Virus record (IMG/VR): IMGVR_UViG_3300024520_000215
Span: 1-38,161 of that record
Direction: 5' to 3' (one strand)
Length of the DNA stretch: 38,161 nt
Source of the DNA: a virus
In this document: in pieces, positions 1-38,161 of the stretch
How the letters are laid out: every line of letters begins with the position of its first letter
How positions within the stretch are numbered: the stretch's first letter is position 1
Translations under genes and position numbers: made by a program
The notes under the pieces: generated by a model
Seen by the model: only the letters and a program-made list of their open reading frames with translations
What the model was told of the DNA's origin: nothing
Databases searched by the model: none

Positions 1-327
1 TAGCGCTAAAGGCGAATGGTTGAGCCCATCAGTCGTAGCCCTTCGGCTGGACACGCGGGCGCCTGCTGAAAGTCAGTGGCTCATCTGGTGAGCCACCAAG
101 AGAAGTATTATGTACATTGGGCGAAGGAATGGTTGGATTCGCCCCACTTGTGGGATTACACTCACTAGTGGAACGCATCCGCCAGCGCCTGTAGAGACAC
201 CAAGCGATTCCCTGGCCGCTTCATTAGCTGCGCCGCTTGGTGCCCCACAAAACGGGAGCTTGATGCATGACAACTAACCACAAAAACACCAAAAACAAAG
301 CTGACATAAGAGGGGATGTATTCAAGA
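1..327. other. Left-end non-coding region with inverted repeats
   Basis: I see no convincing gene here. The stretch holds several perfect inverted repeats: GTGGCTCA (76-83) against TGAGCCAC (89-96); GGGCGAA (119-125) against TTCGCCC (138-144); CCCAC (143-147) against GTGGG (150-154); and CACCAAGCG (198-206) against CGCTTGGTG (234-242). None is followed by a clear T-run, so they look more like operators or structured RNA than terminators. In T7-like phages this end carries host-RNAP promoters, but I could not fix a -35/-10 pair with confidence. Confidence 0.5.
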
Positions 328-744
328 ATGACTACGTCACAATCGAGTGGTACGACGAACCTGAAACCTATACTTGCATTGACAACAGTGCTGAGAGAGG
401 CGCTGGGAGACCCGCCGCTAATAGTGGTGCACGTCTTTATGACAATCATGGACAAGCCAGGTGTGTCTCAAACCGAGATAGCGAAGTCTCTGCACATGTC
501 GAAGGGTGCTGTCAGTCGGACGATAAGTTCGTTGCGTAGCATTGTGAACTGGGACAGACGCCGTGAGCGCCCCGGTCCCGACTTGATAGATGAGCGTGTT
601 GACCCAGTGGAGACGCGTGCACGAAAGATTTACCTGAATGCGCGTGGCGAGCAGTTGGCTGGGGCTGTTAAACAAGCCCTGGCAGGTGAGCGGGTGACGA
701 TGCCCAAGCCACTAAGGGTTGATACTTGGAGGGCAAAAGATTGA
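328..744 (+). CDS. Winged-helix (MarR-like) transcriptional regulator
   Basis: Probable DNA-binding regulator of 138 residues. A helix-turn-helix lies at about residues 47-69 (SQTEIAKSLHMSKGAVSR). It is followed by a basic wing at about 84-105 ending in RKIYLNARGEQL, the layout of MarR-type winged helices. The family usually has about 140 residues and binds palindromic operators as a dimer; several palindromes lie just upstream (1-327) and near 1834-1881. An ATG at 316 is in frame, but the AGGGG at 311-315 abuts it, so the ATG at 328 is more plausible. The stop overlaps the integrase start (TTGA), implying co-transcription. In this position it could act as a lysogeny or integration regulator, or as an excisionase-like factor; that role is inference. 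No other repressor-like gene is seen. Confidence 0.72.
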   Translation: MTTSQSSGTTNLKPILALTTVLREALGDPPLIVVHVFMTIMDKPGVSQTEIAKSLHMSKGAVSRTISSLRSIVNWDRRRERPGPDLIDERVDPVETRARKIYLNARGEQLAGAVKQALAGERVTMPKPLRVDTWRAKD

Positions 745-1739
745 GCGTTAAACAGCGAGGTAACGGCTGGCAGATAGACTTTCGGCTGGCTGACGGCACG
801 CGGTACCGGAAGATACATCCGTGCACTAGCCGTCAGGAAGCGGAGTTTGTGGAGCTGAAGGTCAAGAAGAATATTCGGCTGGGCCGGGGTGCGACCACAG
901 GTGACATGACACTTGAGCAGGCGTGCGACCGCGCACTAAAAGAGCACTACTCGCGGCTGAAAGACTCACGCGGTGCTGAGATAAATGTCGGTGTGCTGCT
1001 GAAAGTGCTTGACCCAAACATGTTGCTGAAAGACATCGACGGCAACGTGCTGACGGACCTAGTGAGTGACCTGAAGACTGAGCATGGTCACAAGGGTGGA
1101 ACAATCAACCGCAAGCTCGCCACATTACAAAAAGTAATGCGAATAGCCGTGGAACAGTGGGAAGTCATCGACAGGCTACCGAAGTTTCCGAAGCAGCCTG
1201 AGTCAGTAGGCCGCGTCAGAATTTTGACGCTTGGGGAGGAGTCCACTCTCCTAGAGCTGTTGCGCGGCCTAGACGACATCCGGTGCAGCTGCGCGGACTT
1301 CTTTGTCTTCCTGGTAGACACCGGGTGTCGGTTGTCCGAGGGGCTCGACCTGCAGTGGCGTGACGTCCAACTGGAGGAAGGCACCATCACCATCTGGGAG
1401 AATAAGGCCTCTCATCCCCGCACAGTGCCGTGCACTCAACGGGTGTTGTCTTGTTTGCGTGGACGCTCTGCTGGTATTGGACGGGTGTTCCATGACGTCA
1501 CCAAGGACCGCGCTGAGAGAGCTTTCCGGTACTGTCGGCACGCTATGGGCCTCGCTGATGACTCCCAATTTGTGGTTCATGCCCTACGGCACACCTGCGC
1601 CTCTCGGCTGGTCCGAGCTGGTGTGGAGCTGTATGCAGTCAAGACCTTGTTGGGGCACAAGAGCATCACCACCACGGAGAGGTACGCGCATCTGAATACG
1701 GATAGGCTGCGAGACGCTGTGAAGGTGCTGGAGCGATGA
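741..1739 (+). CDS. int: Tyrosine recombinase / phage integrase
   Basis: Site-specific integrase of 332 residues from the chosen start. All core catalytic residues are visible: R197 (in TGCRLSEG), H280 and R283 (HALRH), H306 (LLGHKS) and Y315 (ERYAHL). An N-terminal arm-binding-like segment (RGNGWQIDFRLADGTRYRK) and a central SAM-like core-binding region precede the catalytic domain. I chose the TTG at 741 because GGAGGG (728-733) sits 7 nt upstream; a TTG at 726 would leave no ribosome-binding site. It overlaps the regulator stop by 4 nt. A tRNA-Sec-like sequence 180 bp downstream is the likely attP core. Integrases are known in a minority of T7-like phages (for example some pelagiphages) and indicate a temperate capacity. 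Confidence 0.95.
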   Translation: MSVKQRGNGWQIDFRLADGTRYRKIHPCTSRQEAEFVELKVKKNIRLGRGATTGDMTLEQACDRALKEHYSRLKDSRGAEINVGVLLKVLDPNMLLKDIDGNVLTDLVSDLKTEHGHKGGTINRKLATLQKVMRIAVEQWEVIDRLPKFPKQPESVGRVRILTLGEESTLLELLRGLDDIRCSCADFFVFLVDTGCRLSEGLDLQWRDVQLEEGTITIWENKASHPRTVPCTQRVLSCLRGRSAGIGRVFHDVTKDRAERAFRYCRHAMGLADDSQFVVHALRHTCASRLVRAGVELYAVKTLLGHKSITTTERYAHLNTDRLRDAVKVLER

Positions 1740-1843
1740 ACTGTTGTGAGAGCTTTACTGCCGCTCAGAAAGACGGCGTGGTCGGGTACAGACTCCCACC
1801 CATAAAGTTCTGTCCATGGTGTGGTACATCACGTGTGCCCTAG
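1736..1843 (+). CDS. Small zinc-ribbon-like protein (35 aa)
   Basis: A short ORF starts inside the integrase stop (ATGA overlap), so it is probably translationally coupled. It encodes 35 residues with a CC pair at 3-4 and a CPWCG knuckle at 26-30. This four-cysteine pattern resembles the tiny CC...CPxCG zinc-binding proteins common in phage accessory regions. No function can be assigned. The stop lies inside the inverted repeat at 1834-1850. The cysteine spacing and coupling support it; the small size limits certainty. Confidence 0.5.
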   Translation: MNCCESFTAAQKDGVVGYRLPPIKFCPWCGTSRVP

Positions 1844-1881
1844 TGGCACATGGTGTGCCCTGAGTACACTATAGAGCACAC
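1834..1881. promoter_or_regulatory. Palindromic GTGTGCC cluster downstream of integrase
   Basis: The inverted repeat TGTGCC-5 nt-GGCACA lies at 1834-1850. A second, longer-range pair is GTGTGC (1853-1858) with GCACAC (1876-1881). The unit GTGTGCCCT occurs twice here in direct orientation and once more in the right-end non-coding region near 37889. These could be operators for the winged-helix regulator, or a weak terminator/antiterminator for the int transcript. The sequence shows the symmetry; the role is inference. Confidence 0.35.
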
Positions 1882-1917
1882 ACGTTACGCTAGAGAACTC
1901 TAAGTCATTGATAAGTC

Positions 1918-2013
1918 GGGAGAGTATCGGAAGAAGTACCACTAGTCGGACTTCAAATCCAGTGAGACGCGTTCAACGTGTCTGGTGGGTTCGACTCCCA
2001 CGCTCTTCCGCCA
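1918..2013 (+). tRNA. tRNA-Sec (selC)-like sequence, probable attP core
   Basis: Ninety-six nt with clear tRNA-Sec features. An 8-bp acceptor stem is formed by 1918-1925 and 2002-2009, with two G-U pairs. A 5-bp T stem (1985-1989/1997-2001) carries a TTCGACT loop. The extra arm has 7 bp (AGACGCG/CGTGTCT). The 7-nt anticodon loop CTTCAAA carries TCA (1953-1955). The 3' end is G plus encoded CCA. The 8+5 acceptor/T arrangement and UCA anticodon are tRNA-Sec hallmarks. The 5' half is degenerate: no proper D stem can be drawn in 1928-1945, and C1947:A1961 is mismatched. That asymmetry, beside the integrase, fits an attP core carrying a faithful host 3' half. A functional phage tRNA or UGA suppressor is the less likely alternative. 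Confidence 0.65.
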
Positions 2014-2185
2014 TTCTAATGAAGTTCCCCTCTAATCAACTACTTACAGCTGTCACCTGAAGCCCTCTTAAAGTCTCACCTGCAAGACTCTGATTACCAT
2101 GCGTTAAGTATCTTTGCCTGTTGTGGACACATACACCTGGACACGTTTGCTGGTGTAGTGAGACAGGTCTCGTATGTGGGTCTGA

Positions 2186-2214
2186 AAAGATAAACCACAT
2201 TATAGGTAAGAGAA
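2186..2214 (+). promoter_or_regulatory. Phage RNA polymerase promoter, copy 1
   Basis: The sequence AAAGATAAACCACATTATAG followed by GTAAGAGAAA is nearly repeated at 4971-5000 and 15808-15834. The three share AAAGATAA..CACA.TAT.GGTA. The CAC..TATAGG core resembles the T7 promoter core CACTATAGG, and the more variable 5' part would set polymerase specificity. Transcription would start at the G pair (2205-2206). Placed 250 bp ahead of the RNA polymerase gene, it would give autogenous amplification. Confidence 0.75.
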
Positions 2215-2301
2215 ACTAAAAGATACTCTTCTAGAAGGACTTAAAGAAGATACTCTAGTTTCCACTGTTAGCAATGACACATACATAATTACACCTATAG
2301 A

Positions 2302-2340
2302 AGTCCCTTCTATCAGTCCCTTCTATCAGTCCCTTCTATC
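2302..2340. repeat. Three perfect tandem copies of a 13-bp unit
   Basis: The unit AGTCCCTTCTATC occurs three times without spacers (2302-2314, 2315-2327, 2328-2340). ATAGAAG just upstream can pair with CTTCTAT of the first unit, giving a 7-bp hairpin, and TAGAAGGAC lies in opposite orientation near 2232. The array lies in the leader of the RNA polymerase transcript. It could be an operator array, an RNase processing site or an integrase-associated iteron; the sequence alone does not decide. Confidence 0.85.
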
Positions 2341-2352
2341 AGTGTAATCTAA

Positions 2353-2378
2353 CAGTCCGACTTGTGAGACTAGTCCGG
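2353..2378 (+). repeat. GAGAC motif, copy A
   Basis: The copy has GTCCGACTT, a 2-nt gap, then GAGACTAGT. It matches copies B (2407-2432), C (4828-4853) and D (12482-12507) with the same spacing between GTCC and GAGAC. All four are intergenic and in the same orientation. GACT (2359-2362) can pair with AGTC (2372-2375). Function unknown. Confidence 0.55.
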
Positions 2379-2406
2379 TTTCTATATACTCAGTAGTTCG
2401 TCTAAA

Positions 2407-2432
2407 TGGTCCGTCTTACGAGACCAGTTCAA
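2407..2432 (+). repeat. GAGAC motif, copy B
   Basis: GTCCGTCTTACGAGACCAGT is the core. It contains a perfect 4-bp stem GTCT/AGAC with a TACG loop, and lies 23 bp before the RNA polymerase start codon, 54 bp after copy A. It could therefore shape the leader of the polymerase mRNA. Confidence 0.55.
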
Positions 2433-2454
2433 CCATGGCAAAGGTGGAGGTCGA

Positions 2455-4824
2455 ATGAGTATTGAACGTGAGCTGGAATTGGAGAACGAAGCTGTGCTCG
2501 GCGGAGTAGGTCGATACTGGGATGTCGTTGAATCCAGGGGTCATTCCGAAACGCACGTCGGACAGCGCTTGATTGCATTGTTGGTCGAAAGCACGTCTCC
2601 GCACATCGGACAATATATCGCGGATGCGAAGAAGGTTGATTACCGGAGTCCGGTTACTTATCTGGGCATGTCTAAACCATCGTCTTTGGCGTTGCTAACG
2701 TCCAGAGCAGTGGTTCAAGGTGTCTCTCAGTACAAGACGGCGACTACTGTCGCCAATCTCGTTGGGTCTCTCATCAGGGAGCACCTAGAATGGCAGCGTT
2801 TTTATGAGTCCGAGAAACCACTTGCTGCGCACATTTCAAAAGAGACTGCTAAAGCCACCACCGAGCGCCATCGTCGTGCAGTGGCTCGGCACGCTGTCGA
2901 ACGGTTCGGTGACCCACTGGACTGGACTCCCGAATTCACAATCAGAGTCGGTGCCGTACTGGTTGAATTGGTGTGCCTGCACTCGGGGCTGGTCGAGAAG
3001 CAGACGCACTTCGTGTCTCGCAAGAAGAAAAGAACCATCGTGACCCTGACTAATGACGCCAAGCTGATCCTTGAGTTTGGGCATATCCGAGCGGAAGACC
3101 TGAGCCCGATTTGGCTACCGATGGTGTGCTCTCCAAAGCCCTGGACGGCACCAACCGAAGGCGGCTATTGGCGACGTCGGCTACCGTTGGTCAAGGGTTC
3201 ACGCGGGTCGTATCTTGATGAGCTAGAGCATGCAGACATGCCGGTCGTATACGACGCTCTGAATGCACTGCAAATGACACCGTGGCGAATCAACCGGTCC
3301 GTGCTGCACGTGTTTCAGCAAGCGTACAACGCCGGGGACCAGTTGGCGTTGCCTGCTCGACAGGACAAGCCGTTACCCGCCAAGCCGACGGACATCGAGA
3401 CTAACGATATCGCTCGCAAGGAGTGGCGTATCAAGGCTGCGCGAACCTACGACCATAACGCTAGGTTGGTGTCTAAGCGGGTGGCTGCGTCTGCGAAGCT
3501 GTCTCTGGCCGAACGATTTGAACAAGAGGAGGCGATTTATTTCCCGCATGCTCTGGACTGGCGGGGCAGGGCGTACCCGATTCCGGTCGGTATCAATCCG
3601 CAGGCCGACGACCTTGGGAAAGCACTGATTCATTTCGCTAACGGAAAGCCGCTAGGTAAAGACGGCGCTAATTGGCTTGCTATCCACGTCGCCAATCTTT
3701 TTGGTGTCGATAAGGTCTCGTATGTCGGACGGATGCAGTGGGTGGTTGACCACACCGAGGAGATTTTGGACTCCGCAATGGACCCGCTAGACGGGAAACG
3801 GTTCTGGCTCGAAGCAGCCGACCCGTGGCAGGCACTGGCAGCGTGCTTTGAGTGGTTCGGCTACATGGTACAGGGTGCGGAGTACGTCTCTCACCTACCC
3901 ATATCCATGGATGGCAGTTGCAATGGGCTCCAGCATTTCAGCGCGATGTTGCGAGACGAGATTGGCGGGCACGCAACGAATCTCACAGCAAGCGAGGAGC
4001 CCCAAGACATCTATCAGATTGTTGCTGACCGGGTCACACAAAGGTTGGAAGAGGAGAGTGATGAACGCGCCGCCAAGTGGCTAGAACACGTCAGTCGGCA
4101 AATCGTCAAGAGACCCGTGATGACGCTGCCGTACGGTGCTACTCGCTACGGAATGCGCGACCAGATTCTGAAAGAGGTTCGCAAACACGAAGAAGATAAT
4201 AAGGGACCGATGTTTCCGGGGTCGGATGGATTCCGCGAGTCAAAGTTTCTCGGTGATTTGGTGTACGACTGCATCGGAGACGTCGTCATAGCCGCACGAG
4301 ATACCATGGACTGGCTGCAGGACTCTGCGCGTGTTGCTGCCCAAGCGGACCTGCCCATCTGGTGGACCACTCCCAGTGGACTGCCGGTCTGCCAAGACTA
4401 CCGAAAACGAAAAGGGAAGCGCGTGGAAGCGTGGGTTGGGTCGCAACGGATTACGTTACAGCTACAGCTCGATACCAGTGCCCTGAATGCGAAGCGCCAA
4501 GCGCTCGGCATCGCACCTAACTTTGTGCACTCGTTGGACAGCGCACACATGATGTTGACTGTCAGTCTGTGTCTGCAGGAGGGTATCACGGACTTCGCGA
4601 TGGTGCATGACTCCTATGGTGTTCATGCGTGTGATGCTGGTGAGATGGCTGCGGTTCTGCGTTCTGCATTCGTTATTCAATACGAGGAAGATGTTCTTCA
4701 GAAATTCCGCGAGGAGCTGTTACAGCAGCTCCCAGAGGAGCTGGCCGCTGAGCTTCCTCCAGTACCACCTAGCGGCAACTTAGACCTAGGGGTCGTGCAG
4801 GACTCGTTATATTTTTTTGCCTAG
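2455..4824 (+). CDS. gp1: T7-type single-subunit DNA-directed RNA polymerase
   Basis: Phage transcriptase of 789 residues (T7: 883) that should read the phage promoters. Recognised motifs: DWRGRAYP; motif A PISMDGSCNGLQHFSAML with catalytic D486; motif B VKRPVMTLPYG with K552 and Y560, at the same 8-residue spacing as T7 K631/Y639; and motif C FAMVHDSYG with catalytic D719. The protein ends in SLYFFA, like the C-terminal FAFA foot of T7 polymerase. The ATG at 2455 follows GGTGGAGG at suitable spacing. Its own leader carries a phage promoter and two GAGAC motifs, so expression is probably self-amplifying. It is the first gene to the right of the putative attP and reads away from it. Confidence 0.98.
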   Translation: MSIERELELENEAVLGGVGRYWDVVESRGHSETHVGQRLIALLVESTSPHIGQYIADAKKVDYRSPVTYLGMSKPSSLALLTSRAVVQGVSQYKTATTVANLVGSLIREHLEWQRFYESEKPLAAHISKETAKATTERHRRAVARHAVERFGDPLDWTPEFTIRVGAVLVELVCLHSGLVEKQTHFVSRKKKRTIVTLTNDAKLILEFGHIRAEDLSPIWLPMVCSPKPWTAPTEGGYWRRRLPLVKGSRGSYLDELEHADMPVVYDALNALQMTPWRINRSVLHVFQQAYNAGDQLALPARQDKPLPAKPTDIETNDIARKEWRIKAARTYDHNARLVSKRVAASAKLSLAERFEQEEAIYFPHALDWRGRAYPIPVGINPQADDLGKALIHFANGKPLGKDGANWLAIHVANLFGVDKVSYVGRMQWVVDHTEEILDSAMDPLDGKRFWLEAADPWQALAACFEWFGYMVQGAEYVSHLPISMDGSCNGLQHFSAMLRDEIGGHATNLTASEEPQDIYQIVADRVTQRLEEESDERAAKWLEHVSRQIVKRPVMTLPYGATRYGMRDQILKEVRKHEEDNKGPMFPGSDGFRESKFLGDLVYDCIGDVVIAARDTMDWLQDSARVAAQADLPIWWTTPSGLPVCQDYRKRKGKRVEAWVGSQRITLQLQLDTSALNAKRQALGIAPNFVHSLDSAHMMLTVSLCLQEGITDFAMVHDSYGVHACDAGEMAAVLRSAFVIQYEEDVLQKFREELLQQLPEELAAELPPVPPSGNLDLGVVQDSLYFFA

Positions 4825-4827
4825 AGA

Positions 4828-4853
4828 TAGCCCGACACGCGAGACTGGTAACG
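4828..4853 (+). repeat. GAGAC motif, copy C
   Basis: GCCCGACACGCGAGACTGGT, aligned without gaps to copies A, B and D. It starts 4 nt after the RNA polymerase stop and ends at the GTG of the next small ORF. Position directly after a gene is compatible with an mRNA processing or termination role. Confidence 0.5.
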
Positions 4854-4978
4854 TGACAAAGACAATACGTAAGCGTATGCCGAGGCCACCCGAAGTGCTT
4901 CGAAAAGGTGGCCCACAGCAGGACAAGCGGAGGAAGTTGCGGGAGAAAACTGAGCGTAGGGAGGCGCTCGAAAGATAA
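4853..4978 (+). CDS. Small highly basic protein (41 aa)
   Basis: A GTG-started ORF between the RNA polymerase gene and promoter 2. The product is 41 residues, very rich in Arg and Lys, with an N-terminal KTIRKRMPRPPEV segment and a charged helical tail. Short phage proteins with an R-K-x-MPxP pattern are common near early genes and are uncharacterised. No strong ribosome-binding site is visible upstream of the GTG, which lowers confidence. The stop codon lies inside promoter 2 (4971-5000). RNA or DNA binding is possible from charge alone; no function is assigned. Confidence 0.5.
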   Translation: MTKTIRKRMPRPPEVLRKGGPQQDKRRKLREKTERREALER

Positions 4979-5000
4979 GACACAGTATAGGTAAAGAAAG
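4971..5000 (+). promoter_or_regulatory. Phage RNA polymerase promoter, copy 2
   Basis: AAAGATAAGACACAGTATAG followed by GTAAAGAAAG, matching copy 1 at most positions including the CACA.TATAGGTA core. It precedes the replication block (5025 onward) and overlaps the stop codon of the small basic ORF. Start site would be the G pair at about 4990-4991. Confidence 0.75.
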
Positions 5001-5024
5001 CTCAATCGAGACAGGAGACACCAA

Positions 5025-5276
5025 ATGAAAATCACTTACGGCCACTTCATCAAGGAATGCGTCGGGTTCTCGGCGCTGGAGGGAGGCCAGATAGTCGAGG
5101 ACGTTTTTGGCGACGTGGCTCTGGTAGTCGCCAAAACCGGAGATGACGTCGTCACTGAGGTGGTGCTGGTGTATCTCCACCAGCATGACGGTTCGTACAT
5201 CTGTGATGAAGGGGAGCACAGGGGGCCGTTTACGGTCGCCGGTTTTGGCTACACCATCACCCTGGAAGCCGATTAG
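5025..5276 (+). CDS. Hypothetical protein, first gene of replication block
   Basis: An 83-residue protein I do not recognise. It is acidic and rich in beta-strand-forming residues (many Val, Thr and Gly), with no membrane segment and two cysteines. The ATG at 5025 follows an AGGAGA sequence at good spacing. It lies 25 bp downstream of promoter 2, so it should be among the first products made by the phage polymerase, a position where T7-like phages keep host-takeover genes. The next ORF starts 2 bp after its stop, so they share an operon. Confidence 0.7.
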   Translation: MKITYGHFIKECVGFSALEGGQIVEDVFGDVALVVAKTGDDVVTEVVLVYLHQHDGSYICDEGEHRGPFTVAGFGYTITLEAD

Positions 5277-5278
5277 TC

Positions 5279-5542
5279 GTGGCTTCCGTCACAGACCAAA
5301 TCAATCACTGTCGGGTCGCTGACGTCGTTCCGGCGGCGTACTCAGTCATTGACGCCATTGACGGCAACAAGCCCGGTATTCAGGCCGCTGGCGCGGCGCT
5401 GACGTTCTTTGCCATCTGCAAGCACTATGAGGCCGACCCGCGTGACGTACTCGTGACGGTCGAGCGGTTCATCAGACACGCAGAGCAACAGGAAGCACCA
5501 ACTATGCGGGCACTGTGGGCTTATCTGGCGGGAGAACTCTGA
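5279..5542 (+). CDS. Hypothetical protein, helical
   Basis: An 87-residue, mostly helical protein with a GTG start 2 bp after the previous stop. It has no recognised domain. The alternation of hydrophobic and charged residues through the middle suggests a small helical bundle; two cysteines (about 11 and 47) are not in a zinc pattern. Its stop overlaps the ATG of the next small ORF (TGATG), indicating translational coupling within the replication operon. Confidence 0.7.
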   Translation: MASVTDQINHCRVADVVPAAYSVIDAIDGNKPGIQAAGAALTFFAICKHYEADPRDVLVTVERFIRHAEQQEAPTMRALWAYLAGEL

Positions 5543-5679
5543 TGCAGCGCTACATCGAGTCGCTGATCAGACGTGCCCGCATTTACCACGGCTTGAACAT
5601 GCAGTTGCCCCTTTGGTTGGTCGCTGAGATGAACGACGCCGGGATTATTATCGACGAACTACAGGAGAGCTTTGAGTAA
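5542..5679 (+). CDS. Small hypothetical protein (45 aa)
   Basis: The ORF starts in the stop of the preceding gene (TGATG) and ends in the start of the SSB gene (TAATG), so it sits in a fully coupled chain. The product has 45 residues, with a basic helical N-terminus, a central LPLWLVAEM segment and an acidic C-terminus. The tight packing on both sides is the main support. No family is recognised. Confidence 0.62.
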   Translation: MQRYIESLIRRARIYHGLNMQLPLWLVAEMNDAGIIIDELQESFE

Positions 5680-6323
5680 TGGCAAAGAAGAAGTACGAGA
5701 ATTTCACCTCTGAGTGTGGCGTTGCGGTCTTCCCACACCTCACCAAGGCGGACACCAAGTTCAAAGAGGAGGGCGAGTATCACGTCAAGCTGCGACTACA
5801 ACGCGGTGCGCCTGGTGTTGACGAGTTTCTGGAGCAGATTAACGCGAAGTTCGAGGAGAACTACGTGGACCAGTGCAAGCGTGCCAGGGAAGACAACAAG
5901 AAGAAGCCCAAGAAGTGTACTGACCTGCCATTTGCGGACGTCGAGAATGACGAGGGCGAAGAGACTAGCGAAGTGGACGTCAAGTTCAAGCTGCCCGCGC
6001 TTATCAAAGGCAAGCCCACCAAGGTTAAGTTCTTCGACGCAAAGGGTAAGGTCATTGAGAACCCCCAACCGATCTATGGTGGCTCCGAGCTGAAGATCAA
6101 CTTCTACTACTGGGGCTGGAACTATAGTAAGACTGGTGCTGGTGTCACGTTGCGCCTTCGCGGTGTACAGATCATTAAGCTGGTTACCGCAACTGGTGCG
6201 TCTAACAACCCAGACGACTACGGGTTCGGCGAGGAAGACGGCTACGAGGCACCTGAAGCTGACGACACGCCGTTCAAGGTAGAAGACAACGAAGAAGACA
6301 CAGGTGACGACGACGAGTTCTAA
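5679..6323 (+). CDS. gp2.5: Single-stranded DNA-binding protein, gp2.5-like
   Basis: 214 residues, close to T7 gp2.5 (232). It shares the gp2.5 architecture: an OB-fold-like beta-rich core, a charged insertion at about 65-95, and a strongly acidic C-terminal tail ending in DDDEF with a terminal aromatic residue. In T7 that tail docks on DNA polymerase and the helicase. It should coat single-stranded DNA at the fork and promote annealing. The ATG overlaps the preceding stop (TAATG); the end overlaps the RusA gene by 20 nt. Bases 5745-5765 recur exactly at 7152-7172 inside the amidase gene, in another frame there. Confidence 0.88.
   Translation: MAKKKYENFTSECGVAVFPHLTKADTKFKEEGEYHVKLRLQRGAPGVDEFLEQINAKFEENYVDQCKRAREDNKKKPKKCTDLPFADVENDEGEETSEVDVKFKLPALIKGKPTKVKFFDAKGKVIENPQPIYGGSELKINFYYWGWNYSKTGAGVTLRLRGVQIIKLVTATGASNNPDDYGFGEEDGYEAPEADDTPFKVEDNEEDTGDDDEF
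5745..5765 (+). repeat. 21-bp exact duplicate, donor-like copy in SSB
   Basis: These 21 bases (beginning AAGGCGGACACC and ending TTCAAA) are identical to 7152-7172. Here they encode KADTKFK in frame within the SSB core. A perfect 21-mer pair is not expected by chance in 38 kb (about 2 in 10,000). Confidence 0.9.
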
Positions 6324-6705
6324 GACTCTTCGCATCCTGATTCCCCTGCGGCCAGTCCCATGCCCCCGCCCACGTTTCGCGGGTGGCCGAGCGTACTACC
6401 CGAAAAACTACAACGAGTGGCGTGACGCCGCGCTAACACATATTCCCGCCGTCAACCCACTGTATGACGGTGCGCTCGATGTGCTGGTGTTCGTGGCGTT
6501 GCCCCCGTTCAAGACGGTAGTGCGGGACTGGCCCAGGGGTGACGTCGATAATTATGCCAAGAGCACGCTCGATGTTATCACGAAGAGTGGGACTGTGTGG
6601 GTGGACGACGTTCAAGTCGTTCGCCTCGCCGTAGAGAAGTTCTTTACCGCCGACGAGCCGTGCACGTCGGTCCACATCAAGCCCTACACGGGGCTAATCC
6701 ACTAA
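6304..6705 (+). CDS. rusA: RusA-family Holliday junction resolvase
   Basis: A 133-residue endonuclease that would cleave branched DNA, taking the slot of T7 endonuclease I (gp3) between SSB and lysozyme. RusA signatures are visible: CPRPR at 20-24; RGDVDNYAKSTLD at 78-90 with acidic metal ligands D80 and D82 plus K86; and VDDVQV with D101/D102. These correspond to E. coli RusA D70, D72, K76 and D91. The family length is about 120. Translation from the GTG at 6304 overlaps the SSB end by 20 nt. Debranching replication intermediates before packaging is the expected role. Confidence 0.93.
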   Translation: MTTTSSKTLRILIPLRPVPCPRPRFAGGRAYYPKNYNEWRDAALTHIPAVNPLYDGALDVLVFVALPPFKTVVRDWPRGDVDNYAKSTLDVITKSGTVWVDDVQVVRLAVEKFFTADEPCTSVHIKPYTGLIH

Positions 6706-6721
6706 CAAGCACCGGAGGTAA

Positions 6722-7285
6722 ATGAAGAAACTCCTGCGCGAGGACGTCAAGTACATCGTCGTTCATTGCGCCGCAACCCGCCCCTCGATGAATTGGGGAG
6801 CTGAAGACATCGACCGACTGCACCGAAACTTTGGGTGGTCCGCAATCGGTTACCACTGGGTTATCCGTCGAGACGGTCAACTAGAGATGGGTCGCCCGCT
6901 AAATGTACCGGGAGCACATGCGTCTCGTCAGAACCACCACAGCATCGGTATCTGCATGGTCGGTGGTGTTAATGAAGACGACGTAACTATCGCGGAGAAC
7001 AACTTCACGGTGCAGCAATTTGCAACGCTGCATCGATTGCTCGACTCGATGGAAGACATGTTCCCAACTTCCGAGACTCTCGGTCACCGCGACTTACCGA
7101 ATGTTCATAAGGCGTGCCCGTCGTTCGACGTGCGCTCTTGGCGACTTCGAGAAGGCGGACACCAAGTTCAAAACCACCATGACCGGTTGGAGGAACCAAA
7201 CGATGTGGAACTGGAAGGAGCTGAAAATAGCGATAGCGACGACGCTGGTGCTGTTAGGTCTCGTCTTGCTGGTCCAGAGCGGTGA
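6722..7285 (+). CDS. gp3.5: N-acetylmuramoyl-L-alanine amidase (T7 lysozyme-like), altered C-terminus
   Basis: Zinc amidase that cuts the amide bond between muramic acid and L-Ala; in T7 it also inhibits the phage RNA polymerase. Key residues are in place: H15 (VVHCAAT), Y44, H122 (GHRDLP), K130 and C132 (HKACPSFDV), matching T7 H17, Y46, H122, K128 and C130. The homologous domain ends at about residue 140. The remaining 47 residues are hydrophilic and look non-homologous. The tail begins where a 21-bp copy of the SSB gene (7152-7172) sits, and it overlaps the next gene from 7203. The C-terminus may therefore be a frame-shifted scar. The start follows a GGAGGTAA site. Confidence 0.93.
   Translation: MKKLLREDVKYIVVHCAATRPSMNWGAEDIDRLHRNFGWSAIGYHWVIRRDGQLEMGRPLNVPGAHASRQNHHSIGICMVGGVNEDDVTIAENNFTVQQFATLHRLLDSMEDMFPTSETLGHRDLPNVHKACPSFDVRSWRLREGGHQVQNHHDRLEEPNDVELEGAENSDSDDAGAVRSRLAGPER
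7152..7172 (+). repeat. 21-bp exact duplicate in amidase tail
   Basis: Identical to 5745-5765 in the SSB gene. In the amidase frame it reads EGGHQVQ; in the SSB-equivalent frame it reads KADTKFK but is not in a known gene. It marks the point where the amidase stops resembling T7 lysozyme. Confidence 0.9.
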
Positions 7286-7676
7286 GGCCCAAGCCAAGGG
7301 GTTGTTCCCGGCGGACCTGAAAAGCACCGTAGTCATCGAGCACTTTGAGACCGAGTCGCAGCGAGACGGATACCAGTTCTGTGCGCAGATGATTGTGTAC
7401 GGCTGGCCCACACTGCGCGGAAAGGTGCATGCGGTGCGAGTTCTGGTTAATGAGCTGACCAAGGACGGGTACTGCTTTTACCACAACAGCGGCGGCGCAC
7501 TGGGGCGTATCGATTCGTATTGGTTCCAGTGCGCCGTCATCACGTGGCCTGGTGGCGTTCAACTGAATGACGACCAGAAGGACGTGATGTGTGCTGAAGA
7601 GCTGATGGAGGACTACGCCGGGTTTCGTGCGTGGTTGGAGCAGCACCAGAACGCAATTAGCAGGAGACAAACATGA
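7203..7676 (+). CDS. Exported or membrane-anchored hypothetical protein
   Basis: 157 residues with a single N-terminal hydrophobic segment (about 8-25, LKIAIATTLVLLGLVLL) followed by SGEAQA, which resembles a signal peptide with an AxA-type cleavage site. The mature part has several cysteines (about five), suggesting disulfides in the periplasm. I chose the ATG at 7203 because GGAGGA lies 8 nt upstream; longer in-frame starts reach into the amidase gene and give unrelated sequence. Coupling to the amidase suggests an envelope-related role, such as lysis or exclusion, but no family is recognised. Confidence 0.75.
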   Translation: MWNWKELKIAIATTLVLLGLVLLVQSGEAQAKGLFPADLKSTVVIEHFETESQRDGYQFCAQMIVYGWPTLRGKVHAVRVLVNELTKDGYCFYHNSGGALGRIDSYWFQCAVITWPGGVQLNDDQKDVMCAEELMEDYAGFRAWLEQHQNAISRRQT

Positions 7677-7879
7677 GAAAGACACAACCCGAACGCATCC
7701 TTGAGCAGCTTCGCGAAGGCCGCACAGTCACACCCCTGACGATGTTTATGCAGGGCATCAGCAACGGCTACGAGGCCATCCGCAAGTTACGCAAACGTGG
7801 GCATGACATCGAGACGGTGATGAAGGAATCGCCGACCGGCGGGACTTACCCACAGTACGAGCTGAAGGTGGTTGCATGA
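7673..7879 (+). CDS. Small winged helix-turn-helix protein
   Basis: 68 residues that look like the phage helix-turn-helix family in which ILEQLREGRTVTPL is followed by a recognition segment, then LRKRGHDIET and a short beta wing ending in YPQYEL. The whole protein is this one domain (about 5-65). It probably binds DNA or modulates transcription in the replication block. The ATG overlaps the previous stop (ATGA), and its own stop overlaps the next ATG in the same way. AGGAGA lies just upstream of the start. Confidence 0.75.
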   Translation: MRKTQPERILEQLREGRTVTPLTMFMQGISNGYEAIRKLRKRGHDIETVMKESPTGGTYPQYELKVVA

Positions 7880-8391
7880 GCGATGCCGGTGAAATGGCTG
7901 CGATAGCGCATTCAATGCGTCATACACATCTGCGTGACGTAATGCGTAACCGCGACCGCATGCGGTGGATTGCGCTGGAGACGTTTGCGTTCTACGAGGA
8001 GGACCCGAGTCGGCGAGCTGTCAAGGAAGGTGGATGTGCGTACCGGGATGCGCTCGGTCGGAAGTGTGCGCTCGGTAGGTATATCTTGGATGCGCATTAC
8101 ACCTCGGAACTAGAAGGGTGGTCCGCCCACGGTCTCGCAGGTCAGGCGGGTCGCATCGATTTCGACAGCTTACTCGCACCAGAGCATGCAGGACTCAGTC
8201 TCTTTTTCTGGGCATGTCTACAGGCGTGGCATGACCGGGCGGGCAACTGGGAGGTAGGGTCTGCTGAGGAACTGAGCGGACTTACCATGGCTGCTTCGAG
8301 ACGGTCCCGTGAGTCAGGTAAGCAAGAACTCTTGAATTACATCAACGACGGCAGGTTAGACGTCCTCACCCCCGGCCCGTCAGCAGCCTAG
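7876..8391 (+). CDS. Hypothetical protein with CAYRDALGRKCALG motif
   Basis: 171 residues, ATGA-coupled to the preceding gene. A CAYRDALGRKCALGRYI segment at about 54-70 resembles a motif found in many uncharacterised phage proteins (C-x-Y-x-D...GxKCAxG). The rest is helical with several Trp and His residues and an Ala/Pro C-terminus. No catalytic motif can be named. It lies between a small DNA-binding protein and the primase-helicase, so a role in replication or takeover is possible but unproven. Confidence 0.75.
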   Translation: MSDAGEMAAIAHSMRHTHLRDVMRNRDRMRWIALETFAFYEEDPSRRAVKEGGCAYRDALGRKCALGRYILDAHYTSELEGWSAHGLAGQAGRIDFDSLLAPEHAGLSLFFWACLQAWHDRAGNWEVGSAEELSGLTMAASRRSRESGKQELLNYINDGRLDVLTPGPSAA

Positions 8392-8543
8392 TGTCCCACT
8401 CAGCAATCGTCTTCCGCACGCAAATGCGGGAGGCATTTTATTCGGCGCTTGAGCACGCCACCCCTAGCAAATTGAAGCAGGTCGTGGGGCGTGCCCTGCA
8501 TCGCGGGTTGGGCAAGGTGTGGATGAGAAGGGGGAGGAAGTGA
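8391..8543 (+). CDS. Small basic hypothetical protein (50 aa)
   Basis: A GTG-started ORF that begins at the last base of the preceding stop (TAGTG) and ends overlapping the next ATG (TGATG). It encodes 50 residues with a helical, basic C-terminal half (LKQVVGRALHRG, then a tail rich in Arg). The continuous coupling on both sides, and absence of any other ORF in the gap, support it. No family recognised. Confidence 0.52.
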   Translation: MSHSAIVFRTQMREAFYSALEHATPSKLKQVVGRALHRGLGKVWMRRGRK

Positions 8544-8716
8544 TGAGCGCTCGTCGATGCAAGAGCAGGCACAGAAACTGTTGGGTTATTGGTGGGTTTT
8601 GGCTTTGGTGTTACGAGTGCGGAGCAATTCGTCCGAATGTTGATGCTGCAGAACGACGCCCGTGGACTTATCCCGTTGGACCGGGAGGAGAAAACCCGGC
8701 ACTAACGAGTGGCTGA
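8543..8716 (+). CDS. Small zinc-binding hypothetical protein
   Basis: 57 residues with Cys/His residues in the first half (C6, H10, C13, then CYEC at about 23-26), a likely zinc ribbon. The ATG at 8543 is preceded by GGGGAGGAAG at ideal spacing; an upstream in-frame ATG at 8519 has no comparable site. The end overlaps the GTG start of the primase-helicase by 8 nt, so it is coupled to that gene. It might assist primase or bind nucleic acid; that is inference. Confidence 0.68.
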   Translation: MSARRCKSRHRNCWVIGGFWLWCYECGAIRPNVDAAERRPWTYPVGPGGENPALTSG

Positions 8717-10316
8717 CTCCGTCAACAAGGTGGCTCACGAGCCCTGCCCCGAGTGCGGCTCCAAAGACAACCTAGCGAGGTACGACGATGGACACGGGTA
8801 CTGCTTCGGATGCAAGTACTACGAAGCTGGCGATGGAGTTGAAACCAGCAGCAGTCGAGTTGCTTCTGATTGGGCGGTGTCTGGTGAGATTGTAGCCCTA
8901 CTCAAGCGTGGTATCCGTGAAGACACCTGTACCAAGTGGCGATACGAAAAAGGCCACTACCACGGCAAGTCTTGCCATATCGCAAACTACATCAAGAACA
9001 ACCGTGTAGTCGCCCAGAAGCTCCGCTTTGCCGACAAGTCGATGACCATAACCGGTGACGCTAAGGCCATGGGTCTCTACGGCGAGTGGCTGTGGCGCGA
9101 CGGCGGCAAACAGGTAGTCGTCACCGAAGGCGAGATAGACGCTCTCACGATGTCGCAGTTGAACGGCAACAAGTGGCCCGTCGTGTCTGTTCCCAACGGT
9201 GCGCAGTCAGCACCGAGAGCAATCGCCTCAAGTCTGGAGTGGCTGGAGAAGTTCGAGAAGGTAATCTTCATGTTTGACATGGACGAGCCCGGACAGAAGG
9301 CGGCGGTCAAGTGCGCTCTCAAGCTGAGCCCCGGCAAGGCGTTCATTGCCACGCTCCCGGCGAAAGACCCGAGCGAAGCGCTGCAGAAGGGCAAGTCGAA
9401 GGAGCTGCTCGATGCGATGTGGGGCGCGAGGGAGTATCGCCCAGATGGCATCGTGTCCGTCGCTGACGTACGCGAGGAGGCGTTGCGCCCAGCAACGTGG
9501 GGCGTGTCATGGCCCTGGGAAGAACTGACAGCCCTGACTTATGGCATCCGCCCGAAAGAGTGCATTGCTATCGGTGCTGGCACTGGTGTCGGCAAGACAG
9601 ACTTCATGCTGGAGGTCGCGCAGCACCTCATCAAGGAACACAATGCGAAGGTCGCTGGATTCTGGCTTGAGCAACCTGTTGTCGAGACCATCCAGCGTAC
9701 AGCCGGGAAGCTATGTAGCAAGTTGTTCCACGTGCCTGACGCCGGATGGACCGAGGAAGAGTTGGTCAACGCCATCAACGAACTGGCGGAACGCAACCAG
9801 TTATATCTTTACGACCACTTTGGCAGCACCGCGTGGGACACCATCAAGTCACGCATGCGGTATGTCGTGCAGGCACTGGGCGTCAAGTACGTGTTCCTTG
9901 ACCACCTGACTGCACTGGCTGCGCATGCCGACGACGAACGCCGCGCATTGGAAAGTATCATGGCGGACTTGTCGAAGCTGACCCAGGAGTTGGACTTCAC
10001 GTTGTTCTTTGTCAGCCACCTGGCAACGCCAGAAGGCAAGCCGCACGAAGAGGGCGGACGGGTCACGATTCGGCACTTCAAAGGCAGCCGTGCGATTGGA
10101 TTTTGGTCGCACTATATGTTCGGCCTGGAGCGGAACCAGCAGTCCGACGACGAGGCCACACGAGCAACGACCACGTTCCGGGTTCTGAAAGACAGGTACA
10201 CAGGACGAGCGACTGGCGAGCGGTTGTACTTTCAGTACGACCAGGAGACGGGACGGCTGCGGCTGTGTGATGAATGTCCCTTTGGGGACGAGACAAATGA
10301 AGGAGGAGACTTTTGA
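8709..10316 (+). CDS. gp4: DNA primase-helicase, T7 gp4-like
   Basis: Bifunctional replication protein of 535 residues (T7: 566). In order: a zinc-binding domain with C13, C16, C32 and C35 (CPECG...CFGC); a TOPRIM primase domain with VVVTEGEIDALT and the FMFDMDEPGQ acidic motif; and a RecA-like hexameric helicase with Walker A GAGTGVGKT (about 289-297), Walker B YVFLDHLTAL and an FFVSHL...KGSRAIG segment. It would unwind DNA 5'-3' and make primers at the fork with the SSB and gp5-like polymerase. It starts with GTG and overlaps the previous gene. Bases 9932-9960, encoding DERRALES, recur exactly in the next gene. Confidence 0.97.
   Translation: MADSVNKVAHEPCPECGSKDNLARYDDGHGYCFGCKYYEAGDGVETSSSRVASDWAVSGEIVALLKRGIREDTCTKWRYEKGHYHGKSCHIANYIKNNRVVAQKLRFADKSMTITGDAKAMGLYGEWLWRDGGKQVVVTEGEIDALTMSQLNGNKWPVVSVPNGAQSAPRAIASSLEWLEKFEKVIFMFDMDEPGQKAAVKCALKLSPGKAFIATLPAKDPSEALQKGKSKELLDAMWGAREYRPDGIVSVADVREEALRPATWGVSWPWEELTALTYGIRPKECIAIGAGTGVGKTDFMLEVAQHLIKEHNAKVAGFWLEQPVVETIQRTAGKLCSKLFHVPDAGWTEEELVNAINELAERNQLYLYDHFGSTAWDTIKSRMRYVVQALGVKYVFLDHLTALAAHADDERRALESIMADLSKLTQELDFTLFFVSHLATPEGKPHEEGGRVTIRHFKGSRAIGFWSHYMFGLERNQQSDDEATRATTTFRVLKDRYTGRATGERLYFQYDQETGRLRLCDECPFGDETNEGGDF
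9932..9960 (+). repeat. 29-bp exact duplicate, donor-like copy in helicase
   Basis: Twenty-nine bases beginning CGACGAACGCCG are identical to 10370-10398, 438 bp downstream. Here they encode DERRALESI in the conserved helicase domain, so this is presumably the original copy. A chance 29-mer repeat in 38 kb is negligible. Confidence 0.93.
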
Positions 10317-10531
10317 AACGTTATGTAGTCAAACACGACGGAAAGTATTTCCCCGAACGCGTGGGGTGTCGACGAACGCCGCGCATTGGAAAGTATCACG
10401 GTGAGTGGGTGGGGGACCTCCAGGAGGCACGTGTGTACTCAAACAGGGCGAACGCGATGTTCGCAACACCCCACGACATCCGCAATAAAGTCGAGTTTGT
10501 GTTTGTGCGAATAGAGGAGCTTTCCGAATGA
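10313..10531 (+). CDS. Hypothetical protein carrying a 29-bp insertion-like repeat
   Basis: 72 residues, TTG start overlapping the helicase stop (TTGA), with AGGAGGAG just upstream. The N-terminus (YVVKHDGKYF) and the segment GEWVGDLQEARVYSNRANA look like a small beta-alpha phage protein. Between them lies GCRRTPRIGKYHG, encoded largely by bases 10370-10398, an exact copy of part of the helicase gene read in a different frame. The copy appears to enlarge a loop without breaking the frame. The 3' end is ATGA-coupled to the lipoprotein gene. Function unknown. Confidence 0.72.
   Translation: MKRYVVKHDGKYFPERVGCRRTPRIGKYHGEWVGDLQEARVYSNRANAMFATPHDIRNKVEFVFVRIEELSE
10370..10398 (+). repeat. 29-bp exact duplicate in small gene
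   Basis: Identical to 9932-9960 in the primase-helicase gene, but read in another frame (RRTPRIGKY instead of DERRALES). Flanking bases differ on both sides, so the duplication is exactly 29 bp. Confidence 0.93.
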
Positions 10532-10785
10532 AGTGGGTCCTAATTATTCCGGCAGCCCTGCTGCTAGTCGGTTGTCAAAACGCCAACATCCGCGATGAGG
10601 CCGAAGCACCCTTCGAACCCGGCACCAGTGAGCTGCGCGTCACCGAGTACGGTGGGCGCGTTGGTGGACTGACCCAGTACGGGGGTGTAGCTGGTTGTCG
10701 CGTCATTCAGAAGGGTACTGTCAGCGTGTACATGACGTATCACGGTAAGCGCTGCGCGGTTAGCACTCTCCCAGGACCCCTGTAG
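10528..10785 (+). CDS. Small lipoprotein
   Basis: 85 residues with a classical lipoprotein signal: KWVLIIPAALLLVGC, giving a lipobox LLVGC with C16 as the lipidated residue. The mature region is Gly/Thr-rich, begins with polar residues and contains two further cysteines. It would be anchored in the envelope; the residue at +2 is Gln, which in enterobacterial rules allows outer-membrane sorting. Phage lipoproteins often act in superinfection exclusion or as outer spanin subunits, but the location inside the replication block fits exclusion better than lysis. It starts within the preceding stop (ATGA). Confidence 0.78.
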   Translation: MKWVLIIPAALLLVGCQNANIRDEAEAPFEPGTSELRVTEYGGRVGGLTQYGGVAGCRVIQKGTVSVYMTYHGKRCAVSTLPGPL

Positions 10786-12480
10786 ATGGGACCAACCCTA
10801 AAGGTTTCAGAAGAAATACAAGCAGCCAAGCACCGATTACCAGGTGAATCTTTCCATGACGCCACTGCGCGCATTGCGAGCGCCCTCAAGGACAACGATG
10901 AGCACTTCAATGAGCTTAAAGACATTCTGCGTGGAATGCGTTTTCTTCCTGGTGGACGTGTCCAAAGTGCTATGGGAGCACCTAGGAGAGTTACTCCATA
11001 CAACTGTTTCGTCAGTCAGACAATCCACGACTCGATGGGCGGCATCATGGAGGCCGTTACAGAAGCGGCAGAAACGATGCGACTCGGAGGGGGTATCGGA
11101 TACGACTTCAGCACCCTGCGTCCACGCGGTGACCGCATCGCAAGTCTTGATAGTCAAGCGTCTGGCCCTATCAGTTTTATGCGCATCTTTGATGCAACGT
11201 GCGCAACAATCGCAAGTGCAGGACATCGACGAGGCGCACAAATGGGTGTCCTTCGCGTTGACCACCCTGACATCGAAGAGTTCATCCACGCTAAACAGAA
11301 CGACTCGCATCTGACTGCATTCAATGTCTCTGTCGGTATTACTGACGAATTCATGCGGGCAGTTCAGTCTGGCAGTGACTTTTCACTGAGATGGGGTGGG
11401 CAGAAGTACCAAACAATTAACGCGAAGAACTTGTGGGAAAGCATCATGCGTTCCACGTGGGATTACGCTGAGCCGGGTGTGTTGTTCATCGACCGAATTA
11501 ACAGGGTGAACAACCTGTGGTACTGCGAAGACATTACGGCGACCAACCCATGCGGTGAGCAGCCGTTGCCACCGTACGGTGCGTGTCTGCTAGGGTCGTT
11601 CAACTTGCCTCGTTATTTAGAGCTTATTGACGGTGCCTTTTGGCACTTCAACACAGCTCTTTTCCAGCGTGACATTCACACAGTAGTTCGCGGGATGGAC
11701 AACGTTGTTGACCGTGCGGTGTATCCGTTAAAAGAACACGAGACCGAAGCAAAGGCCAAGCGACGTATGGGTCTTGGGATAACTGGTTTCGCAAATGCAG
11801 TTGCTATGTGCGGCAGCGAGTACGGCAGCAATGAATCGCTAGTGTTCTTGGAGGCCGTGCTGACGAAGCTGAGAGACGAAGCGTATTTGGCGAGCTGCAG
11901 GTTGGCGCAAGAAAAAGGCGCTTTCCCAGCATACAGACAAGGTCGTTATTGCTCCAGTCGTTTCATTAAGACATTACCTGAGTACATCCAGAAGATGATT
12001 GAGCGCTTTGGTACTCGTAACAGTCATCTGCTCAGTATCGCGCCAACCGGCACCATCAGTCTCGCTGCCGACAACGTGTCGTCTGGCATTGAACCAGTCT
12101 TTGCGCACGAGTACGAGCGCACCATTCAGACTCCGAGTGGTCCTGAAATTGAAAGTGTGACGGATTACGCGTGGCGTGAGCACGGACTCAGACAGAGGAC
12201 AGCCGATGAGTGTTCGGCAGATGACCATCTAAGTGTTCTGCTGGTCGCTTCAAAGTACATGGACAGCTCTGTCTCGAAGACCTGTAACGTTGGTGAAGAG
12301 GTTTCGTGGGAAGACTTTAAGGGCATCTACATGCGTGCCTGGGAAGGTGGAGCCAAGGGATGCACAACGTTCCGGGCAGCCGGTAAGCGTGCCGGAATTC
12401 TCAAAGTGAAGGACTCGGAGGACAACACGGAAGCCGCGTGCTTTATCGATGACAACGGTCAAAGACATTGCGGCGACTGA
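10786..12480 (+). CDS. nrdJ: Ribonucleotide reductase, class II (adenosylcobalamin-dependent)
   Basis: Reduces ribonucleotides to deoxyribonucleotides for phage DNA synthesis. 564 residues, in the size range of short phage NrdJ proteins. Visible motifs: C74 in PYNCFVSQ; LGGGIGYDFS; N254, C256 and E258 in the NPCGEQPLPPYGACLLGSFN active-site loop; and SIAPTGTISL. A C-terminal cysteine pair (C552, C562) could relay electrons. No beta-subunit (nrdB) or NrdD glycyl-radical motif is present, which supports class II and hence dependence on host cobalamin. It lies directly before the DNA polymerase. The ATG immediately follows the lipoprotein stop with no obvious ribosome-binding site. Confidence 0.92.
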   Translation: MGPTLKVSEEIQAAKHRLPGESFHDATARIASALKDNDEHFNELKDILRGMRFLPGGRVQSAMGAPRRVTPYNCFVSQTIHDSMGGIMEAVTEAAETMRLGGGIGYDFSTLRPRGDRIASLDSQASGPISFMRIFDATCATIASAGHRRGAQMGVLRVDHPDIEEFIHAKQNDSHLTAFNVSVGITDEFMRAVQSGSDFSLRWGGQKYQTINAKNLWESIMRSTWDYAEPGVLFIDRINRVNNLWYCEDITATNPCGEQPLPPYGACLLGSFNLPRYLELIDGAFWHFNTALFQRDIHTVVRGMDNVVDRAVYPLKEHETEAKAKRRMGLGITGFANAVAMCGSEYGSNESLVFLEAVLTKLRDEAYLASCRLAQEKGAFPAYRQGRYCSSRFIKTLPEYIQKMIERFGTRNSHLLSIAPTGTISLAADNVSSGIEPVFAHEYERTIQTPSGPEIESVTDYAWREHGLRQRTADECSADDHLSVLLVASKYMDSSVSKTCNVGEEVSWEDFKGIYMRAWEGGAKGCTTFRAAGKRAGILKVKDSEDNTEAACFIDDNGQRHCGD

Positions 12481-12481
12481 A

Positions 12482-12507
12482 TGGTCCCACTGGCGAGACT
12501 AAAAGGA
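12482..12507 (+). repeat. GAGAC motif, copy D
   Basis: GTCCCACTGGCGAGACTAAA lies in the 34-bp gap between nrdJ and the DNA polymerase gene. It has the same GTCC-to-GAGAC spacing as copies A-C but diverges at the 3' end, where an AAGGAGG ribosome-binding site takes over. Confidence 0.45.
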
Positions 12508-12514
12508 GGTCTCG

Positions 12515-14422
12515 ATGCTCGTATTTGATATCGAGACCAACGGTCTCTTAGGAAAGCTGGACCGGGTGCATTCGCTGGTGTTCTTTGACACGGAGCTGGG
12601 CGTGCGATTCTCTGTTGCCACTCACGATAGCCCACACGCGCTACCGGAGGCTCTGAACGAGCTGATGTACGCGGACGAAATCTGCGGCCAGAACATCATC
12701 GCATTCGACATCCCCGCCATTCAGAAGGTTTACCCGTGGTTCGCGCCAACCGGACGCATTGTAGACACGACCGTGCTCAGTAGGTTGCTGTACCCGGACA
12801 TGCTGGACCGGGACATCGTGTGGGACAAGAAGAAGCGCGGTAAGTGGATTCCACGCAACTTGTTCGGAAGGCACTCGCTGGAGTCTTGGGGTCATAGACT
12901 TGGGGAATTTAAGGACGACTACTCGAAGCGCATGAAGGCCGAGGGTAAAGACCCGTGGGCGGAATGGAATCCGTTGATGCAGAGTTACTGTGAGCAGGAC
13001 GTCGAGGTGACCGTGAAGCTGGTAAAGAAGCTGTTGGCTAAGAACCCGACCGTCGAGAGCTTCGAGCTGGAGCATGGGACGCAACAAATTATCTTCCGCC
13101 AGGAGCGCCGTGGCTTCGCGTTCGATGAACAGGCCGCGCAGAAGCTGCACGCGGAGCTGGTTGGGAAACAAACTTTCCTAGAGTCTGAGCTTAAGAAAGT
13201 ATTTCCGCCTTTCTTTGCGCCCAACGGACTGACCAAACCGAAGCGCTCGATGAAACGGAAGAACGATGTCACCGGTATCAAGGATGAAATAACTGAGGGC
13301 GCGCAGTATATGAAGGTGAAGCTGGTCCAGTTTAATCCAGGCAGCCGGGACCACATTGGGAAGCGGCTTCAGGTGCAGTTCGGGTGGCGACCGGCAGAGT
13401 ACGGTAAGGACGGCAAGCCGACGGTCGACGAAACCATCCTGAAGGGGTTGCCCTATGAATTCTGCCCACTGCTGGTGGATTACCTCACGTTGGACAAGAG
13501 GATTGGCATGTTAGCCACCGGAAAGCAGGCGTGGCTGAAGCAAGCCAAGGACGGTCGCATACACGGGCGTGTCAACACTAACGGTGCCGTAACGGGACGT
13601 ATGACCCATAGCAATCCCAACGTTGCGCAAGTGCCTGCCGTGCGTAGTCCGTACGGACCAGAGTGCCGCGACTTGTTCGTCGCGGGGCGGGGTTACTCGT
13701 TGGTGGGTATCGACGCCGAGGGATTGGAGCTGCGAGCGCTAGGCCACTACCTTGCGCGGTGGGACGCCGGGGCGTACGGAAACACCGTCGTCAACGGCAA
13801 CAAGGAAGACGAGACCGACGTCCACAACGTGAACAAGCGCGCTATCGGCTTGAACAGTAGGGACAGCGCCAAGACGTTCGTGTACGCGTTTCTGTACGGC
13901 GCAGGGAACATGAAGCTTGGCCACATCATATACATCGATGACATGACGCCCGACCAGCGACGTCAGTTTGGTTCGCCAACTGAACGCAAGCTGAGCCACC
14001 TTGGGAAAAAGTCTCGCGATTCATTTGCGGAGAACATCCCCGGTCTGAAGAAGTTCATCGACGCCGTCAAGAAGGTTGCTAAGCGCGGGTACCTGAAGGG
14101 ACTCGACGGGCGGCGTCTCAAAGTACGGGCACTTCACGCCGCACCCAACACATTGCTGCAGAGCGCGGGCGCGATTGTCATGAAGCGGGCGTTGTTGTTC
14201 CACGACCAACTACTACAAGACGGAGGGTTCATCCCCGGTGAAGACTACGAGTATGTGTGCAACGTCCACGACGAGCTGCAAGTCGAGGCGAGACCAGCGA
14301 TAGCAGATGAAGTCGGACGCGTCGGGTGTGACGCCATTCGACTCGCGGGTAAGCACTTCAACTTCAGGTGCGAACTTGCTGGAGATTACTCAGTCGGGGA
14401 CTCGTGGCGAGAGACCCACTAG
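12515..14422 (+). CDS. gp5: DNA polymerase, T7 gp5-like (family A)
   Basis: Replicative polymerase of 635 residues (T7: 704). The 3'-5' exonuclease domain opens with FDIETNG, D5 and E7 at the same positions as T7. Polymerase motif A is GIDAEGLELRALGHYL with D400; motif B is RDSAKTFVYAFLYGAG; motif C is CNVHDELQVEA with H585-D586. In T7 the partner is host thioredoxin, bound by an insertion in the thumb; I cannot verify such a loop here. The ATG at 12515 follows AAAGGAGG. The HNH gene overlaps its 3' end. Confidence 0.97.
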   Translation: MLVFDIETNGLLGKLDRVHSLVFFDTELGVRFSVATHDSPHALPEALNELMYADEICGQNIIAFDIPAIQKVYPWFAPTGRIVDTTVLSRLLYPDMLDRDIVWDKKKRGKWIPRNLFGRHSLESWGHRLGEFKDDYSKRMKAEGKDPWAEWNPLMQSYCEQDVEVTVKLVKKLLAKNPTVESFELEHGTQQIIFRQERRGFAFDEQAAQKLHAELVGKQTFLESELKKVFPPFFAPNGLTKPKRSMKRKNDVTGIKDEITEGAQYMKVKLVQFNPGSRDHIGKRLQVQFGWRPAEYGKDGKPTVDETILKGLPYEFCPLLVDYLTLDKRIGMLATGKQAWLKQAKDGRIHGRVNTNGAVTGRMTHSNPNVAQVPAVRSPYGPECRDLFVAGRGYSLVGIDAEGLELRALGHYLARWDAGAYGNTVVNGNKEDETDVHNVNKRAIGLNSRDSAKTFVYAFLYGAGNMKLGHIIYIDDMTPDQRRQFGSPTERKLSHLGKKSRDSFAENIPGLKKFIDAVKKVAKRGYLKGLDGRRLKVRALHAAPNTLLQSAGAIVMKRALLFHDQLLQDGGFIPGEDYEYVCNVHDELQVEARPAIADEVGRVGCDAIRLAGKHFNFRCELAGDYSVGDSWRETH

Positions 14423-14903
14423 ACCGTGCTTGGATTGTGGTGTTTCCCTTGCTCTGGGAGAGAACTGGACCGAAGCCTCGAAAAATCTATATCGGTATGT
14501 TTGTAAAACATGCGTTAATGCGCGTTCGCTCCGGTGGCGTAAGTCAAACAGAGACAGCACCCAAGCGACCAACAGAAGATGTCACATCAAGAATGTTTCT
14601 CGCCTAGAGGAATACTTGTCGTCTCGTGGTCATCAATGCGAGCTTTGTGTGAAAACGTGGCCCCGCGAGGTTTTGGATTTTCACCACCCTATCCCTGAAA
14701 GAAAAGAACGGCGGCTGGGCGCACCGGACTGGTCGGGTGGTTCAGCTGGCAGGGCCGTCCGCCGTGAAGCCGACTCTTGCCATCTCCTCTGCTCCAACTG
14801 CCACCGCCTAGAGCACGCCGCGTTACGACAGGGAGAATCTCTTCTTGCCGCCAAGGGAATCGTGCGCCCGGTTGGTCCCGCTAGTGATACGGAGGATTCA
14901 TGA
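14376..14903 (+). CDS. HNH homing-type endonuclease
   Basis: Free-standing nuclease of about 175 residues between the DNA polymerase and exonuclease genes. A zinc ribbon (CLDCG...CKTC) precedes CELC, then the HNH core: H103-H104 (DFHHPIP), N141 and H143/H147 (LLCSNCHRLEH), with flanking cysteines that would bind structural zinc. Such genes are often selfish elements that cut related phages. The start is uncertain: a TTG at 14376 overlaps the polymerase by 47 nt, while an ATG at 14307 would overlap it by 116 nt. The stop is coupled to the exonuclease ATG (ATGA), so it now sits within the operon. Confidence 0.85.
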   Translation: MLEITQSGTRGERPTRPCLDCGVSLALGENWTEASKNLYRYVCKTCVNARSLRWRKSNRDSTQATNRRCHIKNVSRLEEYLSSRGHQCELCVKTWPREVLDFHHPIPERKERRLGAPDWSGGSAGRAVRREADSCHLLCSNCHRLEHAALRQGESLLAAKGIVRPVGPASDTEDS

Positions 14904-15709
14904 AGACCCTGCTGATAGACGGAGACATTTTGGCGTACAAGTACGCCCTCGTAAACCAAGAGGACTTCTCGTGGTCACCAGGCGACATTACTTCGGTAGC
15001 CGACCTGGGGGCCGCTCAGTTCGCAATCCGCCAGTGCATCGAGAACTGGGAGTTCGAGTTGGGCGCTGAGAAGTCTGTCATCGCCCTGTCAGACCCCAAG
15101 TCCAACTGGCGCAAGTCTGTCCTCAAGACGTATAAGCACAACCGGGCGGACAAGAAGAAGCCCCTGCTGCACGGCGAACTCCGCGAGTACATGCGTTCCA
15201 CGTGGAAGACCTTTGAGGTGCCCACCCTGGAGGGCGACGACGTGCTAGGAATACTGGCGACCAACAACAAGATGGTTCCGGGCGAGAAGATTGTCGTGTC
15301 CCTGGATAAGGACATGCTGACGGTGCCGTGCAAACTGTTCAGACCACATAAGCCAGAAGAGGGTTTGCTCAACATCCGTAGTGGGGAGGCTGACTACTGT
15401 CACATGCTGCAGACACTCACGGGTGACCCCACTGATGGGTACGAGGGGTGTCCGGGTGTGGGTAAAAAGACGGCTGAACGGTTGCTAGATGTGGTCGAAG
15501 ACTATGAGTACGGAGAATCGCTAGGGGGCTTCGACCCAAGGTGGTTCGCGGTTCTGGTGGCCTACGCCGCCTCCAAGCTCCGGGGCGACCCCGTCGAGCG
15601 CGCTCTTCAACAAGCGCGCGTAGCACGCATCTGCCGAAACGAGGACTACGACTTCAAGAAAAAGGAGGTGAGGTTATGGTATCCGTACCCGCCAGTCCCG
15701 CATGGTTAA
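14900..15709 (+). CDS. gp6: 5'-3' exonuclease, T7 gp6-like
   Basis: Flap/5' nuclease of 269 residues (T7 gp6: 300) that degrades host DNA and removes primers. It begins with LLIDGDILAYKYA, the N-terminal acidic metal site of the PIN-like 5' nuclease fold, followed by EGDDVLGILA with paired Asp. The helix-hairpin-helix region TGDPTDGYEGCPGVGKKTAE binds DNA. Start overlaps the HNH stop (ATGA). The gene ends 70 bp before the terminator that closes the replication block. Confidence 0.95.
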   Translation: MKTLLIDGDILAYKYALVNQEDFSWSPGDITSVADLGAAQFAIRQCIENWEFELGAEKSVIALSDPKSNWRKSVLKTYKHNRADKKKPLLHGELREYMRSTWKTFEVPTLEGDDVLGILATNNKMVPGEKIVVSLDKDMLTVPCKLFRPHKPEEGLLNIRSGEADYCHMLQTLTGDPTDGYEGCPGVGKKTAERLLDVVEDYEYGESLGGFDPRWFAVLVAYAASKLRGDPVERALQQARVARICRNEDYDFKKKEVRLWYPYPPVPHG

Positions 15710-15738
15710 CCCATGGAGCCACCGGTCACAACATATGA
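15676..15738 (+). CDS. Possible 20-residue ORF with perfect Shine-Dalgarno
   Basis: An ATG at 15676 is preceded by AAAGGAGGTGA, a perfect anti-16S match, at 7-nt spacing, inside the 3' end of the exonuclease gene. The ORF is only 20 residues and is ATGA-coupled to a 12-residue ORF (15735-15773) with three cysteines (KCRTCMWYC). The very strong ribosome-binding site suggests translation of one or both, perhaps as a leader or a tiny zinc peptide. It could equally be chance within the Lys-rich exonuclease C-terminus. Confidence 0.3.
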   Translation: MVSVPASPAWLTHGATGHNI

Positions 15739-15779
15739 AGTGCCGCACCTGCATGTGGTACTGCCCCAAGTAATTCTTC

Positions 15780-15807
15780 GCCCCGGTTCCCGCCGGGGCA
15801 CCTTTTC
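15780..15807 (+). terminator. Intrinsic terminator closing replication block
   Basis: GCCCCGG (15780-15786) pairs with CCGGGGC (15793-15799) around a TTCCCG loop, followed by ACCTTTTC. A 7-bp GC-rich stem and short T-run is a standard terminator. It lies directly before phage promoter 3, separating replication and virion transcription. Confidence 0.8.
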
Positions 15808-15834
15808 AAAGATAAACCACATTATTGGTATCCC
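15808..15834 (+). promoter_or_regulatory. Phage RNA polymerase promoter, copy 3
   Basis: AAAGATAAACCACATTATTG followed by GTATCCC. It is identical to copy 1 for the first 18 bases and has T instead of A just before the GG of the start region. It follows the terminator at 15780-15807 and would drive the virion genes from 15849 on. Confidence 0.75.
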
Positions 15835-15848
15835 CAGAAGTTTCCTAG

Positions 15849-16022
15849 ATGAAACCATTGCCAGCAACCGTCGAATCCCTAATAGCCGAACTCGACGTCC
15901 TATATCCCCTTCGAGCCCCTCAATTAGACGAGACCGACCGCCAAATCTTCTTCAAGGCCGGTCAGCGTGAGCTGGTTGACAAGCTGAAGGCCCGTCTCCA
16001 GTACACCAAGGAACTCGCCTGA
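15849..16022 (+). CDS. Small virion-block protein (57 aa)
   Basis: First gene after promoter 3. It encodes 57 residues: an N-terminal helix (VESLIAELDVLYP), a DETDR stretch and a charged C-terminal helix (GQRELVDKLKARLQ). It is ATGA-coupled to the gp7.3-like gene. Short proteins of this type often precede portal genes in marine T7-like phages, but I cannot assign a function. The consistent coding signature and coupling make it likely real. Confidence 0.7.
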   Translation: MKPLPATVESLIAELDVLYPLRAPQLDETDRQIFFKAGQRELVDKLKARLQYTKELA

Positions 16023-16228
16023 TGTGCATCGGTCCTCTTGCCTCCAAGAAACCCAAAGCTCTGCCCCTACCGCCACCTCCCCCACCACCCAAGCAGATCG
16101 CACCACCGGCAGACCCCGCAGACACCAGCGCTGCAAAGACTGCGAAGGCACGCAAAAAGGGCACCTCCAGCCTCCAGATACCACTAGGTAGCTTCGGTGG
16201 GACTGCTGGCCTGAACCTCCCCGGCTAA
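16022..16228 (+). CDS. gp7.3-like small virion/tail assembly protein
   Basis: 68 residues with an N-terminal MCIGP, a poly-proline stretch at about 19-27, an Ala/Lys region and a C-terminus (KKGTSSLQIP...GGTAGLNLPG) resembling the GKKSLSV..SGGGINI end of T7 gp7.3, a tail-associated assembly protein. Position just before the portal is the same as in T7. The N-terminal Cys-Ile-Gly is not a signal peptide. Homology is judged by pattern and synteny only. Confidence 0.6.
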   Translation: MCIGPLASKKPKALPLPPPPPPPKQIAPPADPADTSAAKTAKARKKGTSSLQIPLGSFGGTAGLNLPG

Positions 16229-16231
16229 CGG

Positions 16232-17788
16232 ATGTTGCTGATACCCGGCGAGCTGAAAAAGCGATACGACGAGTGGGCTCAAAAGAAACGCGAACCGTTT
16301 CTTAGACGTGCGCGCGAGGCGTCCGCCTTGACGCTGCCAACATTGATTCCTCCCGAGAGCCACACGGGCGAGAACGACTTACCTAGCCCCTACCAGAACA
16401 TGGGCTCACGTGGTGTGAACAACATCGCATCTAAGCTGTTGCTGATTATGTTCCCGCCGAATCAGCCGTTCTTCCGAATGGTAATCAACGACTATGACAC
16501 GCAGAAAGAGACCGACGGGAACCCCGACGCCAAGAAGGATGTAGAAGAGGCTCTAGCTCGCTACGAGAACGCTGTCATTCAGAACATCGAGACATCAGAC
16601 GCTCGCGTGAAGATGTTCCAGACCATGAAGCACTTGGCTGTCTCTGGCAACGGACTAGTGTTCAACCAGGACGACGGCAACACCCGGCTTTACGCACTCG
16701 ACCAGTACGTCATCAAGCGTGACGCATCCGGCAACGTCCTAGCGCACATCGCGATGGACAGAGTCGCGCCAATAGCTCTGGATGAAGCCACTCAAGCAGC
16801 CTTACAGGGCAAGGTCGAACCCGACCAGATGGCCGAGGACCACAAGCTGTACACTGGTGTTGCCTGGGACGGCAAGAAATGGCGTGTCTGGCAAGAGGTT
16901 GCTGATACCGTAATTCCTAGCTCACGGGGAACGTACACCAAGAAGAACAACCCGTGGCTGCCGATTCGCCTGGAGGCAATCGACGGCGAGGACTATGGGC
17001 GCGGTTACGTCGAGAACTTTATAGGTGACTTGCAGTCCGCTGAAGGTCTGTCCGAAGCAATCGTAGAGGGTGCGCGTAATGCCGCCAAAGTGATTTGGAT
17101 GGTGAGTCAGAATGGATTCACCAGGATAGAAGACCTTGTTAAGGCTCCGAATGGTGGTTTTGTTTCAGGGAGCCCCGACGATGTCCAGGCGCTCCAGTTA
17201 CAAAAGTCCACGGACTTCAACACGGCCTTCCAGGCACTACAGGGCATCGCTGCGGACCTGAGCCGCGCATTCTTGATGAACACCTCAGTACAGCGCCCCG
17301 GTGAACGCGTCACTGCCGAAGAGATTCGCTTCGTCGCGCAGGAGCTTGAAGACGCACTCGGCGGTGTTTACTCGGTGCTTGCCCAGGAGCTGCAGTTACC
17401 GTTCCTGAAGTACCGCATCATGCGCCTAGAGAAGCACAAAAAGCTTCCCAAGCTGCCCGACTCCGTGAATCCCACCATCACCACCGGCCTACAGGCGCTT
17501 GGTCGTGGCCACGATTTGGAGCGACTAAGAGTCCTGGTTGGGCAAATTGCTCAGCTCGGTCCCGAGGTGGTGGACAAACACGTCAACATGGGTGGCCTGA
17601 TTGGCCAGCTCGCAGCCGCACTGAACGTCGAACCAAAGGGTCTTATCAATGACCCGCAGGACATCGAGCAGCAGGAGCAGCAGCAGCAACTTATGGCAAT
17701 GCTTCAACAAGCAATGCCTGGAATTATGAGCATGGCTGACAACCAGTTAACGAATGCGCAGAACGCGCAAGGAGATGCACAGCAATGA
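16232..17788 (+). CDS. gp8: Portal protein (head-tail connector), T7 gp8-like
   Basis: 518 residues, close to T7 gp8 (536). It would form the dodecameric portal at the capsid vertex through which DNA is packaged. Family-like features are the N-terminal ELKKRYDEWAQKKREPFLRRA helix, SRGVNNIASKLLLIMFPPNQPFFRM, the clip/stem region with EGLSEAIVEGARNAAK and a VTAEEIRFVAQELEDALG segment, and a Gln/Asn-rich C-terminus (IEQQEQQQQLMAML). It lies between the gp7.3-like and scaffold genes as in T7. The next small gene overlaps its stop (ATGA). Confidence 0.96.
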   Translation: MLLIPGELKKRYDEWAQKKREPFLRRAREASALTLPTLIPPESHTGENDLPSPYQNMGSRGVNNIASKLLLIMFPPNQPFFRMVINDYDTQKETDGNPDAKKDVEEALARYENAVIQNIETSDARVKMFQTMKHLAVSGNGLVFNQDDGNTRLYALDQYVIKRDASGNVLAHIAMDRVAPIALDEATQAALQGKVEPDQMAEDHKLYTGVAWDGKKWRVWQEVADTVIPSSRGTYTKKNNPWLPIRLEAIDGEDYGRGYVENFIGDLQSAEGLSEAIVEGARNAAKVIWMVSQNGFTRIEDLVKAPNGGFVSGSPDDVQALQLQKSTDFNTAFQALQGIAADLSRAFLMNTSVQRPGERVTAEEIRFVAQELEDALGGVYSVLAQELQLPFLKYRIMRLEKHKKLPKLPDSVNPTITTGLQALGRGHDLERLRVLVGQIAQLGPEVVDKHVNMGGLIGQLAAALNVEPKGLINDPQDIEQQEQQQQLMAMLQQAMPGIMSMADNQLTNAQNAQGDAQQ

Positions 17789-17997
17789 CAGACGCAAACC
17801 CACTGAAGCTCGGAGAAGACAGCGCCAAGATAGGTCCCGACGTTTCTGACCTGATGGCTCAGAAGCAAGCTGAAAAAGCCGCCGAGCAAGAGCAACACGG
17901 TGGAGCAGGTACTCCCAGCCCACAGCGGCCTCCGTCAATGAAAGGTGACGACGTCGTTGTCATCAACGGCGAAAAGTACCAGCGGACCAACCACTAA
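17785..17997 (+). CDS. Small hydrophilic virion-block protein
   Basis: 70 residues, ATGA-coupled to the portal gene and ending immediately before the scaffold GTG. It is charged and disordered-looking (a QKQAEKAAEQEQHGG stretch), with a final beta hairpin-like DVVVINGEKYQR. No known domain. The arrangement portal - small protein - scaffold suggests an assembly co-factor, but this is inference. Confidence 0.72.
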   Translation: MTDANPLKLGEDSAKIGPDVSDLMAQKQAEKAAEQEQHGGAGTPSPQRPPSMKGDDVVVINGEKYQRTNH

Positions 17998-18813
17998 GTG
18001 ACGGAGAACGTCCAGCTCGATATTGGTGGAGACCAATCCGCGCCGCCTGAAGGCCACGCTGATGCAATGGCCCATAGGTTTGACAACCAAGGGCAACCAC
18101 CACCGCCCGCGAACAACGAGCCACAGCGTCCTGAAAATGTCCCCGAGAAGTTCTGGAAGGATGGCAAGGTTGACACTGAAGGCTTGTTGCAAGCTCACGG
18201 TGAACTAGAGACCAAGCTTGGAGCTAACACTCTAGAGCCAGAAAGACCTGACCCGAAGGCGCTCGAGTCCAACAATGAGCCGGGGCTACAGGGCCAGCTT
18301 GGCATCGAGTCGGATTCGTGGGCGCGCTACACACGAGAAGCCGGCGGTGAGGGTCTTTCTGACGAGTCCTACACAGAGCTGGCTGCCAAGGGTCTTGACC
18401 GGCAACTGGTAGACACGTACATCGAAGGCCAGAAGGCTGTCGGTGAGCGTATCGTCTCCAGCGCCAAGAGCATGTTCTCAGGCGACGACGCAACGCAAAC
18501 CGAACAGTACGGCACGATGACAGCCTGGGCGCAAGAGAACTACACGCCCGAGCAGGCTGAGTCCTTCAATGCCGCCATGAACAGTGGCAGTCAGGACAAG
18601 GCAGCCGAAGCTTTCCGTAACATGAAGTCCAACTACGAGAACGTTGAAGGCGTACGCCCGAGCCTCGTTAGTGGTGACGCAGGACGCAGCGATGGTGGGG
18701 ACACCTACGCGTCGATGCAACAGGTTACCACCGACATGAAAACTCCGCTGTACAAGACTGACCCCGCCGAGCGTGCGCGGGTTCACGCGAAGCTCGATAG
18801 GTCGAACATCTAA
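17998..18813 (+). CDS. gp9: Capsid assembly (scaffolding) protein, T7 gp9-like
   Basis: 271 residues (T7 gp9: 307), acidic and mostly helical, immediately upstream of the capsid region. The N-terminus is disordered and Pro-rich; NVPEKFWKDGKVDTEGLLQAHGELE is typical of T7-like scaffolds. A central TREAGGEGLSDESYTELAAKG region and a basic C-terminal helix (PAERARVHAKLDR) complete the usual layout, the latter being the expected capsid-binding end. It would direct procapsid assembly and leave before packaging. Starts with GTG directly after the previous stop. Confidence 0.93.
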   Translation: MTENVQLDIGGDQSAPPEGHADAMAHRFDNQGQPPPPANNEPQRPENVPEKFWKDGKVDTEGLLQAHGELETKLGANTLEPERPDPKALESNNEPGLQGQLGIESDSWARYTREAGGEGLSDESYTELAAKGLDRQLVDTYIEGQKAVGERIVSSAKSMFSGDDATQTEQYGTMTAWAQENYTPEQAESFNAAMNSGSQDKAAEAFRNMKSNYENVEGVRPSLVSGDAGRSDGGDTYASMQQVTTDMKTPLYKTDPAERARVHAKLDRSNI

Positions 18814-18823
18814 GCTTCTCCCA

Positions 18824-18885
18824 CCCAGGTCCATCTCCTGCCTGGGTACCTTCGCCCAGGTCCATCTCCTGCCTGGGTACCTTCG
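18824..18885 (+). repeat. Two tandem 31-bp hairpin-forming repeats
   Basis: Two perfect 31-bp copies (18824-18854 and 18855-18885). Each contains CCCAGG and CCTGGG separated by 11 nt, so each can fold as a 6-bp hairpin, followed by TACCTTCG. They sit between the scaffold stop and the T-run terminator at 18886. They may be incomplete terminators or mRNA stability elements that reduce read-through into the capsid gene or protect 3' ends. Confidence 0.9.
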
Positions 18886-18918
18886 CCCCGGTGCAATGCC
18901 GGGGCGTCCTTATTTATC
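18886..18918 (+). terminator. Intrinsic terminator between scaffold and capsid genes
   Basis: CCCCGG (18886-18891) pairs with CCGGGG (18899-18904) around TGCAATG, then CGTCCTTATTT. Together with the two upstream hairpins it makes a triple stem-loop array. Incomplete termination here would set the scaffold-to-capsid transcript ratio. Confidence 0.75.
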
Positions 18919-18919
18919 A

Positions 18920-19184
18920 GTTTACTTCGAGTGCAAAACGCCTAGTTATGCTTGGCATTCTGTAGTCGAAGTAAACCCGTCTGATGAGATAACGCTACCT
19001 GTTACATGCGGTCGGCCAGCCGTCTTGTTAAAGGCAGCCTGTAGTAAGTCCGAATGCAACGGACGCCCAGTTACACCCAAGCCCACCGAGGTGGACACCT
19101 TGTGGTTTGTACGCGGCAACGTGCTCAGGACACCCCGCGTCCCGTTCCAGGGACATCGTGTTCAACAACCACATAGGTATTTTT
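18920..19184 (+). promoter_or_regulatory. Structured non-coding leader upstream of capsid gene
   Basis: I see no supported gene in this gap. GTTTACTTCGA (18920-18930) and TCGAAGTAAAC (18966-18976) form a perfect 11-bp stem enclosing a smaller hairpin GCCTAG/CTTGGC with one mismatch. GTCC...GGAC near 19049-19065 is a further weak hairpin. AACCACATAGGTA (19167-19179) equals the phage promoter core with three bases deleted. An open frame crosses the region but lacks a usable start. The region probably controls capsid expression. Confidence 0.45.
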
Positions 19185-20111
19185 ATGACCGCTGCAACCG
19201 TATACAATCCAGGGCAAGACAATGGTGCGGGCGACGTCAACGCACTGTTCCTTAAGGTCTTCGGTGGTGAGGTACTGACTGCGTTCCAAGAAGTGAACGT
19301 AATGATGGACAAGCAGATGGTGCGAACCATCCAGCATGGTAAGTCCGCTCAGTTCCCCGCAACTTGGAAGGTCAACTCTTCGTATCACACTGCTGGAGCC
19401 GAGATTGTCGGCCAGTCCGGTAACGTTTCTGAGCGCGTCATCACCATTGACGACTTGCTGATTGCCGACGTCTTCATCGACGTACTAGATGACGCAATGA
19501 ATCACTGGGATGTCAGCTCGGTTCTGTCCAACGAAGCTGGGCGTGAACTCAGCTATGCATTCGACAAGAACTCGCAGCAGGTTGGTGTGTTGGCTGCGCG
19601 TGCTGCCGCAACTGTCACTGGTGGTAACGGTGGTGGTTCCAGCACCAACGCTGGCTACGGCACCACGGGCTCCACCATTGCCACCGGCATCTTCCTGGGC
19701 GCGCAGACTCTCGACGAGAAAGACGTGCCTGAGAACGACCGCTATGCAGTGATGCGTCCAGCTAAGTATTACCTCGTTGCTCAAACCACCGACGTCATTA
19801 ACCGTGACTGGGGTGGGGCTGGCGTCTACTCCGAGGGTGAAGTGCTGAAGGTCGCTGGTATTCACATTGTGAAGTCCAACCATCTTCCCGAGACCAACAT
19901 CACCACTGGTCCGACTGCCTACCAGGGTAACTTCGCAACCACCACTCAGCTCATCTTCCAGAAGGGCGCGATGGGTACCGTGAAGCTGCTCGACCTGTCC
20001 ATGAGCATGGACTGGGATTTCCGTCGAAGAGGCCACCTCATCGTCGCCCAGTACGCACTTGGTCACGGCATCCTGCGGCCCGAATGTGCGTTTGAGCTGA
20101 AGACCGCTTAG
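19185..20111 (+). CDS. gp10: Major capsid protein, T7 gp10-like
   Basis: 308 residues in an HK97-fold capsid protein (T7 gp10A: 345). Recognisable regions are LFLKVFGGEVLTAFQEVN, MVRTIQHGKSAQFPATWK, the VITIDDLLIADVFIDVLDDA segment and a C-terminal LIFQKGAMGTVKLLDLSM with RRGHLIVAQYALGHGILRP. I start at the ATG at 19185 because upstream in-frame sequence (from 19107) is non-capsid-like and lies in the leader; the ribosome-binding site is poor (AGGT). A strong terminator follows at 20131, as T-phi follows gene 10 in T7. High expression is expected. Confidence 0.96.
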   Translation: MTAATVYNPGQDNGAGDVNALFLKVFGGEVLTAFQEVNVMMDKQMVRTIQHGKSAQFPATWKVNSSYHTAGAEIVGQSGNVSERVITIDDLLIADVFIDVLDDAMNHWDVSSVLSNEAGRELSYAFDKNSQQVGVLAARAAATVTGGNGGGSSTNAGYGTTGSTIATGIFLGAQTLDEKDVPENDRYAVMRPAKYYLVAQTTDVINRDWGGAGVYSEGEVLKVAGIHIVKSNHLPETNITTGPTAYQGNFATTTQLIFQKGAMGTVKLLDLSMSMDWDFRRRGHLIVAQYALGHGILRPECAFELKTA

Positions 20112-20130
20112 ACCCACCAGCAGTACCAAA

Positions 20131-20165
20131 AGGGACACCTCATTCCGGGGTGTCCTTTTTTTCAT
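20131..20165 (+). terminator. Strong intrinsic terminator after capsid gene
   Basis: GGACACC (20133-20139) pairs with GGTGTCC (20149-20155), extended by flanking A-T pairs around a bulged G, followed by a run of eight T. It corresponds in position to T7 T-phi and would partly uncouple capsid from the downstream tail genes. Confidence 0.88.
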
Positions 20166-20184
20166 TTTCATAAACGAGGTTTGA

Positions 20185-20469
20185 ATGACACTTCACGTCC
20201 TCCTTGATGACGTCACGTCTGGTAGTTCTACCGGCGCTGCCGTTCAAGCGCAGAACTACCGCAGTAAAGAGTACGGAATCGTCCAGGTGAAGATTACCAA
20301 TGCAGCCACCGTGAAACTCCAGGGCCGCACCTCCGCAAACCTGGAGTTCGAGGACATCCTCGATTCTGACCTCGTCGCCAGCGGAGCTATCCGCGTCACT
20401 TTATTTCCTCTGATGCGCGCAACGGTAGCCGGTAACAACGGTACGACACGCGTCGAACTCTTCGAGTAA
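20185..20469 (+). CDS. Small beta-rich structural protein
   Basis: 94 residues, directly after the capsid terminator with ACGAGG ahead of the ATG. It is beta-rich (GIVQVKITNAATVKLQGRT and IRVTLFPLMRATVAGNN), with no signal peptide or charged tail. A small beta protein next to the major capsid gene could be a decoration or head-tail adaptor protein. I do not recognise a specific family, so the structural role is inferred from position. Confidence 0.68.
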   Translation: MTLHVLLDDVTSGSSTGAAVQAQNYRSKEYGIVQVKITNAATVKLQGRTSANLEFEDILDSDLVASGAIRVTLFPLMRATVAGNNGTTRVELFE

Positions 20470-20476
20470 CCCTTCC

Positions 20477-20815
20477 ATGAATCTCTTTAAGACCCTTCTG
20501 GGCAAGGGTGACTCGCCCGTGCCCGCTACCAGCGTTCCTCAGTCGGAACCCGGACAAGAAGCACCAACAGTTACCACTGTCGGCCACCCCATTCACGTGA
20601 ACGAGGCGGGCAACAGTCAGCGCTCTCGCCTGCGCCATCTCAGCCGCCTGCTGAACCTCGCGGATGCCGTCTCCAAGCCGAACGTGCTTGAAGAGAAACG
20701 CGCAGAGCTTCTGCAGGAGTACGAACGGCGAATTCTCCAACTCAAGTTGATCGGCATCGAAGTCCCTCAAGACCGCGTGGGCGTCGAGAAGCTGATTGCG
20801 CAACTTAGGAAGTAA
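20477..20815 (+). CDS. Hypothetical helical protein
   Basis: 112 residues. The first half is Pro/Thr/Ser-rich and probably disordered. The second half is a charged helical coil (LEEKRAELLQEYERRILQLK). It starts 7 bp after the previous stop and ends 2 bp before the next gene, so it belongs to the capsid-tail transcript. Such coiled-coil proteins may serve in head completion, but no family is recognised. Confidence 0.68.
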   Translation: MNLFKTLLGKGDSPVPATSVPQSEPGQEAPTVTTVGHPIHVNEAGNSQRSRLRHLSRLLNLADAVSKPNVLEEKRAELLQEYERRILQLKLIGIEVPQDRVGVEKLIAQLRK

Positions 20816-20817
20816 CC

Positions 20818-21261
20818 ATGGCCTGGAATCTTTACGACAACACACGACTGGGACAGTACGAGGGCAACACGCTTAACTACGAGACGCTGACAACCATCAA
20901 GGCTGCAATCGTTACTTCTGTATACTCCGTCGACCAGAACACGCACGACTTCTTCGATGACATCACGAACGAAGTGACCGGAACCAACTACACGGCAGGT
21001 GGTAACGTAGTCGCAAACATGACCGTGACGATGAACGCTTCTGGTCTGGTGACAATCGATGGAGATGACCCCACAACGTGGGCACAGCACGCGTCTGGTT
21101 TCAGCAACGGACGACGCGCCATTTTGTACAACGACACGGGCACCGCCAGTACTTCCCGCTTGATTGCTTTCAGTGACGACTTCGGGGCCGACAAGGGTAA
21201 TGTCTCGGGCGACTTCAGCATCCAGTTAGACGCAGCAGGCATCTTCGACTCTCCGAGGTAG
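20818..21261 (+). CDS. Phage structural protein of an uncharacterised family
   Basis: 147 residues, ATG 2 bp after the preceding stop. The pattern AWNLYDNTRLGQ, TTIKAAIVTSVYSVDQNTHDFFDDI, NEVTGTNYTAGG and a C-terminal RRAILYNDTG segment recalls a widespread protein of tailed phages found next to head or tail genes, usually annotated only as hypothetical or structural. It is beta-rich with Thr/Asn repeats. It is not part of the classical T7 gene set, so it looks like an accessory virion gene. Confidence 0.72.
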   Translation: MAWNLYDNTRLGQYEGNTLNYETLTTIKAAIVTSVYSVDQNTHDFFDDITNEVTGTNYTAGGNVVANMTVTMNASGLVTIDGDDPTTWAQHASGFSNGRRAILYNDTGTASTSRLIAFSDDFGADKGNVSGDFSIQLDAAGIFDSPR

Positions 21262-21291
21262 TAACAGAATGATTATAGGTGGAGGAAAGAA

Positions 21292-21603
21292 ATGACGGTA
21301 ACGGCTGAGAAATTAAAAGACTCAGTGCAAGCCGGGGGCGATCGTCTCGTGCGATACCGTTTCACCGACTCGGTTGACGGCGAGATTCGGCATGAATCCA
21401 TTCGCATGGGCAGCGAGGAGAATGCGGACACAAGAGGCCAAGTCCGCGCACGGGCCATCGAAACCTCTAAGCCGATTGCGCTTCAACAAGCGCAAAAACA
21501 GATCGATCAAGAGGCACGCGAGACTGCCGCGCTAGAGGCCGAGGCGGCCAAAAATCCTGACTGGGACGATGGGGCCCCGCAAGTAGTTGGGGAGCTGGAG
21601 TAA
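21292..21603 (+). CDS. Hypothetical charged protein
   Basis: 103 residues, preceded by GGTGGAGGAAAG at good spacing. The N-terminal half is beta-rich (DRLVRYRFTDSVDGEIRHESI); the C-terminal half is a Gln/Ala/Glu helix (LQQAQKQIDQEARETAAL). The stop overlaps the next ATG (TAATG). It marks roughly the left edge of a segment whose codon use differs from the flanking genes. Function unknown; probably an accessory virion gene. Confidence 0.68.
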   Translation: MTVTAEKLKDSVQAGGDRLVRYRFTDSVDGEIRHESIRMGSEENADTRGQVRARAIETSKPIALQQAQKQIDQEARETAALEAEAAKNPDWDDGAPQVVGELE

Positions 21604-23057
21604 TGGCGGGGCGATTCTTTCCCGTTAAAAGCGGGTTCGGAACCGCCACGGCCTCACAGGATGTGAGTGTTGCCGCTGCGCCGACGGGAACGTTTGCCTC
21701 TATCGGGGCGGCAAATTGCTACGCTACGATTGAAGACGCCATTGCGTCGGGGAAACCCTCGAACAACTTTACGACCGGCGATACTGTTATTTGTAGTCAT
21801 TTGCACTCGCAAAGTCTGGCGGGCACTTCTTGTTATTTTGTTGGCGCGGCCGTAGGCGAGGACATTAAAAAAGTTCTTAGCGTCGACGACAGTAACGCCG
21901 ATCAGCTAAAAGCGGGGGCCACCCTTGGGGGGCGGGGGTTATTTACGACCGCTAATGAGTCGTGGTACTTTTACGGCTTAACCATTGAGTCAGGCTGGGG
22001 CGGTTCTGTCGTTTGGGTATACCAGTCCGGGGTCTATGTGCATTTCCAAAGCTGTACCTTCACGTCAACGTCAACGTCGACGGGGATGGACATGTTTCTT
22101 GTCTCAGGAGATGCGGCGCAAGTAATTGTGGAGGATGGCACCTTCAAATTTAACCGTGTCGACCAAACGGTGGTGCAAATAAGCGGTCGCGCACACATAA
22201 CGTTTATCGGCGGGCAGATTGACGGCATCGGCGTCAGTCCGAGAAGTTTCACGGAGGGCGGGTATTCCTCCGGCGGCGGATATGTCCGAGTGCTGGGAAC
22301 GGACCTTAGCAACATGGATTCTAATGCTGCGTCTTATCTGGTCAAAGGGGCGGGCAGCGCCAGAACCGTCGACGATGTAATTTTTGCGCAGTTTTATAAC
22401 GTTAAGCTTCCGGCAACCTTTGGTGGTGCCGTAGACGAAACGCTTTCTCAGGTGTCGTCGCCGATTCGTATTGAGTTAATAGGCGTGTCACCGACCAACC
22501 CGCATGTGTACGAGTTGCATCTTCCGGAGGGAACGGTAAAAAGCGTCACCAATCACAATTTGAATACATCGACTAACCTGCAGCCGAGCACAAATTATTC
22601 CTTCGAGGTCGAGACGTCGTCGTTAACCAGTTTCTTTCAGCCGCTTCGGTTTAGATTGCCTGTCAAGTACGCGGATTTAAATGCGAGCGCCAGCGATGTA
22701 TTGACCCTTGAGGTTAATAGTGAGGTTTCCCTTGATGGCGATGATTTAAAACTTTACCTGGGTTACGCGGACGACGCTGATCCGATGATTATGAATTTTT
22801 TGGGCAGCCACGACGCGCCCGAGTCCGGGAAGTGGGCGGGACACCAAAACATGCTGGGCGGCTTTAGCGCAGAAGTTCTATCGGTAGGCGGCGCATGGAC
22901 GGGATTCACGAGTTCCAATCCGAAAGTTTTGAAGGTTGATACCTCTGGAGACGCGGCTGAGGTGGACAACGCCCTAGCACCCTATGGGTGGGTTGATATT
23001 TACAAATTTACGGACACTAACCCAATTTACCTCGACACTGAGATTGGTCATGAGTAA
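21603..23057 (+). CDS. Putative accessory fibre/beta-helix structural protein
   Basis: 484 residues, TAATG-coupled to the previous gene. The N-terminal two-thirds has short Gly/Asn-punctuated beta strands (YATIEDAIASG, VVWVYQSGVYVHFQSCTF, AHITFIGGQIDG), a pattern of right-handed beta-helix or fibre proteins. The C-terminal third contains a TFYSFEV-like beta domain and the run LTLEVNSEVSLDG. Codon use is atypical: many GGG, TTA, TTT and AAA codons compared with GGC/CTG/TTC in the core genes. It may be a head fibre or second receptor-binding protein; a polysaccharide-active role is possible but no catalytic motif is visible. Confidence 0.65.
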   Translation: MAGRFFPVKSGFGTATASQDVSVAAAPTGTFASIGAANCYATIEDAIASGKPSNNFTTGDTVICSHLHSQSLAGTSCYFVGAAVGEDIKKVLSVDDSNADQLKAGATLGGRGLFTTANESWYFYGLTIESGWGGSVVWVYQSGVYVHFQSCTFTSTSTSTGMDMFLVSGDAAQVIVEDGTFKFNRVDQTVVQISGRAHITFIGGQIDGIGVSPRSFTEGGYSSGGGYVRVLGTDLSNMDSNAASYLVKGAGSARTVDDVIFAQFYNVKLPATFGGAVDETLSQVSSPIRIELIGVSPTNPHVYELHLPEGTVKSVTNHNLNTSTNLQPSTNYSFEVETSSLTSFFQPLRFRLPVKYADLNASASDVLTLEVNSEVSLDGDDLKLYLGYADDADPMIMNFLGSHDAPESGKWAGHQNMLGGFSAEVLSVGGAWTGFTSSNPKVLKVDTSGDAAEVDNALAPYGWVDIYKFTDTNPIYLDTEIGHE

Positions 23058-23674
23058 TGGCTAAAAAATTCTGGGGGACGCCACCAGACTTATTTCCAAA
23101 CCATCAAACAACTCTGTTTCTCGATACAGAGAGCGGCAAGAAATTTTGGGCGTCGAATGAGATAATTCTAGAGAACTCTGCGGCAGGCCCAGAAACCGTT
23201 ATCGTCAGCAAAGCTGTTTGGAATTGGAGTGACAAGGACTTCAACGTCAACGCAGCGTCCCGCATTGAGCCCACCAAAGCCGAGTGGAACTGGGACGCCA
23301 AGGCACTCAATGTCAACGCTGCAACTGAAATCGTTGTCAACAAGGACGTCTGGAACTGGAACGCTAAGGACGTCACCGAGAAAGCCGACACGCTGATCGC
23401 ACCCCTCAAGGCCATCTGGAATTGGGACGGGAAGAATCTCAGTGCCAACTCGGGTGTTTCTGTCGTCATTCCCAAGGCCGTTTGGACCTGGGCTGCTGAG
23501 AACGTCACCACACGCACTGACTTCATCGAGGTCATCGCAAAAGCCATCTGGTATTGGAACCGTAAGCCGCTGTCGTTCACCGGCATGTCTCGGAGTACCT
23601 TGATTGCCGAACTGACCCGCAGCCTTTCACAACCTTTGTACAAGTCCCTGTTTCGCAAACCTTCTGAGGAGTAA
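23057..23674 (+). CDS. Protein with five-plus 22-residue WNW repeats
   Basis: 205 residues, ATG overlapping the previous stop (TAATGG). After about 52 residues comes a tandem array with a strict 22-residue period. Each unit begins K-A-x-W-N-W-x-x-K and is followed by a beta strand and a spacer (VNAATEIVV type). Five full units plus a partial sixth (KAIWYWNRKPLSF) are visible. Similar Trp-x-Trp repeats occur in other phage structural proteins of unknown role. The first ~140 bp has the AT-leaning codon use of the preceding cassette, while the repeats have the genome-typical use, so a recombination joint may lie inside this gene. Confidence 0.72.
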   Translation: MAKKFWGTPPDLFPNHQTTLFLDTESGKKFWASNEIILENSAAGPETVIVSKAVWNWSDKDFNVNAASRIEPTKAEWNWDAKALNVNAATEIVVNKDVWNWNAKDVTEKADTLIAPLKAIWNWDGKNLSANSGVSVVIPKAVWTWAAENVTTRTDFIEVIAKAIWYWNRKPLSFTGMSRSTLIAELTRSLSQPLYKSLFRKPSEE

Positions 23675-23676
23675 CC

Positions 23677-24261
23677 ATGGCGTCACTTGAACCCACGTCG
23701 CGGCTCGAAGCCGTGAACGTGATTCTGTCCGCGCTCGGCCAGGCTCCTGTCAGCACGCTTGAAGGCAACAGCTCAACCACCGTAGCGAAGGCCAAGGCGA
23801 TACTGGACGAATTCTCCCGCGCCATTCAAAGCGAAGGCTGGAAGTTCAACACCGAAGAGGACTACACGCTGGTGCGTGATGTTAACAACAAGATTGCGTT
23901 GCCGTTGAACACGCTGCAAGTGGACCCGGACGACATATCCAAGGACTACGTGCAGCGCGGTCAATACTTGTATGACGCCAAGAAACATGTCGATACGTTC
24001 GACGGTAACGTCAAGGTAACCATCGTCTTCTACTTTGACTTCGAGTCGTTACCGGAGGTGGCGCGACGTTACATCTCCGTGGTGACGGCTCGAACCTTTC
24101 ACAGACGTGAGCGCAAAGACCAACAGCAGGAAATCATCACTGAGCGTGAAGAGTTGACCGCAAGGTCCAACATGGACCGGCAGTACGCACGGAACGCTGA
24201 TTTTACGCTGCTGTCGCACGACACCGTGCGCGGTTACCGCCGACCAGTCCTCCGTAGATAA
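23677..24261 (+). CDS. gp11: Tail tubular protein A, T7 gp11-like
   Basis: 194 residues (T7 gp11: 196). It opens with SRLEAVNVILSALGQAPVSTLEG, the hallmark N-terminus of gatekeeper tail tubular A proteins, and contains EFSRAIQSEGWKFNTEEDY and ALPLNTLQVDP. The protein would form the ring joining the portal to the nozzle. ATG lies 2 bp after the preceding stop; gp12 begins 2 bp after its end. Confidence 0.95.
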   Translation: MASLEPTSRLEAVNVILSALGQAPVSTLEGNSSTTVAKAKAILDEFSRAIQSEGWKFNTEEDYTLVRDVNNKIALPLNTLQVDPDDISKDYVQRGQYLYDAKKHVDTFDGNVKVTIVFYFDFESLPEVARRYISVVTARTFHRRERKDQQQEIITEREELTARSNMDRQYARNADFTLLSHDTVRGYRRPVLRR

Positions 24262-24263
24262 CT

Positions 24264-26315
24264 ATGGGACGACCAGTCAGTTACACGATTCCGAGTTTGT
24301 TCAACGGAGTCAGCCAACAGCCGGACTCGATTCGACATCCTTCACAGCTCACCTCTCAGGTGAACCGCATGTCGGACCTCGTGAAGGGTCTTGGGAAACG
24401 CGCACCAACCCAACATGTCGTCAAGCTTCAGACCGCACTTGCGGGCAACGCGTTCTTACACACCATCAACCGTGACGTAGTCGAGCGCTACACCGTCATC
24501 ATCACTAATGGCGACCTGAAGGTGTACGACCTGGCGGGCAATGAGAAGACCGTCGCGTTCCCGGATGCGAAGGCATACCTGACGGCTACCAACCCCCGCG
24601 CCGAGTTCGCCGCAGTAACCATCGCGGACTTCACGTTCATCGTGAACAAAACGACCACCGTCGCGATGGACCCAACGCAGGACGGGCAGACTCTAACAGG
24701 GACCGTGCAAACGTTCTCTAACCTGCCCGCTGGTGTGACTGGCAACATCTACGAAATCAAGGGTGACGCAAACACCCAGTTCGACAACTACTTCGTGGAG
24801 AAGCTGGCAACCGGAGTCTGGAAGGAACGCGAGAAGCCAGACCTTGAGGACGCTTTTGATGCGTCCACGATGCCACATCAACTCGTGCGCGAATCAAGTG
24901 GGGACTTCACGTTCCAACAGGCTACTTGGGGCGGAAGACTTGCAGGTGACGAGACCACTTCCGAAGAGCCTGGATTTGTCGGGAAGAAAGTTACTGATGT
25001 GTTCTTCCACCGAAACCGTCTAGGTCTCACAGCGGGAGAAGCGATTGTATTCAGCGCGGCAGGCGAGTTCTTTAACTTTTGGCGCGAAACTGCGACGGCT
25101 GTTCTCGACAGCGACCCTATTGACGGTGCTGTCAGTCACACTAAAGTCTCCAACATAAACCACGCGGTACCGTTCAATAAGTCGCTATTGCTGTTCTCAG
25201 ACCAAACACAGTTCGAACTGTCCACTGACACCGTACTTACTTCCAAGACGGTCAAAATTGACCAGTCCACCGAGTTCGAGTCAGTTGGCACAGCGCGGCC
25301 AGTCGGTGCTGGACAGAATGTATTCTTTGCTACTCAGCGGGGACGCTTCTCGGGAATCCGCGAGTATTTCGTTGAGACCAACACTGTCTCCAATGATGCC
25401 GCAGACGTAACGGGTCACGTACCTGAGTTCTTGCCCAAGAACATCTTCAAGCTCGCCGCCTCAAGCAACGAAGACTTGCTGCTAGGGTTGACGACGGACA
25501 ACGCCAACCGGGTGTACGTCTATAAGTACTTCTGGGTGGGCGATGAGAAAGTCCAGTCGAGCTGGTCGTTTTGGGAGTTTGACTCCGGTGACACCGTGCT
25601 GAACGTAGATTTCATTCAGTCCGAGATTTGGATTGCCATTGAGCGCAGTGACGGCGTGTATCTGGAGAAGATTCAGCTTCAGGACGACCCAGAGTTCGCT
25701 GACTTTGGTTACGACGTTCTGCTAGACCGGCGCCATTCATTCGACGAGACCGACGCCACGTACGACGCAGGCAACGACGAGACAACGTGGACGCTGCCAT
25801 ACGTTGACAGCGGAACCTTTCAACTGGTGCTGACGGGTGACTATGCGGGTCGCAAGGGAGAAGTGGTTCCCATCACGAGACCCACGTCCTCGACCATCAA
25901 AGCCAGCGGGAAGTTCGATACCGGCGACGTTGTAGTTGGGCGCGTCTACAACAGCTCGGCAGAACTCTCCAAGCAGTTCGTGCGGGAGACCGTGGGCGAG
26001 GGTAGCAAGCCCGTCCTAGAGGGTGACCTGTACTTGCAGGACATGAAGTTCTCCTTCAAGGACACCGGGTATTTTGAAGTGCACGTCAAGCCCCGCAAGG
26101 GTGGTGACACGTTTATCGATGCGTCAACCGGGCGAATCATCGGCGAGTCATTCGTCGTGGGTGAGGTACCGATAACCACGGGCACTTTCAGTATCGGCAT
26201 CGGTGCAGACGCCCAAGAGGTGACCATTACTGTCGTCAACAATAGTCACCTCCCGGACAACATCACGTTAGCCGGGTGGACCGGAGACTTCGTATTGAAG
26301 CACGGACGTGTATAG
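24264..26315 (+). CDS. gp12: Tail tubular protein B (nozzle), T7 gp12-like
   Basis: 683 residues (T7: 794). The N-terminus YTIPSLFNGVSQQPDSIRHPSQ is diagnostic of the nozzle family, as are GKKVTDVFFHRNRLGLTAGE and VFFATQRGRFSGIREYFV. It is the tail tip to which fibres attach. It starts 2 bp after gp11 and its end overlaps the GTG of the gp13-like gene by 8 nt. The shorter length lies in the C-terminal half, so one or more insertion domains of T7 gp12 may be absent. Confidence 0.96.
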   Translation: MGRPVSYTIPSLFNGVSQQPDSIRHPSQLTSQVNRMSDLVKGLGKRAPTQHVVKLQTALAGNAFLHTINRDVVERYTVIITNGDLKVYDLAGNEKTVAFPDAKAYLTATNPRAEFAAVTIADFTFIVNKTTTVAMDPTQDGQTLTGTVQTFSNLPAGVTGNIYEIKGDANTQFDNYFVEKLATGVWKEREKPDLEDAFDASTMPHQLVRESSGDFTFQQATWGGRLAGDETTSEEPGFVGKKVTDVFFHRNRLGLTAGEAIVFSAAGEFFNFWRETATAVLDSDPIDGAVSHTKVSNINHAVPFNKSLLLFSDQTQFELSTDTVLTSKTVKIDQSTEFESVGTARPVGAGQNVFFATQRGRFSGIREYFVETNTVSNDAADVTGHVPEFLPKNIFKLAASSNEDLLLGLTTDNANRVYVYKYFWVGDEKVQSSWSFWEFDSGDTVLNVDFIQSEIWIAIERSDGVYLEKIQLQDDPEFADFGYDVLLDRRHSFDETDATYDAGNDETTWTLPYVDSGTFQLVLTGDYAGRKGEVVPITRPTSSTIKASGKFDTGDVVVGRVYNSSAELSKQFVRETVGEGSKPVLEGDLYLQDMKFSFKDTGYFEVHVKPRKGGDTFIDASTGRIIGESFVVGEVPITTGTFSIGIGADAQEVTITVVNNSHLPDNITLAGWTGDFVLKHGRV

Positions 26316-26775
26316 ATTCTCGCCTGCATTCCCAGAGGACGCACGCGCATTCTCCCGGATGCTAAGACCTATCGACCAGTTGGAGGCAGAGGCTCTCAGT
26401 GGACTGCCTGCATACGTTGTTATCGAACAAAGCATCACCAACAGCGATAGAGCCCAGTTGATTTGTGGCGACCTAGGAGAGCCTCACTACTTGTGGGGCG
26501 TCTCCAAGAGTCCGCATGAGCCAACAGTTGGAATGCCGTGGATGCTGGCGACGACAAGCGCTACGTTTCCCCGAGAGTTTCTACCAAAGTCGCGGGATAT
26601 CGTAGCGTGGATGCAGAGCCGCTACGACGTGCTGTGGAACCTGGTACACGTAGACAACCACAAGGCACGGCGTTGGCTTGAGCGACTCGGCTTCACGTTT
26701 CCCAAGAACAAGCGTCACCTATTTAACAACGAACCCTTTATGGAATTTATGAGGACCGCTCCCTATGTGCGTTGA
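26308..26775 (+). CDS. gp13: Internal virion protein gp13-like (GNAT-type fold)
   Basis: 155 residues (T7 gp13: 138). The segment SRYDVLWNLVHVDNHKARRWLERLGFTF closely parallels T7 gp13 (DTLWNYVWVGNT..IRFLKTIGAVF), and the pattern resembles an acetyltransferase (GNAT) C-terminal half. No complete acetyl-CoA loop (Q/RxxGxG/A) is seen, so it is probably a structural, non-enzymatic relative. The GTG start at 26308 lies inside gp12; an upstream ribosome-binding site is weak. The position between gp12 and gp14 is as in T7. Confidence 0.85.
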   Translation: MYRFSPAFPEDARAFSRMLRPIDQLEAEALSGLPAYVVIEQSITNSDRAQLICGDLGEPHYLWGVSKSPHEPTVGMPWMLATTSATFPREFLPKSRDIVAWMQSRYDVLWNLVHVDNHKARRWLERLGFTFPKNKRHLFNNEPFMEFMRTAPYVR

Positions 26776-27271
26776 CCCAGTGACGGCAATATCCATCTTT
26801 ACGACCGTTGCAGGTTTCATCGGCGACAGTCAGGCCGCAGACGACCAGGACGACCAAATCCTGGAGCAGCAGCGACTGAACAACGAAGCACTGTTGGCTC
26901 GCCAGCAAGAGGTCAACGAGGACGCCACGAAAGAGACGTCCGAAGCAACCATCGAGGCTCGGAAGAAACGCGCCACGCTGAGAGTGGCTGCTGGTGAGTC
27001 CGGCTTGACCGGAAACTTCATCGACACACTGGAAGGAGGCGTAGCAGGCGACCTGGGCCGAACGCGCACCAACATCGAGAAGCAGCGCAAGCGCGAAGAG
27101 AAGCAACTGGAGCGCGAGAAGAAGGGAGCTAGCAGTCGTGCCCAGAGCCAGCTCAATAGTGTCCAGCGCCCATCCATTGTGGGTGCTGGTTTGCAGATTG
27201 CAGGCAGTACGTTAAATGGCAGCGGCTCGACAAAGAAAGTCACCACAATCAGCGGCGGTGGCCGCGCATAA
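26765..27271 (+). CDS. gp14: Internal virion protein B, T7 gp14-like
   Basis: 168 residues (T7: 196). Typical features are an N-terminal MCVDPVTA followed by a hydrophobic segment (AISIFTTVAGFIG), then a long charged coiled coil from about 25 to 135 (QEVNEDATKETSEATIEARKK and IEKQRKREEKQLEREKK) and a Gly/Ser-rich end. In T7, gp14 is ejected into the outer membrane to form the first part of the DNA channel. It overlaps gp13 by 11 nt; gp15 follows after 9 bp. Confidence 0.88.
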   Translation: MCVDPVTAISIFTTVAGFIGDSQAADDQDDQILEQQRLNNEALLARQQEVNEDATKETSEATIEARKKRATLRVAAGESGLTGNFIDTLEGGVAGDLGRTRTNIEKQRKREEKQLEREKKGASSRAQSQLNSVQRPSIVGAGLQIAGSTLNGSGSTKKVTTISGGGRA

Positions 27272-27280
27272 AGGAACTCC

Positions 27281-28951
27281 ATGCCCCGATTCGTTACACG
27301 TAGACGAGCTACGCGAGCGCCTGTAGACGACACGCTACCCGTTGCTCGGACAAGTGCAGTTGCGCGACCCGTAGACCTCGGACCAGCGGTAGCGCCTCGG
27401 AACGGCTTCCAGGATTTGGCTGGAGCGTTGGTCCCTTTCAACCGCCAACTAGCCGGACACATTGAAGACCAAAATAAGGAAGAGCAGGCACGGCAGGAAG
27501 CTGCTGGTCGCGTATCCGCAATTCGTGGCGAAGCTCTGACGCAGGACGCGAACCCGTGGTTTGCGAGTGAGTACCTCAAAGCAACAGGTGAACTCGCGTC
27601 ACGCCGATACCACACCAATCTTGTGCAGATGTGGGAATCGTTTGACGTATCTGCGCACGCTGACCCGGAAGTCGCTCTCGAAGCTCAGCTACAGAGAATG
27701 CGTCAGGCGATGGGTGGTGACCTTGACGACCCAAATTATGCCGAAGGGTTCTTTCCCGGCATGGAACAGGCCGAGGCGGACATCCGTAAGCGCTTCCGCG
27801 ATGAGATGGTGGACGACCTGGATCGGCGGCGGCGCACCGAAGCCATCGAGTGGACTACGAACGAAGTTGGTATTGGGGGCATTTCATCGGACAACTTCAC
27901 GGCTTATCGCGAGGCAATCCGTACCCGCTATGGACTTAGCCGTGATGAGGCCAATCAGGCTCTTGTTACCGCCATCCGGGGCATCACTCAGCAGACCGGT
28001 GACGTTGACCTATGGGACTTTGCCTATGAGCCGTTGAGGGGAGAGTCCGGGATTCGGCTCATCTCCAACCCCGCGCTGCGTGACCAAATTATCAACGCAA
28101 CCCGTGAGGCAGAGAACCGGTTTCTTCAGATAGAGAACCTCCGCACCAAGCGCGACAACGAACTCAAGAAGGAACGCACCGACGCAGTAACCGCACAACT
28201 CACACGGAAAGTCATGGACGTCGTAGAAAGCGGAGAAGATCGAGAAGGTCTATTGCCACAGCTCGACCAGGCGCTCGACGCGGACCTTCTTTCAGAGACT
28301 GCGTACATGACACTAAGAAGGGCGCTGCTCGACGAGACTGATTGGCCATCTGATCCCAATGTCTCCGCCAGCCTTGAGATTCGAGTTCGCAAAGGCGAAG
28401 CGGGCCAGGCTGACATCTACGCAGCCTACATCGCAAAGGACATTAACAGACGTGAGTTATCGCGGCTCTTGGGTATTCAGAACGACACTCAAGGTGGTGG
28501 GCCCACCAACGTCTTCGATACAGACGCGTACCGGCAGAGCTTGAAGTATATCAATGAGGTGTTGCATCCCAGTGGTGGCTTGATGAGTGGACTCGATAAC
28601 TCCGAGCGGCAGCGGCGAGCATTTGCCCTGTCTGAATTTGACAACCGCGTCACGAAGCTTGGTGATTTGCCAGAAGCTGACCAGCGAAAAGAAATTGAAC
28701 TCATTCGTGACGACATAACTAAGCGCTACAGCAAAGACATCGATCAAGGAAACGTGAGACGAGAGCCACGTTATCCCGCCGCCACGCATGACGAACGTAT
28801 GCGTCGCTTGATAGCGGCGGTGAAGCGCGGAGAAATTTCCGAGGTAGACGCACTCCGCGAAAAGAGACTTCTGGACCAAATGAAACGCGCCGAGCGAAAA
28901 GACTATCTCGATGACCTCCTGCAGCAAGAGCTGCAAAACCAATCTCAGTAA
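27281..28951 (+). CDS. gp15: Internal virion protein C, T7 gp15-like
   Basis: 556 residues, shorter than T7 gp15 (747). It is highly charged and almost entirely helical, with the typical NRQLAGHIEDQNKEEQARQEAAGR region and a WFASEYLKATGELASRRY segment that recalls gp15 N-termini. The C-terminal 100 residues carry Arg/Lys/Glu-rich helices. Located between gp14 and the gp16-like gene with a 9-bp gap on each side. In T7, gp15 forms the periplasmic tube with gp16. Identity rests on order, length and helical charge pattern more than on a signature. Confidence 0.83.
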   Translation: MPRFVTRRRATRAPVDDTLPVARTSAVARPVDLGPAVAPRNGFQDLAGALVPFNRQLAGHIEDQNKEEQARQEAAGRVSAIRGEALTQDANPWFASEYLKATGELASRRYHTNLVQMWESFDVSAHADPEVALEAQLQRMRQAMGGDLDDPNYAEGFFPGMEQAEADIRKRFRDEMVDDLDRRRRTEAIEWTTNEVGIGGISSDNFTAYREAIRTRYGLSRDEANQALVTAIRGITQQTGDVDLWDFAYEPLRGESGIRLISNPALRDQIINATREAENRFLQIENLRTKRDNELKKERTDAVTAQLTRKVMDVVESGEDREGLLPQLDQALDADLLSETAYMTLRRALLDETDWPSDPNVSASLEIRVRKGEAGQADIYAAYIAKDINRRELSRLLGIQNDTQGGGPTNVFDTDAYRQSLKYINEVLHPSGGLMSGLDNSERQRRAFALSEFDNRVTKLGDLPEADQRKEIELIRDDITKRYSKDIDQGNVRREPRYPAATHDERMRRLIAAVKRGEISEVDALREKRLLDQMKRAERKDYLDDLLQQELQNQSQ

Positions 28952-28960
28952 GGAAACCGC

Positions 28961-31900
28961 ATGCCCGACCTTTCAACACACTACGGCCAGCACCGACAAG
29001 AGCAGAACACTCCTGACGCTCGCTGGCAGGCTGTGGTGGAAGACTTCGAGAAAAAACAGCGCGAGTTGCCCAGTCCCTCGCGAGCACCCACGCAGCCACA
29101 GGTCCAGACGCCAACTTCGCCCGGTTCCAGCTCCTTCGCCGGAGACCTAGGCAACTCCGCTCTGGACCTCGGCAAGCAAGTTATCGGCGGAGCACGCGAC
29201 GCCGCCCAAGAAGCCCGCGAGTCTACTCAAGCAGCTTCCGATTGGTTAAACGACAACGTTCTCAACCTGCGGTCTCTCGACAAGGCCATCTTCGGAGACG
29301 CTGCAGAAAACTTGCCGCCGTTGCCGGAGGTCGAGCAATCCGGCAACACCGTGCCTCAGATGGCTAGAGGTGTCTCCCAGTTTTTGAGCGGCTTCATCCC
29401 ACTTTTTAGGGGTCTTCGCGTAGCTGGTGCTGGTGGTCTCGTTTCAGGTGCAGGCGCAGGTGTCGTAACTGACGCATTCGCTTTCGACCCCAAAGACCCC
29501 ACTGCCAGCAACATGATTGAAGACCTGGCAGCGGAACACCCCGCGTTGCGCAATCCCATCACGGAGTTTCTGGCAGTGTCCGAAGACGACACCGAAGCAG
29601 AAGGACGCTTCAAGCGTTCTCTTGAGGGCTTGGGGCTAGGCGTAACGCTGGATGGACTGATAGTCGGACTGAGAGCGTTTCGCAAGTCGAAGCGTGCAGC
29701 TGCAGAAGCACCTGCAAGGACTGCTGGCGATGCCACACCGCCAGTTGCCGATGACGTTACACCTGCGCGTGGCGCATCGCCCATGGGAAAGCCGGTCCGG
29801 GTACGCGCAAGCCCGGCGGTTCGCAAACTGGCGTTGGAGTTAGGCGTGGACCTTGCGAGCATCAAGGGCTCGGGTAGCCGGGGACAAATTACGCGCACCG
29901 ACGTTGACAAAGCCGTGGCTGATGACGTTACACCCGCCGTGGCTGATGACGTTGTTGAAGAGCCCGCAGCACCCGCAGTTCGCATCAACCCAGAACGTGC
30001 AGATGACTTCGCCGAATCACTTCAAGCAGGCAACATCAGCAAAGCCAGCGACGGTCTGGACTTCAATTTCGAGACCATCAACGCGTCGGATGACATCAAG
30101 AAGCTGGTGAATACGACCAGTGAGTTCTTCGGCGATGAAATCACAGCAGCCAAAGGTGGCGAGAAGCGAACGCTGAAAGAAGTAAAAGAGACCGCTGACT
30201 TGCTTGGGTCCACGCCTGACCAGCTGACGAAGGCGTTTGGTGACACGCAGAACCTGGACGCACGCGTAGTCGCGACCAAACGTGTGCTGCTGGCGTCTAC
30301 TGGTCAGCTCCGCGAGCTAATGACCAAAGCCGCCGCAGACACCGCTACCGACTTAGACCTGCTGGCGCTGAAGAAGCACGCCGCACGACACGCAGCAATC
30401 ACTGCAGAGTTCAAAGGCGTGCAGACGGAAGTCGCCCGAGCGCTGAATGCGATGAAGATTGTGACGGGTCCGTATGCCGCGAACATGGATGAAATCATCC
30501 AAGGATTGGGTGGCCGGGACAGCATTAAGAAGTTCGCAAGAGCAGGCCTGGAGCTGGGCGACGATGTCGCGCTGAATGGGTTTGTACGGAAGGCGTGGTG
30601 GGAAAAGTTGGAGTCGTCGGTAGTTGCGCATTTCATGGGCAGCATTCTGTATGGGCCAACGACGCAGATGGTGAACGTTCTCAGTAACAGCCTGATGCCT
30701 GTTGGACGATTTATTGAAACTGGAATCGCCAGCTCTGTGGGAGCCACTCGACGAGCATTAGGTGCAGCAGCTCGCGACGACGACATCGTTATCCAGCAGT
30801 TGCAGGGTCACTTCTTCGGCGCAATCCACGGCTTCAAAGACGCCATACGCGTTTCGAAGCAGGGTTGGGGCGCGTTCGCTGATGCCGTCAAGGCGGCAGC
30901 ACGCGGTGACATGGACAGTGCACGCACAGTCCTCGCGGAGAGCGGTGAGGAGTTTGGTACGGCATGGCGCACCCTTGCATCTGGCGAGCCGCAGCTCGAC
31001 GCGCTAACTAAGCTGGAGCACAATCCACACGCACTCTCCGCAGAAGCATGGGGTGCCACAGGTACGCTAGGTAAGGCGCTCGACGCCTATTCATTCATCA
31101 TGAGCGTCCCGACGCGGGGCCTAGTGACAATGGATGAGTTCTTCAAGAGCATCAACTACCAAGCAGCGCGTTACGAAGAAGGTTACCAAGTAGCCGCGAA
31201 AGAAGGACTGGAGGGTGATGCGTTCAAGGGACGCGTTGCGGAAGTTGCATCTGCAGAAGATGCGGTCTTGCATAAGAACGCGCTGCAGACCTCCCGAGAA
31301 ATGACGTTCACCAATGAGCTGGGCGAGTTGGGACAGGGTGTTCAGCGAGTTCTGGCTAAGCGTCCCATACTGAGGATGCTGGCTCCGTTCGTGCGAACGC
31401 CAGTCAACATTTTGAAGTACGTAGGTAACCGCACCCCGCTGCTGAACGAGTGGGCTTCACACCTACGTGGTGACCTCGCGGCGGGCGGTGCTCGGCGTGA
31501 CATGGCTATGGCAAGAACGGCCATGGGTGCCACGCTGTACGGGACCGCGCTAACTCTGGCTCTTGACGGAAAGATTACCGGGGGCGGTCCCAAGGACCAG
31601 AAGCTGATGCGCGATGCTGGATGGCAGCCGTATAGTTTCAAAGTGGGCGATGAGTACTTCGCGTTCAATCGTACAGACCCATTTGGAATGTTCTTCGGTC
31701 TTGCCGCTGACATCGCGGAAATCTCCGGTCAGTTGGATGAGGTCGAGCTGGACGAACTTTCAGCCATGGCCATCACGGCATTCTCGAAGAACGTCTTCAG
31801 CAAGACCTGGATGACGGGAATATCAGAAGCTGTCAGCGTTATGGACAGCCCCGACATGAATCCGTCTGACAAGTACATGAGGAACCTCCTCGCGTCGTTC

Positions 31901-32473
31901 ATTCCCAACTTCTTCCGGCAAACTACCAGCGCCATTGATCCACAGTTAAAAGAAATCTGGGACATCACCGATGCCACCAAGGCACGTTTCTGGCCTTACT
32001 CGGAAGATGTTCTTCCGCAGATAGATGCACTCGGCAAGCGTCGCACGTACAGCGGCTCATTAGGGCCGGATTGGGTCAGTCCTATCTACAATAGCAGTGA
32101 CTCGAAAAACCCTGTGCGAGAGGAGCTGGCCCGGCTACAGGCCGTGGGTACGCTCAAGGTGGACGACTTGCCGAAGAGCCTGCTCGATGTGGACCTCACT
32201 AAGCAGGAGTACCACGACCTCTCGGTGTCAGTCGGTACGATCAAACTGGGTGGAATGACTCTCGAAGAACGCCTCGGTGACCTCATCAAGGACACTGGCT
32301 ATCGGAAGCTACCTGATGGTACGGCTGAGTTTGAGGGAGGCAAGGTACATACCCTGAAGCTGCTTATCGGAAAGTACCGCGAAGCAGCCCGCAAACAATT
32401 CCTGAAGGACAACCAGGGACTCCGCGAGCGCGTGCGGTCCCAAAAGCAGCAAGCTCAATCCTTTCTGCAGTAA
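28961..32473 (+). CDS. gp16: Internal virion protein D, gp16-like, with an E3-binding-like domain
   Basis: 1170 residues (T7 gp16: 1318), the largest protein. No lytic transglycosylase motif is seen near the N-terminus, where T7 gp16 has one. Residues about 130-175 are Gly/Ala-rich and hydrophobic. Residues 282-319 match the peripheral-subunit-binding (E3-binding) domain of 2-oxo acid dehydrogenase E2 proteins: ASPAVRKLALELGVDL, then IKGSGSRGQITRTDV. It is flanked by Ala/Pro linkers with a VADDVTPA repeat (about 263, 319 and 327). The remaining 800 residues are helical and include LAPFVRTPVNILKYVGNRTP and a C-terminal QFLKDNQGLRERVRS. It should form part of the DNA-ejection conduit. The gap before the tail fibre is 21 bp. 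Confidence 0.85.
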   Translation: MPDLSTHYGQHRQEQNTPDARWQAVVEDFEKKQRELPSPSRAPTQPQVQTPTSPGSSSFAGDLGNSALDLGKQVIGGARDAAQEARESTQAASDWLNDNVLNLRSLDKAIFGDAAENLPPLPEVEQSGNTVPQMARGVSQFLSGFIPLFRGLRVAGAGGLVSGAGAGVVTDAFAFDPKDPTASNMIEDLAAEHPALRNPITEFLAVSEDDTEAEGRFKRSLEGLGLGVTLDGLIVGLRAFRKSKRAAAEAPARTAGDATPPVADDVTPARGASPMGKPVRVRASPAVRKLALELGVDLASIKGSGSRGQITRTDVDKAVADDVTPAVADDVVEEPAAPAVRINPERADDFAESLQAGNISKASDGLDFNFETINASDDIKKLVNTTSEFFGDEITAAKGGEKRTLKEVKETADLLGSTPDQLTKAFGDTQNLDARVVATKRVLLASTGQLRELMTKAAADTATDLDLLALKKHAARHAAITAEFKGVQTEVARALNAMKIVTGPYAANMDEIIQGLGGRDSIKKFARAGLELGDDVALNGFVRKAWWEKLESSVVAHFMGSILYGPTTQMVNVLSNSLMPVGRFIETGIASSVGATRRALGAAARDDDIVIQQLQGHFFGAIHGFKDAIRVSKQGWGAFADAVKAAARGDMDSARTVLAESGEEFGTAWRTLASGEPQLDALTKLEHNPHALSAEAWGATGTLGKALDAYSFIMSVPTRGLVTMDEFFKSINYQAARYEEGYQVAAKEGLEGDAFKGRVAEVASAEDAVLHKNALQTSREMTFTNELGELGQGVQRVLAKRPILRMLAPFVRTPVNILKYVGNRTPLLNEWASHLRGDLAAGGARRDMAMARTAMGATLYGTALTLALDGKITGGGPKDQKLMRDAGWQPYSFKVGDEYFAFNRTDPFGMFFGLAADIAEISGQLDEVELDELSAMAITAFSKNVFSKTWMTGISEAVSVMDSPDMNPSDKYMRNLLASFIPNFFRQTTSAIDPQLKEIWDITDATKARFWPYSEDVLPQIDALGKRRTYSGSLGPDWVSPIYNSSDSKNPVREELARLQAVGTLKVDDLPKSLLDVDLTKQEYHDLSVSVGTIKLGGMTLEERLGDLIKDTGYRKLPDGTAEFEGGKVHTLKLLIGKYREAARKQFLKDNQGLRERVRSQKQQAQSFLQ

Positions 32474-32494
32474 CCCCCAACCAAGGACTTCTAA

Positions 32495-33994
32495 TTGGCT
32501 CAATACATCCCCGCCACCGCCACCGGTGACGGAATAGAGGACACGTACGCCTTCACGTTTCCGTACATCGTCGCAGGACACGTGAAGGCATCCCTGGACG
32601 GCGTGGAGACGACTGCCTTCACGTTACCCACCTCCAGCACTCTGACTTTCACGACCGAACCCGCCAGCGGTGTGCGCATCAAGATTTTCCGTGAGTCCTC
32701 CAAGGACGCACGACTCGTGGACTACGCGGACGCGACCAACGTCACCGAGACGATTCTCGACAACGACAGTCTCCAGGCGTTCTACCTGCAACAGGAGGCG
32801 GACAACGCCGCGCAGGACGCATTGAACTTAGATGAAACAGATGACCAGTGGGACGCTAAGAGTAAGGTCTTAAAGAACCTTGCCGAACCCGTTGCGGACA
32901 CTGATGGTGCTACCAGACAGTACGTGCAGACGTCTATTTCAGGCACCGGAAATGTTCCTGGGCCGAGTGACCCAACTGATGACAACAAGTACCTACAGGC
33001 TAACTCTGGACTATTCTCGTGGCAACAACTCACTGTAAGTAATAGCGACTGGGCAGGTCTTGATTTGTCAGTAGCGAATGGAGGCACTGGGGCTAGTACT
33101 GCGGCGGCAGCTCGAACGAATCTCGGTGCTGCTGGACTAGCTGATGAGAATACCTTTACGAAGATTCAATCGTGGTCCAAGGGAGCGGATGTTGCGAGTG
33201 CCGCTACCCTTGTCCTGGGTGACGACGGCAACTACTTTGATGTGACCGGCACTACCGGCCCTATCACGGCCATCACGGTACCGGCTGGCACATTATTCAT
33301 GCTGCAATTCGATAGCACTCCCGTGCTTACTCATCATGCAACCAACCTGAACCTACCCGGCAACGCTAACATTACAGCCGCCGCTGGAGACACACTGGTG
33401 GGCTTCGCGACCACCGCCAACCAAGTGAAGGTGCTCCATTACCAGCGAGCTACGGGACGAGCGGGCTGGGAGCTAATCTCCAGTGCCACTGCATCGAGCG
33501 ATGCTACAATCGAATTTAACAACCTTTCAAGCGCCTATTCGGAATATCTGGTTGTCATGGCGGGTGTTGTTCCCGTCACAGACGCCACGCATCTATTTCT
33601 TCGAATGAGCACAGATAACGGCTCGACCTTTCACGTGGGAGCAACCGATTATCGGTACGCATGTGTGAGCAGTCAAAGCAATGCAACCACCCTCAGTGGC
33701 GCAACTGGAACCTCCGCAGGAACTACTGAGATTCGGATAACCCGTGAAACCATGGACAGTGATGTCGCGCACGTAAATTTTAATTGCAACCTGTGGCTAT
33801 ATGATCCGATGGATGCCCAGAGCACGTTTTGTAACTGGACTCTCGCCCATGAACGCAGCGGTGCGACAATGACATTCACGTCTGGTGCTGGTCAACGGTA
33901 CGCTGCCGGGGCCGTCGATGCGATTCAATTCTTGTGTAGTTCTGGCAGCATTGAAAGCGGCGAATTTTATCTATACGGCATGAGGAAAGCCTAA
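32495..33994 (+). CDS. gp17: Tail fibre protein, T7 gp17-like N-terminus
   Basis: 499 residues (T7: 553). Residues 1 to about 120 match the gp17 N-terminal tail-attachment domain: a GDGIEDTYAFTFPYIVAGHVKASLDGVE beta region, then TSSTLTFTTEPASGVRIKIFRES and a helical hinge QAFYLQQEADNAAQDAL. A collagen-free shaft with GLDLSVANGGTGASTAAAARTNLGA follows, a repeat common to phage fibres. The C-terminal 190 residues (from about DATIEFNNLSS) would bind the receptor and are not recognised. TTG start at 32495 with an AAGGAC site upstream. Confidence 0.92.
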   Translation: MAQYIPATATGDGIEDTYAFTFPYIVAGHVKASLDGVETTAFTLPTSSTLTFTTEPASGVRIKIFRESSKDARLVDYADATNVTETILDNDSLQAFYLQQEADNAAQDALNLDETDDQWDAKSKVLKNLAEPVADTDGATRQYVQTSISGTGNVPGPSDPTDDNKYLQANSGLFSWQQLTVSNSDWAGLDLSVANGGTGASTAAAARTNLGAAGLADENTFTKIQSWSKGADVASAATLVLGDDGNYFDVTGTTGPITAITVPAGTLFMLQFDSTPVLTHHATNLNLPGNANITAAAGDTLVGFATTANQVKVLHYQRATGRAGWELISSATASSDATIEFNNLSSAYSEYLVVMAGVVPVTDATHLFLRMSTDNGSTFHVGATDYRYACVSSQSNATTLSGATGTSAGTTEIRITRETMDSDVAHVNFNCNLWLYDPMDAQSTFCNWTLAHERSGATMTFTSGAGQRYAAGAVDAIQFLCSSGSIESGEFYLYGMRKA

Positions 33995-34317
33995 TGCTGA
34001 CGAAACTTATCAATGGAAAACGAATCGATGTCGCGGACCCCGAGGAGGCTCGACTACGGGCCGAGTGGGCCAGTGAGGACAAACGTCGCACACAAGAAGC
34101 CAAGCATGAGACGGCAATGCAGTACCGACGTGATAGGAAAGAGCGGTACTTGGCCGAGCTGGGAGCGGAGCCAAATCAGTTTGAAGAAGTTGTCGGCGAT
34201 GTCCTGGACATTGTTATTAAACAGATTAACCGACTAGCTGGCGACAAGCATCCTAAGTTCCAGGCGCTTGTGGACAAAATTCAGGCCATAAAAGCGGATA
34301 TCCCGAAGCCATTATGA
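33994..34317 (+). CDS. Post-fibre protein, possible fibre assembly factor
   Basis: 107 residues, TAATG-coupled to the fibre gene. The layout, an N-terminal LTKLINGKRIDVADPEEA, then YRRDRKERYLAELGA and a helical C-terminus ending in IKADIPKPL, resembles small proteins with YRRxRxxxYP...KxKYPKP patterns found directly after tail-fibre genes in many phages. Those are thought to be fibre-associated or chaperone-like. Function remains unproven. Confidence 0.7.
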   Translation: MLTKLINGKRIDVADPEEARLRAEWASEDKRRTQEAKHETAMQYRRDRKERYLAELGAEPNQFEEVVGDVLDIVIKQINRLAGDKHPKFQALVDKIQAIKADIPKPL

Positions 34318-34730
34318 ACGAGAGCGTGTGGAACGTCCCGGAGCGAAGAAAAGTCATCAACGTCAACACTATTGTGAGCGCCGTAATCATCGCTGGGATA
34401 ACCGCTATTGGCTCCAGTTTTATGACGAGCCTCAGAATGCAAGAGCAGATGGTGGTCATCGCTGATAGCGTCACGACCAACACGACGGTCATCAAGGAAG
34501 TGCGCGATCAACAACTTAAAATACAAGCAATACAACCGTACGAACTAGAAGCACTGCGCAATGAGGTCGCCACTGAGCTAGCCAAGATTCAGCTAGCCCT
34601 ATCTGCCGAGCGTGACAATATGACTGGATTGGAACGACGAGTAACCAATCTTGGCCAGCAGATGGAGGTTGTACGGATAGAGCTTAGCACACTGTTGCCG
34701 TCTCCCCATTACATACCCACCGAGCCGTAA
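34314..34730 (+). CDS. Membrane-anchored coiled-coil protein, possible inner spanin
   Basis: 138 residues with one N-terminal transmembrane helix (about 20-40, IVSAVIIAGITAIGSSF), then a long heptad-like coiled coil (about 45-125: VTTNTTVIKEVRDQQLK and LEALRNEVATELAKIQLAL). That N-in, periplasmic coiled-coil topology fits an i-spanin (Rz-like, as T7 gp18.5), and it lies in the T7 lysis neighbourhood near the terminase genes. No embedded lipoprotein partner was found in another frame of this gene; the distant lipoprotein at 10528 is a remote candidate. ATGA overlap with the previous gene. Confidence 0.65.
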   Translation: MNESVWNVPERRKVINVNTIVSAVIIAGITAIGSSFMTSLRMQEQMVVIADSVTTNTTVIKEVRDQQLKIQAIQPYELEALRNEVATELAKIQLALSAERDNMTGLERRVTNLGQQMEVVRIELSTLLPSPHYIPTEP

Positions 34731-34742
34731 TAGGGTCTTACC

Positions 34743-35318
34743 TTGAAACCTACCGCTTGGCTCGTGCATGGATTCAACGTGCGCGACGGAGGTGCTGCTA
34801 CGACAGACAAGTTAAGGCAGCCGCTGGAAGCGCTGGGGTGGAACGTCGAGGAGTTCGACTACGGGTGGACGTTCCTGCTGGGCGTCTGGCTCGGTAACGG
34901 ACCACGCGCCAAGAAACTAGCCTTGCAAGTCAAACATGGTGACGTTGGATTCGGCCACTCGAACGGGTGCGCCATCTTGCACCGCGCCGCGCATCTTGGC
35001 GCTCCGTTCAAGAAGCTCGTTTACGTGAACCCTGCGCTGGATTCAGACGCACGGCTGGCGGCCAGGGTCGAGATGCTAACGGTGTGGCACTCGCCTAGCG
35101 ACATCCCGGTTCGCATGGCGTCATGGCTACCAGGTGTTGCCTGGGGAGACATGGGCAGCATCGGGTGCACGGTGGCGTCACCACGTATTCACAACCAGAA
35201 CAAAGAGACCGGCTGGTCCGTCTCTAGCAAGTCACACAGTGATGTCTTCCACGGTCGCAAGTGGGAGTTCTTCAAGGAACACATAGCAATGTCTGGAGGT
35301 ATGCCTAGTGTCGGATGA
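34743..35318 (+). CDS. Alpha/beta-hydrolase fold protein
   Basis: 191 residues. WLVHGFNVRDGG (about 6-17) provides an HG oxyanion-type loop; GFGHSNGCAI gives the nucleophile elbow G-H-S73-N-G. D120 (SPSD) and H165 (SKSHSDVF) are suitable for the acid and base of a catalytic triad. Length matches small lipase/esterase-like hydrolases. No signal peptide is visible. T7 has no counterpart between fibre and terminase genes. It might cleave an ester in the envelope during lysis or entry, or act on host lipids; substrate is unknown. TTG start at 34743; a GTG start for the terminase gene lies within its 3' end. Confidence 0.85.
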   Translation: MKPTAWLVHGFNVRDGGAATTDKLRQPLEALGWNVEEFDYGWTFLLGVWLGNGPRAKKLALQVKHGDVGFGHSNGCAILHRAAHLGAPFKKLVYVNPALDSDARLAARVEMLTVWHSPSDIPVRMASWLPGVAWGDMGSIGCTVASPRIHNQNKETGWSVSSKSHSDVFHGRKWEFFKEHIAMSGGMPSVG

Positions 35319-35583
35319 CAAGTTCACGCGTGAAGTTGGTGAAGACCTGCAGATTCTTCTCGCGAACACACTGGCAGCGATGCTGAGAGACCAGGACAAG
35401 TGCACTGCCAGCGTGCTGCGAGAAGCTCGCGAGTTCCTGAAGAACCAAGGCATCGACCAACCCATCGTTAAGCCGGGTGAGACGAACACAGCGACAGACG
35501 AACTGAAGGATGCGCTGGTCGGGTACCACGAGAGCAACGTCACGAAGCTGTACGACAGCACGATTCCACGCCAGGCGAAGTGA
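35308..35583 (+). CDS. gp18: Small terminase subunit, T7 gp18-like
   Basis: 91 residues (T7 gp18: 89). The GTG at 35308 follows GGAGGT (35295-35300) at 7-nt spacing, inside the end of the hydrolase gene. Helical content (REVGEDLQILLANTLAAMLRD and LREAREFLKNQG) and direct coupling to the large subunit (GTGA overlap) support the assignment. It would recognise concatemer ends for packaging. Identification rests mainly on size, position and helical pattern. Confidence 0.85.
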   Translation: MSDDKFTREVGEDLQILLANTLAAMLRDQDKCTASVLREAREFLKNQGIDQPIVKPGETNTATDELKDALVGYHESNVTKLYDSTIPRQAK

Positions 35584-37343
35584 GCGACCACCAAGTTGTT
35601 CTCGGTGACTTCAAGGCGTGCGTGTACCTCATCTGGAAGCACCTTGGACTGCGACCCAGACCGGAGCTGGATGTGGGTCCTACGGAAATCCAGTACGACA
35701 TCGCCGACTATCTCCAGGGCGGTCCACGCCGCCGTATGGTCAAGGGCTTCCGGGGTGTCGCGAAGTCGTGGGAAGCCGCCGCGCTGACGCTGTGGTGGCT
35801 GAAGCGAGACCCCAACGAACGCATTCTCGTTGTGTCCGCCGCGAAAGACCGGGCGGACGCGTTCACGTACTTCACCAAAAAGCTGATTGAAGAGATTCCC
35901 TTCTTCCACGACTTGCGCCCGCAGAAGGGGCAACGTGACTCACAGGTTCAATTTGATGTGGGTCCGTCCGATGCGGCCCACGCTCCCAGCGTCAAGTCGA
36001 TTGGCATTACGGGCCAACTCCAGGGGCCACGTGCCACGAAAATTATTGCGGACGACGTCAGTACCCTGAAGAACTCGATGACGCAGACCATGCGTGAACA
36101 CATCGGGGAGTTAATCAAAGAGTTCGATTCCATCATCACGCCTGGTGGTGAAATCGTGTTTCTCGGCACGGACCAAATCGAGCAGTCGCTGTATCACGAG
36201 CTGCCATCGAGGGGGTATGACGTGCGCATCTGGCCTGCGCGTTATCCAAAGCCTGAGATGGTGGAGAACTACGAGAAGACCGGCGCGAAGCTCGGGAAGC
36301 TGGTGTCTGACCGACTGGAAGAGAACCCCGAGTTGGCCTACGCGAACGGTGGTCGTGGTGCCCCTACAGACCCCGATAGATTCAACGACCTGGACCTGAT
36401 GGAGCGAGAAGCCTCGTATGGCCGGTCGGGGTTCTCTTTGCAGTTCATGCTGGACACAACTGTCAGCGATGCGAATCGGTATCCGTTGAAGGTGAGTGAC
36501 CTGGTCGTGATGCCGATTAATGAACTGCAAGCACCAGTGAATGTCGTCTGGGCGAATGGACCCGAGCAGTTGATGTTGGATGCTGATTCGCCGGGACTTG
36601 CTGGTGACCGGTTTTATAGACCCATGCACACCAGCCCCGAGTGGGATGACTATACGGGTAGCATGATGTTCATTGACCCCAGTGGCAGAGGCAAGGACGA
36701 GACCGCCTATGCCGTCATCAAGCATCTGCGGGGCAAGCTGTTCTTGATGGAGTCAGGTGGCTTCCGTGGCGGGTACGACATGACCACGCTAGTTGACCTG
36801 GCACGTGCTGCGAAACGTCACCAAGTGAACTTGATACAGACCGAGCCAAACTACGGCGGTGGCATGTTCACGGAGCTGTTCAAGCCGGTTCTACAAGAAC
36901 CCAACCCAGAGTACGACTGGCCAGGCTATCAGTGTGCCGTTGAAGACGCTGACTGGGCGTCGGGCCAAAAGGAACTCCGCATCATTGACACTGTCGAGCC
37001 TGTCATGAATCAGCACAGGCTGGTGGTGTCACCGGCAGTCATTCAGGCGGATGCACGCACCGAGGAACCCGAGTATCGGCTGTTCTACCAGATGACCCGC
37101 CTAAGTAGAGAGCGTGGCTCGCTGGGTCACGACGACCGCATCGAAGCCGTCTTCGGTGCCATCAAGTACTGGGTCGAGTCAATGGCGGTTCGCCAGCAGT
37201 CCGCACTGGACGACTACAAGGAGCGGAAGCTGGACGAGTACTTGAGGAAGTTCAAAGAGAACGTGAACACGCGAGGGCACTTGAGAATGCAGATGGGCAC
37301 CGCACAACCACAACAACAGACATGGGTGAAGCATAGACGATGA
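35580..37343 (+). CDS. gp19: Large terminase subunit, T7 gp19-like
   Basis: Packaging motor ATPase and nuclease of 587 residues, the same size as T7 gp19 (586). Walker A is KGFRGVAKS (about 55-63), Walker B is KIIADDVS with D158-D159, and the nuclease domain has FIDPSGRGKDETAYAV with D366 and HDDRIEA near the C-terminus. GTG start overlaps the gp18 stop (GTGA). The start depends on that coupling, with no strong independent ribosome-binding site. Confidence 0.97.
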   Translation: MSDHQVVLGDFKACVYLIWKHLGLRPRPELDVGPTEIQYDIADYLQGGPRRRMVKGFRGVAKSWEAAALTLWWLKRDPNERILVVSAAKDRADAFTYFTKKLIEEIPFFHDLRPQKGQRDSQVQFDVGPSDAAHAPSVKSIGITGQLQGPRATKIIADDVSTLKNSMTQTMREHIGELIKEFDSIITPGGEIVFLGTDQIEQSLYHELPSRGYDVRIWPARYPKPEMVENYEKTGAKLGKLVSDRLEENPELAYANGGRGAPTDPDRFNDLDLMEREASYGRSGFSLQFMLDTTVSDANRYPLKVSDLVVMPINELQAPVNVVWANGPEQLMLDADSPGLAGDRFYRPMHTSPEWDDYTGSMMFIDPSGRGKDETAYAVIKHLRGKLFLMESGGFRGGYDMTTLVDLARAAKRHQVNLIQTEPNYGGGMFTELFKPVLQEPNPEYDWPGYQCAVEDADWASGQKELRIIDTVEPVMNQHRLVVSPAVIQADARTEEPEYRLFYQMTRLSRERGSLGHDDRIEAVFGAIKYWVESMAVRQQSALDDYKERKLDEYLRKFKENVNTRGHLRMQMGTAQPQQQTWVKHRR

Positions 37344-37394
37344 CAACCGTCGTGTGTACCCGCTTCTTTTTTCTCTGATACAAGGATAAACCTT

Positions 37395-37631
37395 ATGGAC
37401 GACTTTCTCGTAAAGGCGAAGCAGTTCCTTTGGATGTTCGTCGAGCTGACGTTCGTGTTCGTCCTCGCAATCATCCTGATTTATCTGATATTGGGCGAGT
37501 CGTCCGGCGTCTTTGTGCTATCGGTCATCGATAACATCACCAACTTCGCGAGTGAAATACCTCCAGCGAGCCTCGTTGGAATCTCGGTCATACTGGTGTT
37601 GATTTTCGTTATAAGGCCGCGTCTGAAATAA
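37395..37631 (+). CDS. Putative holin (two transmembrane segments)
   Basis: 78 residues with two hydrophobic segments, about 13-34 (LWMFVELTFVFVLAIILIYLI) and 56-74 (ASLVGISVILVLIFVI), separated by a loop, and a short basic end (RPRLK). This is the size and topology of class II holins such as T7 gp17.5. With the amidase (6722) and the coiled-coil protein (34314) it would complete a lysis set. AAGGA at about 37382 precedes the ATG at 37395 with 8-nt spacing. Confidence 0.7.
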   Translation: MDDFLVKAKQFLWMFVELTFVFVLAIILIYLILGESSGVFVLSVIDNITNFASEIPPASLVGISVILVLIFVIRPRLK

Positions 37632-38161
37632 CCCTGCCGATACATGCTCCGTCAAATTTGCCCATGGGGGTAACCCCGTGGTTATCTGCAGGGGACTTCT
37701 GGACGTGGTGCCCCTGCTGATAACCACCTTCTGAATTTGTCGCAGAAATTAGTGAGAGGGTATTAATATATAGGGGCTGCGCGAGGCCCCCCATGCACCC
37801 CCCAAGAAAGATAACGTGGCAGCTACCGGTCTCAACATCCGGTGAGATACGCGGAGAATCAATATGTTAGAACTCGATGTGTCCTGATGGTGTGCCCTCG
37901 AGAGCTCGTGCGCAACCTAGATGTTGCGTTTGGTTACGCCGAGTGCACCCTGGGCGCTGCGCTTGATTGGTGTGGGGGGCGCGTAGCCAATAGAAGGGGC
38001 GCGTGCTTGTAATGGGGTGTATCTGTCGTTTTCGAGTCACTCGGAGCAGGGCCAACGATTCGAAAAGGCTTTGAGAACGGACCAAGCTGCGCTGTCATCA
38101 TCATTCTGCGGAAGTGATAACTCTTCAATGTAATCTATGTATGCCGTTATGGTCTCGCGTT
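37632..38161. other. Right-end non-coding region
   Basis: About 530 nt without a convincing gene. It contains the large palindrome at 37678-37727, a short GGGGC/GCCCC hairpin near 37773-37790 preceded by an AT-rich TTAATATATAG, and an ACCGG/CCGGT inverted repeat near 37825-37843. A 41-codon ORF at 37887-38012 has no supporting features. In T7-like genomes this position holds packaging signals and the start of the terminal repeat, but I found no copy of it at the left end. Confidence 0.5.
37678..37727. repeat. Large imperfect palindrome downstream of holin
   Basis: GTGGTTATC (37678-37686) and GCAGGGG (37688-37694) pair with CCCCTGC (37711-37717) and GATAACCAC (37719-37727). That is 16 bp with a single T/T mismatch around a 16-nt loop. 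The small palindrome GGGGTAACCCC abuts it on the left. No T-run follows, so a DNA-level role (packaging, replication hairpin) or a stable 3' RNA end is as likely as termination. Confidence 0.85.

Follow-up and report, generated by a model that had tools for sequence, protein, structure and literature searches.

Integration of T7-like phages into tRNA genes

T7-like phages are mostly thought to be lytic, and the tRNA genes known as integration sites for them are mainly those of tRNA-Leu. In the T7-like cyanophage S-TIP37 a tRNA-Leu attP has been proved by mutants (PMC8776855), and integration at tRNA-Leu was proposed for Pseudomonas phage LUZ100 and for pelagiphages (PMC10134795). The tRNA-Sec gene selC serves as the site of the Pf-tRNA-Sec filamentous prophages (PMC7549136) and of the Burkholderia phage PhiE067, whose authors state that selC is only rarely identified as a phage site (PMC7266877). 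The sequence-only reading of the present locus knew of no T7-like phage at selC, and likewise we found no report joining selC with Autographiviridae in the open-access literature.

The window, which is the whole stretch of DNA that was analysed, is the 38,161-bp IMG/VR virus record IMGVR_UViG_3300024520_000215 with a G+C content of 0.556. It belongs to a T7-like phage (Autographiviridae), as its single-subunit RNA polymerase, T7-type terminase and capsid and T7 gene order show. The RNA polymerase gene (2455–4824, plus strand, Pfam RNA_pol 1.4e-126) encodes a protein with up to 42% identity to Autographiviridae polymerases and is followed downstream by a T7-type primase-helicase, the capsid gene, a Gp13-like protein and the terminase. 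Upstream lies the gene of a MarR-family regulator (316–744, plus strand, Pfam MarR_2 1.1e-6, PHROG 9665 transcriptional regulator), which overlaps the tyrosine integrase gene int behind it (726–1739, plus strand, Pfam Phage_integrase 5.9e-25, PHROG 1). The catalytic residues R202, K227, H285, R288, H311 and Y320 are all present and fall into invariant or nearly invariant columns of an alignment with 10 T7-like integrases. The 715-bp gap between int and the RNA polymerase gene contains no convincing gene and houses a degenerate copy of a tRNA-Sec gene with encoded CCA (1918–2013, plus strand), so that an intact tyrosine recombinase gene adjoins the copy. Elsewhere in the window, a 31-bp tandem repeat with 2.2 copies and 97% match (18824–18892) stands directly before the capsid gene, and an ORF near the terminase genes (34743–35318), for which PHROG and Pfam returned no match, resembles an alpha/beta hydrolase (LVHGFN..., GHSNG).

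Like S-TIP37, P-SSP7 and the T7-like pelagiphages, the phage of the window combines a T7-like genome and a tyrosine integrase with a proposed attP beside int whose core derives from a portion of a tRNA gene of the host; those phages target tRNA-Leu instead of tRNA-Sec, and integration is proved for the cyanophages, whereas the window is known from sequence. LUZ100 is likewise T7-like, with a MarR-int module, a tRNA beside int and an RNA polymerase about 41% identical to that of the window, but its tRNA-Leu is complete and located upstream of and opposite to int, while the degenerate tRNA-Sec is downstream and parallel. The Pf-tRNA-Sec prophages of P. aeruginosa, with a 27-bp attP, have their attB at the tRNA-Sec gene 3' end, as proposed here; they are filamentous, however, carry a different integrase and have a core that starts in the T arm, in contrast to the anticodon arm in the window. 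PhiE067 also uses selC, with a 19-bp att, but is a myovirus with a core shorter than that of the window. As an attachment site, the element in the window belongs to a known type, while its target is new among T7-like phages and would add selC to their integration sites.

A tRNA-Sec copy with a canonical 3' half

The sole Rfam match in the window was the tRNA-Sec family RF01852, found by cmscan at 1918–2009 on the plus strand with 47.3 bits, where the gathering score is 47 (E=1.3e-6); position 2013 is the last of the encoded CCA. This Infernal result bears out the proposal of a tRNA-Sec made from the letters alone, and the sequence and pair counts agree with the 8+5 bp acceptor/T arm, TCA anticodon, long variable arm and encoded CCA described there: all 8 acceptor pairs (two of them G.U), all 5 pairs of the T stem and all 8 of the variable arm can form. 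We compared the copy position by position with the structures of nine gammaproteobacterial selC genes of equal length. Canonical tRNA-Sec sequence begins at about GGACTTC (1948) and runs from the anticodon loop to the CCA, which upholds the claim of a perfect 3' part from this point on; the claim does not extend to the 5' strand of the anticodon stem, where TCGGA stands against TCCAG with a C x A at pair 30–44 and a U.G at 29–45. The D arm, described as degraded, has indeed a broken D stem and is more than degraded, with positions 13–30 identical to the nearest bacterial selC at only 3 of 18 sites, as expected by chance. The tRNA is thus present from its anticodon loop to the CCA and the sequence upstream of about 1948 is non-tRNA, with the exception of the 5' acceptor strand, which alone still pairs. 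A covariance model of the selC 3' half (R1), built from 18 other sequences with the window left out, scored the canonical part (GGACTTCAAATCC ... GCCA, 1948–2013, plus strand), the region proposed to be identical to the host attB, with 62.3 bits and E=1.8e-13 in 729 kb, and the 3' half is therefore far beyond chance.

The nearest bacterial matches are gammaproteobacterial selC genes from two MAGs and their relatives in an order of 41 genomes. This order yielded 10 selC genes, with 87–90% identity over 66–67 nt in 7 genomes and 79–81% in 3 more. Relative to the closest selC, two pairs of the variable stem differ and both changes are compensatory (GC to AU and GC to CG), as expected if the window had copied a functional selC of a relative not yet sampled. 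Judging from these matches, the host would be gammaproteobacterial. The strongest test named in the sequence-only reading, a bacterial selC with an exactly shared 3' core, failed in the collections searched, where the best match remained at 90%; neither 369 genomes sampled from the class of the 41-genome order nor 399 genomes from the order of Dyella gave a better one. A relaxed selC pattern returned 5 selC from bacterial genomes, none with the variable arm of the window, and viral contigs contained neither the exact 66-nt core nor the 23-nt T-arm/acceptor end. No prophage of this phage appeared in the viral or bacterial collections searched, and a search of the 41-genome order for T7-like RNA polymerases, run without a positive control, returned none. 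The core also offers a handle for finding the host, as a bacterium with a selC exactly matching 1948–2013 would be a candidate.

The tRNA-Sec copy as a probable attachment site

We conclude that 1918–2013 is very probably the attP through which a temperate T7-like phage, by means of its tyrosine integrase, integrates into the selC gene of its host. The shared core would extend from about the anticodon stem-loop (GGACTTCAAATCC, 1948–1960) through the CCA end, with the crossover in or near the anticodon loop, so that the 5' half of the host selC is joined to a 3' half supplied by the phage and a complete selC is preserved at one prophage end. That recombination occurs, where exactly it crosses over and which host is involved are inferred. 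This reading is favoured because the 3' half is canonical, the sequence upstream is mostly non-tRNA and the copy is sited between int and a T7-like RNA polymerase gene, and because two other T7-like viruses are associated with selC. An attP core copied from a host selC 3' half beside an integrase gene, as first read from the sequence, is supported by the same evidence.

Both viruses, here called G411 and G415, were found by a selC pattern scan of viral contigs and encode a related integrase and a T7-like RNA polymerase; their selC sequence occupies the position that it has in the window. The 43.6-kb contig G411 (IMGVR_UViG_3300048577_000543) starts with a bacterial chemotaxis receptor (MCP) gene followed by a complete tRNA-Sec at 1805–1898 (82.3 bits); right at selC the G+C content falls from about 0.60–0.66 to 0.44, and the T7-like RNA polymerase gene comes next. 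At the far end we found a terminase 49% identical to that of the window, a MarR-like gene and int, which terminates at the contig end; the MarR-int order of the window recurs in this contig as it does in T7-like relatives. By its gene order and composition, G411 is evidently a T7-like prophage at selC, opened at attP as the int-attP-RNA polymerase map of the window predicts, with one junction seen and the second off the contig. G415 (IMGVR_UViG_3300035042_000021) has just the 3' half of selC, placed between int and the RNA polymerase gene and on the strand opposite to int, whereas the copy in the window is parallel to int. In both contigs selC appears from its sequence to be of a different, Desulfovibrio-like type, in contrast to the gammaproteobacterial-like one of the window. 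Taken together, G411 and G415 strongly back the reading of the window as an attP.

Besides the absence of the exact core from the bacterial genomes searched, what counts against this reading is the 5' acceptor strand (GGGAGAGTATCG, 1918–1929, plus strand), which a pure 3'-half attP would not need and which is kept well beyond chance: it is identical to the bacterial GGAAGAGNATCG at 10 of 12 positions, a match equalled at only 3–5 of 76,306 positions of the window genome, and forms 8/8 pairs with the acceptor 3' strand. It overlaps the 8-mer AGAGTATC (1921–1928, plus strand), which has only two further copies in the whole 38 kb, at 2222–2229 and 2249–2256 on the minus strand, so that every copy lies inside the int-RNA polymerase gap. 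As integrase arm-type sites the three copies are suggestive only, because some 8-mer occurs three times in 16% of shuffled regions; an analogue in G415 is TGTCGCA, with six copies clustered around its selC core. The match at 1918–1929 may either be the relic of a whole selC once carried or arise incidentally from an integrase arm site. We had considered it as firm proof of whole-gene capture and dropped this view, as the AGAGTATC repeats give an alternative account. T7-like relatives carrying whole tRNA-Leu genes would be a parallel for such a capture.

Further repeats were noted between attP and the RNA polymerase gene. The 13-bp unit AGTCCCTTCTATC is present in 3.2 perfect tandem copies at 2302–2343, and a 22-bp direct repeat GTCCGWCTTRYGAGACYAGTYC is located just upstream of the RNA polymerase start at 2355–2376 and 2409–2430 and absent from the rest of the genome. 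The first of these resembles the reverse complement of the left attP flank at 1935–1952 (15/18). The paired GTCCGWCTTRYGAGACYAGTYC repeats are possibly operators or shared binding sites.

The kept acceptor strand, at exact spacing, could also be explained by a whole selC that was captured by imprecise excision and has since been decaying, while the functional attP lies at another place. Imprecise excision has been proposed for the tRNA-Leu of LUZ100 and pelagiphages (PMC10134795). A dead relic is nevertheless unlikely, as the 3' half is undecayed with compensatory changes in its variable arm, decay is limited to the half dispensable for an attP, int is intact and selC is used by the two other T7-like viruses.

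Even less can be said for a functional phage-encoded tRNA-Sec, by which UGA would be read as selenocysteine or Sec decoding of the host supported during infection. The full-length Rfam score just over the curated cut-off, the fully kept acceptor pairs, a fold that beats 199 of 200 shuffles and the complete tRNA-Leu genes of some relatives would agree with it. Yet a functional tRNA-Sec requires an intact 6-bp D stem and anticodon stem, and the copy has a broken D stem and the C x A mismatch; the D arm is required by bacterial SelA. ARAGORN reported no tRNA in the window, a likely consequence of the broken D arm. We also saw no sign of in-frame UGA use: no gene of the window looks interrupted by an in-frame TGA, and a TGA stop trailed by an open frame of over 60 codons occurs in just three genes, of which one encodes a complete terminase and the other two read on into their downstream neighbour. 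All this makes a working tRNA highly improbable. A chance tRNA-like fold, suggested by an Rfam score only 0.3 bits over the cut-off, is refuted by the independent 3'-half model (62.3 bits, E about 1e-13) and by 87–90% identity to real selC genes, and its probability is negligible.

Related integrases and a possible change of target

The preferred reading, an attP for selC, raises the matter of where this target came from. In the integrase tree the window, G411, G415 and the related T7-like phage L077 form a four-member clade (support 81/81), nested in a nine-member clade (98/98) that includes Caulobacter phage S2B and Mycobacterium phage jiawei. Clustering of the window integrase with those of G411 and G415 is moderately supported in this tree, whose branches are long and which marks the pairing of G411 with G415 as potentially spurious. 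The use of selC may have been gained once in the clade. Target specificity is not uniform, since L077, of the same clade, carries part of a tRNA-Leu and no selC, which also counts against the attP reading; the other clade members examined (L081, L114, L140, S2B and jiawei) yielded no selC either, even when all filters were removed. The closest relatives of the window integrase are overwhelmingly T7-like: T7-like RNA polymerases are also found at 69 of 80 related integrase loci, and a complete tRNA-Leu adjoins int at 14 of the 80. The tRNA-Leu part of L077 (4194–4237) is a 5' half only, up to the anticodon arm and between int and the RNA polymerase gene, the reverse of the usual 3'-half attP. 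The T7-like phage L081, with the closest RNA polymerase seen to that of the window (44%), has a tRNA-Leu(UAG) 3' half downstream of int (5580–5638), the same attP design as in the window.

Of 18 complete tRNA-Leu genes in T7-like relatives, 13 have GACTTAAAATC within the anticodon arm, and in two this arm reads GGACTTAAAATCC. This arm of tRNA-Leu(UAA), GGACTTAAAATCC, and that of tRNA-Sec, GGACTTCAAATCC, are one base apart in the middle of the anticodon (UAA/UCA), which suggests a simple route for target switching. Strand exchange would take place in the anticodon loop, as suggested by the cores starting there, and an integrase adapted to tRNA-Leu(UAA) would then need one altered attP base to match selC. 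The target of the window would derive from tRNA-Leu(UAA), a gene found at the corresponding location in related phages. Tentatively, and at somewhat less than even confidence, we propose that a T7-like temperate lineage switched from tRNA-Leu(UAA) to tRNA-Sec(UCA) and now resides in selC of hosts of different phyla, with the prophage supplying half of the Sec tRNA gene of its host. The one-base difference provides a simple and testable model of how an integrase changes its target.

Use of selC as a phage target seems wider than the literature suggests. In several viral contigs without a detected T7-like RNA polymerase the selC copies begin at about GGACTTC or ACTTC, with no 5' half, and this shared start indicates that the point where the window turns canonical is the usual core boundary. 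Contigs with copies beginning at the anticodon arm and no T7-like RNA polymerase detected are L152/L153, L149, L151, L150/L154, L024 and L026; L150 and L154 contain the same selC copy, both coming from one 38.7-kb isolate contig.

Follow-up and report, generated by a model that had tools for sequence, protein, structure and literature searches.

Template switching comes readily to a T7 replisome reconstituted in vitro, and depends there on the 3' exonuclease of the polymerase (PMC9484634). This speaks for templated copying in the T7-like phage genome considered here, which has machinery of the same type and a polymerase that keeps its exonuclease motifs. The chimeras made in vitro, however, are for the most part long inverted products of hairpin type, whereas the copies described below are patches of 20-30 nt, a difference that weighs against explaining them by templated copying. 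A likeness of form is found in the templated insertions attributed to MMBIR, FoSTeS and short-range template switching, which, in the papers cited here (PMC8421209, PMC7954356), are short exact copies of a segment of the same genome, direct or inverted, with the donor unchanged; these come from eukaryotes, whereas the present copies lie inside genes of a natural phage genome, where the history of the junctions is unrecoverable. Template switching in yeast has also been shown to make new protein segments, the common feature being a multinucleotide coding change taken from a copied template, although in that work (PMC8604942) it acts between the arms of short inverted repeats, whereas donor and copy in the phage are separated by 0.4-11 kb and had not been repeats beforehand.

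The window, that is the whole stretch of DNA analysed here, comprises 38161 bases and is an entire IMG/VR record. Profile searches of its gene products revealed a T7-type gene set together with a tyrosine integrase (Table 1). The closest IMG/VR helicases share 58% identity with that of the window, and the closest capsids about 70%, two near-identical contigs being set aside. A 29-bp segment of the primase/helicase gene recurs in the small gene that follows it, and on balance we regard this match as probably a recent, non-homologous templated copy, accompanied in the same genome by two independent events of like kind.

Table 1. Genes of the window, with the donor and recipient segments of the three repeat pairs.
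Feature	Position	Strand	Remarks
Tyrosine integrase gene	726-1739		phrog_1, E=6e-53
Single-subunit RNA polymerase	2455-4824
gp2.5-like SSB gene	5679-6323
Donor segment, SSB gene	5745-5765	+	encodes KADTKFK
T7-lysozyme-like amidase gene	6722-7285	+	187 aa; phrog_822, E=3e-56
21-bp copy of SSB segment	7152-7172	+	just beyond the conserved amidase end FDVRSW
22-bp inverted copy of capsid segment	8268-8289	+	in ORF 7876-8391
T7-type DNA primase/helicase gene	8709-10316	+	donor gene; phrog_239, E=1.5e-173
Donor segment, primase/helicase gene	9932-9963	+	29 bp exact, 31/32 extended
72-aa ORF, recipient	10313-10531	+	TTG start after AAGGAGGAG
Copy of helicase segment	10370-10401	+	within the 72-aa ORF; different frame from donor
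Ribonucleotide reductase gene	10786-12480
DNA polymerase gene	12515-14422
HNH endonuclease gene	14307-14903
Exonuclease gene	14900-15709
Head-tail adaptor gene	16232-17788
Major capsid gene	19182-20111		phrog_267, E=1e-70
Probable donor segment, major capsid gene	19335-19356	-	HGKSAQF; matches the copy via the minus strand
RusA-like resolvase gene			member of the T7-type gene set
Scaffold gene, tail genes, terminase gene			rest of the T7-type gene set

The identity between 9932-9960 and 10370-10398, claimed in a first-pass annotation made from the sequence alone, is exact over its 29 bp, and when the match is extended to 9963/10401, 31 of 32 positions agree. The segments are 438 bp apart and, as the annotation also held, are out of frame with one another: the donor is read in frame 2 of the helicase ORF, giving DDERRALESIM, and the copy in frame 0 of ORF 10313-10531, giving RRTPRIGKY. 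DERxxLExIM or near variants of it occupy the donor site in most of 25 aligned helicase relatives, which identifies the helicase as the donor and agrees with the claim that conserved helicase residues are encoded there. The transfer of helicase sequence to its neighbour is thus real, as annotated, and it is recent. The recipient ORF is probably a genuine gene, to judge from the good ribosome-binding site AAGGAGGAG ahead of the TTG at 10313 and from its overlaps with both neighbours, the helicase stop on one side and, by 4 bp, the next ATG on the other. No homolog of the 72-aa protein was found by tblastn of phages and plasmids with the whole query, by tblastn of phages with its C-terminal part, in PHROGs, Pfam and a related-locus search, in 80 helicase loci and whole relatives, or in 81 capsid/amidase loci, and the matches returned by two DNA-pattern scans for its W..DL..AR motif were noise. 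The annotation had described the segment as inserted in this gene; the copy is indeed there, and the data searched offered no copy-free homolog to establish an insertion.

The SSB/amidase case given in the same annotation is likewise real, 5745-5765 and 7152-7172 being identical over 21 bp at a distance of 1407 bp. Most relatives have PDTKF at the SSB donor site, and the direction of copying is as firm here as for the helicase. The copy lies 10 nt past the codon for W140, the last conserved codon of the amidase, and because homologs in which the FDVxxW end is preserved terminate 2-12 residues later, at 142-152 aa, whereas the window protein reaches 187 aa, the stop codon has probably been displaced by the copy; the extra C-terminal tail overlaps the next gene, with a likely start at ATG 7203. 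This copy thus appears to have abolished the stop codon of a lysis enzyme, which became longer as a result.

The remaining pair is an inverted match of 22 bp, its members 11067 bp apart, between ORF 7876-8391 and the major capsid gene. GKSAxFP is kept in 19/19 aligned capsid relatives, and the capsid gene is the probable donor, in which case the recipient lies upstream of the donor. This direction is assigned less firmly because the recipient residues EELSGLT resemble the motif GLS/GLT of the ORF's own family, whose alignment is ambiguous in a variable region after LQ..HD....W. The single direction and the distance class of 0.4-1.4 kb downstream that had been proposed for the copies are broken by this pair, inverted and 11 kb away.

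A comparison of repeats with simulated genomes, akin to that which the first-pass annotation proposed, yields three gene-to-gene pairs beyond chance. When exact and ungapped repeats of every kind were scanned without bias, and tandem arrays, in-gene repeats and a 23-nt promoter-like repeat were set aside, the 29-bp pair and the two further pairs rose above chance, the null being 60 simulated order-3 Markov genomes in which the longest direct repeat per genome was 14-19 bp. The closed-form expectation for a repeat of at least 29 bp is about 1e-8 (3e-9 to 5e-8), and chance is excluded for that pair; a 16-bp match between 11445-11460 and 15190-15205 is within chance expectation, as had been supposed. 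Under a homogeneous model 1e-4 to 1e-3 pairs are expected for each of the 21-bp and 22-bp matches, a figure that codon structure lifts somewhat, and this, with the resemblance of the ORF 7876 segment to its family motif, would favour treating both as coincidences and only the 29-bp pair as real. Such a double coincidence in one genome would nevertheless be very improbable, and in the amidase the copy falls where a stop codon was lost, so that we consider chance a very unlikely source of the two weaker pairs. Decayed older copies, sought in the window against simulation, showed no excess beyond tandem arrays, in-gene repeats and promoter-like repeats.

Among relatives such copies are hardly to be found. 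The comparison set was made up of 0.95 Mb from 26 related genomes and 0.90 Mb from 91 additional non-redundant loci, about 1.85 Mb in all. No gene-to-gene copy in it that reached 20 bp was clearly out of frame or inverted, the gene calls being mechanical and the loci often fragments of 4-20 kb, so that distant pairs are under-sampled. The two-copy exact between-gene repeats of at least 20 bp in this set were in-frame pairs of 21 bp (G008), 24 bp (L073) and 42 bp (L150), the latter two in adjacent genes and probably paralogues; one further locus (L075) has a longer, diverged repeat, the second ORF of which is doubtful. The Poisson probability of three events in 38 kb is 1.4e-6 at a rate of one event per 1.85 Mb, and 1.5e-4 at the 95% upper bound of that rate, for a window picked because a reader had already seen repeats in its sequence. 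Templated copying is therefore not general among T7-like phages, yet it is recurrent in this genome, and the recurrent micro-duplication process that the annotation supposed holds for the window, with its three cases, and not for T7-like phages generally. The rate is thereby bounded, the process being rare and this genome an outlier. In one relative (G010, at 31435 and 31775; L106/L107) two adjacent small genes 340 bp apart have a near-identical start, ESNVDKQARTL, possibly an in-frame gene-start duplication, and in another (G013, at 35975 and 37260; L113) there is a 30-bp duplicate that resembles a tRNA 3' end and is perhaps related to an attachment site.

Most likely the copies arose by rare templated micro-insertion, a mutation class already known, while the DNA was being replicated or repaired. 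A 3' end at work in the small gene that follows the helicase would shift to helicase sequence 438 bp away, copy about 30 nt and return, leaving the donor unchanged and adding the copy without replacing any sequence; the switch could arise during replication or break repair of phage DNA, by template switching or microhomology repair. Like events would have carried SSB sequence to the amidase end and, inverted, capsid sequence into ORF 7876, and a fork moving rightward would place the donors of both direct cases on the same exposed template of the lagging strand. Templated insertion fits the presence of direct and inverted copies, the intact donors, and the lack of tandem order and of target-site duplication; at all three places the donors, which encode protein motifs conserved in 19-25 relatives, are retained. 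Template switching also fits where slippage does not, since inverted and direct cases occur together, and replication slippage or tandem duplication is further rejected by copies 438, 1407 and 11067 bp apart. A transposon or insertion sequence is rejected as well, as the bases flanking each copy do not repeat, and no transposase was seen among the gene products scanned, a subset of the ORFs. CRISPR-spacer-like integration fails on lengths of 29, 21 and 22 that do not form one class and on the absence of flanking duplication. Where the first-pass annotation invoked template switching by the phage polymerase, switching would be the most plausible movement, but the polymerase itself is not its obvious cause: it keeps DIETNG, NIIAFDIPA and YCEQD, which, after T7 gp5, we take to be the catalytic exonuclease motifs, and is therefore not an obvious proofreading mutant, so that defective proofreading was discarded. 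A generic property of T7-type polymerases is also insufficient to explain three copies in one genome, because comparable ones are missing from about 1.85 Mb of relatives with replication genes of the same type. The copies presumably had little or no selective effect and were tolerated where constraint on the ORF is weak or at the ends of genes; no function is needed to account for them, and none is suggested by the data.

A different source of the copies would be chimeric molecules, formed in whole-genome amplification or library preparation and then perpetuated in a contig of low coverage. Such an origin could account for three flawless copies without decay in a single contig when relatives have practically none, T7 and phi29 polymerases yield chimeras in vitro (PMC9484634), and among the contigs searched there was no second one covering 7152, 8268 or 10370. 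Against this, two contigs from other samples agree with the window over 15874-26634, L142 at 99.94% with 6 substitutions and L143 at 99.96% with 3, neither showing an indel, so that population and assembly are sound over this stretch, which takes in the capsid segment and a 31-bp tandem repeat at 18824. At the copies themselves an artefact is unlikely, as each would require two chimeric joints, neither the 72-aa ORF nor ORF 7876 is interrupted by its copy, and the former retains its ribosome-binding site and overlaps; we hold the artefact explanation as a whole to be unlikely.

Repair in the host has also to be considered, in that an integrated prophage may have been patched by host end-joining or mutagenic break repair rather than during phage replication. 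The tyrosine integrase, close to a tRNA-Sec-like sequence, suggests that the phage may reside in a chromosome, an HNH endonuclease gene is present, and templated insertions arise from break repair in other systems; lysogeny is, however, a prediction from gene content, and none of the three sites bears a direct sign of a break, which makes this origin rather improbable. That the repeats are instead functional sites, such as protein-binding sites, origins or promoters, held identical by selection, we find barely tenable. Multi-copy promoter-like repeats do occur in relatives, and the window itself has three 23-nt promoter-like copies (2186, 4971 and 15808), but the three pairs are different sequences, each in two copies only and coding, with one member each fixed by a conserved protein motif, whereas a phage promoter or regulatory repeat would be expected in several, mostly intergenic copies.

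Rare templated micro-insertion, if correctly identified, would provide instances from nature of templated copying below the scale of a gene in a T7-like phage. A further reading strikes us as distinctly doubtful, namely that templated micro-copying runs at an elevated rate in this lineage, owing to the phage's own genes for replication or repair or to growth in a host whose repair is mutagenic, and that small ORFs and gene ends are thereby rewritten with out-of-frame pieces of conserved genes. Were it true, raised micro-copying would be a source of new protein sequence.

Several other repeats and elements were observed in the window. Downstream of the integrase, 1918-2009 (plus strand) resembles a selenocysteine tRNA over its full length (Rfam RF01852, 47.3 bits vs a gathering threshold of 47); it has the anticodon loop CUUCAAA, is not called by ARAGORN, and is either an attachment site of selC origin or a tRNA-Sec carried by the phage. 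Between it and the RNA polymerase gene, a 13-bp tandem array, AGTCCCTTCTATC, occupies 2302-2353 in 3.2 copies. The 23-nt repeat AAAGATAAACCACATTATAGGTA, at 2186-2208, 4971-4993 and 15808-15830, is likely a promoter sequence used by the phage RNA polymerase. A 31-bp tandem duplication with CCCAGG...CCTGGG arms in each unit lies at 18824-18892, upstream of the capsid gene; it is unchanged in two independent contigs and followed by a terminator-like hairpin at 18884-18906. Finally, ORF 23057-23674 has within it, at 23204-23566, repeats of about 66 and 132 bp that have diverged and in which a WNW-type protein motif recurs.
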